Positions 1 to 64,000 of a DNA stretch of 64,000 nucleotides are shown in pieces. The DNA is from Planktomarina temperata RCA23. Lineage in GTDB: Bacteria; Pseudomonadota; Alphaproteobacteria; Rhodobacterales; Rhodobacteraceae. A program made the translations under genes and the position numbers. Each line of letters opens with the position of its first letter. Within the stretch, counting starts at the first letter, position 1. The DNA lies in contig NZ_CP003984.1 in the NCBI RefSeq assembly GCF_000738435.1, positions 2,852,001 through 2,916,000 of the forward strand, written 5' to 3'. Under the pieces are notes generated by a model. The model saw only the letters and a program-made list of their open reading frames with translations. It had not been told where the DNA came from and did no database searches.

Positions 1-1
1 G

Positions 2-874
2 CATTTGACCGCGGTGGCCGGGCGCTTGGGTATTCGCATTCCAAACGCGCGTTTGAACCAGATTTCAGATGAGACGCCTGTGCTGGTGGACCTGAAACCA
101 GTAGGCGACGGTTATATGGAAGACTTCTTTGCAGCCGGGGGAGTGGGCGCAATCTTGCGTGAAATTCGCCATCTGCTGCATCTTGATACGGTCGATGTGA
201 CCGGTCAGGTTCTGGGGGATCGACTGGAACCAGAAATGGATTGGGTCGATCGCCGAGTGATCCGAGAATTTGAGAAGCCTGTCTCGGATCAAGGCGGGTT
301 AATCTCGCTCAAAGGCAATATCGCCCCCGATGGTGCCATTTTCAAACGCGCTGCAGCAACACCCGCTCTTTTTGAAACCGAAGGTCGCGCCATCGTTTTC
401 GAGGGTCTGCAAGACCTTGCCAAGCGCGTTGATGACCCTGACCTAGATATCAAAGCGGGTGACATCATGGTGCTGAAAGGCGCGGGCCCGATCGCCGCAG
501 GCATGCCCGAGGCAGGTTATTTGCCGATCCCAAAAAAACTGGCGCGGGCTGGTGTAAAAGACATGGTGCGCATTTCGGATGCGCGTATGTCGGGTACCGC
601 CTTTGGCACAATCGTTCTGCATATTTCTCCCGAGGCAGGAGCCGGCGGGCCATTGGCGGCTGTTCGAAACGGCGATCGCATTCGCCTGTCGGTGAAAGAC
701 AAATCCATTAACCTATTGGTACCAGATCAGCAAATCGCCAACCGACTTGGTGAATTCGCTCCACTCGAAGGGCACAAGCGCGGCTATCGAGCGCTTTATG
801 AACGAGCAGTCCTTCAGGCTCCTGATGGCTGTGATTTCGATTTCCTCACGCAATCCGGCAAAACCAGAAAATAA
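2..874 (+). CDS. IlvD/Edd-family dehydratase, sugar-acid type (5' truncated)
   Basis: This is the C-terminal half (about 290 residues) of a dihydroxy-acid / 6-phosphogluconate dehydratase family enzyme, normally 570-600 residues. The frame is open to the window edge and reads His-Leu-Thr at the border, so the gene starts upstream. Visible family motifs are LKGNIAPDGA, the GPIAAGMPEAGYLPIP stretch and RISDARMSGTAFGT. The family removes water from a 2,3-dihydroxy acid with an Fe-S cluster. The cluster cysteines lie in the missing N-terminal half and cannot be checked. It is the first visible gene of a plus-strand catabolic operon and ends 9 nt before the next gene. A sugar-acid (arabonate/xylonate-like) dehydratase is more likely than biosynthetic IlvD because of the catabolic neighbours; the substrate is unknown. 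Confidence 0.88.
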   Translation, partial: HLTAVAGRLGIRIPNARLNQISDETPVLVDLKPVGDGYMEDFFAAGGVGAILREIRHLLHLDTVDVTGQVLGDRLEPEMDWVDRRVIREFEKPVSDQGGLISLKGNIAPDGAIFKRAAATPALFETEGRAIVFEGLQDLAKRVDDPDLDIKAGDIMVLKGAGPIAAGMPEAGYLPIPKKLARAGVKDMVRISDARMSGTAFGTIVLHISPEAGAGGPLAAVRNGDRIRLSVKDKSINLLVPDQQIANRLGEFAPLEGHKRGYRALYERAVLQAPDGCDFDFLTQSGKTRK

Positions 875-883
875 GGTGACCCC

Positions 884-2224
884 ATGAATCTTTTCAAGAA
901 ATTGCAGGAACGCGCAGCCCTCGGTAACCCTATTCGGATTGGGATGATCGGGGCTGGAAAATTCGGCACAATGTTTTTGGCGCAAGCCTTGCGCATCCCC
1001 GCCATTCACATCGTGGGTGTGGTTGACCTCATCCCGGCAAACGCAAAATCCAATATGAAGCTGGCTGGCTGGTCCGATGAAGCCCACAGCGCGGTAAGCC
1101 TTAATGACGCTGCTATCTCGGGCAAAACCTATGTAGGCGATGACTGGCAGGCGATGATTACCCATCCGGCAGTCGACATTGTCATCGAGGCAACCGGCAA
1201 TCCGCTGGCCGCTGTGACGCACTGTCTGGCAGCCTTCGCGCAGGGCAAGAACGTGATCAACGTCACCGTCGAAGCGGATGCGTTCTGCGGTCCCGGTCTG
1301 GCCCAGAAAGCGGCCGAGGCCGGCGTGATTTATTCAATGGCTTATGGCGACCAGCCTGCGTTGGCCAGTGATCTGGTCGATTGGGCGCGCACCTGTGGCT
1401 TTAGCGTAGTGGCTGCTGGCCGCGGCCACAAATGGTTGCCACATTTTCGCCAATCAACACCCGACACGGTTTGGGAACATTGGGGCCTGACCAGTGAACA
1501 GGCCGAGCGTGGACGCCTGAACCCCAAGATGTTCAACGCCTTTCTTGACGGGTCGAAACCGGCCATTGAATCTGCTGCAATTGCCAATGCGACCGGGCTG
1601 GAAGCACCCGAGAACGGGTTGATCTTCCCTCCAGGTGGGATCGACGACATCCCCACCCTGATGCGGCCAAAATCAGAAGGGGGCGTGTTGGAGCGCAAGG
1701 GACTGGTTGACGTCGTGTCCTGTCTGACCCGCGAAGGCGAACAGATCCCCTATGATATTCGCAAAGGCGTCTGGGTCGTGTTCGAGGCCGATACCGAATA
1801 TCTGAAAAACTGCTTCGAGGAATACAAGGTCGTGACCGATCCCTCGGGAAAATATATGACGCTCTACAAGCGCTGGCATATGATTGGTTTGGAACTCGCT
1901 GTGTCGGTTGCGTCGGTGGCGCTGAGAGCAGAGGCAACAGGTGCCGCAATTTGCTTTAATGCCGATTGTGCCGCAGTTGCCAAGCGCGATTTGGCCGTGG
2001 GCGAGATGCTGGACGGAGAAGGCGGCTATACGGTATCGGGCGGTTTGCGGCCCGCAGTATCTTCGGTACGGCAAGGCAATGTGCCGCTGGGACTAGCACA
2101 TAATGTGCCACTGATCCGGGCCGTAAAGGAAGGTGCAGCAATCACCTGGGATGACATCAAAATAGACAGAACCACGGATGCCTATAAGCTGCGCACCAGC
2201 ATGGAAGAACAATTGTTGAAATGA
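884..2224 (+). CDS. Homoserine-dehydrogenase-like oxidoreductase with C-terminal SAF domain
   Basis: A 446-residue protein with an N-terminal Rossmann fold (GMIGAGKFGT near residue 22) and a middle catalytic region carrying IEATGNPLAAVTHC. A C-terminal SAF-like segment follows (AVAKRDLAVGEML, then VSGGLRPA). This architecture is seen in catabolic 'DRL-like' oxidoreductases, which resemble homoserine dehydrogenase but act in sugar or sugar-acid pathways. An AAGGTGA ribosome binding site precedes the ATG. It lies between the dehydratase and the GMC oxidoreductase in one operon, so it probably reduces or oxidises a pathway intermediate using NAD(P). The fold assignment is firm and the substrate is not known. 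Confidence 0.8.
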   Translation: MNLFKKLQERAALGNPIRIGMIGAGKFGTMFLAQALRIPAIHIVGVVDLIPANAKSNMKLAGWSDEAHSAVSLNDAAISGKTYVGDDWQAMITHPAVDIVIEATGNPLAAVTHCLAAFAQGKNVINVTVEADAFCGPGLAQKAAEAGVIYSMAYGDQPALASDLVDWARTCGFSVVAAGRGHKWLPHFRQSTPDTVWEHWGLTSEQAERGRLNPKMFNAFLDGSKPAIESAAIANATGLEAPENGLIFPPGGIDDIPTLMRPKSEGGVLERKGLVDVVSCLTREGEQIPYDIRKGVWVVFEADTEYLKNCFEEYKVVTDPSGKYMTLYKRWHMIGLELAVSVASVALRAEATGAAICFNADCAAVAKRDLAVGEMLDGEGGYTVSGGLRPAVSSVRQGNVPLGLAHNVPLIRAVKEGAAITWDDIKIDRTTDAYKLRTSMEEQLLK

Positions 2225-2263
2225 GCAGGTTAAGCACCGCATATGTCATGATCAGGAGCTATC

Positions 2264-3901
2264 ATGGCCAGTAAGGCAGATACCTTTGATTATATAGTTG
2301 TCGGCGGTGGCACTGCTGGGTCGATCATGGTGAACCGTCTGAGTGCAGATGGAGCTTCGGTCTGTTTGCTTGAGGCAGGCCCCAAGGATCGACATCCGTT
2401 CATCCATATCCCTGCTGGGTACATCAAGAACATTTACTCACCCAAAATGACATGGAACTTTAAATCCAAACCAGAACTTGCAACCGCAAACCGAAGCTTC
2501 CCCTTACCGCAGGGCCGTGTGCTTGGCGGGTCGAGTTCTATCAACGGATTGAATTATGTGCGCGGTCAAAGTGCGGACTACGACAACTGGGCGCAGATGG
2601 GCAACACGGGTTGGAGTTACGGCGATGTACTGCCCTATTTTAAACGCTCCGAGCGGCGCATTGGGCCAGGTGACGACGCGGTGCGTGGGCGCGACGGTGA
2701 GATGCCGATCACCGATCTTGATCTGATCCATCCCGTCTGTGAGGCGTTTATTAAAGGTGCCGCCCAAATGGGCATCCCGCGCAATCCTGACTATAACAGT
2801 GGCGATCAGGCTGGAACCGGGTATTTCCAGCGCACTATCCACAAAGGCTATCGCTATAGCGCGGCCAAAGCGTTTTTGCGTCCAGCCCGCAAGCGGCCCA
2901 ATGTTGATATACACACTAATGCGCAGGTGGCTGAAATTTTGTTCGAGGGCACCCGCGCCAATGGTGTGCGATATCTGCGCGACGGGCGCGAGGGCAATGC
3001 AGTTGAGGTGCGTGCACGGCGCGAGGTGATCTTGTGTGCAGGAGCGCTGAACACGCCCAAACTGCTGCAATTATCAGGCATTGGTCCTGCCGAAGTTCTT
3101 GGCGATCTGGGCATTAAGGTACGGGTCGATCTACACGGCGTCGGTAATAATCTGCGCGACCACTATGGCGTGCGCATGGTATCGACCCTGAAGGGCGTCA
3201 AAACTTTCAATTCAATGGCGCGGGGTCTCCCGTTGGGGCTTGAGGTTGTGAAATGGCTTTGGGGCCGTCCCAGCCTGTTGTCTGTCAGTCCATCTCTGAC
3301 ACATCTGTTCTGGAAATCCTCAGATGCGCTGGAAACCCCGGATCTTGAATATGTGATGACGCCTGCCAGCTTCCGCGAAGGTACCGTTGGCCTATTGGAC
3401 AATATGCCGGGGATGACTGTTGGCGTCTGGCAAATGCGTCCAGAAAGCCATGGGTATGTACGACCTGTGTCGCGCAATCCGTTTGATCCGCCAGAGATAA
3501 ATCCAAACTACCTTTCTGATCCGCGCGATCAGCAGGTGCTGCTGCGCTCAATCCACTTGGGGCGCAAGCTGATGACAACAGCGCCTCTGCAGCCTTGGCT
3601 GACAGGCAAAACCAACCCTGATCAAGATCTGCAAAGCGATGACGAGTTACTGGATTGGGCGCGGCGCGAGGGCATCACGGTCTACCACATGATCGGAACT
3701 GCTCGAATGGGGCCAGATGGGGATCCGGGTGCCGTCGTCGACAGCCAGCTTCGGGTGCGTGGCCTGCAGGGGCTGCGCGTCGCGGATGCCTCGGTCATGC
3801 CTGTCATGCCTTCAGGCAACACCAATGCACCTGTGATGATGGTCGCGGAAAAAGCCGCTGACATGATCCTGGGCAAAACACTTAAACCCGCGGACCTCTG
3901 A
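2264..3901 (+). CDS. GMC-family FAD oxidoreductase (choline dehydrogenase-like)
   Basis: A 545-residue flavoprotein of the glucose-methanol-choline family. It has the N-terminal dinucleotide motif VGGGTAGSIMVNRL, GMC signature 1 (GRVLGGSSSINGL), signature 2 ([16 protein letters not shown]) and the C-terminal active-site region with YHMIGTARMG and SGNTNAPVMM, which supplies the usual His and Asn. Such enzymes oxidise primary or secondary alcohols to aldehydes or ketones. An AGGAG site precedes the ATG. The aldehyde dehydrogenase directly downstream suggests an alcohol to aldehyde to acid sequence. BetA itself is less likely because no betB/betI context is present and the substrate-defining residues are not recognisable. 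Confidence 0.9.
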   Translation: MASKADTFDYIVVGGGTAGSIMVNRLSADGASVCLLEAGPKDRHPFIHIPAGYIKNIYSPKMTWNFKSKPELATANRSFPLPQGRVLGGSSSINGLNYVRGQSADYDNWAQMGNTGWSYGDVLPYFKRSERRIGPGDDAVRGRDGEMPITDLDLIHPVCEAFIKGAAQMGIPRNPDYNSGDQAGTGYFQRTIHKGYRYSAAKAFLRPARKRPNVDIHTNAQVAEILFEGTRANGVRYLRDGREGNAVEVRARREVILCAGALNTPKLLQLSGIGPAEVLGDLGIKVRVDLHGVGNNLRDHYGVRMVSTLKGVKTFNSMARGLPLGLEVVKWLWGRPSLLSVSPSLTHLFWKSSDALETPDLEYVMTPASFREGTVGLLDNMPGMTVGVWQMRPESHGYVRPVSRNPFDPPEINPNYLSDPRDQQVLLRSIHLGRKLMTTAPLQPWLTGKTNPDQDLQSDDELLDWARREGITVYHMIGTARMGPDGDPGAVVDSQLRVRGLQGLRVADASVMPVMPSGNTNAPVMMVAEKAADMILGKTLKPADL

Positions 3902-3925
3902 CGGGTTTTCAATCGGAGAGAATAC

Positions 3926-5404
3926 ATGAAAACCTACCAGATGTATATCGACGGCGCGTGGACAGATGCCGCGGGCAAAGAGACATTCGAAAGCAAGAAC
4001 CCCTACACGGGTGCGCCTTGGGCCGTGATCCCTCGTGGGCAGCAAGAGGATGCAGATCACGCTGTTGCAGCGGCGATACGTGCCTTTCGCTCGGACGATT
4101 GGACGGGCATGACGGCCACCAATCGCGGACATTTGTTGCGCAAGCTGGGTGACCTGATTGCCGATAACGCCGAGGCGCTGGCCCGCACCGAGGTTCAGGA
4201 CAACGGCAAACTGTTCAACGAAATGTTCTTTCAGCTGAAATACGTGCCCGAGTGGTTCTATTACTACGCGGGTCTTGCCGACAAAATCGAAGGCAGCGTA
4301 ATCCCGATTGATAAACCCGATATGCTGAACTTCACCCGTTATGAGCCTCTGGGTGTCTGTGTTGGTATCACCGCGTGGAATTCGCCGTTGTTGTTGTTGG
4401 CCTACAAACTCGCTCCGGCGTTGGCGGCTGGCAATACGTTTATCGCGAAGCCGTCGGAATTCACCTCGGCCTCGACATTGGAACTGGCAAAGATCGTGGA
4501 TCAGGTTGGCTTGCCCAAAGGTGTATTCAACGTGGTGACAGGATTTGGTGCAGAAGTCGGTGCCAGCCTAGTCGAACATGAAGATGTCGCCAAAGTGGCC
4601 TTCACCGGTTCTGAAAAGACAGGAAGGCTTATCTCAGAGGTCGCCGCGCGGACGTTCAAGAAGGTGACGCTGGAACTGGGTGGAAAATCCCCCAATATCG
4701 TCTTTGCCGATGCTGAAATGGACAATGCTGTAAACGGCGTAATCTCGGGCATTTTCGCCGCCTCGGGCCAAACATGCATCGCCGGATCACGCCTGTTGGT
4801 CGAGCACAGTGTCCATGACGCGTTCCTCGACAAATTACTGAAGCTCGCCAGAACCGCGCGGATAGGTGACCCGATGGATACTGACACCCAGGTGGGTCCG
4901 GTCACGACCGAGCAACAACTGGAAAAGGTTCTGGGCTACATCGACGTCGCCAAAGGCGAAGGCGCGGAGACCCTGATGGGCGGCCGCAGACCCGACCGGC
5001 CAGAGTTGGGCAATGGCTGGTTTGTGGAACCCACCATCTTTGGCGGAGTACGCAACGACATGCGCATTGCACAGGAAGAGGTATTTGGCCCAGTTCTGTC
5101 TGTCATTCCCTTTGACAGCGCTGATGAAGCGCTGAGCATCGCCAATGACAGCAGTTATGGCCTTGCTGCGGGGGTGTGGACGCAGGACATTCGCAAGATC
5201 AAACATTTCTCGGAACGACTTCAGGCGGGGACCATTTGGGCAAACACCTACCGCGTGATCAGCTACATGACCCCGCTGGGCGGTTACAAGAATTCCGGAC
5301 TGGGTCGTGAGAACGGCCAGAACGCGATTTACCAGTATCTACAAACCAAGAGCATTATGATTTCAACGGCTTCCGCGGTCGCCAATCCCTTCATCATGCG
5401 CTAA
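3926..5404 (+). CDS. NAD(P)-dependent aldehyde dehydrogenase
   Basis: A 492-residue ALDH superfamily enzyme of full length. It shows the cofactor motif FTGSEKTGRLI, the general-base region LELGGKSPNIVF, the nucleophile region SGQTCIAGSRL with the catalytic Cys, and EEVFGPVLSV. It oxidises an aldehyde to a carboxylate, probably the product of the GMC oxidoreductase encoded just upstream; a GGAGAG site lies before the ATG. It is the last gene of the plus-strand operon and its stop is 13 nt from the end of the convergent lysE-type gene. The exact aldehyde cannot be inferred. Confidence 0.92.
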   Translation: MKTYQMYIDGAWTDAAGKETFESKNPYTGAPWAVIPRGQQEDADHAVAAAIRAFRSDDWTGMTATNRGHLLRKLGDLIADNAEALARTEVQDNGKLFNEMFFQLKYVPEWFYYYAGLADKIEGSVIPIDKPDMLNFTRYEPLGVCVGITAWNSPLLLLAYKLAPALAAGNTFIAKPSEFTSASTLELAKIVDQVGLPKGVFNVVTGFGAEVGASLVEHEDVAKVAFTGSEKTGRLISEVAARTFKKVTLELGGKSPNIVFADAEMDNAVNGVISGIFAASGQTCIAGSRLLVEHSVHDAFLDKLLKLARTARIGDPMDTDTQVGPVTTEQQLEKVLGYIDVAKGEGAETLMGGRRPDRPELGNGWFVEPTIFGGVRNDMRIAQEEVFGPVLSVIPFDSADEALSIANDSSYGLAAGVWTQDIRKIKHFSERLQAGTIWANTYRVISYMTPLGGYKNSGLGRENGQNAIYQYLQTKSIMISTASAVANPFIMR

Positions 5405-5417
5405 TCCGATGTCGCGT

Positions 5418-6071
5418 TTAAGCAAATATCAGAATGACTGTGCTGGCCATCAATGCGGCCATCAAAGTCATAAAAGCGCGCCAAACATTTTCGGAACGCA
5501 AGAAATCAGAAAGCAAATGGCCAAGTGTTGTCCAAAACAGGCACACACCCAAATTGATGCCCGCGAAAACAACGAACAAGCGCAGTGCTTCTTGATGGGG
5601 GGCAAGCCCAATGCCAAATCCTGCTGAGGCCGCAAGCGTGATCGCCCAGACTTTGGGATTTACGGCCTGAAACAGAACTGCCTGACGAAAAGTAAATGGG
5701 CACCCATGGTCTTGTGTTCTTTCGGTGCGCCCTGCCAAGGCTGTCTGCCATGCCAGCCACAAAATCCAAAGAGCGGCCCCTATTTGAAACAGCAGTTTTA
5801 GTGCCGGTAAGGTCAACAAAAGTGTGCTCAGCCCAAGCGCGCTTCCAGCGGCCAACATGCCAGTCCCAAACGGAACGCCCAGCAGGTGTGGAACCGTAGC
5901 CCTGAACCCGAACCTTGCACCCGATGCGGTCAGCATGACGACATTCGGGCCAGGCGAAAACAACCCAGCCAGTACAAACAGAAACAATGGAAGAGTTTCG
6001 GCTATCAATAGCTTTCTCACAAACGACAAGGCAGGAGCCGCAACGGTGCCGCACCTGCCAAATATAATCAA
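5418..6071 (-). CDS. LysE/RhtB-family exporter
   Basis: A 217-residue, strongly hydrophobic protein with about six membrane segments and the family's N-terminal signature around FSPGPNVVMLTASG. LysE/RhtB proteins export amino acids or related small molecules across the inner membrane. It begins 8 nt after the dctM stop, so it is probably co-transcribed with the TRAP operon. The first 17 residues have no convincing ribosome binding site, and an internal GTG at 6020 (reading VRKLLIAETLPLF) would give a more typical N-terminus. The substrate is unknown. Confidence 0.82.
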   Translation of the reverse strand: MIIFGRCGTVAAPALSFVRKLLIAETLPLFLFVLAGLFSPGPNVVMLTASGARFGFRATVPHLLGVPFGTGMLAAGSALGLSTLLLTLPALKLLFQIGAALWILWLAWQTALAGRTERTQDHGCPFTFRQAVLFQAVNPKVWAITLAASAGFGIGLAPHQEALRLFVVFAGINLGVCLFWTTLGHLLSDFLRSENVWRAFMTLMAALMASTVILIFA

Positions 6072-6079
6072 TCATATGT

Positions 6080-7546
6080 TTAGTTGAGCAACACTCTGGG
6101 AAGCCAAAGCGCGATCTCTGGAAACAGGATCACTAGTGTCAGACCAAACAGTTGCAATATCACAAATGGGATGATGCCGCGATAGATCTGTTGGATCTTT
6201 ACTTCCGGCGGCGCAACCGCCTTGAGGTAAAAGAGCGCAAAACCAAAGGGCGGCGTCAAGAACGAGGTTTGCAGGTTGATGGCAATCAGGATTGCGAACC
6301 AATACACGACATCAAATCGCGAGACATGATCGCCAAAATCCAATTGTGCGATAATGGGTGCGAAGACGGGCAGCACGATCAGCGTGATCTCGATCCAGTC
6401 AAAGAAGAACCCCAACACAAAGACCAAACCAAGCAGTAGGAACAACAAACCCCATGGGCCAAGACCCATCGCCTCAACAGTACTGATCACCAGATCATCA
6501 CCTCCAAGCGCGCGGAAGATGTAGCTAAAGAAGGTCGCGCCGACGAACAGGCCGAAGATCATCGCATTGGTTTGTGCCGTACTGTCAACCACGCCGGACA
6601 CCGTGCGTTCGAACTGCACCAGCTTTCTCCACAAAGATGTAGCAATAACGGTGGCAGATTGCGTGCTGGCATCTGGCCCCTTAAGTGTGAAGTCCTTAAC
6701 ACCCATCGAGGGCAGGATCACCAGATTGAAGAACCCTAGTAAGATCGCGCCTAAGGCCCCAACGCCAGCCGCCTCTGTCGGGGTTGCAACACCCCCTAGG
6801 ATCGAGCCAAGCACCATGCCGATCAGGATGACAGGTGGGACAAAGCTGCGCAGGATCATGACCGCTATGCCACCACGCGTTTGCGGGCCTAGAGCCTCAG
6901 ATATTGGCGGTGCCAAAGACGGATTTATCCAACAGCGAATGACGATATAGCCCATATAAAGCGTCGCCAGAATAAGGCCGGGGAAGACCGCCGCCACAAA
7001 CAAGTTGCCCACTGAACGTGACAGCAAGTCCGCCATGATCACCAACATGATGGACGGCGGGATTAGAATGCCCAACGTCCCGGAGGCTGCAATTGTGCCG
7101 GTTGCAAGGGCGTGATCATATTTGCGTTCGACCATGATCGGCAGGGCCAGCAGGCTCATCATGATGACAGAAGCCCCAATGATGCCGGTGGTAGCAGCCA
7201 GAATGGTTCCCATGATGGTCACAGAGAGTGCAAGACCGCCCGGAACACGCCGCATCAGAATTTGAAGGCAGTTCAAAAGGTCGCGCGCAACTCCCGATTT
7301 CTCCAGCATCGTGCCCATGAACACAAACATCGGTATCGCTGTCAGGATAAGGTTTTCCATGACACCGCCGAAAATACGCGACGGCAGTGTGGAGAACTGA
7401 ATGAAGTTAAGTTCATCTGCGACAATACCAATCAGGCCAAAGCCCAGACCAACGCCTCCCAGAACCCAGGCTACCGGAAAGCCGCTGAACAGCAGGAACG
7501 CAAGAGCAACAAACATCAACAGCGGGAGGAGTTCGATAATGCCCAT
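6080..7546 (-). CDS. TRAP transporter large permease (DctM-type)
   Basis: A 488-residue polytopic membrane protein, longer than the usual roughly 430-residue DctM. The extra length is mostly a hydrophilic insert around residues 270-310. DctM forms the ion-coupled translocation channel of tripartite ATP-independent periplasmic transporters. Its start overlaps the dctQ stop by one base (TGATG), so translation is coupled. With dctQ and dctP it makes a complete importer, probably bringing in the organic acid handled by the adjacent catabolic operon. Confidence 0.92.
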   Translation of the reverse strand: MGIIELLPLLMFVALAFLLFSGFPVAWVLGGVGLGFGLIGIVADELNFIQFSTLPSRIFGGVMENLILTAIPMFVFMGTMLEKSGVARDLLNCLQILMRRVPGGLALSVTIMGTILAATTGIIGASVIMMSLLALPIMVERKYDHALATGTIAASGTLGILIPPSIMLVIMADLLSRSVGNLFVAAVFPGLILATLYMGYIVIRCWINPSLAPPISEALGPQTRGGIAVMILRSFVPPVILIGMVLGSILGGVATPTEAAGVGALGAILLGFFNLVILPSMGVKDFTLKGPDASTQSATVIATSLWRKLVQFERTVSGVVDSTAQTNAMIFGLFVGATFFSYIFRALGGDDLVISTVEAMGLGPWGLLFLLLGLVFVLGFFFDWIEITLIVLPVFAPIIAQLDFGDHVSRFDVVYWFAILIAINLQTSFLTPPFGFALFYLKAVAPPEVKIQQIYRGIIPFVILQLFGLTLVILFPEIALWLPRVLLN

Positions 7547-8109
7547 CAGTGGCCACCCCCGATTGTCGTTGCTTTCATGTCATCAGGAAGCCTTCCGGCC
7601 AGTCCTGCGATTGACTTAATGAGTTGGGATATCCCAGCCAGTCCGATTAGAACGAACAGGATAATCAACCCACTTTTCAGGATCCACAGGTCTGTCAAAC
7701 CGGTTTGAGATTTTGAAATCTCACCAGACGTGAAAGACCGAACGACATAGGGCCAGGACAACCAGGCCCCCAGAAAGGAATAGGGGATCAATGCAAGCAG
7801 GATGCCCGCCACTTCGATCATGTACTTGGTACGGTCCGACAGATTCTCTCGGATCAAATCAATGCGCACGTGGGATTGTTTTGGATAGGCATAGCCCACG
7901 ACCAAAACGATCAGAAAGCTATGCAGCCAGTACTCCGATTCCTGCAACATTGTTGAGGTCAATCCAAACACCTTGGGTACGCCCAGATAACGTGTAGTCA
8001 CGTCATAGGTGACAACGAGTACAAGAAGCAGCGCGCACCAAGCGCCCATCTTGGCCATAACCCAGAGAAACGCGTCGATTGCGCGGCTGACCGTCAAAGC
8101 GCTTTCCAT
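7546..8109 (-). CDS. TRAP transporter small permease (DctQ-type)
   Basis: A 187-residue protein with four predicted membrane helices and typical DctQ features (VTYDVTTRYLG after helix 1, a basic stretch SHVRIDLIRENL). DctQ pairs with DctM in the inner membrane. It is the middle gene of dctP-dctQ-dctM and is separated from dctP by 85 nt containing a strong hairpin (8149-8174). It ends in a one-base overlap with dctM. Confidence 0.9.
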   Translation of the reverse strand: MESALTVSRAIDAFLWVMAKMGAWCALLLVLVVTYDVTTRYLGVPKVFGLTSTMLQESEYWLHSFLIVLVVGYAYPKQSHVRIDLIRENLSDRTKYMIEVAGILLALIPYSFLGAWLSWPYVVRSFTSGEISKSQTGLTDLWILKSGLIILFVLIGLAGISQLIKSIAGLAGRLPDDMKATTIGGGH

Positions 8110-8148
8110 TGGATACCCCTTCCTTAGTTTTTCGAGTTGAAAATGAGT

Positions 8149-8174
8149 AAACCCGGCTGACTGTCAGCCGGGTT
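8149..8174 (-). terminator. Intercistronic hairpin between dctP and dctQ
   Basis: A near-perfect inverted repeat, AACCCGGCTGAC / GTCAGCCGGGTT, gives an 10-11 bp GC-rich stem with a tiny loop. It lies 20 nt after the dctP stop. The bases after it (TTTACTCATTTT) are only moderately U-rich. Such a structure would partly terminate or protect the upstream RNA, giving more periplasmic binding protein than permease. Confidence 0.7.
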
Positions 8175-8194
8175 CTTTGATTAATATCAGCCCA

Positions 8195-9235
8195 TCAATC
8201 GAGGTAGGCCAGATCTTTCCAGACTTTGTAGTCAGCACGGAATGCCTGAAGGTTCTTCCACACCCGGTCAAAATCGGGATTTTCCGCAGCCATCCCAACT
8301 GCAATCCCGTCCCATTCAGCCTCAAGCGTGTCGAGGAATTCATCTGGCCAACGGTGGGTCGTCACACCTTCAGCACGCATTTCAAGTAGCGCCTTGCCTT
8401 GAATGGCTTCACCCTCTGCTAGCTGCGTTGCTACAGTCGCGCGGCATGCCGTCGTGATGATCGCACGTTGCTGATCCGTCATGCCGTCCCAAACGGCCTT
8501 ATTCACAAGAAGTTCCTGAATGGTCGACTGTTGGTGCCAACCGGGAAAATAGTTGTGTTTGGCCAGATTATAAAATCCAAGGTTCTGGTCGATTGCAGGC
8601 ATCGAGAATTCGGTTGCATCGATGGTGCCACGCTCCAACGCCGGATAGATGTCGCCACCGGCTAGAAGCTGGGTGTCGACACCCATTTTCTGCATCACCA
8701 AGGCACCAAGGCCGTAAAAGCGCATTTTCAACCCTGCCAGGTCCTCTGCTGAATTAATTTCTTCTTTAAACCAGCCGGAGGTTTCCGGCGAGACGATGCC
8801 GCAAACTTGTCCGTGGATGCCTACGGGATGGTAAAGTTCGTTCATAAGCTTTTCACCGTCCCCATTCCACATCCATGCCAGATATTCACCTGGGCCTGGA
8901 CCAAAAGGTACGGCAGCAAACAAGTTCAAGGCCGAGTTTTTAGACCCCCAATAACCCGAGGTTGACCAACCTGCATCCACCGCTCCAGTGGATACATTGT
9001 CATAAATTTCTAATGGTGGAATCAGAGCGTTCGGATCATAGAATTTAACCTCAATATCGCCACCAGAGATCAAATTTACAGTTTCTGAAAATCGTACACC
9101 GGCTGTACCGAGTTGAGTTAGTGAACCAGCGAATGTCGATGGCATATTAATTTTGATCTTTTCGGCGTATGCCGTTGTGGCCACGACGCAAGCAAGTATA
9201 GCAGCACTGGTAATTACTCTGGACGTTCTTTTCAT
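8195..9235 (-). CDS. TRAP transporter periplasmic solute-binding protein (DctP family, TakP-like)
   Basis: A 346-residue protein with a clear signal peptide (MKRTSRVITSAAILACVVAT, cleavage near AYA-EK). The start is placed at 9235 because GGGAGG lies just upstream; the longer reading frame adds 25 residues with no such site. The ligand-binding core includes MRFYGLGALVMQKMG and GGDIYPALERGTIDATEFS, which closely resemble alpha-keto-acid binding proteins of the TakP subgroup. The Arg in MRFYG is the usual carboxylate anchor. It probably delivers a carboxylate to DctQM. Confidence 0.92.
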   Translation of the reverse strand: MKRTSRVITSAAILACVVATTAYAEKIKINMPSTFAGSLTQLGTAGVRFSETVNLISGGDIEVKFYDPNALIPPLEIYDNVSTGAVDAGWSTSGYWGSKNSALNLFAAVPFGPGPGEYLAWMWNGDGEKLMNELYHPVGIHGQVCGIVSPETSGWFKEEINSAEDLAGLKMRFYGLGALVMQKMGVDTQLLAGGDIYPALERGTIDATEFSMPAIDQNLGFYNLAKHNYFPGWHQQSTIQELLVNKAVWDGMTDQQRAIITTACRATVATQLAEGEAIQGKALLEMRAEGVTTHRWPDEFLDTLEAEWDGIAVGMAAENPDFDRVWKNLQAFRADYKVWKDLAYLD

Positions 9236-9443
9236 CTTATCCTCCCATAGGGTTTTTTTTGAAGCACAAACTATGGGTAACGCTTGGATAGCCGCTTTCA
9301 GGAGTCTCAAATTCCGAATGGGGGTATCACCGTTAGGGATGGCAATATGAAAAAGTGAGCAAAAACCTGTTAATAAGGCAAATTTTGGCCGGTCAGTGAT
9401 GCCCCAATGTAGCGGTTGACACCGATTGGAAAGAAAAGTTGAA

Positions 9444-10343
9444 CTATTTGTCAGTCAAATTTTGGGCGATCAGATGCTCCACCAAGGCTCGAACGGCGTT
9501 AGACACTGCACTCAAGTCTTTAACGGCAAGCTTGAGCGTCCGAACTGCCCAATCTTCATCAATTTCCTGCATCCGCAACTGGGCACTTTCGAGGTAAGGT
9601 TCGACGGCTCCGAGTGGCAGCACTGCGATACCTAGACCGGCTTCGACCATCCGACGCACACCATCAAAACTAAGAGTTTCAACACGCGTTTTAAGTGTCA
9701 GCCCCTGTTCACCGGCACACACCTCCAGAAAAGCCTGCAATGAGCTGCCACTTTGCAAACCCACCATATCAAGTTTGGCAAACTCAGCGAATTTAACCGG
9801 ATGGTCAGGCCGGTAAGGATGCTCCTTGCCCATTACCACCACCAATGTATCAAGACGATAGGTAAGAACCTCCAATTCTGGTTCTTCGACCATCCCCGAA
9901 AAAATTCCTAGATCTGCCAAACCATCTCGTACGGCGGTAAGTATTTCCTCAGAGGTTCTCTCACTCAGGTCAATCCTTACATCTGGGTAATTCTCTGCAA
10001 AACCAGCCAGATCTTCAGGAAGAAATTGCGTGATTGCTGATGTATTTGCCGCAATACGAACTGAACCTTTAGCTCCGGTTGCAAAATCATGCATCTGGTT
10101 TTCCATACGTTCCACCAATCGGAATAGGTTCGAGGAATGCCGGGCGAGTTCATGCCCCGCTGGTGTCAACTCAACCCCCCGTGTTTGCCGATAAAACAGT
10201 GGAGTTCCAATCTGATCTTCTAAATCTGAGATGCGTTTGCTAATGGCTGAAGCAGCTATGTTCTCAGCTTCAGATGCTTGAGAAATGCTCCCCGTTCTGG
10301 CAACGGTCAAGAACATTTTCAGAGTTATCAGATTGTACTGCAT
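9444..10343 (-). CDS. LysR-family transcriptional regulator
   Basis: About 300 residues with an N-terminal winged helix-turn-helix (ITLKMFLTVARTGSISQASE, then AISKRISDLEDQIG) and a C-terminal periplasmic-binding-like effector domain. The start MQYNLITLK at 10343 fits family alignments better than the 11-residue upstream extension. It lies upstream of dctP on the same strand, separated by about 210 nt, and is the most likely regulator of the transporter and perhaps of the catabolic operon at 1-5404. The effector is unknown. Confidence 0.9.
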   Translation of the reverse strand: MQYNLITLKMFLTVARTGSISQASEAENIAASAISKRISDLEDQIGTPLFYRQTRGVELTPAGHELARHSSNLFRLVERMENQMHDFATGAKGSVRIAANTSAITQFLPEDLAGFAENYPDVRIDLSERTSEEILTAVRDGLADLGIFSGMVEEPELEVLTYRLDTLVVVMGKEHPYRPDHPVKFAEFAKLDMVGLQSGSSLQAFLEVCAGEQGLTLKTRVETLSFDGVRRMVEAGLGIAVLPLGAVEPYLESAQLRMQEIDEDWAVRTLKLAVKDLSAVSNAVRALVEHLIAQNLTDK

Positions 10344-10494
10344 GCTACCCCACCATCTAACTGCAAAGGTGCCCAAGGCCCCCCCATATCATACGTGAAG
10401 GCCCCTTTAATTGTAGTCTCGTTTTCTTATGGCAGACCTCGCGGATCGATAGGGCTTCACGAAACCTGACTCTATGGTGCTGTAAGACTAATTA

Positions 10495-10875
10495 AAAGGA
10501 TGCTGTAAGACGACATGAGAACTCGCATCGTATTGCAGGCACAGCCTAAATCTATGCGCGCAATAATTGACGCCACTCAGCGAGAGCGGCGGTTCGGTTT
10601 AACTTGGAATTGATACGTGGATAGAGGTGGCGTTACCAAACAAAATTACCCCCGAATGAATTTACAACACTAATACTAAAGGCCCGTGGTCCGAGACGCG
10701 GGGCCTTATGATAGGGGGCCTTGTGTGAGCCTGGCGCGTTTCATCTGTTTGGATTGGGCGCAGTAACCCTGCTGACAGTCCACGGACCGCGGTCCCAGCA
10801 AAACCACCCAGCGCAAATTGAGATCAGACAACGCTGAAGGCAGGACATAGGTGCGCGCTCTATGGTCCGCTAGTG
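10495..10875. repeat. Dispersed intergenic repeat, copy A
   Basis: This stretch between two genes contains no plausible coding frame. It is clearly related to two other intergenic stretches at 13488-13730 and 17981-18257. Its left part (from AAAGGATGCTGT) is shared with copy C and its right part (through CCACGGACCGCGG to AACGCTGAA) with copy B. All three share the hairpin core at 10678-10707. The 12-bp palindrome GGACCGCGGTCC is at 10784-10795. TGCTGTAAGAC also occurs twice in tandem near 10478 and 10501. Confidence 0.85.
10678..10707. terminator. Hairpin core of repeat copy A
   Basis: AAGGCCC pairs with GGGGCCTT across a loop of about 14 nt. The same hairpin occurs in all three repeat copies. 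It resembles bidirectional terminators of alphaproteobacteria but lacks a long U tract, so termination is plausible, not certain. It lies downstream of the HpbD-like gene. Confidence 0.5.
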
Positions 10876-11028
10876 TCTAGGCTCAGCTTTAAGTGTTGGG
10901 CTAAAGCAGTCATTCATTAAAATTGCGGCGAAGGGCTTTTTGAGCCCACTTTGAGCGATGCTGCAATTTGTTTTAACGGCTGCAAAGTGCAAATTGGTAT
11001 AATTCTGCGCCCAAACTGCTAGCGTGAT

Positions 11029-12132
11029 TTAAAACGCGGCAACGGGGTCGCCAAAGAGTGCCTCATCTGGCGTGATGCCCAGGCCTGGGCCCTTCGGAAG
11101 ATCAATATGACCGCCTACAACCTCCAGGCCACTTTCACCGCAATAGTGGCCGTCGATATAGGGCGCTGCCAACCAAACACCTTCCAACAAGTCTGGGCGC
11201 ACTGTTGCCCCTAAATGGGTGCAAGCCGCTGCAAGGATATCGCCACCCCATGCGTCGTCACATGAGTGCGGCAAATTCCGCGCCGCGCAAATGTCGCGCA
11301 CCGTCGTCATCGGCTGCAACCCGCCCAGCCTGGTAAGTTTCAGCCCAAAGCCATCAACCAACCCTGAGCCAGCAGCGCTAATCACTGTGTTCACATCATA
11401 AGAACTCTCGTCGATGTAAAGTGGGTGGTGAAGCAATGGCCGCAGTTGGCGCAGTTCGTCATTTGTGCTGCATGGTTGCTCCAGAACGAACGGAATATCG
11501 GCGCATGAACGGCTGATGTACATGGCATCGCGGGTGCTCCAGCCTCTGTTGGCATCAATGGCAAGACGCATGCCACTGCCTTTGATGGCCTCCCAAACCT
11601 TGCGGATCACCTCAACGTCGACTTCTGGTGAATGTGCGCCGACCTTCAATTGCAGTCGCGGGTAGCCTTCTGCGCGTTTTGCAGCTGCTATCCGCCCAGC
11701 GTTGTCTGGCGTTTCGATCCCGATCGCGTAATACGAAGGAACGCGGTCCATCGCGGCCCCACCCAACAGATCTGCAACACGAAGTCCAAGGGATTTGCCC
11801 AACGCGTCAAAGACGGCAATGTCGATCGCAGCTTTCGCATAGTTATGGCCATGGAGCAGATTATCCATCTGTCGGTGCACGCTAAGCGGCAAGACCTCCG
11901 TACCGATCAATCCCGGAGCCATCTCCAATAGGGCTGCGCGCGCCCCTTTGGCGTGGGCTTCGGCATAAACCGGCCCCAGCGGGCATGTTTCGCCCCAGCC
12001 GACAACGCCAGTGTCTGTGACCAGTTTCACCAGCGTCGTGTCCAGCGAGAATATCTCACCATATGACATTGTGTATGGGCCATTTTTGACCGGTAAATCA
12101 TATTGGTAGATATTCAGGTGAGCGATTTTCAC
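11029..12132 (-). CDS. hpbD: Mandelate racemase/enolase-superfamily enzyme, HpbD-like (hydroxyproline betaine 2-epimerase)
   Basis: A 367-residue enolase-superfamily protein of the MLE subgroup. Acid/base lysines are K163 (LQLKVG) and K265 (GLKLTRLGG). Metal ligands fit D193 (AIDANRG), E218 (VLEQP) and D241/E242. D292 (CDDAWGG) and W320 (EGVWLA) match the positions I recall for HpbD, which epimerises trans-4-hydroxy-L-proline betaine and proline betaine. The start is GTG and overlaps the upstream dehydrogenase stop (GTGA), so the two are translated together. An alternative is a cis-3-hydroxyproline dehydratase-like relative. No Rieske demethylase of the usual betaine pathway is visible in the window. 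Confidence 0.8.
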
Positions 12133-13223
12133 GAAGATACCTCCGGCGGGATCAGGACCAGTTTTCCCGTATGCTTCTTTACCAGGAAATCCTCTTGCGC
12201 CTGCGCGATGTCACGCAACGGGTACGTTTTGGCAACAACAGGGCGAATTTCTCCGGCTTCGATATAGCTGATCAGATTGGCAAACACTTCATCTTCCTGA
12301 AAGGTGCAGCCCATGAGGGTGAGATCCTTGAGGTACAGCGTCCGCACGTCAATCTGCGCGATTGGCCCAGCAATGGCACCAGCGGTTACGTACCGCCCAC
12401 CGCGCCGCAAGACATCAAGAAAAGAGGGCCATTGTTCCCCGGCAACAAGATCAATCACCACATCAATCGAGCCCGTGCCCAATTCCGCCACCAGATCGAC
12501 GTTCCGGTCGAGAACCTGATCTGCGCCCAAAGCTCTTACCTCTTCTGCCTTGGCCACTGACGACAGCGCGATGACCTCAGCTCCACGTCGCTTTGCGAGT
12601 TGCACAGCGGCTGAGCCAACTCCTCCTGACGCGCCTGAGATCAAGACCCGTTCCGCACCAACGCCTGCGCGATGCAACATGTTCTCTGCTGTTGAATAAG
12701 CGCAAGGGATCGAAGCAAGCTCTGCGTCGGTCCAATCGCAGTCGACACGGTGGGTTTCGCGGGCCGGTGCTACAACAAATTGAGCGAAGCCTCCGTCACA
12801 TTCACTGCCAATCGTCCAACATTCATAGGGGCGAAAATCAACGTAAGTGCGCAACATATTACGGACCAAGACCCGTTCTCCGATACGCGCGTCGCTGACC
12901 CCGTCACCAACAGCCACGATATAACCGCAGACATCGGCACCTTGGATGCGCGGGAAGGTCAGCGGCGTGCCTGACCAGCTAGCGTCATCATCGTCCACAC
13001 TGTCAAAGCCAGTTGCGCCACCGGTATCAGTGCCCTCGTTAACCGCCTTCGAATACCAACCAATACGAGTATTGATATCGGTGTTGTTGATACCTGCCGC
13101 AGCAATCTGGATCAGTAACTCACCAGGCTTTGGCTGCGGTATGAGCACATCAGTTCGGTAATCCAATTTTTCCAGGCCGCCGTGACCAGTCAATAAAACC
13201 GCATGCATTGTATCTGGTCGCAT
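12129..13223 (-). CDS. MDR-superfamily alcohol dehydrogenase / quinone oxidoreductase-like protein
   Basis: About 364 residues of the medium-chain dehydrogenase family, with an N-terminal GroES-like catalytic domain and a C-terminal nucleotide-binding motif [20 protein letters not shown]. The start at 13223 (MRPDTMHAV) is chosen because GGAAGA lies at the right distance; the open frame extends to 13268. It is the first gene of a two-gene operon with the HpbD-like epimerase, with a 4-base overlap. It probably reduces or oxidises an intermediate of the same pathway with NAD(P)H; the substrate is unknown. Confidence 0.85.
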
Positions 13224-13487
13224 CAAATGTCTTCCAATCATAAAGCGAGGTAAGCTGGTTTGGTCCAACCATCATAGCAAGGGTGTAGTATTGCCATCAT
13301 AAGTTACCGACGTCTCTGCAGAACTATTCGTCGCTTTCGCACCGAAGGCTTACATCCCGATCCTCTAATCCTAAAGCTTCTCGACAGAAGCGGCCATTGG
13401 AGCATTTGCAGCGAATTCACACTTTGTCCACATAGCAGCCGTTAGTGCTTGGATAGGGCAATGTCTGCTTCTTCAGTTAATGGCAGT

Positions 13488-13730
13488 AAACAAAACCCCC
13501 ACCCAATGAATCTACAACGCTAATACTAAAGGCCCGTGGTCCGAGACGCGGGGCCTTATGATGGGGGGCCCCGGTCCATGGTCCTGCGGCTCAACTGTAG
13601 CGATCAGGCACAGTAACCCCTGTTATTGGTCCACGGACCGCGGACCGGGCAAAATCATCCAACACCGATTGGGCTCTGGCAACGCTGAAAGCTGGACGTG
13701 GGTGCGAGCTCCCCTGTCCGATAGAGCCCT
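13488..13730. repeat. Dispersed intergenic repeat, copy B
   Basis: This lies in a gene-free 770-nt stretch between the dehydrogenase start and the end of the LysR gene. It shares the hairpin core and its right half with copy A (cagtaaccc, then CCACGGACCGCGGACC, then AACGCTGAA). Its left half is truncated relative to A and C. Further GC-rich palindromic runs around 13740-13790 (CCCGGTCCCCGGGG) follow, with no convincing gene up to 13991. Confidence 0.82.
13528..13557. terminator. Hairpin core of repeat copy B
   Basis: Identical to the hairpin of copy A over its whole 30 bases (AAGGCCC paired with GGGGCCTT). Here it lies upstream of the dehydrogenase and downstream of the LysR gene, so on the minus strand it could end LysR transcription. 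Confidence 0.45.
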
Positions 13731-13991
13731 GGTTCTTGGTTCCCGGTCCCCGGGGCTAAGCAAGATAGTCCAGGAACCCCGGGCCAGGTTTCATGTAGCC
13801 AGATGGGGAGTGTTTTGTCATCAAGGCCAGGTTACGAAACCGCCCGCCCCGTCTCAAGTTAGTTTGTCTGACAGTACCGTGAGCCTAGACCTACCAGATG
13901 CTGCACTATACTTGGATGTCCGCTTTTGCTTTTCACCTACCCGACTGTCCCATGTTAAGATTCATGGCAGTTGCCAAGTTAGGCTGGCCTC

Positions 13992-14879
13992 TCACATGGT
14001 CCCGACCAGCTCACTGTTCAACCAGGCGCTAAAGGCGCGCGATGCTGGCGTTGACGCGTGTTCAGGCGGATCTGACAGAAAATAGGCCTCTGTCAGTGGT
14101 GGACAATGATCAAACGGCTGGATGACCCGACCATCGGCGAGGAGATCCTCCGCGAGTGTGTCGTGGACCATGGTTATTCCAGCACCGTGAAGCGCTGCCT
14201 GAATTGCAATCACGAATGTTGAGACCAGGGTCACAGAACCATCCCTGTCGAATGGCTGGTTTTGCGATTTAAACCAAGTGCCCCAAGATCCGGTCATCCC
14301 CGCGCAGTCGAGCAGTACAGCGGTTTCAAGGTCAATTTCACCTTCCTGATAGCTTGGCGCACAAACTGGAAAGAACCGCTCTTTGGTGAGTTGCTGAGCG
14401 GCTGGAGACATGTCCTCTGGACGACCGAAACGGATTTCAACTTGGGCGTTTGCAGCCTGCCTTTCGGGATCCCAGATCGGGGTAACGATGTTAAGCACGA
14501 TCCATGGATGCGCTGCATAAAGGCGTTTCAGGCGTGGAGCGAGCCAATGCACTGAGAACGCCATATTGCAATGAAGCGTCAGAGTGCGGCCACGGTCGCC
14601 TCCTGTAAAGGCGCGCGTGCCGCTCGCCAGCATTTGGAACGCTTCTCGCACTACAGGCAAATAGTTGGCCCCTGCTTCGGTGAGTTCAATCGCTCGGGTT
14701 TTGCGCAGAAACAGGTCACGGCCAAGAAAGGATTCAAGGCTGCGCACATGCTGGCTTACCGCGGATTGGGTCAGGTTGAGTTCACTAGCCGCCAAGGTAA
14801 ACGACAGATGACGCGCGCTGGTCTCAAACGCGCGCAGCCAGTTCAAGGGTGGTAATCCGTCCAACTGCATTCCACACAT
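13992..14879 (-). CDS. LysR-family regulator (GcvA-like)
   Basis: A 295-residue LysR protein. The helix-turn-helix region reads LPPLNWLRAFETSARHLSFT then NLTQSAVSQHVRSLE, which is characteristic of the GcvA/AmpR branch. The effector domain follows. The start may be 14879 or 14870 (MQLDGL). It is divergent from the aldolase-oxygenase operon that begins at 14984, and the 104-nt gap holds two near-identical ATGCATTAG boxes. It is therefore very likely the regulator of that operon. Confidence 0.9.
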   Translation of the reverse strand: MCGMQLDGLPPLNWLRAFETSARHLSFTLAASELNLTQSAVSQHVRSLESFLGRDLFLRKTRAIELTEAGANYLPVVREAFQMLASGTRAFTGGDRGRTLTLHCNMAFSVHWLAPRLKRLYAAHPWIVLNIVTPIWDPERQAANAQVEIRFGRPEDMSPAAQQLTKERFFPVCAPSYQEGEIDLETAVLLDCAGMTGSWGTWFKSQNQPFDRDGSVTLVSTFVIAIQAALHGAGITMVHDTLAEDLLADGRVIQPFDHCPPLTEAYFLSDPPEHASTPASRAFSAWLNSELVGTM

Positions 14880-14882
14880 AAC

Positions 14883-14910
14883 CTATGCATTAGTTGAACT
14901 GATGCATTAG
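14883..14910. promoter_or_regulatory. Probable LysR operator: paired ATGCATTAG boxes
   Basis: ATGCATTAG occurs at 14885-14893 and 14902-14910, 17 nt apart. The second box is CTGATGCATTAG, one base from the perfect palindrome CTAATGCATTAG. Two helical-phase-spaced boxes between a LysR gene and the operon it faces are the expected layout of an autoregulated divergent promoter. Confidence 0.6.
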
Positions 14911-14983
14911 CGTAGAATCTATCGTTTGTCAGCCTCTAAAGTGCTTTGGTATAGGTCATTCGGCAGATTGAGGGAGGACCGAG

Positions 14984-15739
14984 ATGCTGGATGTGCAAAA
15001 AACCGCAAACCTGGCCTATTGGGAGGAGCGGGTTGATATGGCAGCCGCGTTCCGTTGGGCTGCACGCCTGAACATGCATGAGGGTGTGGCCAACCACTTT
15101 AGCCTTGCGGTGAATGAGGATGGCACACGGTTCTTGATGAACCCCAATCAAAAGCACTTCGCGCGCGTCAAAGCCTCTGATCTTCTTCTGCTAGATGCCA
15201 ACGACCCAACAACAATGGATACGCCCAATGCGCCAGACCCGACCGCCTGGGGGCTGCATGGTTCGATCCATAAACTGTGCTCACATGCGCGCTGTGTCAT
15301 GCATGTGCATTCGGTCCATGCCACAGTTCTCGCATGTCTCGCAGATAGCACCCTGCCGCCCATTGATCAAAACAGCGCGATCTTTTTCAACCGCACTATG
15401 ACCGATCACGACTTTGCTGGCCTCGCTTTTGAAGAAGAAGGTCTGCGCTGCGCCGACATGCTCGGCGACCCCAACAAGAAGGTCATGATCATGGGCAACC
15501 ATGGCGTACTCGTGATCGGTCATACGGTCGCAGATACGTTTAACCGCCTCTACTATTTTGAGCGCGCGGCCGAGACCTATATCCGTGCTCTCCAAACAGG
15601 AAAGCCCTTGCGGATCTTATCTGACGAGATTGCTGAAAAGACGGCGCAAGAACTCGAAGACTATCCAGATCAATCCGAGTGCCACCTGGCCGAACTCAAA
15701 GCCATCCTCGACGAGGAAGGCTCAAACTACGGGAGCTGA
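14984..15739 (+). CDS. Class II aldolase/adducin-fold protein lacking the catalytic Glu
   Basis: A 251-residue member of the class II aldolase/adducin family. The Zn-binding histidines are H107 and H109 (HVHSVH) and H173 (GNHGVLVIG). By alignment with L-fuculose-1-phosphate aldolase, where Glu73 lies 19 residues before the first His in SSEWRFH, the equivalent here is A88 (PTAWGLH). The usual catalytic acid is therefore absent, and simple aldol cleavage is doubtful. A GGGAGGACCGAG site precedes the ATG. It is the first gene of a four-gene operon and its stop is 2 nt from the next start. It could be a decarboxylase, epimerase or lyase on a non-phosphorylated substrate. Confidence 0.85.
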   Translation: MLDVQKTANLAYWEERVDMAAAFRWAARLNMHEGVANHFSLAVNEDGTRFLMNPNQKHFARVKASDLLLLDANDPTTMDTPNAPDPTAWGLHGSIHKLCSHARCVMHVHSVHATVLACLADSTLPPIDQNSAIFFNRTMTDHDFAGLAFEEEGLRCADMLGDPNKKVMIMGNHGVLVIGHTVADTFNRLYYFERAAETYIRALQTGKPLRILSDEIAEKTAQELEDYPDQSECHLAELKAILDEEGSNYGS

Positions 15740-15741
15740 CC

Positions 15742-16770
15742 ATGCCTAACTACGTCCCTACAAATGCCGCCTCTTCGGGCGTCAAACTTGACAAGAAGAC
15801 ACTAAAGGCGATTGCCGCCCGCACGGACCGACCTGGCCTGATTTGGCTCGGCCAATGGGTCATCTGTCTGGCTTTGACCGGTGCGCTTGTCATGATGTCG
15901 CTCGGCACTTTTTGGGTGTGGCCTGCCATGCTGCTGCATGGCGTTTGTCTTACGGTACCAGCCTATGCGGCGAGTCACGAGACCGCCCATGGCACAGCGT
16001 TCCGGACGCGTTGGCTAAATGAAGCCGTGCTTTGGGTGACTTCGCTGCTTTACATGGAGGAGCCCCTGCACCGGCGTTTCACACACACCAATCACCACAC
16101 GCATACGTGGCACATCGGCAAGGATAGTCAAATGCCGTTTGACACCCCTATGGGCTTTGGCGCCTGGGTGGCAGAGGCTACAGGCTTTGCATTGCTACGC
16201 TTTCATTTGTCCGTATTCGGGCTTTTGGCGTTGGGGCGATATACCGACACCCTGCGCCTGGTCGCGCCGGAGCAGGAATTACCCAAGATGACCCGCAACG
16301 CGCGGATCATGATCGCAATTTATGCAGCGGTGTTGCTGGCGCCAATCTTTGGAGTCTGGTGGCCCTTCTGGTTATATGTTCTGCCGCGTATCCTGGGCGC
16401 ACCCGTCATGCTGCTCTTCACACTGATCCAGCATGTCGAACTGCAGGAAAACTCGCCATCAATCCTGGAAAGCACGCGGTCCTTCCGGACAAGCTGGCTT
16501 GGACGGTTTCTGTACATGAACATGAACAACCACGTTGAACATCACCTCTATCCACAGGTGCCGTTTCACGCCCTGCCGCGGTTAGCCGAGGCAGTACAGG
16601 ATCAACTACCAGAGCCGGACCCTGGCTTCTTCCGAACCAATTTCGAGGTGCTGCTGGTGGTGTTTCGCCGGTCATTGGGGCGGCCCACCAAGGCGCCAAC
16701 CATCCGGCAAGCGCCCCATATGATCACAGAAGGCGGCCCGGTGGTCCGCGTGGCCCAAAGGACCATGTAA
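15742..16770 (+). CDS. MocD-like membrane fatty-acid-desaturase-family oxygenase
   Basis: A 342-residue integral membrane di-iron protein. Histidine boxes are H79ETAH83, H115TNHH119 and H264VEHH268, with hydrophobic segments around residues 36-75 and 190-230. The start at 15742 is preferred over an upstream frame that overlaps the aldolase gene; GGGAGC precedes it. Desaturase-fold enzymes use O2 and electrons from a ferredoxin. The partner Rieske ferredoxin gene is two genes downstream, the MocD/MocE pairing known from rhizopine catabolism, where MocD is an oxygenase that demethylates. A hydroxylase or demethylase for a small catabolic substrate is more likely than a lipid desaturase. Confidence 0.83.
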   Translation: MPNYVPTNAASSGVKLDKKTLKAIAARTDRPGLIWLGQWVICLALTGALVMMSLGTFWVWPAMLLHGVCLTVPAYAASHETAHGTAFRTRWLNEAVLWVTSLLYMEEPLHRRFTHTNHHTHTWHIGKDSQMPFDTPMGFGAWVAEATGFALLRFHLSVFGLLALGRYTDTLRLVAPEQELPKMTRNARIMIAIYAAVLLAPIFGVWWPFWLYVLPRILGAPVMLLFTLIQHVELQENSPSILESTRSFRTSWLGRFLYMNMNNHVEHHLYPQVPFHALPRLAEAVQDQLPEPDPGFFRTNFEVLLVVFRRSLGRPTKAPTIRQAPHMITEGGPVVRVAQRTM

Positions 16771-16771
16771 A

Positions 16772-17620
16772 ATGAAACGCATCTATGATTTCGGCCGCAA
16801 CCCCGCACAGCGGAACTATACTGTGACAGACCTGAAGGCCCTTAAAGGGTCGGACCGCAAACTTTCGATGTCGAACCCCGCAGATCGCGACCAGATCACA
16901 GCGTGCGTCGATGCTGGGATCGATCTGTTCGTAGTTGGCACGGATCAGATGGAAGACGTGCGCGAGCTTGCCCCGACACACTTCGCCGGAGCGGGTTCCA
17001 CTTGGGCGCAGTTTGGCTCTGATGACGAGATTGTGGCTCATGCCTTTGAGGCTATGCGTCGCGGTGCGGACATGTATTACACGCTGCGCTCGTTCGATGT
17101 GATGGAATGCATGGCGCGCGAAGGGATTCCCGTGCAAAGCCACATCGGCCTAATACCGACATTCAGCCATCATTACGGCGGTCTGCGCGCCTTTGGGCGG
17201 ACCTCTGAGGAGGCGATGCAGGTCTGGGAGAGGTTGAAGCGCATGGAAGATGTAGGCGTCTTTGCCGTCGAAGTGGAATGCCTGGCGGAAGAGGTGCTCC
17301 TTGCCATTAACGACAAGACGTCCGTGGTGACGTTCTCTCTTGGCTCCGGCATGGGCGGTGACGCGATCTTTTCTTTTGTGGCCGATGTCTGCGGCGAGGC
17401 AAGCGAAGAAGAAAAACCCCCGAAGCATGCCCATGCCTTTGGCGATGTAGGCCGTCTGCACAAACAGATTCACGAAGAACGTGTGGCAGCCCTTGGCGAG
17501 TTTCACCGCGAGGTAGTTGATGGGAACTTTCCCTATGCACCCACCAATATCGGGATGAAACCAGATGAGAAGGACAAGTTCCTCGACGCCCTCGAGGGCT
17601 GGACGCCGACCCACCAATGA
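16772..17620 (+). CDS. Divergent PanB-like (ketopantoate hydroxymethyltransferase-fold) protein
   Basis: A 282-residue PEP-mutase/PanB-type TIM barrel. Segments matching PanB are GIPVQSHIGLIP (residues 118-129), YGGLRAFGRTSEEA (135-148) and VFAVEVEC (163-170), where E169 matches the catalytic Glu181 of E. coli PanB. The metal-binding regions do not match: GDS is replaced by G56-T-D, and the KIEGG segment by YTLRS (103-107). It begins 1 nt after the oxygenase stop. True ketopantoate synthesis is unlikely; a related C-C bond formation or cleavage in the catabolic operon is an inference. Confidence 0.72.
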   Translation: MKRIYDFGRNPAQRNYTVTDLKALKGSDRKLSMSNPADRDQITACVDAGIDLFVVGTDQMEDVRELAPTHFAGAGSTWAQFGSDDEIVAHAFEAMRRGADMYYTLRSFDVMECMAREGIPVQSHIGLIPTFSHHYGGLRAFGRTSEEAMQVWERLKRMEDVGVFAVEVECLAEEVLLAINDKTSVVTFSLGSGMGGDAIFSFVADVCGEASEEEKPPKHAHAFGDVGRLHKQIHEERVAALGEFHREVVDGNFPYAPTNIGMKPDEKDKFLDALEGWTPTHQ

Positions 17621-17650
17621 TCCCCAGTCAGAACACCCAGGAGCCAAAAA

Positions 17651-17959
17651 ATGAGCCAATGGATAGACGCCTGCGCGCCCGAAGACATTGACGAAGAAGA
17701 CCTCATCGCATGGGACCACAATGGCCAAAAGATCGCGATTTACAACACAGAAAAAGGATTCTTTGCTACCGATCTGATGTGCACCCATGAGGAACAGAGC
17801 CTAGAGGATGGGCTGGTTATCGACTGCGTGATCGAATGCCCCCTTCATGGCGGTCGGTTCGACATATGTAGCGGCAAAGCTTTGTCCTCGCCCGTAACTG
17901 TCGACCTCAAGACCTATCCGGTCGAACTGCGCGACGGCCGCATCTGGGTTCAGGTCTAG
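17651..17959 (+). CDS. MocE-family Rieske [2Fe-2S] ferredoxin
   Basis: A 102-residue protein with one Rieske motif, C44-T-H46 and C63-P-L-H66, and no membrane anchor. It matches small Rieske ferredoxins that carry electrons to oxygenases. It is the last gene of the operon, 30 nt after the PanB-like gene. It is the likely electron donor for the MocD-like oxygenase. No ferredoxin reductase (MocF equivalent) is encoded nearby, so a general reductase must serve it. Confidence 0.92.
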   Translation: MSQWIDACAPEDIDEEDLIAWDHNGQKIAIYNTEKGFFATDLMCTHEEQSLEDGLVIDCVIECPLHGGRFDICSGKALSSPVTVDLKTYPVELRDGRIWVQV

Positions 17960-17980
17960 CCCCACATGGCATCAAACCAG

Positions 17981-18257
17981 TAAAGGATGCTGTCAGACGA
18001 ATGAGAACTCGCATCGAATTAATGGCGCAGCCTGAACCTATGCGCTCAATAATTGACGTCACTCGGTGAGATCAGCGGCTCGGTTCAGCTTGAAATTAGA
18101 GCATGAATAGAGATAACCACCTCAAACAAAACCCCCTCCCAATGAATCCACCACCCCAACACTAAAGGCCCGAGGTGCGAGGCGCGGGGCCTTGGGATAG
18201 GGGGCCTTGTGTGAGCCTGGCGCGTTTCATCTGTTTGGATTAGGCTAAGTAACCCCC
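17981..18257. repeat. Dispersed intergenic repeat, copy C
   Basis: It begins 22 nt after the ferredoxin stop with TAAAGGATGCTGTCAGACGA, matching copy A, and tracks copy A to the segment ending CTGTTTGGATTAGGC. Together A and C flank the whole 11.0-18.0 kb gene block. The two outer copies are in the same orientation. From 18258 to 18493 there is AT-rich sequence with no gene visible. Confidence 0.85.
18164..18193. terminator. Hairpin core of repeat copy C, downstream of the ferredoxin gene
   Basis: AAAGGCCC and GGGGCCTT pair around the loop sequence GAGGTGCGAGGCGC, slightly changed from copies A and B. Its position 205 nt after the last gene of the operon makes it the only visible candidate terminator for that operon. 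Confidence 0.5.
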
Positions 18258-18493
18258 CAAACAAGATGGCCGACACCTCACAGGAATGCTTAGCTCGGGG
18301 AACGGTCAAGCTATGATTGGTACGGGAGTATTCACAGCAGATTAAGCTTTATAATTTGCTTTTCCCTCGATCAGAGATTCGACGGACATCAGGGAATGTT
18401 AAAAAGTGGCAATGAACGCGGCAATTATTCTGTGATGCAAATAGGCCTTAAAACGCAAAAAACGCTAACCTATTGAGCTAGCGTCAATTACTT

Positions 18494-18570
<77 letters not shown>

Positions 18571-18696
18571 CCAAGTTCCTGATAGCTAGACCCTCGCCAC
18601 GCAAACCACAAGGGGTAAATCGTAGATTTTTACCTCTCAAATCAATTTTCCGCAAAGAGCTGCGCAGAGCGTTTCGAGCATGTCGCAGACTCAAGC

Positions 18697-19527
18697 TCAA
18701 ACAGTGTGGACCTGAAAATTTGGACCCTCCAGTATGTCGCGAATCATAGTGGAGACGCGCGGTGATGTCTTTCGGACCAAGCCGCTGGCTTTTAGCCCCG
18801 CCCTAAGATCTGTGCCAAGTCCAAGGCGGCGCCAGAGGCGCGCTTTATATAGGATTTCATTTGTATCTATATGGGTCGACATCATGCGGCTCGGGAGCAG
18901 ATCCGTATGCTTCCAGTCCCGAATTGAAATGATCTCCGACACCAAAGGCCCAGCCAAGGGTTTTGAATAGGACTGAATAAATACGTTATGTTCAAACTTC
19001 GCCGCCTGCCCGCCACCTTTGAACAATATTCGATTGCCCAAAAGCGGTTCGCGCCCTCGGATGATGTAGCGCAAAAAGGTTGAATCCTCACGCGAAAACA
19101 CGCGACAAAATGCAATCATATAGTGATCCGGCCAGGTCTTCGTGTTGAAATATATTAAATAATCTCCGCGAAACCGTTCTAAAAGGCGCGACGACTGGCG
19201 AAAATAAGCATCCAGTGGAAACTCCAAGGTTCGCTGCGCAGGCCCCTGTTTGAGCAAAGACACCTTGCGATATTTCTGAGAAAATTCGATGTGCGGCAAC
19301 TCAAAATCTGCGGCTTGCACATTGAAATAATCACAAATGGCGATCAAATTATGGGTATTGGGATAGGACTTATTGTTCACATAGCGCCCGAATTGCTGAC
19401 GGTTTATCCCCAATTCGCGGGCAACAAAGGATACAGATTTCCGCAGACCGCAGAGCCATCTCAGATTCTCGCCAAATTCAGTCATAAAATTCGCCCAAAT
19501 TAAAAAATCATGATCGGATAAACGCAT
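18697..19527 (-). CDS. XRE-type helix-turn-helix regulator with unknown C-terminal domain
   Basis: A 276-residue protein, or 262 residues from the internal ATG at 19485 (MTEFGENLRWL). The N-terminal 60 residues form an XRE-like helix-turn-helix (SFVARELGINRQQFGRYVNN, then SYPNTHNLIAICDYF). The remaining 190 residues have no recognised domain but are rich in aromatic and basic residues, consistent with a ligand-sensing fold. It lies about 130 nt beyond the initiator tRNA on the same strand. Its target is unknown; it is not adjacent to any operon it obviously controls. Confidence 0.75.
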   Translation of the reverse strand: MRLSDHDFLIWANFMTEFGENLRWLCGLRKSVSFVARELGINRQQFGRYVNNKSYPNTHNLIAICDYFNVQAADFELPHIEFSQKYRKVSLLKQGPAQRTLEFPLDAYFRQSSRLLERFRGDYLIYFNTKTWPDHYMIAFCRVFSREDSTFLRYIIRGREPLLGNRILFKGGGQAAKFEHNVFIQSYSKPLAGPLVSEIISIRDWKHTDLLPSRMMSTHIDTNEILYKARLWRRLGLGTDLRAGLKASGLVRKTSPRVSTMIRDILEGPNFQVHTV

Positions 19528-20168
19528 AAAATACAGCGCCTATATTTTCCAACTCCCACCACATTGCAATGCTTTTGCTATATACCGCGTAGTTTTGTCG
19601 TTTCAGTAGGGATGATTTTGAGCGTTTTTGCTCAAATTGTGCAGCCAAATGATCTATTGGCAGCCTCCAAAGCAGAGGCCGTGCACTGCGCCAACACTGG
19701 CGCAAAATAAGTTGTGAAAGAAAGGTGAATAAATGACCTGCCAATGCAATTTAAACAGGTAATTTAAGCGCATTCGCACAAATTTGTATACTATAGCGCA
19801 ATTACATTAGCCGAAAGCTTCCTTTAGCGGTGTCAGTGTAGCGCGCAATGAGGCAAAGGCGGGTGGGACGAAATAGGCAAGGCCACGCCATATGGCACCG
19901 GCCTCACTGTCGCATCTCTTACGTGATCCTGACCTCATCACCTGCTGCAGCCCCTTTTGGAAGGGGACAAGAACATACAGTTCCCACACCGGAGTGGATG
20001 AGGCCAGCCTTGCCTGCCAAACCCTCCGCAAACTGGGATAGAACGCGTCTGTGGCCACCCTCACCTACGCCCGCCGCAGGCGCGTTCACTCTTTTCGCTC
20101 CAATTTTTCATCGACATTTTCAGCCCAATCGCACAACACTGGTCCAGTAAAAGCGAAACGGAGCCTCT
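19528..20168. other. Gene-free intergenic stretch
   Basis: The first 280 nt are AT-rich and probably hold the promoter of the XRE gene. The rest is more GC-rich and precedes the ureohydrolase. Short open frames exist on both strands, but none has a recognisable product, a good ribosome binding site or codon use like the neighbours. I see no tRNA or strong terminator here. Confidence 0.5.
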
Positions 20169-21122
20169 ATGTCAGATCATGGTTATGAAGCCGGGCGGCT
20201 GAACTTGCCTTTTGTTGGAATTTCCACCTTTGGCAAACGCCCCTATGTCGCAGATTGGGATGCGATTGAGGCCGATGTGGCAATTTTGGGTGCTCCCTTC
20301 GATTTTGGCACCCAATGGCGCCCCGGTGCGCGCTTCGGTCCGCGCGCAGTCCGCGAAGCCTCAACTCTATTTTCTTTCGGTCATGCCGGTGCCTATGACC
20401 ATGAGGATGACGCGACATACCTCGCAAGCGATGTGCGTATCGTTGATTTGGGTGATGCCGATATCATCCATACGAAAACGGATGAAAGCCATGCCAATAT
20501 TGAATTTGGTGTGCGCAAGATTTTGGCCGCCGGCGCGCTGCCAGTGGTGATCGGCGGGGATCATTCCATCAATATCCCCTGCATCAACGCCTTTTCCGAG
20601 CAAGAGCCCGTGCATGTGGTTCAGATTGACGCCCATTTGGATTTTGTGGACAGCCGTCATGGGGTGACTGCGGGCCATGGCAATCCCATGCGCCGCGCAA
20701 TTGAAAAACCATGGGTCTGTGGCATGACACAGCTGGGCATTCGCAACGTCAGCTCCACCGCGAAAGAAGGCTATGATGACGCAAGGGCCCGCGGGTCTGA
20801 CATCCTGTCGGTGCGGCAAGTGCGAGCATTAGGGCTTGAGGCCGTGCTGGCGCGAATCCCCGCCGGAGCGCGCTATTATGTCACCATCGATATCGACGCC
20901 TTCTGCCCCTCCATCGCCCCGGGCACCGGCACGCCAAGCCATGGCGGGTTTCTCTATTACGACGTGTTGGAAATTTTACAGGGTCTGGCCCAGCGCGGGC
21001 ATGTCGCCGGGATTGATCTGGTTGAAGTGGCACCGGCCTATGACCCAACGGACAGCACACAAATTCTGGCAGCGCAATTGCTCTTGAATTTCATCGGCTT
21101 TATTTTTCACCAAAGGCGATGA
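20169..21122 (+). CDS. speB: Agmatinase/guanidinobutyrase-family ureohydrolase
   Basis: A 317-residue Mn-dependent ureohydrolase. Metal ligands are H132 (GGDHS), D154, H156 and D158 (DAHLD), and D241 and D243 (TIDIDAF). The PGTGTPSHGG stretch is typical of the agmatinase branch. These enzymes cleave urea from agmatine, guanidinobutyrate or guanidinopropionate in the cytoplasm. The gene stands alone with about 640 nt upstream and converges on the TIM-barrel gene. The symbol is by family; the substrate could equally be 4-guanidinobutyrate, especially since an AruI-like decarboxylase is encoded at 55.1-56.7 kb. Confidence 0.85.
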   Translation: MSDHGYEAGRLNLPFVGISTFGKRPYVADWDAIEADVAILGAPFDFGTQWRPGARFGPRAVREASTLFSFGHAGAYDHEDDATYLASDVRIVDLGDADIIHTKTDESHANIEFGVRKILAAGALPVVIGGDHSINIPCINAFSEQEPVHVVQIDAHLDFVDSRHGVTAGHGNPMRRAIEKPWVCGMTQLGIRNVSSTAKEGYDDARARGSDILSVRQVRALGLEAVLARIPAGARYYVTIDIDAFCPSIAPGTGTPSHGGFLYYDVLEILQGLAQRGHVAGIDLVEVAPAYDPTDSTQILAAQLLLNFIGFIFHQRR

Positions 21123-21129
21123 GCGGCTT

Positions 21130-21972
21130 TTAACGATCGCCGCCGAGCTCTTGCCAAATCTCTGCGACCCAAGCTTTAATCTGCAAAGCCTCTTCCCAGC
21201 GGTTGGACATCTCGCGCCCCTGAGCATCGGTCATCGCATATTCTGGCGGGCCAAGCTCGCATAGGAAGATGCAATCACCCTCCGCGCGCGCACGCCAATC
21301 TTGCATCCCTTCGCGCCACCAGCCTTTGAACAGTTCAACCCATTTTTGGTGCTGCGGAAAATCCAATTGCAGTTGAATTTGCTGACGACTGGCCACCCGG
21401 CCTTGAAAACTGTCTGAGCGCTGCAAAATGCGGCTGATCAATCCCATGTCACGTTCCGAAAGAGGAAACCAAAATTCGCGGTCCACCACATAGTGGCTCA
21501 AGTCCGCACATATCCGCATCTCCGGGATGGCATCAAGCAGGCAAAGTGTGGAATAAAGATCATTGGTGATGCAATTGCGGTGGGTTTCAAATTGTACGGG
21601 AACGCCAATCTCATCGGCCATATCCATCCATTGCCGGATCACGGGGATCATCCCATCAACGCTAAGTGGCATCACCTGACCAATCACATCCACGAAAGGG
21701 CTGCCAAAATCCTTTGCCATCACCAGCGTTTCGCGCAGGCTTTCAACACTCTTGGGAAAGGCAACGATCAAAGGCGTTAGGCCATAACGCTCCATATGCG
21801 GCCTTACCTCATGGGCTTGCGCCACATCACCGGCCCCCAGATCAATCGCCATCCCGTCGTAACCGGCCTCGGCCACCATTTCGCAGACCTGCTCATAGGG
21901 CAGTTTAATCCCTGTTTGATCGTGCGGCTGCATGGCCCAAAGGCTGGTGAAGGTTTTGAGAGTCTGTGTCAT
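21130..21972 (-). CDS. Sugar phosphate isomerase/epimerase-type TIM-barrel protein
   Basis: About 280 residues of the xylose isomerase-like TIM-barrel (AP endonuclease 2) superfamily. Probable metal-site residues are in VQFETHRN (a Glu), RICADLSHYVV (Asp/His) and the C-terminal FLCELGPPEY (Glu). The start at 21972 (MTQTLKTFTSLW) fits better than the open frame start at 22011. It converges with the ureohydrolase gene with 7 nt between the stops. It is often annotated as a hypothetical isomerase; the reaction is unknown. Confidence 0.75.
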   Translation of the reverse strand: MTQTLKTFTSLWAMQPHDQTGIKLPYEQVCEMVAEAGYDGMAIDLGAGDVAQAHEVRPHMERYGLTPLIVAFPKSVESLRETLVMAKDFGSPFVDVIGQVMPLSVDGMIPVIRQWMDMADEIGVPVQFETHRNCITNDLYSTLCLLDAIPEMRICADLSHYVVDREFWFPLSERDMGLISRILQRSDSFQGRVASRQQIQLQLDFPQHQKWVELFKGWWREGMQDWRARAEGDCIFLCELGPPEYAMTDAQGREMSNRWEEALQIKAWVAEIWQELGGDR

Positions 21973-22310
21973 CTGGTCAGCCTGCAATGAGTTCCTAGGT
22001 GAGGCAAGCAATTTTCACGCATCCGGCCGCAGCCCGGCCCGAACTGACAGGCAATGGTAAAAACGCCATTTCAACACGAAATGAGGGCAGCGCCTGCCTG
22101 GGCGGGCGCATATGTTTGGTGGTGACATCACTGCAAAATTTGAGCAATAGCCATAGATAACAGAATGCCCAGATGGTGACAGCCCGGTGTTGCCACCGGG
22201 CAAAGTGTTTGGCTTGGCGGTTGGGGTATGCAGAGGCCTTTAGTAAGAAAACTCACAGTCACGCCCGAAAAACGGCGCCAAGACGAAGCGAATCGCGCTA
22301 GGGTGCTGAA

Positions 22311-23399
22311 ATGATGTTTTCCTTGCCTGATCCAGATGTGCTCTATTACGCACTTGTCGCCCGCAGTGACGCCTATGAGGGACGCGCCTATGTCGGCGTG
22401 ACCTCAACCGGCATTTTTTGCCGCCTCAACTGCCCGGCCCCCAATCCCAAACCGGAAAACTGCACGTTTTTCGAGAACCCCGGCGATTGTATCGCTGCGG
22501 GATTTAGGCCTTGTAAACGCTGCCACCCGCTGGCGCCTGTGGCGCGGCTGGATCCGCTTGTGGATCAGATGCTGAAAGCCTTTGACGCAGATCCGATGCG
22601 TCGCTGGAGCGAGACCTGCGTTGCAGCGATGGGCTTTGACCCCTCTACCGTACGGCGCTCCTTCAAGCGCCATTTTGGCATGACCTTTTTGGAAATGGCC
22701 CGTCACCGCCGATTGCGCCACTCTGCCGAGGTCTTGGCCAAGGGCGATAAGGTCGTCGAGGCCCAGCTGAGCGCAGGATTTAAATCGCCCAGCGCATTTC
22801 GCGCCGCTTTCGCAAAGCTCATGGGACGAGCCCCAGGGGAATTTGCCGAAAATGCCCTGTTGCGGGCCAGTTGGATCGACACACCCATTGGCGCGATGGT
22901 GACCATCTGTGACGCCACCCAAGTGCATTTGTTGGAATTTCCCGAACGCAAGGGCCTGGCCCGCGAGGTGCAGCAGCTGTTTCAATATTCCAAAGGGCAA
23001 TTGGGTTTTGGTCGCTTTGCCTTGACCGATCGGGTGCAAGCGCAGCTGACAGAATTTTTTGTGGGGCGGCGGCCGAAATTCGATCTGCCTCTGGCCTTGC
23101 ACGGCACAGATTTTTCCAAAACTGTCTGGCGCGCTTTGCAAGACATCCCAGCCGGACAAACCCGATCCTATGCGCAATTGGCGCAATCTATAGCGCGACC
23201 CACGGCCATGCGTGCCGTTGCTCGCGCCAATGGGGCCAATCAAATCGCAATTGTATTGCCCTGCCACCGCGTCATTGGCGCTGACGGCACTCTGACAGGC
23301 TATGCCGGCGGGCTGTGGCGCAAGCAGAAGTTAATAGAGCTGGAACGCGCCTATGCGGCGGCGAGCTCAAGCCTCAACGCGCGTCTCGCGTCCAGCTGA
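22311..23399 (+). CDS. ada: Bifunctional Ada: methylphosphotriester sensor, AraC-type regulator and O6-methylguanine-DNA methyltransferase
   Basis: A 362-residue, full-length Ada. The N-terminal zinc/methyl-acceptor domain has C37, C41, C68 and C71 (FCRLNCP, FRPCKRC). An AraC-type DNA-binding region follows (about 85-180). The C-terminal methyltransferase domain has the suicide cysteine C318 in PCHRVIGADG. It directly repairs O6-methylguanine and activates the adaptive response. Its 3' end overlaps the end of the convergent desaturase gene by 33 nt. The start may be either of the two adjacent ATG codons. Confidence 0.95.
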   Translation: MMFSLPDPDVLYYALVARSDAYEGRAYVGVTSTGIFCRLNCPAPNPKPENCTFFENPGDCIAAGFRPCKRCHPLAPVARLDPLVDQMLKAFDADPMRRWSETCVAAMGFDPSTVRRSFKRHFGMTFLEMARHRRLRHSAEVLAKGDKVVEAQLSAGFKSPSAFRAAFAKLMGRAPGEFAENALLRASWIDTPIGAMVTICDATQVHLLEFPERKGLAREVQQLFQYSKGQLGFGRFALTDRVQAQLTEFFVGRRPKFDLPLALHGTDFSKTVWRALQDIPAGQTRSYAQLAQSIARPTAMRAVARANGANQIAIVLPCHRVIGADGTLTGYAGGLWRKQKLIELERAYAAASSSLNARLASS

Positions 23400-24347
23400 G
23401 GTCGGCACAATCCAAACCTCATCCATGGGCCATTGGCTTTCATCCTTTTGCGCAAACCGCTTGATGACTTCAATCTGAAATTCGATCCAGCCCATCCGAT
23501 GCACAGGCCCGGCCTGCGCCTCGATCTTGGCATTGAGCTGCCGCAACTTCCAAAAGGGCACAGAGGGAAATACATGATGCGCCGTGTGATAGGGCATCTG
23601 CCAGCACAGCCAGCGCATCAGCGCATTGGTCCGCGTGGAGCGTGTGTTTTTTAGTATATCGTCCTCATGGCTGAGGCCCAAATGTTCAATTGTATTTTGC
23701 AACTGATGCACAGGTTTGGTCAAAAGCATCGGCAAAAGCCAAAAGCTCATCGCCGCCCATGAATTCAAAGCAACAGAGCCCAAGAGGATCACCGCATAGA
23801 GCGCCACATGAACCCGGCTCTCAAGAACGATCTTGGCCTCTTCTTCGGCGCGGATAAACGGCTCAATAATCACCCCCCGCGCGCGGCGGATCACACCAAA
23901 GATGCGATTGCGCCAATACGTAACGCCGGACAGCCACAAGAGATATGTCACAAGCGTATAGGGCGCGCGCACCAATTCGCCGTCTTTCTCCCAATCTTGC
24001 GTGTGGGTATGATGTGCGAAATGCATGACCTGATCGTAATCTCGTGGAAAGATCATCACAAAGCCAATCAACCGGCCAAAGAGCACATTTATCCGGCGGG
24101 TCGCAAAAACGGTCGCATGGCTCAGCTCATGCTGGGCGGCATAGAGGAAATTGAGCAAAACACCCAAGACAAAGCCTGTCAGCCAGACCCATGCAGTGCC
24201 CAAAGCCAAGCTGTGCAGGTAACCCGCGCAGACGATTGCCCCCAGATGGCTGGCCATTTGCGCAGCCCCCCAAAGGTTTGAGCGTGTATTAAGCGCCTTG
24301 AGTTCGGCTGGGGTGACCAGTTTACGGCGTGAAAACGACGCGTCCAT
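23367..24347 (-). CDS. Membrane fatty acid desaturase-family protein
   Basis: A 326-residue integral membrane di-iron protein with histidine boxes HELSH, HFAHH and HTAHH and about four hydrophobic segments. It is a separate paralogue of the MocD-like protein at 15.7 kb, sharing the fold but few other residues. GATGAGGT lies before the ATG. The acyl-CoA synthetase gene just upstream on the same strand supports a role on lipids or fatty acids, but the bond oxidised is unknown. Its last 33 nt overlap ada. Confidence 0.85.
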   Translation of the reverse strand: MDASFSRRKLVTPAELKALNTRSNLWGAAQMASHLGAIVCAGYLHSLALGTAWVWLTGFVLGVLLNFLYAAQHELSHATVFATRRINVLFGRLIGFVMIFPRDYDQVMHFAHHTHTQDWEKDGELVRAPYTLVTYLLWLSGVTYWRNRIFGVIRRARGVIIEPFIRAEEEAKIVLESRVHVALYAVILLGSVALNSWAAMSFWLLPMLLTKPVHQLQNTIEHLGLSHEDDILKNTRSTRTNALMRWLCWQMPYHTAHHVFPSVPFWKLRQLNAKIEAQAGPVHRMGWIEFQIEVIKRFAQKDESQWPMDEVWIVPTSAGRETRVEA

Positions 24348-24439
24348 AATTTACCTCATCCATCAGTTGAAACGCAGCCTAGTGAGCGCTCCAAAGCCTG
24401 TCCAGGCTTTTGAGCCGGCGCGTCTTTGGCCCGCACACT

Positions 24440-26323
24440 CTAGCCTGCACGTTCCCAAGACCAGATAAAGCCACCAAGCACTTGGTTCACCGCCTCATCT
24501 TCAGCGCTGCCACGCACTTGCGCCACAAGCCCGCGTTGTTTGTCCTCAATCACTGTCTGCACCTCCGCAGGCACGCCTGCCTCTGACAGCGCCGCATTAT
24601 AAATGCGGGTGATTGCAGATTTGCGCAGCGCAGGTTTGAAGACCTTTCCCACCGCCGTTTTCGGCAGCTCTGGCATGATCTCAATATATTTTGGTTGCGC
24701 AGCCCGTTCTGCCACGCGTTCACTGGCAAAAGCCACGAGCTCCTCAGCGCTGACCTGTGCACCTGCAACCAGCTCCACATAGGCACAGGGAATTTCCCCC
24801 GAATGCGCATCAGGCTGGCCAATTGCGCCGACAAATCCGACGGCCTCATGGCCCGCTAAAGCTTCCTCGATCAGGGCCGGATCAATGTTATGCCCACCGC
24901 GAATAATAAGATCTTTGGCGCGGCCGGTGATCCACAGGTAGCCATCCGCGTCCATCCGCCCCAAATCCCCAGTGCGCAGGTAGCTCGCGAAATGATAGAG
25001 ATTTTTGTTCTTGGCCGCTTCCGTATAGGTGTGACCTGCAAAGACCCCCGGATTATCAACGCAGATTTCTCCAATCTCATCGACATCGCATTCCTGAGGT
25101 CCCTTGGGCCCATCACGCAGAATTTTAACGGAGGTATGCGGCAAGGGCAGCCCAACGGACCCAACTTTTTTGAGACCTTGATCAGGGTTGCAAGAGACCA
25201 AACAAGTCACCTCAGTCAAACCATACCCCTCGACAACCTCAACCCCTGTTGCCGCCTCAAAGCGCTTGAACAGTTCAATTGGCAATGGTGAAGAGCCAGA
25301 AAACGCCGTTCGCAGCGACGAGATATCCGCATTCACCGGGCGCTGCATCAGCGCTGACAGCGCGGTCGGGACGGTGATCATAAAAGTCACATTCCACCGC
25401 TCTATGAGTTTCCAGAAATTATCAAACACCCCCTCGCCCCGATAGCCTTGCGGCGTGGGAAAGACCACATGGGCGCCAGAGCTGATCATGGCCATCAATA
25501 TCACATGACAGGCAAAAACGTGAAACAGCGGCAGAGGACAAATGATTGTGTCCTGGGCCTCAAACAGCATTCGATCCCCAAGCCAGCCATTATAGACAAT
25601 GCCGGAATATTTATGTTGCGCAACCTTCGGCATACCCGTTGTGCCACCCGTGTGAAAATAGGCAGCGACACGATCTTCAGTTGCATCTTGAAAATCAAGT
25701 ATGCGGTTCTGCTTTGCCAGCTCTGCGTTGAAATCCATGACCTGCGCCGCATGGGTGACGGAGACTTTCGGACGAATGAGCGGCACGATCCAAGATTTCG
25801 GCGGTGTCAGGTAGCGGTTGAGATCCACTTCCAACACAGTCTGCACATTCGGCGCCTGCGCCACCGCATCGGCTGCCAGCTGTGGCAAATCCGTTTTTGG
25901 GAACCCGCGCAGGGTGACCAAGACCTTCGCATTGGTCTCGCGCAGGATCGCAGAAATTTGATCTGGTTCCAGCAAAGGGTTGATTGGATTGGCAATGCCC
26001 GCAATGCTTCCCCCCACAAGGGTCAAGGCCGCCTCGTTACAGATGGGCAACAGATAAGCCACGACGTCATTTTCACCCACACCCAAGCGGCGGAATAGAT
26101 TGGCGGCCTGCACCGATTTATCTCGAAACTCTTGCCAGCTCAGCGTTTCCGCCTTGTCCGCCTGCCCCGAGGTGATCTGAAAGCTCACACCGGGGCGGGC
26201 ACCATGACGCGCGGCCACCCGGTCGATGAACTCATACATTGTTTTGGGAACATCACGCTCTGCCCAGGGCATTTCGTTTTCAACTGCGTCCCGATCAGCT
26301 TTAGTTGCAAATCCCATAAGCAT
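24440..26323 (-). CDS. AMP-dependent acyl-CoA synthetase
   Basis: A 627-residue ANL-superfamily ligase. It shows the AMP-binding P-loop YFHTGGTTGMPKVAQ, the YGLTEVT motif, YLRTGDLGRMDADGY and a C-terminal K-containing loop (LPKTAVGKVFKP). It activates a carboxylic acid to its acyl-CoA. It precedes the desaturase gene by about 90 nt and may be co-transcribed with it. The long N-terminus (about 60 residues before the core) is typical of acyl-CoA synthetases of long or substituted acids. The substrate is unknown. Confidence 0.9.
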   Translation of the reverse strand: MLMGFATKADRDAVENEMPWAERDVPKTMYEFIDRVAARHGARPGVSFQITSGQADKAETLSWQEFRDKSVQAANLFRRLGVGENDVVAYLLPICNEAALTLVGGSIAGIANPINPLLEPDQISAILRETNAKVLVTLRGFPKTDLPQLAADAVAQAPNVQTVLEVDLNRYLTPPKSWIVPLIRPKVSVTHAAQVMDFNAELAKQNRILDFQDATEDRVAAYFHTGGTTGMPKVAQHKYSGIVYNGWLGDRMLFEAQDTIICPLPLFHVFACHVILMAMISSGAHVVFPTPQGYRGEGVFDNFWKLIERWNVTFMITVPTALSALMQRPVNADISSLRTAFSGSSPLPIELFKRFEAATGVEVVEGYGLTEVTCLVSCNPDQGLKKVGSVGLPLPHTSVKILRDGPKGPQECDVDEIGEICVDNPGVFAGHTYTEAAKNKNLYHFASYLRTGDLGRMDADGYLWITGRAKDLIIRGGHNIDPALIEEALAGHEAVGFVGAIGQPDAHSGEIPCAYVELVAGAQVSAEELVAFASERVAERAAQPKYIEIMPELPKTAVGKVFKPALRKSAITRIYNAALSEAGVPAEVQTVIEDKQRGLVAQVRGSAEDEAVNQVLGGFIWSWERAG

Positions 26324-26421
26324 CTCCCAAACTCACGCGCGCCAATCCGCACGCCATGATGGAGGATGCTAAATATTAATCAATTTCGCAAGGAATTTGC
26401 GCGCTTGGGCGCAGATTGCCT

Positions 26422-28212
26422 CTAGGCACCATCTGTTTGAGAAAACTGCAATTTGGCCAGGCGCGCGTAGAGCCCGCCTTCTGCGACCAAACTGGCATGC
26501 GTGCCCTGCGCTATAATTTGGCCCTGATCCATCACCAGAATGCGATCGGCATTTTTGACCGTCGCCAAACGATGCGCCACCACCAAGGTGGTGCGATGTT
26601 TTGACAGCGCCTCAAATGCTTTTTGTACCAAAGCCTCACTCTCGCCATCCAGAGCCGAGGTGGCCTCATCCAGCAAGAGCACCGGCGCATCGCGCAGGAT
26701 TGCGCGGGCAATGGCAATCCGTTGCTTCTGCCCGCCAGAAAGCATCACGCCGCGCTCGCCGACATAGCTGTCATAGCCATCAGGCAGCGCACGAATAAAA
26801 TCATCTGCCGCCGCCGCCTTGGCCGCCGCAATCACCTCATCGCGGCTGGCACTTGGGCGGCCAAATAAGATATTGTCATAGGCGGAACTGGCAAAAACAA
26901 CCGGATCTTGCGGAACAAGCGCCATGAATTGGCGAAAATCACTGCGCCGCATCTGAGGCAAAGCCACACCGCCAAAGGTGATATGGCCGGCTTGCGGATC
27001 AAAAAACCGCTGCACCAGCTGAATAATCGTAGACTTGCCAGCTCCAGAAGGTCCCACCAGAGCCACCGTTTCACCGGGATTGATCGTAAAATTCACCCCA
27101 TTGAGCGCCGGCTGGTCTGGCCGGCTTGGGAAAGCAAACTTTACATCCTCAAACACCAAGGCCCCCGGTTTCGCCGGGATCGGCTCCTGTGGATCGGCAA
27201 TCGAATCCTCCGCCTCCAACAGCTCAACCAGGCGTTCCGTGGCCCCGGCCGCCCGCTGCAGCTCGGACCAAAGCTCTGACAAGGCCGCAGTTGAGCTGGC
27301 AACAATGGCAGCATAGATGACAAATTGCACCAACTGTCCGGCGGTGGTGGCGCCACTGCGCACGTCAATGGCCCCAATCCACAAAACCCCCATCACGCCG
27401 CTAAATGCCACAAAGATAATGATCATCGTTATCAGCGCGCGCGTTTTGATCCTTGCGCGGGCGCTGTCATAGGCTTTCTCGGTGACATTTGAGAACTCTG
27501 TCGAGCTGCGGGCCTCATGGGTAAAGGCTTGTACGGTTTGTGCCGACAAAAGCGATTCCGACGCCTTCCCAGAGGAGGCCGCAATCCAGTCCTGGTTTTG
27601 TCGCGACAAGCCGCGCAATTTGCGCCCTAATGCCAAAATCGGCCCTAAAATGAGAGGCACGATCAAGAGCACCAAACCGGTCAGCTTTGGAGAGGTCCAG
27701 AGCATCATAATCAATCCACCAGACATCATCAGCATATTGCGCAGCATCCAGCTGGCAGAGGACCCGATGACCGACAGGATCAACGTCGTGTCGGTTGTGA
27801 TACGGCTGAGAACTTCGCCAGTCATCAATTTCTCAAAATAGGCCGGTGACATGCCAATCATGCGGTCAAAAATGGCCTTGCGCAAATCTGCGACCACGCG
27901 CTCGCCAAGACGTGTCACCACATAATAGCGCAGGCCTGTGCCCAGAGCGAAGATCGCGGCCACTGCAATGGCGCCCATGAAATATTGATTGAGTAGGGAC
28001 ACATCCCCAACCGAAAATCCGTCAATCACCCGGCGGGCCGCAACCGGCAAAATCAATGACACGCTGGCCGTGATGGTGAGGGCCGCCAGTGCCAATACAA
28101 CCCAAATTTTGTAAGGGGCAAAATAGGGAAGCAGAGCTTGTAACACGCCAACTCGTTTTGAGGCTGCGCGCTCTTCGCTCACCTCCGCCGCTGAATTTGG
28201 TGTCTGTGCCAT
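26422..28212 (-). CDS. MsbA-like ABC exporter (fused permease and ATPase)
   Basis: A 596-residue half-transporter with six membrane helices in residues 30-320 and a nucleotide-binding domain. The NBD has Walker A GPSGAGKST, the signature LSGGQKQR, Walker B VLLLDEATSALD and the switch His (VVAHRL). It is of the lipid/multidrug exporter (MsbA/LmrA) class and acts as a dimer in the inner membrane. It lies upstream of the acyl-CoA synthetase on the same strand with a 98-nt gap. A lipid substrate is plausible, given the neighbouring lipid genes. Confidence 0.92.
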   Translation of the reverse strand: MAQTPNSAAEVSEERAASKRVGVLQALLPYFAPYKIWVVLALAALTITASVSLILPVAARRVIDGFSVGDVSLLNQYFMGAIAVAAIFALGTGLRYYVVTRLGERVVADLRKAIFDRMIGMSPAYFEKLMTGEVLSRITTDTTLILSVIGSSASWMLRNMLMMSGGLIMMLWTSPKLTGLVLLIVPLILGPILALGRKLRGLSRQNQDWIAASSGKASESLLSAQTVQAFTHEARSSTEFSNVTEKAYDSARARIKTRALITMIIIFVAFSGVMGVLWIGAIDVRSGATTAGQLVQFVIYAAIVASSTAALSELWSELQRAAGATERLVELLEAEDSIADPQEPIPAKPGALVFEDVKFAFPSRPDQPALNGVNFTINPGETVALVGPSGAGKSTIIQLVQRFFDPQAGHITFGGVALPQMRRSDFRQFMALVPQDPVVFASSAYDNILFGRPSASRDEVIAAAKAAAADDFIRALPDGYDSYVGERGVMLSGGQKQRIAIARAILRDAPVLLLDEATSALDGESEALVQKAFEALSKHRTTLVVAHRLATVKNADRILVMDQGQIIAQGTHASLVAEGGLYARLAKLQFSQTDGA

Positions 28213-28649
28213 GCCCGCCCCTTAAACTCGTCCACACGATGTATCCGGCTGTAGGGCAACCAACAAGAGGGCGCGTTCAATAAAATCAGAGTGTCGCACA
28301 TTCGATGGCCGCAGATAGGCGGGCGGATCATAAGCCGGCGGGCGCGTGCGCTATTGCGGCGCGATCCCTCCGAAAACACGCTTTCGCGCGATCAAAACAC
28401 GTCAAAGTTTAAACCAATCACTAACAGGTTTAATTTAAAGGCTAATAGATCACTAAATTGTCTATTGATAACAATAAAAAGCGCATTTTCTACACTTTTG
28501 AAGACCCATTATAGCCAACTGTCCAATTGAGACACAGGGCCGGAAAGATTTACCCTTTGTTAGCATATTGAAACCTATTTGAGCAGCGAAGTCTCTCAAT
28601 TCTTCCCAAGACTTCATCTAAAACGACATAGATATTTAAGGACACCACA
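28213..28649. other. AT-rich intergenic region upstream of the pilus operon
   Basis: A 437-nt divergent gap with no gene visible. The half next to the pilus genes is strongly AT-rich (28400-28640), unlike the surrounding sequence, and must hold the pilin promoter. TTGATAACAATAA near 28465 is a possible -35 element, but I cannot define a promoter with confidence. AAGGACA just before 28650 is the pilin ribosome binding site. Confidence 0.5.
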
Positions 28650-29150
28650 ATGACATATGCAATGAAACTCGCTGCACCACTTTTCTTGGCAACATTGACA
28701 ACTGCGCAGGTCGCGCAGGCTGGCAGTGCAACTGGCACAATGAATGTCTCTGGCAACGTTCAAGGCTCCTGCACCGTTTCTGCTGTTGCGCTGAATTTTG
28801 GCGCCATTACACCGGGTTCAGTAACAGACGCAGAGGGCAGCATCGGCGCCGCCTGCAAAACCGGAACAACCTACACAATCACCATTGATGGTGGCAGCTC
28901 TTTGGTTGATACCAACCGGCGTTTGGCTGAGGCCGAAAGCGAAAACTATCTGGAGTATATCATCGCGTTTGATGAATCGCGGGCCGTCGACAGCTACATC
29001 CCAGCAAATGGTGCCTTGGTCAGCAATGCCGTAGCGGCAAGCAGCGAAGCCGTGAACTACTCAGTCTACGGCCGCGTTCTGGCTGAAGAAAACAGCGCAG
29101 GTGTGGTTGGCACTTACTCCGACACATTGGGCATCACCATCACATACTAA
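28650..29150 (+). CDS. Spore coat U/Csu-type major pilin subunit
   Basis: A 166-residue secreted protein with a signal peptide (MTYAMKLAAPLFLATLTTAQ, cleavage near AQA-GS). A single SCPU domain follows, with two cysteines (QGSCTVSA and GAACKTG) that form its disulfide. The C-terminus GTYSDTLGITITY is the G-strand expected of an archaic chaperone-usher subunit. It is probably the main shaft pilin, exported by the chaperone and usher encoded downstream. A strong hairpin follows it. Confidence 0.88.
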   Translation: MTYAMKLAAPLFLATLTTAQVAQAGSATGTMNVSGNVQGSCTVSAVALNFGAITPGSVTDAEGSIGAACKTGTTYTITIDGGSSLVDTNRRLAEAESENYLEYIIAFDESRAVDSYIPANGALVSNAVAASSEAVNYSVYGRVLAEENSAGVVGTYSDTLGITITY

Positions 29151-29174
29151 TCCGACCGATTAGATCCCTTGAGT

Positions 29175-29205
29175 TGGGCCCTGGAGATTCCATTCACAGG
29201 GCCCA
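29175..29205 (+). terminator. Hairpin after the major pilin gene
   Basis: TGGGCCCTG pairs with CAGGGCCCA across a 13-nt loop, 24 nt after the pilin stop. There is no following U run, so it probably stabilises the pilin RNA or attenuates read-through into the chaperone and usher genes. That fits the need for many pilins per usher. Confidence 0.65.
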
Positions 29206-29369
29206 GTTCAGTCCACCGTTACTGGCCAGAAATCTCTCTGCTTATTTGATTTTTCATATACAATTTTGCTGTCTTACCTCGGTTTTAAGCAATGATTTAA
29301 TACTCCTTAAGTATAGCGATACCTATCACTTATCGGCCCCAAACGGGCCATATTTTTAGGAGACCTCCT

Positions 29370-30092
29370 ATGACTGGCTTTCTGCACATAGTTTATTCCG
29401 CTTTCACTATTGTTTTTCTAGCGACCACCCTTCAAGCCAATTCCACGATTGTTCCCGTCATTGTTGACGTGGAAGCCTCGGGCCGCGGAGTTGTGGAAAT
29501 CACAAACCTGCGAACCCAGCCCACGCTTTATAACATCGAAGTCTTGAAATGGGCGGTGGTTGACGGGGTCGACGAATATGAAGACACAAGATTATTCATC
29601 GTCAGCCCACCAAGTTTCAAACTCCACCCCGGAAAATCGAAAAAAGTACGCCTCAGGTTTCGCGGCAAGCGCGGCACCCCATCGGAACAGACCTTCCGTC
29701 TTATCGTCGCGGAAGTCCCCTCGGAGGTGAAGAAAGCTGCGGAAGGCACATCGACCCTCGATGTGACCCTGCGCCATGTCTTGCCAGTCTATGTTGCGCC
29801 GCAAACCCCCGGCGGGCCGAAATTGAGCTGGACCATCACAACCCAAGGCGACACCGCCACCCTACGGGCCACCAACTCAGGCAACCAGCGGGCCACCGTG
29901 GTGAGCGTTGGTCTGCATCCGAACCCCAACCAAGAAAACACGCCCGTTTATGCCAACAACAGCTTGGCACATGTTTTGGCGGGATCCTGGCGTGAATGGC
30001 AAGTGAAGTTGCCGGAAGGTATGCTGCCAGGCAAAGCGGTCTACAAACTGACGGGCTTGAACCAAACCTATCAGCTCGCCAATCATGAATAG
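29370..30092 (+). CDS. Periplasmic pilus chaperone (CsuC-like)
   Basis: A 240-residue secreted protein with two immunoglobulin-like domains typical of PapD/CsuC chaperones: FKLHPGKSKKVRLRFRGKRG is the donor-strand region and QTFRLIVAEVPSE the conserved edge. It binds pilin subunits in the periplasm by donor-strand complementation and hands them to the usher. The ribosome binding site is inside AGGAGACCTCCT, an inverted repeat directly before the ATG. It ends 6 nt before the usher GTG start. Confidence 0.9.
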   Translation: MTGFLHIVYSAFTIVFLATTLQANSTIVPVIVDVEASGRGVVEITNLRTQPTLYNIEVLKWAVVDGVDEYEDTRLFIVSPPSFKLHPGKSKKVRLRFRGKRGTPSEQTFRLIVAEVPSEVKKAAEGTSTLDVTLRHVLPVYVAPQTPGGPKLSWTITTQGDTATLRATNSGNQRATVVSVGLHPNPNQENTPVYANNSLAHVLAGSWREWQVKLPEGMLPGKAVYKLTGLNQTYQLANHE

Positions 30093-30098
30093 GGCAGC

Positions 30099-32906
30099 GT
30101 GGCCGGTATTAAAACATATGTACGCTTACTCTCCATCTCTTGCGGGATCTGGCTTGCACCCCTGGCGCAGGCCAGCGCGAACGCGCCATCAGCCGTCGTG
30201 CGAAATGGCATCCCGCAGAACAAAGTGGATGCCATAACCGCGCTGGCCCAGGCCCTCTTAGTGGCCCCTGAGCACTTAATGGCGGTGATCGCCTTTGAAA
30301 CCGATGGCAGTTTTGACCATCGGTTTCGAAATCCAGTGAATGAAACCCTCGGGTTGATCCAATTCACCCCAGAACTGGCCCAGCGATTGGGCACGAGCCA
30401 GGAAGATCTGGGCAAGGCCAGCTTTGAGCAGCACTTACACTATATCGGTCAGCTGCTCGAAGGCCGCGCTCAAAGCAACCGCGCGGCGCCGCTCAGCTTG
30501 GCCGATATCTGCATCGCACTCATTGCGCCCGATCATATCGACGGGACAGAAACAACACCTGTCTTTACCAAAGACAACACCCCGAAATCCTATACCCGCT
30601 ATACGCCACTGGATATCGATGAGGATGGGCGCATCACCCGATCCGAAATTGACCAAAAACTGCGTGCCTATTGGATTGATCTGGCCGATCGCGCCGACCT
30701 CGTGCCAGATTTTTTCGACCTCTACCTCAACGGGGAGAAACTTCCATTCTTCTTCTTTTTTGAGTTTCACAATGGCCAAGCCTATATTGACCCAGAAGAT
30801 TTTGCCCAGCTTGGCCTGGCGGTCACCCCGCCCTTGGCGCGCCTGTTTGATCTCGATTATGTGGCTCTCGATCAAATTGGCGGTTTGAGCCTTCACTTCA
30901 GCGGCGATGCCACCCGTGCCTATTTCACCGCTCAACCTCAGCTTTTCGGCTCCAGCGCAAAGCGCGGCGCCGGTGGCGCGCCGCCTGTCATGGCCGAGCC
31001 CATCCCCAGCATGCTCCTGCGCTACGACATTACGAGCCAACTGTCCGGCACCGGCGCTTTGGCAGCACAGGCCTCCGGTCTGTTTGAATATTCAAACGCA
31101 CATCTACAGGCGCAAGCCAACGCCCGCATACAAGCTGATAGCGAAGGCGGGGTGGAGCTCGACCTATTTGGCATCCAAGGCCGCTACCACCGGCCCAAAC
31201 AAAATGCCCTCTGGCGGTTTGGCGAGCAGGCGGGATTTTCAGGACCGGGCCTCAATGGTGCCGGATTCACCGGGGTAAGCTATGTCAGCGACTTTGGCTT
31301 CACGCCCAATCACAGCCATTTCAACACGCTATCTTTCGAGGGCGCAACTGGCTTGCCGGGTGATGTTGAATTTTACATCGGGGAGGCAAAAATAGGAGAA
31401 ACCATCTCCGTAGACCGCGGCGAATTTCGCCTGGAAGACATCCCCTCAATTGACGGCAACGGCACGGTCTCCATTGTCCTGACGGATAAATTTGGTCGAA
31501 AAACCACGCAAAGCATTCCCTATTTCAACATGCCCGGCATATATAGAAAGGGCGCCTATGAGTTCCAATACGGTCTCGGCCTTATGTCGCGCGGCCGCGG
31601 CATCTATCGCGGACTCTATGCCTCGAGCGTACAACGCTACGGTCTCACCGACCGGATTACCGCGTCGGGGTCTGTCGCCTTTTGGCCAGGGGGCGCTCTC
31701 CTCGGTGGCGGCGCACAACATGCCTGGCGCGAAAAAACGATGGGCAACGCCACAGCCGCCGCCAGTACCAGCGCCAGCGGGTTGGGCCTGCAAGTCAAAG
31801 CCAATCTATCACCCGCCACGCGGCCAGAAACCTTCAACTGGGGGGCGCAGCTGACCTTCCAAAACCACGCCTGGCGACAAGTCGGCCAGGGGCCGGAGGA
31901 TGCGCCCAATTTCCAAGCCGCTATCCGCGGATTTCTCGCGCTGGACTTAACGGAGAAGGACACGCTCTCCACCTCGCTCATGGTACAAAAGAAATGGGAC
32001 ACCGGTCTCGTGACGGCTTTCTCCACCCAATAGACTCGCACCTTGAATGAAAAATGGACCCTGTCGGCTCGCGCCGCCGCCCGGAGCGCAAAACTGGATC
32101 TATCCCTCTTGGTCAGCCGAACCTTCGGCACAAAACGGGTCACGACTGCCAACTCGGCCATCGGTGAAAACGGGCTCACATTGGATGTTAATTTCTCAAA
32201 GTTTAGCCAAAGCGAGTCGGGGCTTTCTCAAACCTACAGCGGCAGCATCGATCAAACAGGTCCGGTCCGCCTTGACGCCAAATTCGAAAAACCAAGCCGC
32301 ACGGCCAATCATCAACTTAGGTTCAGCTACAGCACATCTGCCACCTCTGGATATTACGCCCGTCGCGGTGTGCTAGGCCGCGCGAATGGAACATTTTTCG
32401 CAGCGCCAAAACTGGGACAACAATATGCGGTGGTGACCACCGGCGAAGCATCCGACATCCCCGTCTACCTGCAAAGTCAGGAAGTGACCAAAACCGATCG
32501 CAACGGCAATGCCATTGTGCCAAACCTGCGGCGCGGCAAGGCCAATAAAATAAGCATCTCTCCAGAAGAAATTCCGTTTGAATATGACATCACAAATACG
32601 ATGGTTACGGTCTACCCCTATCCCTTTGGCGCCTCCTTTATCAACCTCTCAACCCACCTGCGGCGCTCGGCAATCGTGCAACTTCGGGATGCCTCTGGCA
32701 GGGCCTTGCCAGCCGGAAGTGAGGTCACATTCGAGGGCGCAGAATATCCCTCCTATGTCATAGATTTCGGGGAAGTATTTTTTGAAGATTTGCCAGCCTC
32801 CACCACTTTGAATGTCACAATGGGAGAAGAAACCTGTGAAACAGCCATTAAATTTCCACCAAGCGATGACCTGCAACCCACGCTCGGCCCGTTCACCTGC
32901 CGCTAA
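30099..32906 (+). pseudogene. Outer-membrane usher (CsuD-like) with N-terminal lysozyme-like and EF-hand domains, interrupted by in-frame TAG
   Basis: The reading frame starts at a GTG, stops at TAG (32031-32033) after 644 residues, and continues in the same frame to 32906, for about 935 codons. Order: signal peptide (1-26); a transglycosylase/lysozyme-like domain (about 38-125) with candidate catalytic E67 in VIAFETDGSFD and GLIQFTPELAQRLG; an EF-hand loop D172-E183 (DIDEDGRITRSE); the usher N-domain (from about 200, DLYLNGEKLP); the barrel with plug; and PapC-type C-terminal domains after the stop. Ushers pass pilins through the outer membrane. The N-terminal fusion is unusual. The stop may be a real nonsense mutation, a polymorphism, read-through or a sequence error. 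Confidence 0.82.
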
Positions 32907-33357
32907 CGCCGCGGCCGCCCTACGGCTGGGCTGCATTTTGCTTGGCTTGAAGGGCGGCCCCGCCGCGGCCGGCGAAGTGTTTTGCGCGATTGCTTCGTCA
33001 AGTTTGAATTTCGGTTCTGTCTCAGCCTCTGCGGGTCGATATTTCGACAGCTATGGGCTGGTGAAACTAGACTGTGAAAACCTCAGCCAGCAGCAGCAGA
33101 ACGCGCAGGTACAACTGCGCATTACTCCCGGCCCGCTCTGCCCCATAGCGGAATATCAGACCGCAGATGGCGCGGGCCTGGTATTGGCAGCTGATGCAGC
33201 AGAGCCGCAGGCCCTGGCGCCGCTGTCCTTGAAGCCGCAAGAAAAACTCAGGCTTGAACTCACGTTTCCCGCACAGTTGAGGCTGGGTCCGCAAACTCGC
33301 GCCGGTGTTCTTGAATTTCAATGCGACTTTGATGTGACCCTCGAGCCCGCACCCTAA
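32866..33357 (+). CDS. Spore coat U/Csu-type minor pilin (likely tip subunit)
   Basis: About 163 residues from the ATG at 32866, overlapping the usher end by 41 nt in another frame. A hydrophobic signal-like segment (AAAALRLGCILLGLKG) is followed by an SCPU-type domain beginning GEVFCAIASSSLNFGSV, with LVKLDCEN providing the second cysteine. The C-terminal strand is GVLEFQCDFDVTLEP. Its position after the usher matches the tip subunit (CsuE) of archaic pili, though it lacks the usual two-domain length. An upstream ATG at 32812 is possible but would put 18 hydrophilic residues before the signal peptide. Confidence 0.78.
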   Translation: MTCNPRSARSPAANAAAALRLGCILLGLKGGPAAAGEVFCAIASSSLNFGSVSASAGRYFDSYGLVKLDCENLSQQQQNAQVQLRITPGPLCPIAEYQTADGAGLVLAADAAEPQALAPLSLKPQEKLRLELTFPAQLRLGPQTRAGVLEFQCDFDVTLEPAP

Positions 33358-33428
33358 GATCCAAAGCACGTAACAACGCAATTTCCATTATACGTTTGTA
33401 TTTATTGATGGAAAAAATTGGGTAATTT

Positions 33429-33502
33429 TGGAGCGGGTAGCGGGAATCGAACCCGCACCTTAAGCTTGGAAGGCTCTTATGATACCATTTCACCATACCC
33501 GC
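33429..33502 (-). tRNA. tRNA-Gly (TCC)
   Basis: A 74-nt cloverleaf with encoded CCA. The acceptor stem is GCGGGTA/TACCCGC, the anticodon loop CTTCCAA gives TCC, and the T-loop is GGTTCGATTCC. Confidence 0.95.
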
Positions 33503-33597
33503 GCCGTGTCAGAGAGGTATGCCAGCGCAAATTCAACGTCAAGGCCGGAAGTGCAGAATATCTGCTCTTGCGCGCAGACGACCGCGCAAAGCCAGTG

Positions 33598-34473
33598 CTA
33601 AGCAGGTTTCACTTTTCGACTCGCGCGCTGGCGATAGAGGGTAAAGGCGCCTGTACCGACAATAATCGCAGCCCCTATCAAAGCCAGACGATCTGGCCAT
33701 TCGCCAAAAAACACATAGCCCAAAATCAATGCAGCAATGAGGCCAATATAGCGAAACTGTGCAGTGAAGCTGACATCCCCTGTCCGAATGGCATAAACAC
33801 TGACCAGATATCCCAATAAAATCGCAAATGAAGAGCCGCATAGTGCCGCCCAGGATGCTAGGGAAATCGTCACCCAGGGCTCGAACATTGTTGCCACACT
33901 CGCCGCGCCGAACACGCCGACGGCGGCAAAGAGCGACATCTCCTGGGAGGAGAGCTTGGCCCCCAAACTGCGCGCGGTCAGATCACGAATTGTGACACAG
34001 ATCACCGCTGCCAAACAAAATAATGAGTAAATATTAAACCCATCACTGCCCGGTTTCACGATGAACAACATCCCCAGAAAACCGATGCAAATCGCCACCA
34101 ATCGGCGCCAACCCAAAGGCTCCCCGAGGAACATGAAGGCAGCCAATGGGATGGTGAGCGGCAAGATTTGCAAGATGGCCGTCATATTGGCCAATTCCAT
34201 ATTGAACAGAGCCGTAACGATAAAGAAAGCGGCGCCAACTTCTGCCGCGACGCGCAGCAATAGGATCATCTGATCGCGGCGCCGAAGCTCCTGCACCCGC
34301 CAACCAGAGCGCATGACCAAGATTGCCAGAAGGACCACCACCATCCCGCCGCGCACCGCAAGCGTTTGGAAAATCGGCAGCACCCCGCCCAAAGATTTGA
34401 TCACCGCGTCATTCACAGCAAAACAAATCATTGAGCAAACCATAAAGAGCGCTCCGCGGATATTGTCAGTCAT
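33598..34473 (-). CDS. EamA/DMT-family transporter
   Basis: A 291-residue inner-membrane protein with ten predicted helices in two EamA repeats, for example AVNDAVIKSLGG in the first half and AILLGYLVSVYAIRTGDVSF in the second. Members export metabolites or amino acids. It stands between tRNA-Gly and the rpoC terminator and has its own transcription unit. The substrate cannot be inferred. Confidence 0.85.
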   Translation of the reverse strand: MTDNIRGALFMVCSMICFAVNDAVIKSLGGVLPIFQTLAVRGGMVVVLLAILVMRSGWRVQELRRRDQMILLLRVAAEVGAAFFIVTALFNMELANMTAILQILPLTIPLAAFMFLGEPLGWRRLVAICIGFLGMLFIVKPGSDGFNIYSLFCLAAVICVTIRDLTARSLGAKLSSQEMSLFAAVGVFGAASVATMFEPWVTISLASWAALCGSSFAILLGYLVSVYAIRTGDVSFTAQFRYIGLIAALILGYVFFGEWPDRLALIGAAIIVGTGAFTLYRQRASRKVKPA

Positions 34474-34550
34474 GGATCTGCCTTCGCTGCGTAAATCAAT
34501 ACCGTCTCGGATCTACCGGGCTCTATTTCGACAAAAAGTGCAACTGCAAA

Positions 34551-34580
34551 AGAAAAGGGCCGCTCAAAAGAACGGCCCTA
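34551..34580 (-). terminator. Rho-independent terminator of rpoBC
   Basis: On the minus strand AGGGCCG, then a loop, then CGGCCCT is followed by TTTTCTTTT, 21 nt beyond the rpoC stop. Stem and U-rich tail are both good. Confidence 0.85.
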
Positions 34581-34600
34581 AATCACAAAGTGTAACTGTC

Positions 34601-37600
34601 TTACTCTTCGTTATTCTCAACTGTATCAACCAACAGGCTTTCAAACATCTCATCAGGCGTTTCAGCCACAGCTGCCGGCGCGGCCAAGGCAATCGCCTCT
34701 TCGGCTTCCGCACGGCGCGCTTCGATCACAACATTGTCACGATCTGCCGCCACACGGCGCATTTTCTGCGTCGCGCCACCGGTGCCAGCTGGGATCAAGC
34801 GCCCAACGATGACATTCTCTTTAAGACCAATCAGCTTGTCACGTTTGCCTTGCACAGAGGCCTCGGTGAGAACCCGCGTGGTTTCTTGGAATGAAGCCGC
34901 AGAGATGAAAGAGCGTGTTTGCAAGGAGGCTTTTGTGATCCCCAGCAAAATCGGCTCACCCTGTGCAGGACGGGTGCCTTTTGAGAGGGCCTTTTCATTG
35001 GCCGCATCAAATTCAGCTTTGTCGACATGCTCGCCCTTAAGCAAGGTTGTCTCGCCACTGTCAGTGATTTCCCATTTCTGCAACATTTGACGCACAATCA
35101 CTTCAATGTGCTTATCGTTGATCTTCACCCCTTGCAGGCGATACACGTCCTGGACCTCGTCGATCATATAATCGGCCAAAGCCTCAACACCCATAACCGC
35201 AAGAATGTCATGCGGCGCGGGGTTGCCATCCATGATGTAATCACCCTTCTTGATGAAATCACCTTCTTGGACAGGGATGTGCTTGCCTTTTGGCACCATG
35301 TATTCGACTTTTGCCAAAGTCTCGTCAGCCGGTTCAATCGCTATGCGGCGCTTGTTTTTATAGTCTTTGCCAAAGCGCACATAGCCATCAATTTCTGCAA
35401 TGATCGCGTGATCTTTGGGGCGACGGGCCTCAAACAATTCCGCAACCCGCGGCAGACCACCGGTGATGTCTTTGGATCGGCCACCCTCACGCGGGATACG
35501 CGCAAGAATGTCACCCGCCTTGATGTCCTGACCATCTTCAACGGAGAGAACCGCATCGACGGACATGGCATAGGCAATTGGATTGCCATCTTCACGGGTC
35601 AGCATTTCACCCTTTTCATCGGTGACGATGATTTTTGGCGCCAATTCGCTGCCTTTTAACGCAGCGCGCCAATCTGTCACGATTTTTTGGGTCATGCCAG
35701 TGGCGTCATCGGTCTCGTCGCGCACTGCAATGCCAGACACCAGATCAACATATTTCACCACACCTGATTTCTCAGCGATGATGGGCAATGTGAACGGATC
35801 CCATTCAAACAGCTTGTCGCCACGCTCAATCGTTTGGCCATCTTTGACCAACATTTTCGAGCCATAGGCCACCTTATAGCTGGCAATCACAGCGCCACCC
35901 ACGTCAAGAATACTGGCCACCATGTTCCGTGTCATGGAGAGCTGCTCACCGGCTGAGTTTTTCAGCAAGATTGCATTCTCAAAATGCACTTTCCCAGATT
36001 GGCTGCTTTCTTGGCTCGATTGCTGGCCACCACCTTGCGCAACACCACCAATGTGGAATGTCCGCATGGTGAGCTGTGTACCGGGTTCACCAATTGATTG
36101 CGCCGCGATGATACCGACCGCTTCACCTTGGTTCACCAAAGTACCGCGGGCCAAATCACGACCATAGCAGGCCGCACAGATGCCATCTTCCGTTTCACAG
36201 GTCAAAGGCGACCGGATCAACATGGAAATCACGCCATTTTCTTCGATGAAGTCCGCTTTGCGCTCGTCGATGATCTGACCTTTGGCGCATAGAACCTCAT
36301 CCGTGCCAGGTTTGATCACATCTTCGGCCGCAACCCGGCCCAAGATCCGCTCTGACAAAGAGGAGATCACTTCCCCATCATTGATCGCAGCCCGTGCAGT
36401 GATCGAACGATCCGTGCCACAATCATGCTGGCGCACGATGCAGTCCTGAGCCACATCCACAAGACGACGTGTAAGGTACCCAGAGTTGGCCGTTTTCAAA
36501 GCCGTATCTGACAGACCCTTCCGCGCACCGTGGGTTGAGTTGAAATACTCAAGAACGGTCAGACCTTCCTTAAAGTTCGAGATGATCGGCGTCTCGATGA
36601 TATCGCCATTCGGCTTGGCCATCAGACCACGCATACCGCCCAGCTGTTTCATCTGAGTGACCGAGCCACGCGCTTTGGAATGGGCCATCATGTAAACCGA
36701 ATTCGGCTCCATTTCAGCGCCAGTCTCATCGTATTTCACCGAGGCAATCGCATCCATCATAGAGTCGGTCACTTGGTCATTACAATTTGACCAGGCATCG
36801 ATCACCTTGTTGTATTTCTCACCCTGGGTGATCAGACCATCCATATATTGCTGTTCGAACTCTTTGACTTGAGCGCGCACACCATCAACGATGGTCCATT
36901 TGTTGTCTGGGATCAGCATGTCATCCTTGCCGAAGGAAATGCCGGCGCGGAAGGCTTCACGGAAACCCAAAGTCATCACATGGTCACAGAAAATCACAGA
37001 TTCTTTCTGACCACAGTAGCGATAGACCGTATCGATGACCTGCTGAACTTCGCCCTTTTTCAAAAGGCGGTTCACCAAGCTGAAGGGCGCCTTAGCGTTC
37101 TGAGGCAGCAAAGCGCCCAAACGCACGCGGCCCGGTGTGGTTTCAAACCGCACCATAACCTCATTGCCCTCATCATCAATCTGCGGAATGCGCGATTGGA
37201 TTTTCGCATGAAGATGCACAACCCCCGCATCAAGCGCGTGCTGAACTTCATCCACGGAGCCAAAAATCATGCCTTCGCCCTTCATGCCTTCACGCATCAG
37301 GGAGGTATAATAAAGGCCCAAGATCATATCCTGTGACGGCACAATGATCGGCGCACCATTGGCTGGCGACAGAACGTTGTTGGTGGACATCATCAGAACC
37401 CGCGCTTCCAACTGCGCTTCCAAGCTCAAAGGAACGTGAACCGCCATTTGGTCGCCGTCAAAGTCAGCGTTGAACGCAGAACAGACCAGCGGGTGCAGCT
37501 GAATGGCCTTGCCTTCGATCAGAACCGGCTCAAAAGCTTGGATGCCCAAGCGGTGCAGAGTTGGCGCACGGTTGAGCATGACGGGATGTTCACGGATCAC

Positions 37601-38851
37601 CTCATCAAGGATATCCCAAACTTCCGGCCGCTCCTTTTCAACCAGTTTCTTGGCTTGTTTTACAGTCGAGGACAGGCCTTTGGCCTCCAAGCGGCTGTAA
37701 ATGAAGGGCTTAAAGAGCTCCAACGCCATTTTCTTTGGCAAGCCGCATTGGTGCAGCTTGAGCTCAGGACCGGTCACAATCACCGAACGACCAGAGAAGT
37801 CGACGCGTTTGCCCAAGAGGTTTTGACGGAAACGACCCTGCTTGCCTTTGAGCATGTCAGACAAGGATTTCAACGGGCGTTTGTTTTGCCCGGTGATCAC
37901 CCGGCCCCGACGGCCATTGTCGAACAAGGCATCAACAGATTCTTGCAACATGCGCTTTTCGTTGCGCACAATGATGTCGGGCGCGCGCAGCTCAATGAGG
38001 CGCTTCAGACGGTTGTTGCGGTTGATCACACGACGATAAAGATCGTTCAAATCAGAAGTCGCAAAACGGCCGCCATCCAGAGGCACCAAGGGGCGCAACT
38101 CAGGTGGGATCACAGGGATCACAGTCAAGATCATCCACTCGGGACGGTTGCCAGATTCAATGAAGCTCTCAACGATTTTCAAGCGCTTGATGATCTTCTT
38201 TGGCTTCAATTCACCGGTGGCTTCTGACAGATCAACGCGCAGTTGTTCGGCTTCTGCTTCCAGATCAATCAAGGACAACATTTCACGAATGGCTTCCGCG
38301 CCAATATTGGCGGTGAAGGCATCCATGCCATAGATATCCTGCGCATCGAGGAACTCTTCTTCGTTCATCAACTGGCCATAGGTGAGGTCCGTGAGGCCCG
38401 GTTCAATGACCACATAGTTTTCGAAATACAAGATCCGCTCAAGGTCGCGCAAAGTCATATCCAGCATCAAACCAATGCGCGACGGCAGAGATTTCAAAAA
38501 CCAAATATGCGCAACGGGGCTGGCCAATTCGATGTGGCCCATCCGCTCGCGGCGGACCTTCTGCAAGGTCACTTCCACGCCGCATTTCTCGCAGACAACG
38601 CCGCGATATTTCATGCGCTTATACTTGCCGCACAGACATTCATAATCTTTGATCGGGCCAAAGATACGCGCGCAGAACAGGCCGTCCCGCTCGGGTTTGA
38701 ACGTGCGATAATTGATGGTTTCTGGCTTCTTAATTTCACCAAAAGACCAAGACAGGATCCGCTCAGGGCTGGCCAAAGAGACTTTGATTTCATCAAAGGC
38801 TTTGGGCGGCGCAATCGGGTTAAACGGGTTGGTTGATAGTTCCTGGTTCAT
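34601..38851 (-). CDS. rpoC: RNA polymerase beta' subunit
   Basis: A 1416-residue, full-length beta' subunit. The catalytic Mg-binding motif [12 protein letters not shown], the zinc-binding N-terminal cysteines ([20 protein letters not shown]), the Zn site ending [12 protein letters not shown], and the trigger-loop region ([16 protein letters not shown]) are all present. It follows rpoB by 59 nt in one operon, with a terminator after it. There is no sign of truncation or frameshift. Confidence 0.99.
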
Positions 38852-38910
38852 CTTAAATTCCTTTTAATCAGAGGGAGGGACGGTGGGCGTAGAATGCGCG
38901 GGCGCGCAGT

Positions 38911-41900
38911 CTACTCCTCCACCTCCGCATCCAGGAGTTCCATATTCAGGCCAAGGCCACGGACTTCTTTGACAAGAACGTTAAACGATTCTGGAATTCC
39001 AGCTTCGAAATTATCCTCACCCTTCACGATGCTTTCATAGACTTTCGTCCGGCCAGCAACGTCATCCGATTTCACCGTCAGCATTTCTTGCAAGGTGTAA
39101 GCCGCGCCATAAGCTTCCAGCGCCCAAACTTCCATCTCCCCAAAGCGTTGACCACCAAATTGCGCTTTACCGCCCAATGGCTGCTGGGTGACCAGCGAGT
39201 ATGGACCAGTAGAGCGTGCGTGAATTTTGTCATCCACAAGGTGGTGCAATTTCAGAAGATACTTGATGCCAACCGTCACAGGGCGGGCAAATTGCTCGCC
39301 TGTACGGCCATCAAACAAGACCGACTGTCCGCTTTCGCTAAAGCCTGCCCGGCGCAATGCGTCGTTCACATCTGCTTCTTTCGCACCGTCAAACACAGGC
39401 GTTGCGATTGGAACACCATTGATGACATTGCCAGCCGATTCCAGCAATGAGGCCTCATCCATGCCCTCAATACCTTCCGCATAGACGTCATCGCCGTAAG
39501 CAATCCGCATAGCGTCACGCACAGGGGTCAAGTCACCAGACCGGCGATACTCACCCAAGGCCTCATCAATCTGAATTCCCAAGCCGCGCGCGGCCCAACC
39601 CATGTGGGTTTCAAGAATTTGGCCGACGTTCATCCGTGACGGCACGCCGAGCGGGTTCAGAACGAAGTCCACAGGTGTCCCGTCACCCAAGAAAGGCATA
39701 TCTTCCATTGGGACAACTTTGGAGATGACACCTTTGTTGCCGTGACGACCGGCCATTTTATCGCCCGGTTGCAGCTTGCGCTTCACCGCTACGAATACTT
39801 TGACCATTTTCATCACGCCCGGCGGGAGATCATCACCACGGCGAACTTTTTCGACCTTATCTTCAAAGCGGGCATCCAGGGTGCGTTTTTGCGCTTCATA
39901 TTGTTCATTCAGCGCTTCAACCACCTGGGCATCGCCCTCTTCTTTCATGGCGAACTGCCACCAATGGCTGCGGGGTGTCTCATCCAGCAATTCAGCGCTC
40001 ACAAGACCGCCCTTGGTGCCTTTTGGACCTTTCACAGCCTCGCGGCCTTCAATCATCGACCGCAGACGTGCATAGATGTTGCGATCCAAGATGGTCAGCT
40101 CATCGTCACGGTCGCGCGCCAAACGCTCAACTTCTTCACGCTCGATCTGCAAAGCACGTTCATCTTTTTCAACGCCATGGCGATTGAACACACGCACTTC
40201 CACGATTGTGCCATAGTCACCCGGTGGCAGACGCAAAGAGGTGTCGCGCACGTCAGAGGCCTTCTCCCCGAAGATCGCCCGCAAGAGCTTTTCCTCTGGT
40301 GTCATCGGGCTTTCGCCTTTTGGTGTGATTTTACCAACCAAGATATCCGCTGGACCCACTTCCGCACCGATATACACGATGCCCGCTTCGTCCAAGTTGC
40401 GCAGAGCCTCTTCGCCAACGTTCGGAATATCACGGGTGATTTCCTCAGGGCCAAGTTTGGTGTCGCGCGCGGCCACTTCAAATTCTTCGATGTGAACCGA
40501 GGTGAACACGTCATCGCGCACAATACGCTCTGAGATCAGGATACTATCTTCATAGTTATATCCGTTCCAAGGCATAAAGGCGACAACCACGTTCTTGCCC
40601 AAGGCCAACTCACCGATATCAGTGGAGGGACCATCGGCGACCACTTCGCCTTTGCGAACATAATCGCCAACCTTCACCAAGGGGCGTTGGTTGATACAGG
40701 TATTTTGGTTTGAGCGCTGGAATTTGCGCATGCGGTAGATATCCACACCCGCATCACCAAGCTCAAGATCTTCCGTGGCCCGGATCACGATCCGCTGTGC
40801 ATCCACTTGGTCGATGATACCGCCGCGCTTGGCCATGATCGCCGCACCGGAATCGCGCGCCACCACTTCTTCAATACCGGTCCCAACCAAAGGCGCTTCC
40901 GCCTTCAGCAATGGCACGGCTTGACGCTGCATGTTCGAGCCCATCAAAGCACGGTTGGCATCGTCATTTTCAAGGAATGGGATCAAGGAGGCCGCAACGG
41001 AGACCAACTGCTTTGGCGACACGTCGATCAAATCAACAGCGCTGGATTGCGCCAAAGTGTAATCACCATTTTGACGGGTTGAGACCAGATCATTTTTGAA
41101 CTTACCGTTCTCATCCAATGCCGCGTTGGCCTGCGCCACCGTGTGACGCATTTCTTCTGTGGCAGACATATATTGCACATCATCGGTCACAACACCGTCC
41201 ACAACTTTGCGGTAAGGTGTTTCGATAAAGCCATATTTGTTCACACGTGCGAATGTCGCCAATGAGTTGATCAGACCAATATTCGGCCCCTCTGGCGTTT
41301 CAATAGGACACATCCGACCGTAGTGGGTGGCGTGCACGTCGCGCACTTCAAAACCAGCACGCTCACGGGTCAAACCGCCAGGGCCAAGCGCCGAGAGACG
41401 GCGTTTGTGAGTGACTTCCGACAAGGGATTGGTTTGGTCCATGAATTGTGACAACTGGCTGGAGCCAAAGAACTCACGCACAGCAGCAGCCGCAGGTTTC
41501 GCATTGATCAAATCTTGCGGCATCACAGTGTCGATTTCGACAGAGGACATCCGCTCTTTAATTGCGCGTTCCATACGCAACAGACCTACGCGATATTGGT
41601 TCTCCATCAACTCACCAACCGAGCGCACCCGGCGGTTGCCGAGGTGGTCAATATCGTCGATATCACCGCGACCATCTCGCAAATCAACCAAGGCTTTGAC
41701 ACAGGCAACGATATCTTCGCGGCGCAATGTGCGCACGGTATCTTCTGCATCCAAAGCCAAACGCATATTCATTTTCACCCGGCCCACGGCAGAGAGATCA
41801 TAGCGCTCACTGTCAAAGAACAACGTGTCAAACAAGGCAGAGGCCGCATCCACGGTGGGCGGCTCACCCGGACGCATCACGCGGTAAATATCCATCAATG

Positions 41901-43044
41901 CTGTGTCGCGAGACATATTCTTGTCCATCGCCATTGTGTTGCGCATATAGGCGCCCACATTCACATTATCGATGTCGAGCACTGGGATTGTGGTTATGCC
42001 GGCATCCAACAGATCTTTCAAAGACCCGCCGATGACTTCGCCATCTTTGTCCAGCTCCCAAGTCAACTCATCACCCGCTTCCACATAAATGGCGCCGGTT
42101 TCCTCGTTGATGATGTCTTTGGAAACGAATTTGCCAACGACTTGATCGAAAGGCACCAGAAGATCTGACACAGCCCCTTCGTCGATCAATTTCTTGACCG
42201 CGCGTGGCGTCACTTTCTTGCCGGCTTCAGCAATCATCTCGCCCGTTTTTGCATCGAACAAATCATAGGTTGGACGTGTGCCCCGCACACGCTCTGGGAA
42301 GAATTTGGTGACCCAACCGCTGCCTTTTTTGAAGGTATAATCCACGGTTTCATAATAGGCATCCATGATGCCCTCTTGGTCGAGACCCAGCGCATAAAGC
42401 AAAGTGGTCACAGGCAATTTACGGCGGCGATCGATGCGCGCGTAAACCACGTCTTTGGCGTCAAACTCAAAATCGAGCCAAGAGCCGCGGTAGGGAATAA
42501 TCCGGCAAGCAAACAGCAATTTACCCGAAGAATGGGATTTGCCCTTGTCATGATCGAAGAACACACCAGGGGAGCGGTGCATCTGGGAAACAATCACCCG
42601 CTCTGTGCCATTGACCACAAATGTGCCGTTCGGTGTCATCAACGGCATATCGCCCATGAAGACGTCTTGCTCTTTGATATCTTTAACCGATTTCGCACCG
42701 GTGTCTTCATCTACTTCAAACACGATCAAGCGCAGTGTCACCTTCAAGGGAGCTGCATATGTCATGTCGCGCTGTTGGCACTCTTCCACATCATATTTTG
42801 GTTTTTCCAGCTCGTATTTTACGAACTCCAAAATTGCGGTTTCGTTAAAATCTTTAATCGGGAAGACCGATTGAAAAACACCCTTGATGCCTTCGCCGTC
42901 GAGCGGCTGTAGGGAATCACCGGATTTCAAGAACAAATCATATGAGGATTTTTGAACCTCAATCAAATTTGGCATTTCTAAAACTTCACGGATTTTACCG
43001 TAATATTTGCGCAAACGTTTTTGACCTAGGAATGACATAGCCAT
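38911..43044 (-). CDS. rpoB: RNA polymerase beta subunit
   Basis: A 1377-residue, full-length beta subunit of alphaproteobacterial type. The rifampicin region is intact ([20 protein letters not shown] then [20 protein letters not shown]), as is the C-terminal [14 protein letters not shown]-like segment ([17 protein letters not shown]). With rpoC it forms the catalytic core. It is separated from rplL by 271 nt that contains terminator-like hairpins, so expression is partly attenuated relative to the ribosomal genes. Confidence 0.99.
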
Positions 43045-43180
43045 GCGTTACGTAACCTTTCATCTCGACTGTCGCATTGCCGTCGGGGACCGGCGATGCG
43101 CACATCTGAGAACGGGTTGTGGTTCGGCCTATTCTTGAATGTCGTCCCAAAGACACTCGCCCGACCTATGAACCTACCCT

Positions 43181-43205
43181 GAAAGACGCCCCCATTTGGG
43201 CGCCT
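43181..43205 (-). terminator. Second hairpin in the rplL-rpoB gap
   Basis: On the minus strand GGCGCCC-AAAT-GGGGGCGTC folds with wobble pairs and is followed by TTTC. It is weaker than the hairpin at 43267. Together they fit a partial attenuator before rpoB, as known in enterobacteria. Confidence 0.4.
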
Positions 43206-43266
43206 ATCAGGAAAGATCTGCTGTCTTATCGCAAAGGCTTTCGCCCTGTAGCTTTAAGACGACAAA

Positions 43267-43294
43267 GGCTGGGAGCAGAAAACTGCCCCCAGCC
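43267..43294 (-). terminator. Hairpin/attenuator after rplL
   Basis: On the minus strand GGCTGGGGGCAG-TTTT-CTGCTCCCAGCC forms a 12-bp stem 22 nt after the rplL stop, followed by TTTGTC. A leaky terminator here would lower rpoBC expression below that of L7/L12. Confidence 0.75.
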
Positions 43295-43315
43295 AATTTC
43301 AGAACAGGTCTGAAA

Positions 43316-43693
43316 TTACTTTACTTCGACTTCAGCGCCAGCAGCTTCGAGCTTGGCTTTGATGTCGTCAGCTTCAGCTTTGTCGACGCCTTCTTTGACA
43401 GCTTTGCCGCCAGCATCTACCAATTCTTTAGCTTCTTTCAGACCCAGGCCAGTGATGGCGCGGACTTCTTTGATGACGTTGATTTTAGATGCGCCAGCAG
43501 CAACAAGAATTACGTTGAATTCTGTTTGCTCTTCAGCTGCACCGCCAGCATCGCCAGCAGGACCAGCCATCATGACAGCGCCGCCAGCAGCGGGCTCAAT
43601 GCCATATTCATCTTTCAGAATAGTTTTCAGTTCTTGTGCTTCGAGCAGTGTCAGACCAACGATGTCTTCTGCAAGTTTTTTCAGATCAGCCAT
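43316..43693 (-). CDS. rplL: Ribosomal protein L7/L12
   Basis: A 125-residue stalk protein with the N-terminal dimerisation helix ([17 protein letters not shown]), an Ala/Gly-rich hinge (about 35-55) and the conserved C-terminal factor-binding domain ([23 protein letters not shown]). It binds translation factors as multiple dimers on L10. It follows rplJ by 68 nt. Confidence 0.98.
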
Positions 43694-43761
43694 TTTAGAC
43701 TCTTTCCAATTAATAAGTGTGTTCCAACGACGGGTTTAAACCCACGAGGATGTTTGGTTGC

Positions 43762-44274
43762 TTAAGCAGCCTTCTCTTCGATGGTCGAGAGAATGCTTGC
43801 GATATTGCTTGCAGGTGCGCCAATGGCCCCGGCGATGTTGCTGGAAGGTGCACCAATGCAACCCACGATGGAAGCAATAAGCTCCTCGCGACTTGGCATT
43901 GCGGCAACAGCTTTGACACCGGCGACGTCCAATGCGTTTTCGCCCATCGCACCACCCAGGATATCCAGCTTTGGATTGCCTTTTGAGTACGCCTCAACCA
44001 CTTTGGCAGCAGCCACAGGGTCTTCGGAATAAGCGAGAACGGTCATACCCGTCAGAAGGTCTGCGATGCTTGCGCAAGGCTTCCCATCAAGGGCGATTTT
44101 GGCGAGCCTATTTTTGGCAACACGCACAGACCCACCAACTTCACGCATTTGCGCGCGCAGGTCCTGCATTTCAGCAACTGTCATACCCTCGTAGCGGCTA
44201 ACCACCACGACGCCAGAGCTTTCAAAGATTTGACCGAGTTCTTCGACCAACTTCCCTTTCAGTGCTCTATCCAC
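43762..44274 (-). CDS. rplJ: Ribosomal protein L10
   Basis: A 170-residue protein that anchors L7/L12 dimers to 23S rRNA. The conserved N-terminus reads [20 protein letters not shown], followed by [22 protein letters not shown]. It is followed by rplL and preceded by a 373-nt structured leader, which is the usual place for autoregulation by L10(L12)4. Confidence 0.98.
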
Positions 44275-44592
44275 AGTTTCACTCCAAATTATGAGGGGCT
44301 TTTAAGGTCCCCTCGGCTCAGTTCTGTGGCAGTTTCCCGCCACGTTAGAGTCCATGATATGAGACCAAAGCCAAAATCACCCGAAGGAACCCTTCCGGAA
44401 ATTCGTCCTAATCTCCATCTCAGGCAGGAAATTAAGCCTCACGGCACCCACCATCTCGGACAGAATGACACCCCGGTCACAAAGTGCCAGGGGGTCGAGG
44501 GTTCGTTTAGGGGATTCGCAAGGATTGGGCAAGGGCTCAAATGGTTTTTGGCCAAAGACTAAAATCGACGCGCCCTGCGGACGCCACAAACG
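44275..44592 (-). promoter_or_regulatory. Structured leader and promoter region of rplJL
   Basis: A gene-free stretch between the rplA terminator and rplJ. Hairpins visible near the start codon are GAGGGG/CCCCTC (44293-44314) and GTGGC/GCCAC (44326-44343), with a GGAAGGGTTCCTTC stem further upstream. Such a leader fits the L10(L12)4 autoregulatory site known in other bacteria. The promoter itself cannot be placed. Confidence 0.45.
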
Positions 44593-44624
44593 AAAAATGG
44601 CGGACCCAAGAGCCCGCCATTTTT
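44593..44624 (-). terminator. Terminator after rplA
   Basis: AAAAATGGCGG and CCGCCATTTTT pair around a 10-nt loop, and A/T flanks make it work on both strands. It begins 23 nt after the rplA stop, so the secE-nusG-rplKA unit ends here and rplJL starts anew. Confidence 0.85.
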
Positions 44625-44647
44625 ATGAATACAAGAGACAGTGCGGC

Positions 44648-45346
44648 TTATTGGCCTGTCGCGCTGTCAACGTTCAAAGTTACGCTTGGGCCCATTGTTG
44701 AGCTCAAAACGATTTTCTTCATGTAAGCGCCTTTGGAACCCGACGGTTTGGCTTTGGAGACTGCATCCACGAAGGAGCGCACGTTTTCAGCCAATTTCGC
44801 ATCATCAAAGGATACTTTGCCGATGCCCGCGTGAATAACGCCAGCTTTTTCTACTTTAAATTGAACCTGACCACCTTTAGCCGCTTCAACCGCTTCTTTG
44901 ACATCCATCGTCACCGTCCCAATTTTCGGGTTTGGCATCAGGTTGCGTGGGCCCAACACTTTGCCCAAACGACCCACGACGGGCATCATATCCGGTGTCG
45001 CGATGCAGCGATCAAAGTCGATCTTGCCGCCTTGCACGATTTCCATCAGATCTTCTGCGCCAACAACATCTGCACCGGCAGCCAAAGCTTCTTCAGCTTT
45101 CGGGCCACGGGCAAAGACAGCAACCCGAACGGATTTACCTGTGCCGTTGGGCAGGTTCACTGTGCCGCGAACCATTTGATCGGCGTGACGTGGGTCAACA
45201 CCAAGGTTCATCGCGATCTCAAGTGATTCATCAAATTTCGCAGTCGCGACGCTTTTGATCAGCGCCACAGCCTCTTCAACTGTGACCATGGATTTGCCAG
45301 CGAATGCAGCGCGTGCGGTGGTGGTGCGTTTTCCGTATTTTGCCAT
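44648..45346 (-). CDS. rplA: Ribosomal protein L1
   Basis: A 232-residue, full-length L1. Conserved segments include [20 protein letters not shown] and [18 protein letters not shown]. It binds 23S rRNA at the L1 stalk and in many bacteria represses its own operon. It begins 1 nt after the rplK stop, and a terminator follows it. Confidence 0.98.
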
Positions 45347-45347
45347 C

Positions 45348-45797
45348 TTACTTCACCTCTATGCCCATAGACCGAGCTGAGCCCAGGATGATTTGCATTG
45401 CGCCTTCGATATCGTTGGCATTCAGATCTTTCATTTTCGCTTCAGCGATTTCTTTCACCTGAGCGACTGTAACGGTTGCCACAGTTTCACGACCTGGATT
45501 TTCCGCACCGCGTGGGCGGTTGCGCTTGCCAACAGGCTTCAGGCCCGCGGCTTTCTTCAGGTAGTAAGACGCCGGCGGTGTCTTAACTTCCATGGAGAAA
45601 GATTTGTCCTGGTAATATGTAATCACAGTCGGGCAAGGTGCACCTTGCTCCATATCGGCTGTTTTTGCGTTAAACGCTTTACAGAATTCCATGATGTTGA
45701 TCCCGCGTTGACCCAATGCAGGGCCCACTGGCGGGGAGGGGTTTGCTGCACCTGCAGGAATCTGCAGTTTCATCGTACCAGCGATTTTTTTAGCCAT
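45348..45797 (-). CDS. rplK: Ribosomal protein L11
   Basis: About 149 residues from [16 protein letters not shown]. The open frame extends 8 codons upstream, but AAGGAG lies just before 45797 and the family begins there. [19 protein letters not shown] and the thiostrepton-region [14 protein letters not shown] are conserved. It binds the GTPase-associated centre of 23S rRNA. Confidence 0.98.
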
Positions 45798-45927
45798 TTC
45801 GGCTGCTCCTTTTTCAAACACCCATGATCGCGATCACTGGGCTATGTTGATGTGGTCCGGCCTGTCACGCGTGACAGAAACCTCCCACATGCCCCAACGG
45901 GCAGATTGCGCCAGAGGCGCAGATCGC

Positions 45928-46461
45928 TCAGACCTGTTTTGAGACCTGAGTGAATTCCAATTCCACGGGGGTGGCGCGGCCAAAAATGGACACGGTCACT
46001 TTCAAGCGTTGGTTCTCATCATCGACTTCTTCGACGTTGCCGTCAAAGCCTTCAAAGTGCCCACCGTTGATTTTAACTTGCTCACCGATGTCAAAATGAA
46101 TCAATGTGCGCGGTGTATCTTCACCCTCTTGAACGCGGTTCAAGATTTGGTTCACCTCGGCATCGCGCATCGGCATGGGGCGACCCTGTGGGCCCAAAAA
46201 TCCAGTGACGCGATTGATGGAGGTGATCAGGTGATAGGCCTCGTCAGACAGCTCCATCCGCACCAAAACATAGCCCGGCATGAAGCGGCGCTCTGTGGTC
46301 ACTTTCTTACCACGGCGCACCTCGATTATCTCTTCCGTAGGAACCAAAACCTCTTCGATTTGCTCTTCCATATTGGAATCGATAGCCGACTGGCGAATGG
46401 CCTCTGCGATCTTCTTTTCGTAGTTCGACAGAACACTTACGGAATACCATCTTTTTGCCAT
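45928..46461 (-). CDS. nusG: Transcription termination/antitermination factor NusG
   Basis: About 177 residues from MAKRWYSVSVLSNYEKK (46461), with the AAGG of an upstream site. The NGN domain contains RRFMPGYVLVRMELSDEAYHLI, and a C-terminal KOW domain follows (FDIGEQVKINGGHFEGFDGNV). It stimulates elongation and links RNA polymerase to Rho or S10. It sits between secE and rplK, the usual order. Confidence 0.97.
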   Translation of the reverse strand: MAKRWYSVSVLSNYEKKIAEAIRQSAIDSNMEEQIEEVLVPTEEIIEVRRGKKVTTERRFMPGYVLVRMELSDEAYHLITSINRVTGFLGPQGRPMPMRDAEVNQILNRVQEGEDTPRTLIHFDIGEQVKINGGHFEGFDGNVEEVDDENQRLKVTVSIFGRATPVELEFTQVSKQV

Positions 46462-46626
46462 TTTATGGCCCTTCACCTTGATCGGGCCTGGCCCGAAAAT
46501 TCAAACGTCAACGCATTCGGCGCTAAATGAAAACGGGCGTGAGGCCGAATCGCCGCACGCCATGAGTTGTTCGTAAGCCCAGTACCCTCCATGGCCCCTA
46601 TTTTCAAGAGCCGGCATCGGACTTGT

Positions 46627-46821
46627 TTAGAACATGCCTAAGACAGAGCGCAGCCCCAAGCGGATCACAGCATCGATGCCAGAGAAGAAAATCGCAGCAA
46701 TGATCGCCAGAACCAAGACCATCGCAGTGGTGATCAAAACCTCGCGGCGGGTGGGCCACACAACCTTTGTGATCTCCGCCCGTGTCTGCTGGATAAATTG
46801 AAATGGGTTCGTGCGCGCCAT
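46627..46821 (-). CDS. secE: Preprotein translocase subunit SecE
   Basis: A 64-residue protein beginning MARTNPFQFIQQTRAEITKV, with the invariant VVWPTRREVLITT and one C-terminal membrane helix. SecE stabilises SecY in the translocon. It lies 165 nt before nusG. The reading frame is open much further upstream, but only this ATG matches the family, which is short in alphaproteobacteria. No tRNA-Trp is seen upstream, unlike many relatives. Confidence 0.95.
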   Translation of the reverse strand: MARTNPFQFIQQTRAEITKVVWPTRREVLITTAMVLVLAIIAAIFFSGIDAVIRLGLRSVLGMF

Positions 46822-46894
46822 GATGATCCTCAGAACATTAGTGATTAAGCGCAGATACGCTGACTTGAGCGGTGTTTCAACCCTTTGAAACACA

Positions 46895-47767
46895 TCATTC
46901 GAGAACTGTGATCTCGTGGGCTCGGCCAAGCGCGTCAATATCTTGGCCATAGGCCGCCTGGCTTTCGCGCACCAGCGCTTCCGGCCAAGGCGCAAACTTG
47001 GGATAGACGTCAGAAATGGGGAAATCTTCCCGCGCAACCGCACCCAGGCGCCCGCCGTAACCTGCCGCATGCCAGGTGCAGCAGGCGTTTACGGCCCGCT
47101 CCGAGAGGCCGGCGTGCAGGCGTTTTTCCAGCAGTGATGGAATTTCAGGGCGCGGCTGGCCGATTAGCCTGTCCAGAACCTGTGGAAACACCCTGTGATA
47201 GTCCTCATATCGCCATATCGAAACCTGAGCCACGCCCGGGATTTTGGCCATGGGGCGCAGGATATCGGACCATTTGACCGCCGTCGGATCCAATCCTTTT
47301 GAGAACCGCTCCCAAGTCTGGAACCGCCCCGAGAGCAGCAATTGATTGTAGACAGACACATAATAAGAACAAGGTTCCCGCACGGCCATGGCGATGTGCA
47401 ACGGATTGGGCGCGACAAGTTGGGCCAGACGGGTCAAGCGCTCGATAGCTTTAGGATATATCATCTCCCGATTGGGGCCATTCATCAAGTCTTTAAACCC
47501 GCCAATGATGTTTTCTTCCGAAATCAAAAGTCGTGGTTGGCCAGCCGCCAAATCCGCAAATTTTCTTTTTTGTTGTTGATTTTTCTCTTTTCGTCCCAAT
47601 GCTTTCCAGAGAGTTCCGAATTCCTCACGGATTTTTTCGGGCCCCAGATATGAGCAACCGCCTTTCGCAAACAGGTTTTCATTTTCGAGTAGCCTGTTTT
47701 GTAGATGCGTGGTTGCGGTTTTATGGGCACCGGCGTGTATTGTTATTTTAATATGTTTATTTTGCAT
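46895..47767 (-). CDS. Sulfotransferase-like protein
   Basis: About 290 residues from MQNKHIKITIHAG; an alternative start is at 47800. The N-terminal HAGAHKTATTHLQNRL resembles the phosphosulfate-binding loop of sulfotransferases. MAVREPCSYYVSVYNQ matches the 3'-phosphate-binding Arg/Ser region. The substrate is unknown, perhaps a surface glycan. It lies between the 5S gene and secE on the same strand, without a visible ribosome binding site, and its upstream 100 nt are strikingly AT-rich. The position inside an otherwise conserved block suggests insertion. Confidence 0.7.
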   Translation of the reverse strand: MQNKHIKITIHAGAHKTATTHLQNRLLENENLFAKGGCSYLGPEKIREEFGTLWKALGRKEKNQQQKRKFADLAAGQPRLLISEENIIGGFKDLMNGPNREMIYPKAIERLTRLAQLVAPNPLHIAMAVREPCSYYVSVYNQLLLSGRFQTWERFSKGLDPTAVKWSDILRPMAKIPGVAQVSIWRYEDYHRVFPQVLDRLIGQPRPEIPSLLEKRLHAGLSERAVNACCTWHAAGYGGRLGAVAREDFPISDVYPKFAPWPEALVRESQAAYGQDIDALGRAHEITVLE

Positions 47768-47896
47768 ATCATTTACAGCTTTTGTTATTTTGTAAGCCAT
47801 ATTGATATCATTTCATGTGTAAATGAATTGCAACTGTGCGTTGGGAATGTGTTTTGATTATATTTTTTTATCGTATGAGAGATATTAATCTATCTA

Positions 47897-48012
<116 letters not shown>

Positions 48013-48125
48013 CCAAGATAGATTATAGATTGCGTTTTGCAATCAAACTGGTTGTTCCAAGTTAAGTTTATTACGCGGCAATAGTGTATGGCTTTTGGAT
48101 CTGTATTGGCGTGTCTGCCTTCTAC

Positions 48126-51050
<2,925 letters not shown>

Positions 51051-51484
51051 AGAAGAAGACAGGCCTTTTGCGTGTCCTGCCAACATCATCCGAAGATGAC
51101 TAAATTCTGAACCAAAAGTCATACAAAATTATTCCCATGGGCCCCCGCTGGTTCAAAGAGGGGGCAACATGCGTGCCGCCACTGCCCGGATAGAGCAGCG
51201 ACGATGAGCAAAACCTTGCGGCTTTACTCAGGTATAATTGTACTTAACTTGGAACAAAATTACTTTGTGAACTGTTGCTATATATGACACCCCAATCAAA
51301 AGATAAGATTGCTCCTACCCCTCTCACACGATGCCAAACAACATCACGATACACCTTACGCGGTGCATCAGTAATTCTGATGTTTGTATCTCTCTTTACG
51401 ATGTCAAGTCAGTCCGAAGACTGAACAATGTCCAAGTTGGACAGCAAAACAACAAAAGTTGCTTAACTTTCAAACTTAAATCCT
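51051..51484. other. Spacer between tRNA-Ala and 23S rRNA
   Basis: A 434-nt transcribed spacer without any gene. It includes the AT-rich stretch 51100-51480 and presumably the processing stems of 23S. ORFs here are not real. Confidence 0.7.
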
Positions 51485-51560
51485 TGGTGGAGCGTATCGG
51501 GATCGAACCGATGACCCCCTGCTTGCAAAGCAGGTGCTCTCCCAGCTGAGCTAACGCCCC
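51485..51560 (-). tRNA. tRNA-Ala (TGC)
   Basis: A 76-nt cloverleaf with encoded CCA, 5' GGGGCGTTAGCTCAGCTGGG, anticodon loop TTTGCAA giving TGC. It lies in the 16S-23S spacer after tRNA-Ile. Confidence 0.97.
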
Positions 51561-51580
51561 ATTTAAGGGTGTGTAATCTA

Positions 51581-51657
<77 letters not shown>

Positions 51658-51896
51658 AGTGGATCTTGAATAACAAGATCGACAACGCCCGACAGGTGAC
51701 TTGCAAAGCAAGTCTGCCGAAAGGGCCGGTGGTGGTCCAATCAGGCGGTTTATACAAGCCTAAGGCTCGCAATTCTGAAGAGATATGAGGACGGCTCGGC
51801 CCAAGTCCATCAAAAGATGAACTGATGTTTTGATATGCAAAGGACATATCATGCTAAGTGATCTACGAGTAAGACCGAAGTCTTGCTGCTAAGATC

Positions 51897-53368
<1,472 letters not shown>

Positions 53369-54020
53369 GAAATACAGTTACCTGTATAACCTTGACGTTC
53401 GAACCTCTGCACATCGTCCCGCTGTTCAGGCGGGACATCATTTCTGTTCATTGTGCTTCAGTTTCAAAAGAAACAAAAACCTAACAAACAGTGAAGCTGA
53501 CCTTACATCATCGGACACCCTCAAAAGAGGTAGCCCTAGTAAGTCGATATGCAGTTGTTTGTTCATCGAATGAACCAAACCGCCCACATATCTCTTCAGA
53601 TACCAAAATTTCAAATAACGTGACACAAAAAAAGCCAAATTACGCAATAACAATATGCGCAAAATGATCGTTTCTATATCGGTTTTCGTCTTCCGAACCG
53701 TAGTCTGATTGACCCGTCTTTCGCCCCGTTGTCGCTCAGCGCCTCCGGTAAAGGTGGGTTTAAGGTTCCCCGCTGAGAGTCGCAAGAGCTATTTTCATCT
53801 TTCTTTCATTTTTTTCATTTCCCGCAATTTTGGCGAATTTTTGGGAAACTGCGCAATATTTGAACCGAAAACCAAGGGCCAGCGTAACAATCGATCCGGC
53901 CGCATGGCTCAAGGCAACCTTTGGAGGTCGGCGGCGTTCTTTGGAAGCCGAGATCAAGGCGCGCATCGCCGATCTTGCTCCATGAGTCGTGTGATTTCCG
54001 CCTTGGGCCGAACAGCGCGG
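53369..54020 (-). promoter_or_regulatory. rrn promoter and 16S leader region
   Basis: 652 nt without a credible gene upstream of 16S. It is AT-rich, and the leader has a clear hairpin, GTCCCGC/GCGGGAC (53416-53436), about 50 nt before 16S. The rRNA promoter must lie here; a candidate -35 TTGCGA with downstream TTAAAC appears near 53760-53790 on the minus strand, but this is weak evidence. Open frames here look like shadows. Confidence 0.45.
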
Positions 54021-54449
54021 CTAGACTGTCGTGGTCACCGCGATTCCCACCAGGACCAAAACCAACGCACTGCGCGCCACCATAGGCATGATCTTCATCA
54101 GCTTAGGATTAGGGGCCTGGCCTTTCTTGGCCATCGCTGCCGGATAGAAATTCATAAAGACCACCACCCCCAGCAAAGCGGTCGCCCCTAGAAGTTTAAT
54201 ATTGAAAGCCAGCCCAAGGTTCATGCCTCCGTAGACACGATAGGCCAAAGCAAACCCCGTTCCCCAGAGCAAGCCCATCGCCACCAAGCCGATCCGCGCC
54301 AACTTCCCCATTGTTTTTTGCGTCGCAGCAGAGGGGGCTTCTTTCGCCATTTGATGCTCCTTCATCAAAAGACTATTGGCAACGCCCAGTCCGCCAGCCA
54401 AAAATAGCCCTAGAAAGTGAAAGAATTTCAAAACTACAACAAATGTCAT
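54021..54449 (-). CDS. Small integral membrane protein of unknown function
   Basis: A 142-residue protein with four hydrophobic segments (about 1-25, 50-72, 80-102, 120-140), glycine-rich helices and a short basic loop (AKKGQAPNPKLMK). The layout resembles small DUF-type membrane proteins related to copper-resistance D or cytochrome-like bundles, but I recognise no diagnostic residues. It lies about 60 nt downstream of rsmJ on the same strand. Confidence 0.7.
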   Translation of the reverse strand: MTFVVVLKFFHFLGLFLAGGLGVANSLLMKEHQMAKEAPSAATQKTMGKLARIGLVAMGLLWGTGFALAYRVYGGMNLGLAFNIKLLGATALLGVVVFMNFYPAAMAKKGQAPNPKLMKIMPMVARSALVLVLVGIAVTTTV

Positions 54450-54510
54450 ATAACCGCCCTACTCATTCAATGATTACCTTTGCGCAGAAAGCCACATTGT
54501 CACAGCAAGG

Positions 54511-55137
54511 TCAAACGGCAGGGCCTTCACAGCCTATACTGCACATGAACACGTCATAGCGCGTGGATTTTCCCAAAATCTGATGCGAGCAGGGTTTGAT
54601 CCCAGGCATCGGGGCGGCTTTGGCCGGCCATTTCAGCACCACCCGCTGGCGGGCATGCCGCAAGGCCACCTGCATCAACGCTTCACAATCTTCATCGGTG
54701 CCGACGATCTCGCGCACTTGGCGCAGCTCACGTTTGACCAAGGCCGAGTTTTTACGCGGCGGATGCATGGGATCAATCAATATCGCCTCTGCGTCCAGAT
54801 CTGGCAAAAGCACTTTCGCATCCCCGTGCAAAAGAGTCATCCGCGAAAGAATTTCGCCAAAGACACCCCCCTCCTGCCGCGCCCGCGCCATGCCGTCTTG
54901 CAGCAAGCCATGCATGACATCAGAGCGTTCAATCATCGTCACCTCCGCCCCCAGCGAGGCCAGGAGAAATGAATCGCGGCCCAGGCCCGCTGTGGCATCG
55001 ACAATTTTTGGCGTTTTGCCAGCGCGCAGGCCCATGGCCTTGGCCAAATCCTGGCCGCGCCCACCACCAAAGCGCAGCCGGTGCGCCACAGCGCCGGTCA
55101 CAAAGTCGACCCGCAATGCGCCCTCTGCTGGTGTCAC
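54511..55137 (-). CDS. rsmJ: 16S rRNA m2G1516 methyltransferase RsmJ
   Basis: A 208-residue SAM-dependent methyltransferase. Motif I is VDATAGLGRDSFLLASLG, the acidic SAM ligand lies in VTMIERSD, and the catalytic ILIDPMHPPRKNSALVKRELR matches RsmJ/YhiQ. The start is GTG and overlaps the upstream stop in GTGA, indicating translational coupling to the ThDP-enzyme gene. It is somewhat shorter at the N-terminus than E. coli RsmJ. Confidence 0.88.
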   Translation of the reverse strand: MTPAEGALRVDFVTGAVAHRLRFGGGRGQDLAKAMGLRAGKTPKIVDATAGLGRDSFLLASLGAEVTMIERSDVMHGLLQDGMARARQEGGVFGEILSRMTLLHGDAKVLLPDLDAEAILIDPMHPPRKNSALVKRELRQVREIVGTDEDCEALMQVALRHARQRVVLKWPAKAAPMPGIKPCSHQILGKSTRYDVFMCSIGCEGPAV

Positions 55138-56720
55138 GATAAAATATTTGGCGACAGGTAGATCAATTTGGGGCGATCCGCTTTGAAGGCCGCCGTCACC
55201 GCCTCTTGCATCTGCGCTAATGTCTCTGGTGCAGATGCATCCGCCCCGTAGGCCCGCGCCAGTTCCAGAAAATTTGGATTTTTCGCAATGACCGCATTGG
55301 GGGCGATCTGGGCGCTGCGCATACTGTCTTCAATTTCCTTCAACTTGCCATTGTCCCATAGGATAATTGGTAAAGCCTGGCCAAGCTCAACGGCCGTGCC
55401 GAGCTCTTGCACAGAATACTGAAACCCATAATCCCCCGCAATCGCCAGCGTCGGTTTTCCAGGCCGCGCCACGGCGCCACCAATGGCCGCCGGCAGTGCA
55501 TAGCCCAACGTGCCAAAACCTGAGGGATGGTGCCAATGTTTGGCCCGTGTCATCGGCCACACTTCATTGGCCACATAGGCAAACTGCGTCATATCAGAAT
55601 AAATCATCGCATCATCAGGAACAACGGCCCGCAAGGCTTCAACGATCGCAATGATCCCGGGGCGTTCTGCTTCAGTTTCTGCTCGCCAAAGCCCGCGTTG
55701 ATGCGCCACCGATCTTGCTTGCCATTGCGACGCAGAGGCCGCCATCAAGGGCCTTAGGCTGGCCATAGCCTCTTCGGCCCGCGCAAGGATCCCCATCTCT
55801 GCGCGCTGCATATCCGCAAGACACTCCGGGTCGATATCAATCCGGTAAAGCGGGCAGCTATGCCCCAGATGCGCACGCCATAAATCCACCTCCGCCAACT
55901 CGGTCCCAATGGCGACCACGCAATCTGCTTGCGCCACAATTTGCGCTGAGCTGGGCCGGGCCAATGCCGCCCCAAAATTCAGAGGATAATCCCAAGGCAC
56001 AACCCCGCGCCCCGCATAGGTCTCGAAACATGCCGCCCCGCAAGTCTCAAGCACCGCAGCAAGATCCGCGCCCGCTTTGGCAGCCCCGCCGCCTATGACA
56101 AATAGTGGTTTTGAGGCCGCAGACAGTGCCGCGGCAAGGGGGCGCAAATCCACAGAACCAGTTCCCAGCCCATCAGCAAGCCCCGCCCGCCGCCGCGGCG
56201 CAGGTGCCGCCTGCCCTTCCAACTGCGCAATGGGCACTTGAATATGCTTACTGCGCGGACGATGGGTTTCAAACTCAAGCATGGCGCGGTCGATCAAATC
56301 ATAGGCCGCCTCTGCGCTATTGGCCTGATAGGACCAATCGCAAACGCTCCCGGCTGCCGCCTCTTGGTCCAACATTTGATGCAACTGCCCGCGCCGGGCC
56401 GCGGTTTCATCCAAACAGCTCGACAGCACCAACATTGACACGGAATCCGAATAGGCCTGTCCCATCGCCGTCATGATATTGCACAAACCCGGTCCGGTAA
56501 TGACATAAGCCACCCCCGGCTTGCCACTGGCCCGCGCATAGCCATCAGCCATAAAGCCCGCGCCCTGCTCATGGCGCGCCAAAATGTGGCGAATGCCAGC
56601 CTCTTCAATACCGCGGTACATTTCTTGATTATGCACGCCGGGAATTCCAAAAATGACGTTCACACCGCGATCTTTCAACATATGTGAAATCTGTGCCCCT
56701 AGGGGTTTCATCTCCGGCAT
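55134..56720 (-). CDS. ThDP-dependent decarboxylase, AruI/acetolactate synthase-like
   Basis: A 528-residue thiamine diphosphate enzyme of the acetolactate synthase fold. The N-terminal activating region is LARHEQGAGFMADGYARASG (with the conserved Glu in HEQ), followed by ITGPGLCNIMTAMGQAYSDS. The cofactor motif is GDYGFQYSVQELGTAVELGQ-like, ending in DNGKLKEIE. The N-terminus (FGIPGVHNQEMYRG) resembles 5-guanidino-2-oxopentanoate decarboxylase of the arginine transaminase route. ALS is less likely because no ilvH follows. It overlaps trkH by one base and rsmJ by four. Confidence 0.78.
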   Translation of the reverse strand: MPEMKPLGAQISHMLKDRGVNVIFGIPGVHNQEMYRGIEEAGIRHILARHEQGAGFMADGYARASGKPGVAYVITGPGLCNIMTAMGQAYSDSVSMLVLSSCLDETAARRGQLHQMLDQEAAAGSVCDWSYQANSAEAAYDLIDRAMLEFETHRPRSKHIQVPIAQLEGQAAPAPRRRAGLADGLGTGSVDLRPLAAALSAASKPLFVIGGGAAKAGADLAAVLETCGAACFETYAGRGVVPWDYPLNFGAALARPSSAQIVAQADCVVAIGTELAEVDLWRAHLGHSCPLYRIDIDPECLADMQRAEMGILARAEEAMASLRPLMAASASQWQARSVAHQRGLWRAETEAERPGIIAIVEALRAVVPDDAMIYSDMTQFAYVANEVWPMTRAKHWHHPSGFGTLGYALPAAIGGAVARPGKPTLAIAGDYGFQYSVQELGTAVELGQALPIILWDNGKLKEIEDSMRSAQIAPNAVIAKNPNFLELARAYGADASAPETLAQMQEAVTAAFKADRPKLIYLSPNILS

Positions 56721-58168
56721 TAATTCCTCCAGAATCTAAGTGTGAATAATGTGTAGACGGCCAGAAGCTCCAATCGTCCAAGTAACATGGTAAAGGCCAA
56801 AATCCATTTTGCGCTATCGCTTAATGTGCTGTAATTGCCCGATGGGCCAATCACCTCTCCCAAGCCAGGCCCAATATTGGCCAGAGCCGCCGCCGCGCCA
56901 GAGAAGGCTGTGAGCAAATCAAGCCCCGTCAGCGCCAATGCCATCGCCGAGACTCCAAGCGAGACGAAGAATATCACAAAGAAAGAAATCACCGAATTGA
57001 TAACGTCCGTCCCCACAATCCGACCCTGATACCGCAGATTAAAGACGCCGCTCGGACTGTGAATTTTGCGCAGCTGCATGTGAATGGCTGAGACCAATAA
57101 TTGATAGCGAAACACTTTGACCGAGCAAGACGTTGACCCGGCGCACCCCCCCACAAGCCCGGCATAGAAAAACACCACCAGGGCCACCGGACCCCAGGTG
57201 CTGTAATCGGCGCTGGCGTATCCCGTCCCGGTGGTGATCGACACCACATTAAAGAGCGCTTTTCGAAAGCCCAATTCACCAGAAAATTGATACCCCTGCC
57301 ACAACACCAGAGTTAAAAACCCAACAGTCACCAAAAGCACGATGAAAAATACGCGCACTTGAGAATCGTGAAACAACGAGCCGGGCGCCCCGTTGATCAG
57401 CTGCACATAGCGCACGAAAGGCAGGGCCGCCAAACACATGAACACCACAGCGGCATATTCCGTTGAGGCGCCAAATTTCACAAAAGAGCTGTCATAGGTC
57501 GAAAATCCCCCCGTCGCGATGGTGGTCATTGCATGCAGCACGGCATCAAAACTGCGCATACCCGTTGCGATATAGATCACCGCACAGGCCCCCGTGAGCC
57601 CGACATAGAGCCAAGCAACTTGCGCGGCGATTTCCGTTGCGCGGGGCAAAATTTTACCGAAGGTGTCAAAGCCCTCTGATTTAAAGATTTGCATCCCGCC
57701 CACGCGCAGCTCCGGCAAAAACACCATAGCCACAACAATAATCCCAATCCCGCCCAACCATTGCAGGATCGAGCGCCAGAGCAAGAGGCCATCGGGCAGG
57801 TAATCCAAACCTGAAATCACCGTCGCACCTGTGGTGGTCAGCCCGGACATGGCTTCAAAAAACGCATCGGTGAAACTCGAGTCCGTTGCCCCCAAGGCAA
57901 AGGGCAAGGCACCAAAAATCGGCAGGGCCAGCCAAACCCCTGAGGTCAGCAAAAATGTCTGTTGTAGGGTGAGACCCCGCGCCGCCTCTCGGCGCGTCGC
58001 CAAATACATCATGCTGCCAGTCAAACAGGTGATCAGAGCAGATTCCAAAAAAACGCCCGCATGCCCATTACCTCGAGACATATCCAAGGCCATGGGAAAC
58101 ATCATAGTGAGCCCTAAGCAACTCACCAGCAAACCGATCACATTGAAGACGGGGCGCACATCAAACAT
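56720..58168 (-). CDS. trkH: Potassium uptake protein TrkH
   Basis: A 482-residue polytopic membrane protein with the four selectivity-filter loops of the Trk family: MSGLTTTGATVISG, TTIATGGFST, SITTGTGYAS and AAALANIGPGLG. GGCAGSTSCSVK precedes the last repeat. It moves K+ across the inner membrane with TrkA, which is not in the window. Its stop overlaps the start of the ThDP enzyme gene (TAATG). Confidence 0.95.
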   Translation of the reverse strand: MFDVRPVFNVIGLLVSCLGLTMMFPMALDMSRGNGHAGVFLESALITCLTGSMMYLATRREAARGLTLQQTFLLTSGVWLALPIFGALPFALGATDSSFTDAFFEAMSGLTTTGATVISGLDYLPDGLLLWRSILQWLGGIGIIVVAMVFLPELRVGGMQIFKSEGFDTFGKILPRATEIAAQVAWLYVGLTGACAVIYIATGMRSFDAVLHAMTTIATGGFSTYDSSFVKFGASTEYAAVVFMCLAALPFVRYVQLINGAPGSLFHDSQVRVFFIVLLVTVGFLTLVLWQGYQFSGELGFRKALFNVVSITTGTGYASADYSTWGPVALVVFFYAGLVGGCAGSTSCSVKVFRYQLLVSAIHMQLRKIHSPSGVFNLRYQGRIVGTDVINSVISFFVIFFVSLGVSAMALALTGLDLLTAFSGAAAALANIGPGLGEVIGPSGNYSTLSDSAKWILAFTMLLGRLELLAVYTLFTLRFWRN

Positions 58169-58208
58169 GCGTTAAGCGATGGCGATGAATGCCCCGCAAG
58201 TCAAGCAA

Positions 58209-59210
58209 TCAGCCAACGTGAAAGAGGTTTGCAAATGTGCTTGGATCCATACTGGTTTGCGCAAAAGTTGTACCCTCGGTCAGAACAGAAATAGCATCAT
58301 GGCTGTGCAGGCTTTCTTGATGGCTGGCGATCACGCGGAAATCGCCAATGCGCGGGTCACTTTGCAATTGCTCACAAAACAGCCGAGCGGCATCTTCGAC
58401 AAAAATAGGATTGGCCGCGTTTAACTCCGCAAAGGCTTGCTCATCTTCACGTTTGACCATGACCTGTGTCTCGGTTGCCACCGCTTTACGGCACAGTTCG
58501 ACCAAATCTTCAAACCAAAGGCGCGGCTGCCCCTCGGCCAATACGACTGAGATCCGCGCCACAGACCGCTGCGAATGCGGCGTGGCCAACTGCCCACGCT
58601 CACGGCGCGCGTGCTCGGACAACTCCAACGAGCACGGGCAGGTGGACGAATAGACATAATCGAGATGCACAATCTTGTGACGCTGCCCCGCGCGCTCCAC
58701 AACTTCCAAAGCAATGTTGTAATATTGAAAGCCACTCAACCCGCTGCGCAGGCTTTGCACCTGCATCGGAAAAGACAGGCGCATTTGCAGCCGTGCATCA
58801 AAACTCTCTAAGTCAGCTTTGTAATCATCCAGCGTGCGCGCCATCACATCAAAGCTGAAGGTCTCCTCTGCTTGGCGATAAAATGTGCGCATAATGCGCG
58901 ACATATTAATACCCTTTTTCTCTGCATCCAAAGAAACCGAACCAGTGACTGAGGCCTCCAATACCAAAGGATCAGAGTCCCGCGTTTGAAACCGGATCGG
59001 CAAACGGAAATTGGAAATCCCCACGTGTTGGATGAATTTTTGCGCGCCGCGGATCAACGAGGTCGGGCCGTTTTGTAGATCAGGCAGGGTGCGGATGTAG
59101 TCGGCATCCGCCACAAAATCCTGCGCATAATCACGGCTCAGGTCTTGCGTTTCATCTGAACAGTCCACATTCGATGCGGCGTCATCCATGGATGGAAGGT
59201 GAATATTCAC
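58209..59210 (-). CDS. folE2: GTP cyclohydrolase FolE2 (type IB)
   Basis: About 334 residues from a GTG at 59210 (reading MNIHLPSMDDAAS), preceded by GGGGAAA. Upstream frame codons do not match the family. Conserved residues include the catalytic Cys region YSSTCPCSLELSEHARRERG and QRSVARISV. It makes dihydroneopterin triphosphate for folate and is metal-flexible (zinc-independent) compared with FolE. It is monocistronic or the first gene toward trkH, with a 40-nt gap after it. Confidence 0.93.
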   Translation of the reverse strand: MNIHLPSMDDAASNVDCSDETQDLSRDYAQDFVADADYIRTLPDLQNGPTSLIRGAQKFIQHVGISNFRLPIRFQTRDSDPLVLEASVTGSVSLDAEKKGINMSRIMRTFYRQAEETFSFDVMARTLDDYKADLESFDARLQMRLSFPMQVQSLRSGLSGFQYYNIALEVVERAGQRHKIVHLDYVYSSTCPCSLELSEHARRERGQLATPHSQRSVARISVVLAEGQPRLWFEDLVELCRKAVATETQVMVKREDEQAFAELNAANPIFVEDAARLFCEQLQSDPRIGDFRVIASHQESLHSHDAISVLTEGTTFAQTSMDPSTFANLFHVG

Positions 59211-59333
59211 GGCAATTTCCCCTTTCAAAGGTGCGGGCCTAATCCCTGTTATTTTGGGGATCATCGGGCAGGATTTCAACTTCTTTCTATGCAAGTTAGC
59301 TTGGATAGAGGAATTTCAAGCGCCCTGAACCGA

Positions 59334-60518
59334 TTATGCCTCAACGCCCGCTGCATCCAGCGCCGCCATAAGATCCGCTTCAAGGTCCCGCGCACTCTCC
59401 AGCCCGACCGAGAACCGCAACAATCCTGACGTGATGCCCAGCAGGTCTTTTTGCGCCTGCGGCAAGCGCTGATGTGTTGTGGTCGCGGGATGGGTGATAA
59501 TTGACTTCGAATCCCCTAGGTTGTTGGAAATAAGGATGATCTCCAAAGCATTCATAAACCGAAACGCGCGTTCCTTGCTGCCAACATCCAAAGCCATCAC
59601 TGTCCCGCCCGCGCCCATTTGCGCCTGCGTCAGAGCAAACTGCGGATGGGTTTTCAAGCCAGGATAAATCACACGCTCGAGATCTTTCCGGTGCAGCAAA
59701 GCCTCTGCCAATGCATTGGCCGTCTCAACCTGTGCACGCACACGCAGCTCCAGAGTTTCCAAACTTTTCACCATCATCCAAGCGTTAAAGGGGCTCATCG
59801 CGCCGCCCGTATGCTTCATAAATGGCTCTATGATGCCGCGAATGACATCTTTCGTTCCCAGAATCACCCCGCCCAAGCCTCGTCCCTGCCCGTCGATGTG
59901 TTTGGTGGCAGAATAGATCACCGCATCAACGCCCAATTCGATTGCCTTTGAGTAAACGGGTGTTGAAAACACATTGTCCACCACCACATAAGCGCCCACC
60001 GCATGGGCGAGCGCAGAGACCTGCGCAATATCAATCACCTCCAGGGTCGGATTGGAAATACTCTCAAAGAATACCAGCCTTGTCTGGGGCGTAATCGCCT
60101 CAGCCCAAGCCTGCATATCCAAACCATCCACCAAAGTCACCTGCACGCCAAAGCGCGCCAAAACATCTTCTAAAACGTAAAGACAAGAACCAAACAGCGC
60201 CCGCGCCGCCACCACATGATCACCGGCTTTCGTCATTGCGGCCAAAGCCCCATGCACCGCCGCCATACCACTGGCCGTGGCAAACCCATCTTCGGCACCC
60301 TCCAAAGCGGCGATCCGCTCCTCAAACATCCGCACAGTGGGATTGCCATATCTGGCATAAATAAATTCATCCGTCCCGGCCTGCTCAAACCGCGCCTCCG
60401 CCGCCTCGGCAGAGGCATAGGCAAAGCCCTGTGTCATATAAATTGCTTCAGACATTTCAGAAAACTGCGAGCGCCGGGTGCCGGCATGCACCGCGAGTGT
60501 ACGTTTATCGCGTGTCAT
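59334..60518 (-). CDS. metZ: O-succinylhomoserine sulfhydrylase
   Basis: A 394-residue PLP enzyme of the Cys/Met metabolism family. The PLP lysine is K206 (YSATKHIDGQGR), and EFIYARYGNPT and GLRFSVGLE-like residues are typical. It converts O-succinylhomoserine and sulfide to homocysteine in methionine synthesis. The start at 60518 is fixed by AAGGAGG just upstream; the longer frame would run through a terminator hairpin. Expression is controlled by the SAM-II riboswitch upstream. Confidence 0.93.
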   Translation of the reverse strand: MTRDKRTLAVHAGTRRSQFSEMSEAIYMTQGFAYASAEAAEARFEQAGTDEFIYARYGNPTVRMFEERIAALEGAEDGFATASGMAAVHGALAAMTKAGDHVVAARALFGSCLYVLEDVLARFGVQVTLVDGLDMQAWAEAITPQTRLVFFESISNPTLEVIDIAQVSALAHAVGAYVVVDNVFSTPVYSKAIELGVDAVIYSATKHIDGQGRGLGGVILGTKDVIRGIIEPFMKHTGGAMSPFNAWMMVKSLETLELRVRAQVETANALAEALLHRKDLERVIYPGLKTHPQFALTQAQMGAGGTVMALDVGSKERAFRFMNALEIILISNNLGDSKSIITHPATTTHQRLPQAQKDLLGITSGLLRFSVGLESARDLEADLMAALDAAGVEA

Positions 60519-60537
60519 TTGACCCTCCTTAAAGGCA

Positions 60538-60567
60538 CAAAAAAACCCACCGGTGAAAGGCGGGGTC
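60538..60567 (-). terminator. Rho-independent terminator in the metZ leader
   Basis: On the minus strand CCCGCC-TTTCACC-GGTGGG (one G:U wobble) is followed by TTTTTTT. It lies between the SAM-II aptamer and the metZ start, suggesting SAM-dependent attenuation as well as ribosome-site masking. Confidence 0.7.
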
Positions 60568-60583
60568 TCTGTCATATCCCAAA

Positions 60584-60637
60584 CCCTTTTAGCAGCTTAT
60601 TTAACGTGGCCCGCAATCCGGTAACAAATCGCCACGC
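60584..60637 (-). promoter_or_regulatory. SAM-II riboswitch (metA motif) upstream of metZ
   Basis: The minus strand matches the SAM-II pattern: P1 stem CGTGGC/GCCACG, then GATTTGTTACCGGATTGC, the TTAAATAAGCTGCTAA segment and AAAAGGG at the 3' side. The motif is largely restricted to alphaproteobacteria and usually precedes metZ, metA or metX. It represses when S-adenosylmethionine binds. It lies 66 nt before the metZ start. Confidence 0.88.
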
Positions 60638-60750
60638 GTCACAAATAATGACCCAACCCAAGAGGGTCAACACTCAAAATCGCCCATTTGCCCCTTGCGC
60701 TCAAAGCGATAGCCCGAATACTGGCCCAAAGCGGCAATAGGACAGGTGCG

Positions 60751-61443
60751 ATGATCGATTTTTACTACTGGCCCACACCGAATGGATGGAAAATCGCAAT
60801 TGCGCTTGAGGAAATGAACCTTCCCTACACCACGCAGCTGGTGAACATCGGCAAAGGTGAGCAATTCAATCCCAATTTCTTGAAAATCTCTCCCAACAAC
60901 CGCATGCCTGCTATTGTCGATCATGACGGCCCCGACGGCGCTCCGCTCGCCCTCTTTGAAAGCGGCGCCATCTTGCAATACCTGGCGCGCAAGACCGGGA
61001 CATTCTATGGCACAACCTATCGCGACCAGCTGGCCGTCGATCAATGGCTGATGTGGCAAATGGGTGGGCTTGGCCCCATGGCAGGGCAAAATCACCACTT
61101 CAACAAATACGCCCCGCTTATGGGTGAGGATTTGACCTACGCCAAAGACAGATACACCCAAGAAACCGCCCGGCTGTATAGGGTGCTCAACACCCAACTC
61201 GAGCAGAACGACTATGTGGCAGGTGATTTTTTCTCAATCGCCGACATGGCGATCTGGCCCTGGGCGTCCCTATGGGAGGGCCAAAAACAGACACTCGAGG
61301 ATAAACCGCATATGGCCCGCTGGCTGCAAGCCTGCGCCGCGCGCCGCGGCGTTACTGCTGGCCATGGGTTGCATTTGGACCTGCGGGTGACCCCGAAATC
61401 AAGCGACAAAGACAGCTTAGATCAGCTCTTCAAAGCGAAATAA
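60751..61443 (+). CDS. Glutathione S-transferase family protein
   Basis: About 230 residues from MIDFYYWPTPNGWKI (60751). An N-terminal thioredoxin-fold domain binds glutathione (NRMPAIVDHDG, with the cis-Pro, and ESGAILQYLARK), and an all-helical C-terminal domain follows. The pattern (TPNGWKIAIALEE, then NPNFLKISPNNRMPA) matches nu-class bacterial GSTs such as YghU/YfcG, which have disulfide-reductase activity. It is divergent from metZ. Confidence 0.9.
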   Translation: MIDFYYWPTPNGWKIAIALEEMNLPYTTQLVNIGKGEQFNPNFLKISPNNRMPAIVDHDGPDGAPLALFESGAILQYLARKTGTFYGTTYRDQLAVDQWLMWQMGGLGPMAGQNHHFNKYAPLMGEDLTYAKDRYTQETARLYRVLNTQLEQNDYVAGDFFSIADMAIWPWASLWEGQKQTLEDKPHMARWLQACAARRGVTAGHGLHLDLRVTPKSSDKDSLDQLFKAK

Positions 61444-61464
61444 CCACCCTGTCCCGCGCCTTGA

Positions 61465-61512
61465 GCCTGCCGGAGGCAGGCGAAAGGAAAAAGATAATGC
61501 GGCGCAGCCGCA
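61465..61512. terminator. Two tandem hairpins between convergent genes
   Basis: GCCTGCC-GGA-GGCAGGC (61465-61481) and TGCGGC-GCA-GCCGCA (61498-61512) are perfect short stems between gst and yciB. No U run follows either stem; they probably act as bidirectional transcript ends. Confidence 0.55.
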
Positions 61513-61530
61513 CCGCGCGGTCACGCCCGG

Positions 61531-62130
61531 TCAGTCATCTTTTTCCAGCGCATATTTTGCCAAGAGCGGCGCTTGACTCATAAAAAAGCCAAATAACACC
61601 GCCGTTAGGCCAAAGGTTTTAAAATACACCCAAGTCTCCGTCGAAAAGAACCTCCAGATCACCTCATTGAGCAGCGCCAATCCAAAAAACACCGCTGTGA
61701 ACCGGCGTGTCAGAATCATCCAGCCCTCAGCCTGCATCGGCAGCGCGTCCTGCATCACCAACCGGAGATAAGATTGCCCGCGTAGCAATCCAAATCCCAA
61801 AAGCCCTGCAAAAATAAGATAGATCAGCGTCGGTTTCATTTTTATAAATTGCGGGTCATTCAGCCAAACCGTTAACCCGCCAAAGACGGTCACCAAAAGC
61901 GCCGTCATGATCTGCATAGGAGAGATTTTCCCCGTCAGCTTCCACAAAATCGCTGTGCACAGCAAAAGCAACGGGACAAACAGCGCCGTAACCAAGATGA
62001 ACCCATCATAATCAGACCCGCCGAGGCTATAGCTCGTGCCCTTCATCTTCAGATAGGCGACAAAAAAGGCCAGCACAGGCCCAAACTCCAAAAGCGGCTT
62101 CACCCATTTTGGTAAATTTTCGTCAGACAT
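61531..62130 (-). CDS. yciB: YciB/septation protein A family membrane protein
   Basis: A 199-residue polytopic protein with about six helices. The N-terminus reads WVKPLLEFGPVLAFFVAYL, and NEVIWRFFSTETWVYFKTFG, PMQIMTALLVTVFGG and FFMSQAPLL are family hallmarks. It acts in the cell envelope and in division or lipid flow, with an incompletely known role. It follows the DMT permease by 15 nt, so it probably belongs to the ftsY operon. Confidence 0.9.
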   Translation of the reverse strand: MSDENLPKWVKPLLEFGPVLAFFVAYLKMKGTSYSLGGSDYDGFILVTALFVPLLLLCTAILWKLTGKISPMQIMTALLVTVFGGLTVWLNDPQFIKMKPTLIYLIFAGLLGFGLLRGQSYLRLVMQDALPMQAEGWMILTRRFTAVFFGLALLNEVIWRFFSTETWVYFKTFGLTAVLFGFFMSQAPLLAKYALEKDD

Positions 62131-62145
62131 AATTAGGCCTTCCTT

Positions 62146-63048
62146 TTATCCCGCAAACTCAACTATCACAGCGCCCAGCGCAATCAAAGCCATTAAAGCC
62201 AAACGGCGCGGCCCGACGGTCTCTTTCAAAAACAACCAGCCAATGAGAGCGGCAAAAATGGTCGAGGTCTCGCGCAGCACAGCCGCTTCTCCAACCTTAT
62301 CCAATCGCGTGGCCAATAAGATCGCGCCAAAGGAGGCCATCGCCACCAATCCCCCAATCGGCGCGCGCCACATGAGGCCCTGCCGCGCCAAGGCGATGCC
62401 TTTGCGCCGTGCATGGGCAAGTGCCACAATCGGCATGCTCCAAGAATCAATCACAAAGAACCAGGCCAGAAAGGTAAACGGATCCGCCGCAGCTCGGATG
62501 CCATAGGCGTCATAGGTCGTATAAAACGCCACAAAAAACCCTGTGAAGAGCGCCAGCACCAAGGCCAGACCCAATGTCTCACGTTCCAGCGTCACCGTGC
62601 GCATATTATACACAGCCAGGCCAAAAATCCCGCACAGAAGCACAGCCACCCCCAGCCATTGCCCAACAGTGAACACTTCGCCAAACAATAAGTATGCCCC
62701 AATCACCGTAAAAAACGGCCCCGATCCGCGCACCACGGGATAAACAACCGTATAGGCGCCACGGGTGAAGGCCATGGCCTGCAAGACTTTATAAACAGTG
62801 TGGATCGCCCATGCCCCTGCCAAAATTGGCCATAAATGCGCCTCTGGCCAGGGCACCACGAACAGAGCAAAAGGCAAGGCCATCAAACCGTAGCTGGCAT
62901 CCATAGCCCCGCGCATCACCCAGGGGTCAATTCTCCCCTTTTGCATCGCGGCAAAGACCGCGTGCAACACAGCGGCCAAGAGCGCCAAAAGCATACCGAC
63001 CAATCGGCCCGTGTGACTGCCTTCAATCGCAAGGACCCACTCGGTCAC
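62146..63048 (-). CDS. EamA/DMT-family transporter
   Basis: A 300-residue protein with ten predicted membrane helices in two EamA repeats. Its start is GTG and overlaps the ftsY stop (GTGA), so it is translationally coupled to ftsY. This is unrelated in sequence to the DMT protein at 33.6 kb apart from the fold. Substrate unknown. Confidence 0.85.
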   Translation of the reverse strand: MTEWVLAIEGSHTGRLVGMLLALLAAVLHAVFAAMQKGRIDPWVMRGAMDASYGLMALPFALFVVPWPEAHLWPILAGAWAIHTVYKVLQAMAFTRGAYTVVYPVVRGSGPFFTVIGAYLLFGEVFTVGQWLGVAVLLCGIFGLAVYNMRTVTLERETLGLALVLALFTGFFVAFYTTYDAYGIRAAADPFTFLAWFFVIDSWSMPIVALAHARRKGIALARQGLMWRAPIGGLVAMASFGAILLATRLDKVGEAAVLRETSTIFAALIGWLFLKETVGPRRLALMALIALGAVIVEFAG

Positions 63049-64000
63049 GCAGAGACCCCAGTCAAGGCCGCAGCAAATTCCTGAGGATCAAAAGCGTCAA
63101 GATCATCTATCTGTTCACCCACGCCAATGGCGTGAATAGGCAAAGCAAATTTATCCGCGAGAGAGACCAACACCCCGCCCTTGGCGGTGCCGTCCAATTT
63201 GGTCATCACCAGGCCCGTAACATCCGCCATTTTGCGAAAAACTTCCACTTGGTTGACCGCATTTTGCCCGGTCGTCGCATCGAGGACCAAGACCGTGTTG
63301 TGCGGTGCATCAGGATCTTTCTTGCGGATCACACGAATGATTTTGGACAATTCCTCCATCAAATCTGCCCGGTTTTGCAACCGTCCCGCCGTATCAATCA
63401 TCAACAGGTCCGCGCCATCTTTTTCCGCCTGCGTCATGGCGTCAAAGGCCAGGCTTGCCGGATCGGACCCCTCAGCTGCGGTCATCACCGGCACCCCGGC
63501 CCGCTCCCCCCAAACTTGCAATTGCCCCACCGCGGCGGCGCGAAACGTATCGCCAGCCGCGATTACAACAGATTTCCCAGCCTTCTTAAACTGGCTCGCG
63601 AGCTTGCCGATCGTGGTGGTTTTCCCCGAACCGTTCACACCCACCACCAAAATCACCTGTGGTTTTTTATTATAAATCGGCAAGGGCCGGGCCACAGGTT
63701 CCATCACGCGGGCAATTTCTTCGGCCAAGGCTGATTTGATTTCCGCCGTGGAGAGTTTCCGACCAAAACGCCCTTCGGCCAAATTCGCAGTGATACGCAC
63801 AGCCGTATCCACCCCCATATCCGAGGAGATCAACAGCTCTTCGAGCTGTTCAAGCATATCATCATCCAGCACGCGGCGCGGCGCACGCCCGAAAACCCCA
63901 GTTTTCTGGGGCAAGGGATCCACCGGCTTTGTGTCCACCTCCAAAGGGTCAATCGCGACCTTTGGCGCGCTGACGCCTGGCTCTGCCTCTGCCTCTGCTT
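63045..64000 (-). CDS. ftsY: Signal recognition particle receptor FtsY (5' truncated)
   Basis: The N- and G-domains are complete: GTPase motifs GVNGSGKTTTIGKLA, DTAGRLQNRADL and TKLDGTAKGG, with the C-terminal QIDDLDAFDPQEFAAAL. Upstream, the same frame stays open to the window edge and reads Glu/Ala-rich repeats (AEAEAEPG), which is the acidic membrane-targeting A domain. The real start lies beyond 64000. It is the docking receptor for SRP-ribosome complexes at the membrane. Confidence 0.96.
   Translation of the reverse strand, partial: AEAEAEPGVSAPKVAIDPLEVDTKPVDPLPQKTGVFGRAPRRVLDDDMLEQLEELLISSDMGVDTAVRITANLAEGRFGRKLSTAEIKSALAEEIARVMEPVARPLPIYNKKPQVILVVGVNGSGKTTTIGKLASQFKKAGKSVVIAAGDTFRAAAVGQLQVWGERAGVPVMTAAEGSDPASLAFDAMTQAEKDGADLLMIDTAGRLQNRADLMEELSKIIRVIRKKDPDAPHNTVLVLDATTGQNAVNQVEVFRKMADVTGLVMTKLDGTAKGGVLVSLADKFALPIHAIGVGEQIDDLDAFDPQEFAAALTGVSA

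Follow-up and report, generated by a model that had tools for sequence, protein, structure and literature searches.

In Planktomarina temperata RCA23, a four-gene operon combines a protein of the class II aldolase fold (ALD), a MocD-like membrane di-iron oxygenase (MOCD), a PanB-fold protein (PANB) and a MocE-type Rieske ferredoxin (MOCE). Its sequence, read together with those of relatives, suggests an O2-dependent demethylation module in which PANB would pass a one-carbon (C1) unit to tetrahydrofolate (THF), a tentative proposal whose chance we rate as a little short of even. Judged by its residues, PANB is not a ketopantoate hydroxymethyltransferase.

Operon Layout

The operon lies in a stretch of 64,000 nucleotides, here called the window. 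Its genes share one strand and are separated by gaps of 2, 1, and 30 nt, with a LysR-family gene placed divergently on the other strand (Table 1). This gene set and order had been proposed in a first-pass annotation made from the window alone, and the ORF coordinates and Pfam matches agree with it. Both operon ends were re-read on the sequence and the coordinates stand. The mechanical ORF of MOCD opens at 15679; the ATG at 15742 was chosen, matching the starts of relatives.

Table 1. Features of the operon and its surroundings, numbered from the first nucleotide of the window
Feature	Coordinates	Strand	Evidence
Enolase-superfamily gene, possible associate only	11029-12132	-	PDB sequence match
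Zinc-type dehydrogenase, possible associate only	12129-13268	-	Homologue in locus L081
LysR-family regulator	13992-14879	-	LysR HTH and substrate domains (Pfam)
Candidate regulator site, inverted repeat in the LysR-ALD gap	14885-14907	none	Sequence inspection
ALD, class-II-aldolase-fold protein, PRK07490 family	14984-15739	+	Pfam, NCBIfam, residues, PDB search
MOCD, MocD-like FA_desaturase-superfamily membrane di-iron oxygenase	15742-16770	+	Pfam, His boxes
PANB, PanB-like protein, PanB fold	16772-17620	+	Pfam, residues; low-confidence fold model
MOCE, MocE-type Rieske [2Fe-2S] ferredoxin	17651-17959	+	Pfam, motifs

Conservation of the Gene Set

Among window-type loci (those at 65% identity or more), 10 carry MOCD; in every one of these MOCD, PANB, and MOCE share a strand, and 7 also have ALD. 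The gene set is conserved beyond the window, and the early concern that its neighborhood might recur nowhere else falls away. Of 13 PanB-like places in eight genomes, 12 have a PF00487 or PF04116 match no more than 5 kb away; with 101 such matches in 33.9 Mb, chance would account for about 0.4. For rhizobial-group genomes, a PanB-like gene lies within 5 kb of 24 of the 34 close MocD genes, a count that used 34 of the 50 places found and omitted 16 at 35% identity or less. These linkages bear on the possibility that MOCD is a lipid desaturase acting alone, with neighbors that are there by chance. MOCD does belong to the FA_desaturase superfamily, but the association with PANB in both the window-type and the rhizobial loci argues against a lone enzyme, as does a score of 25.4 bits against the best desaturase equivalog (cut-off 500), and we give this explanation almost no credence.

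Linkage to an oxygenase is not universal. Six of 25 window-type loci have none nearby, one of the six being cut by a contig end and one short-flanked, and a clade of six PanB-like loci (L098-L103) stands among sugar genes without a nearby oxygenase. Below 50% identity, an oxygenase is near in 22 of 34 loci; the raw count was 26, from which L098, L101, L102, and L103 were discounted because their PhyH match is weak and 4.5-5 kb distant, and the class includes L023 and L024 although they are 67% and 76% identical. The neighborhood tally comprised 68 loci minus 5 near copies (97% or more), and alignment A2 held 21 of 26 sequences (window plus 25 loci), with L008 (two in-frame stops) and the partial L021-L024 omitted. 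Viral contigs were also scanned and yielded no relative. Two recurrent sets of neighbors were set aside because they look like shared genome position and not function: at L058, L060, and L064 an adenine-deaminase-like gene with a partner named by eye, and at L010, L014, and L016 histidine-degradation genes, likewise named by eye.

MOCD, MOCE, and ALD

The likeness to MocD and MocE noted in the first pass was borne out. MOCD matches Pfam FA_desaturase (PF00487, 111.5 bits) and carries three His boxes (HETAH at 79, HTNHH at 115, and HVEHH at 264) whose His positions are invariant across nine relatives. A phmmer search of the PDB returned no relative of MOCD at E ≤ 1. Its best NCBIfam match is GntB, the arginine hydroxylase of guanitoxin biosynthesis and a member of the FA_desaturase superfamily, but the score of 38.7 bits falls far short of the cut-off of 380. 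MOCE has a Pfam Rieske domain (66.2 bits) with CxH (44) and CxxH (63) motifs and scores below the NCBIfam MocE_fam cut-off (115.7 vs. 136.15). No MocF reductase gene is present inside the window's operon; a MocF homologue (40%) is encoded elsewhere in the genome.

ALD was assigned by Pfam Aldolase_II (142.8 bits) and NCBIfam PRK07490 (412.1 bits, cut-off 260). The metal-binding His triad of FucA (H92, H94, and H155) is kept in 13 of 13 ALD sequences, and in the same 13 Ala replaces the catalytic Glu73 of E. coli FucA. Without this Glu, ALD is a doubtful candidate for a retro-aldol step, and the original suggestion of C-C cleavage by a classical class II aldolase is weakened despite the conserved triad. 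NovR and TqaM, iron- and O2-dependent proteins of the class-II-aldolase fold, rank in the top five PDB relatives of ALD, but they score only 60-67 bits and belong to unrelated pathways.

The PanB-Like Protein

PANB resembles PanB in its Pantoate_transf domain (PF02548, 91.7 bits vs. a gathering threshold of 28.7), although the alignment is confined to its C-terminal half (profile positions 118-257 of 259). It also keeps H136 and E181, the latter presumably the base of PanB; both are retained in 45 of 45 PanB-like sequences. PanB is, in addition, the nearest fold: a PDB search with a low-confidence model of PANB (mean pLDDT 56, kept out of active-site claims) placed PanB chains at ranks 1-28 among the best 50 matches listed, followed by 2,3-dimethylmalate lyase and other superfamily members. 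PANB differs from PanB in scoring below both NCBIfam PanB cut-offs (77.1 vs. 272 and 57.5 vs. 207.55), in lacking a loop of about 20 residues, and in the absence of D84, K112, and E114, which we take to bind the metal and the keto acid. These three residues are lost in 45 of 45 PanB-like sequences and present in both E. coli PanB and the genome's own PanB (L027), which is encoded separately from PANB. At PanB D45, where the alignment is gapped, D is aligned in 12 of 45.

The loss of the metal and keto-acid residues, together with the superfamily members that follow PanB in the fold search with the low-confidence model, would fit a different role, in which PANB works without folate as a lyase, hydrolase, or isomerase of the PanB/PEP-mutase/isocitrate-lyase superfamily on a carbon skeleton made by the oxygenase, and hydroxylation would be followed by cleavage of a C-C or C-heteroatom bond. 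HD-domain genes like PhnZ/TmpB (weak scores) occupy the place of ALD in L008, L055, L057, and L080 and fit a cleavage step, and the position of the six-locus clade among sugar genes points the same way. However, this superfamily needs metal ligands, which are missing in PANB, and the folate-linked neighbors and varied oxygenases described below speak against such a role, which we regard as unlikely while giving it real weight. The three lost residues and the tight linkage to oxygenases could alternatively mean that PANB is a noncatalytic partner, such as a subunit binding or stabilizing the oxygenase, or a sensor of formaldehyde or folate. Against this stand the retention of H136 and E181 in all 45 sequences and the pairing of the family with several unrelated oxygenases, which is hardly expected of a fitted subunit; we consider the noncatalytic role improbable.

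Partner Oxygenases and C1 Genes near Relatives

The oxygenase beside the PanB-like protein may be MocD/E, an FA_hydroxylase, a GbcA-like Rieske oxygenase, or PhyH, and 7 partner changes are needed on a tree of 82 loci, a nonrandom set in which 20 were chosen for being beside MocD and 15 for not being so, and in which L105, a near copy of L077, was kept. That one protein accompanies several unrelated oxygenases is more easily explained by a small product common to them than by a common skeleton.

The formyl-THF deformylase PurU is encoded on the same strand within 1.2 kb of the PanB-like gene in 5 of the 82 loci, all from the rhizobial group, and directly adjoins it in three. All five proteins exceed the TIGR00655 cut-off, in a profile search of ten genomes picked with the PurU result in mind. 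The early guess that a C1 unit passes through the PanB-like protein gains from these five relatives. Other neighbors pointing to folate are a DmdA-like protein after MOCE in L051 (355.1 bits, below the cut-off of 410) and a DMGDH with a GCV_T domain near the PanB-like gene in L062, with homologues in L065. MttB lies within 5 kb in L017, L018, and L050, and a BCCT gene follows MOCE in L011. Across the 82 loci, a GcvT-type gene was found in one and DMGDH in two, and FolD, MetF, GlyA, and FrmB in none (Fhs was not among the genes sought). None of the C1 genes sought lies near PANB in the window, and its genome has no PurU above the cut-off (best 72.8 bits).

Regulator and Upstream Genes

The best NCBIfam model for the LysR protein is GcvA, but at 230.1 bits it falls below the cut-off of 288 and by the NCBIfam rule is not GcvA. 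A divergent LysR is also found in most of the MOCD loci compared. The candidate regulator site consists of TGCAT-N11-ATGCA enclosing ATTAG-N5-CTGAT. Among 12 intergenic regions compared, the exact 5-base repeat ATTAR-N5-YTAAT occurs in six (L003, L004, L006, L050, L058, and L064), whereas the window and L049 show approximate versions; the exact repeat is absent in L005, L011, L051, and L059. A promoter scan of 14700-18700 gave no sigma-70-like sites, against 2.6 expected by shuffling.

Farther upstream, the enolase-superfamily protein is close to PDB entries 4e8g and 2pmq/4h2h (549 and 510 bits), which we take to be the hydroxyproline-betaine epimerase HpbD, and the dehydrogenase has a 64% homologue within the PanB-like locus L081 of Mesorhizobium amorphae. 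Neither gene has a match in L001-L027. Because no match to the HpbD-like gene occurs in the flanks of the other MOCD loci, it is no proof of substrate, and hydroxyproline betaine was not accepted from this neighbor alone. A homarine operon was also considered and dropped: nothing found here links the window to homarine, and no paper on its genes was among those listed by a literature search.

Proposed Mechanism

In the favored demethylation scheme, MOCD, fed by MOCE and probably drawing its reducing power from a reductase encoded elsewhere, would hydroxylate an O-, N-, or S-bound methyl group of a small substrate to give a hydroxymethyl product at the formaldehyde level. Oxidative demethylation releases toxic formaldehyde. 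The PanB-fold protein would take the C1 unit and join it to THF, forming 5,10-methylene-THF and keeping free formaldehyde low; in some relatives, PurU of the same operon would recycle the THF, and ALD may work on the demethylated skeleton. A methylated betaine- or sulfonium-type compound is weakly favored as the substrate of the window's relatives, and a methylated inositol derivative is the probable rhizobial one. Hydroxylation or demethylation, the chemistry first suggested, is counted as supported; loss of a carbon-bound methyl group was rejected, having no support beyond PanB's own chemistry.

Counted in favor of demethylation were the MOCD-PANB-MOCE linkage, the rhizobial moc operons, the variety of partners, the PurU, DmdA-like, DMGDH-GcvT, MttB, and BCCT neighbors, the retention of H136/E181 with loss of D84/K112/E114, and the MocF homologue. 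Counted against it were the scarcity of PurU among the loci, the lack of a PurU above the cut-off in the window's genome and of any C1 gene sought near its PANB, the zero counts for FolD, MetF, GlyA, and FrmB, the oxygenase-less loci, and the FA_hydroxylase, PhyH, and HD partners, none of which is, to our knowledge, a known demethylase. On a wider scale, a distinct enzyme may have evolved from the PanB fold: a hydroxymethyl (formaldehyde) transferase that depends on folate and can be paired with one unrelated oxygenase or another, a single C1-capturing protein thereby serving O-, N-, and possibly S-demethylation across rhizobia, marine Rhodobacteraceae, and several further phyla; we hold this to be possible but on balance doubtful. 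Were PANB the C1 acceptor, genes labeled as a vitamin-synthesis (vitamin B5) enzyme would be misnamed, the rhizopine pathway would gain a step, and the gene would serve as a marker by which the breakdown of methylated betaines, sulfonium compounds, or inositols could be recognized in bacteria of sea and soil.

Comparison with Known Systems

In the purU-mabO-folD system of pAO1, as far as described in the portion of the report consulted (PMC3891541), a methyl-derived C1 unit goes to THF and PurU is encoded in the operon, a feature shared by five relatives of the window's protein. This system differs in that MABO acts as an oxidase instead of an oxygenase, that the same portion mentions no PanB-like protein, and that the window's operon is without PurU.

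Rhizobial mocDEF operons are, according to the parts of the moc literature searched, required for catabolism of rhizopine (3-O-methyl-scyllo-inosamine); those parts contain no discussion of a PanB-like neighbor of MocD, and nothing on how MocD-type demethylation disposes of formaldehyde. The same PanB-like gene is nevertheless carried by rhizobial moc operons. The first-pass annotation had taken this partner of MocD/MocE to be unprecedented, but because R. etli CIAT 652 is annotated with it (mocD-mocEa-mocFa-"probable ketopantoate hydroxymethyltransferase") and it recurs in rhizobial-group genomes, the pairing is already present in rhizobia and is not new. The R. etli operon, on pA (L077), differs from that of the window in containing mocF, in being flanked by genes for a LacI-type regulator and a sugar epimerase, and in having no ALD or LysR. 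Both encode a MocD-type oxygenase, a MocE ferredoxin, and a PanB-like protein on one strand, at identities of 35% for MOCD, 48% for MOCE, and 35% for PANB.

Operon organization and conservation

Re-reading of the sequence placed all four genes, and the LysR regulator gene divergent from them, where the first-pass annotation had them, with intergenic gaps of 2, 1, and 30 nt. Pfam and NCBIfam assigned the products, in order, as a class-II-aldolase-fold protein (ALD; PRK07490, above cut-off), an FA_desaturase (MOCD, the MocD-like oxygenase), a PanB-like protein (PANB), and a MocE-type Rieske ferredoxin (MOCE). MOCD contains three histidine boxes, and MOCE has CxH and CxxH motifs. The operon contains no reductase gene; a homologue (40%) of the R. 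etli MocF protein is encoded at another site in the 3.29-Mb genome. The LysR-ALD gap holds an inverted repeat, and ATTAR-N5-YTAAT repeats were present in 6 of 12 comparable gaps.

Genome contigs scanned with the PanB-like protein yielded 25 loci (best segment 67-90% identical), mostly from Rhodobacteraceae, together with MAGs labeled Gammaproteobacteria, Chloroflexi, Flavobacteriales, and Acidimicrobiaceae. Matches at E <= 1e-60 occurred in 17 of 295 genomes of the window's taxonomic family, and the profile of the protein family was matched at 1e-40 in 18 of 398 genomes of its phylum. In the plasmid collection, 103 Enterococcus and 6 Klebsiella records also matched. The compared set, including plasmid records and further genome stretches, comprised 68 loci (L-numbers below), or 63 after near copies were dropped. 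MOCD, PANB, and MOCE were co-stranded in 10 of the 25 window-type loci (PanB-like protein at least 65% identical to that of the window), and 7 of these 10 also had ALD. The operon noted at first pass is real, and it is conserved.

Features located in the window and in related loci
Feature	Coordinates	Strand	Remarks
Gfo/Idh-like, GMC oxidoreductase, aldehyde dehydrogenase genes; TRAP transporter with LysR	884-9310	+; -	Separate catabolic cluster, named from translations only
Enolase-superfamily gene and dehydrogenase gene	11029-13268	-	4-nt overlap; PDB matches, homologue
LysR gene	13992-14879	-	Divergent from operon
Inverted repeat	14885-14907		LysR-ALD gap
ALD, MOCD, PANB, MOCE	14984-17959	+	Operon
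Agmatinase-family gene adjoining TIM-barrel gene	20169-22011		Agmatinase above TIGR01230 cut-off; 84% homologue 7 kb away in MOCD locus L006
Second FA_desaturase-superfamily gene	23367-24347	-	5.4 kb from operon; MOCD profile also matches
PanB-like gene with two in-frame stops	L008:8001-8846		Behind PhyH and HD genes; broken gene or assembly error
Tandem pair of PanB-like genes	L060:9808-11502		Inside ALD, Rieske oxygenase, M24, FA_hydroxylase operon
56% MOCD homologue with ferredoxin and M24 gene	L078:8899-11471		Alisedimentitalea plasmid; no nearby PanB-like gene; MOCD homologue adjoins 5-guanidino-2-oxopentanoate decarboxylase

Altered active sites of the PanB-like protein and ALD

Alignment to two PanB proteins, that of E. 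coli and the one encoded in the window's genome, revealed that H136 and E181 are kept in 45/45 relatives of the PanB-like protein, that D84, K112, and E114 are absent from all 45, and that a loop is shorter than in PanB by ~20 residues. Because of these losses, and given the roles that we presume for the five residues, the protein is not a ketopantoate hydroxymethyltransferase as judged by its defining residues; it may still use folate. In ALD, all three of the metal-binding histidines known from FucA are retained. A retro-aldol role is doubtful because FucA Glu73 is replaced by Ala in 13/13 sequences and because NovR and TqaM, which we take to be O2 users, are among the closest relatives of solved structure. 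An oxidative or a decarboxylating role may apply.

One PanB-like family with several oxygenases

The PanB-like family is modular: at other loci PANB adjoins an FA_hydroxylase, a GbcA-like Rieske oxygenase, PhyH, or an HD-domain protein (representatives of each gene type were checked against Pfam and the remainder assigned by profiles built for this analysis), and L064 combines ALD, Rieske oxygenase, FA_hydroxylase, MOCD, PANB, and MOCE in one row. DddP-like M24 genes occur in L006, L011, and L060 (the L006 copy scoring 278 bits vs. 600), in the first two between PANB and MOCE. A same-strand oxygenase lay within 5 kb in 19/25 window-type loci, 4/4 loci at 50-65% identity, and 26/34 of the remaining class (22/34 without four weak, distant PhyH matches), with raw counts of 16/20, 3/3, and 23/30 for loci flanked on both sides by 3 kb or more; the loci are related and not independent. 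Across eight genomes, 12 of 13 PanB-like places had a PF00487 or PF04116 match no more than 5 kb away (the exception is in genome G210), compared with ~0.4 expected from 101 such matches in 33.9 Mb. The tree, which covers 82 PanB-like rows and was built by a quick method with SH-aLRT only, with long branches flagged and 18 rows without oxygenase uncounted, requires seven changes among the labels MocD, FA_hydroxylase, and PhyH; for the MocD label alone it requires six, four of them forced by starred branches. A distant clade (L098-L103) sits amid sugar genes, of which PfkB (L099) and DeoC (L102) were checked, with no close oxygenase, and possibly has another function.

One-carbon genes and a proposed role

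PurU is linked to PANB in some relatives. L117, L126, and L131 share the one-strand order mocD, mocE, mocF, PANB, PurU; L095 has MOCE, MOCF, PurU, FA_hydroxylase, PANB; and in L091 PurU is 1.1 kb past PANB, with one gene in between. These PurU proteins scored 316-335 bits (cut-off 285.95), and same-strand PurU so near PANB was observed in 5/82 loci, with well under 0.1 expected from 15 PurU genes in ~55 Mb of genomes picked for this test. Other links include a DmdA-like gene directly past MOCE in L051 (355.1 bits vs. cut-off 410), a locus whose PanB-like protein is 84% identical to that of the window, a DMGDH-type protein carrying a GCV_T domain at a distance of 4.6 kb in L062, opposite-strand homologues of it in L065, MttB no more than 5 kb away in L017, L018, and L050, and BCCT after MOCE in L011. 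Against a one-carbon link, FolD, MetF, GlyA, and FrmB were matched in 0/82 loci, the window's PANB has none of the sought C1 genes near it, and no PurU in the window's genome exceeds the cut-off.

We tentatively propose, at somewhat below an even chance, that the module is an oxidative demethylase whose PanB-fold protein hands a C1 unit to THF. MocD/MocE, or a substitute oxygenase, would carry out the oxidative demethylation, and the PanB-fold protein would then pass the C1 unit on. As far as our searches reach, the pairing of one altered PanB family with several unrelated oxygenases is new, as is the joining of PurU to this family in some operons; together they make a specific, testable proposal for the role of the PanB-like protein.

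For the substrate, the neighbor genes of relatives point weakly to a compound of the betaine or sulfonium type rather than to a methylated inositol. In the window, the enolase-superfamily gene at 11029-13268 is close to PDB 4e8g and 2pmq/4h2h, entries for the hydroxyproline-betaine epimerase HpbD, and with its dehydrogenase partner hints at proline-betaine compounds. A Mesorhizobium amorphae PanB-like locus carries, besides a 64% homologue of this dehydrogenase, enolase-superfamily genes, ProX, and a homologue of hydroxyproline dehydratase/proline racemase. However, neither gene of the window's pair had a match in L001-L027 (flanks up to 8 kb).

Comparison with rhizobial moc operons

In passages from two moc papers, mocDEF is assigned to rhizopine catabolism, and these passages mention neither PanB nor ketopantoate. 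A search judged by titles and abstract openings, with subscription papers mostly outside its scope, found no literature on a MocD and PanB-like gene pair. A 121-genome family, taken as rhizobial from one member's 97% protein match to R. etli, included 30 genomes with a PanB-like protein and 36 with a MocD homologue (E <= 1e-30). There, 24 of 41 PanB-like places had one of 34 closer MocD genes within 5 kb and on their own strand (22/24 at 60% identity or above, 2/8 at 45-60%, 0/9 below), and 10 of the 34 had no PanB-like gene nearby. On plasmid pA of R. etli CIAT 652, mocD, mocEa, and mocFa are followed by a "probable ketopantoate hydroxymethyltransferase", and Pararhizobium qamdonense has the same order. 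The PanB partner of MocD/MocE, which the first-pass annotation had considered unusual, is therefore more widespread than supposed and was already annotated, without comment, in rhizobia.
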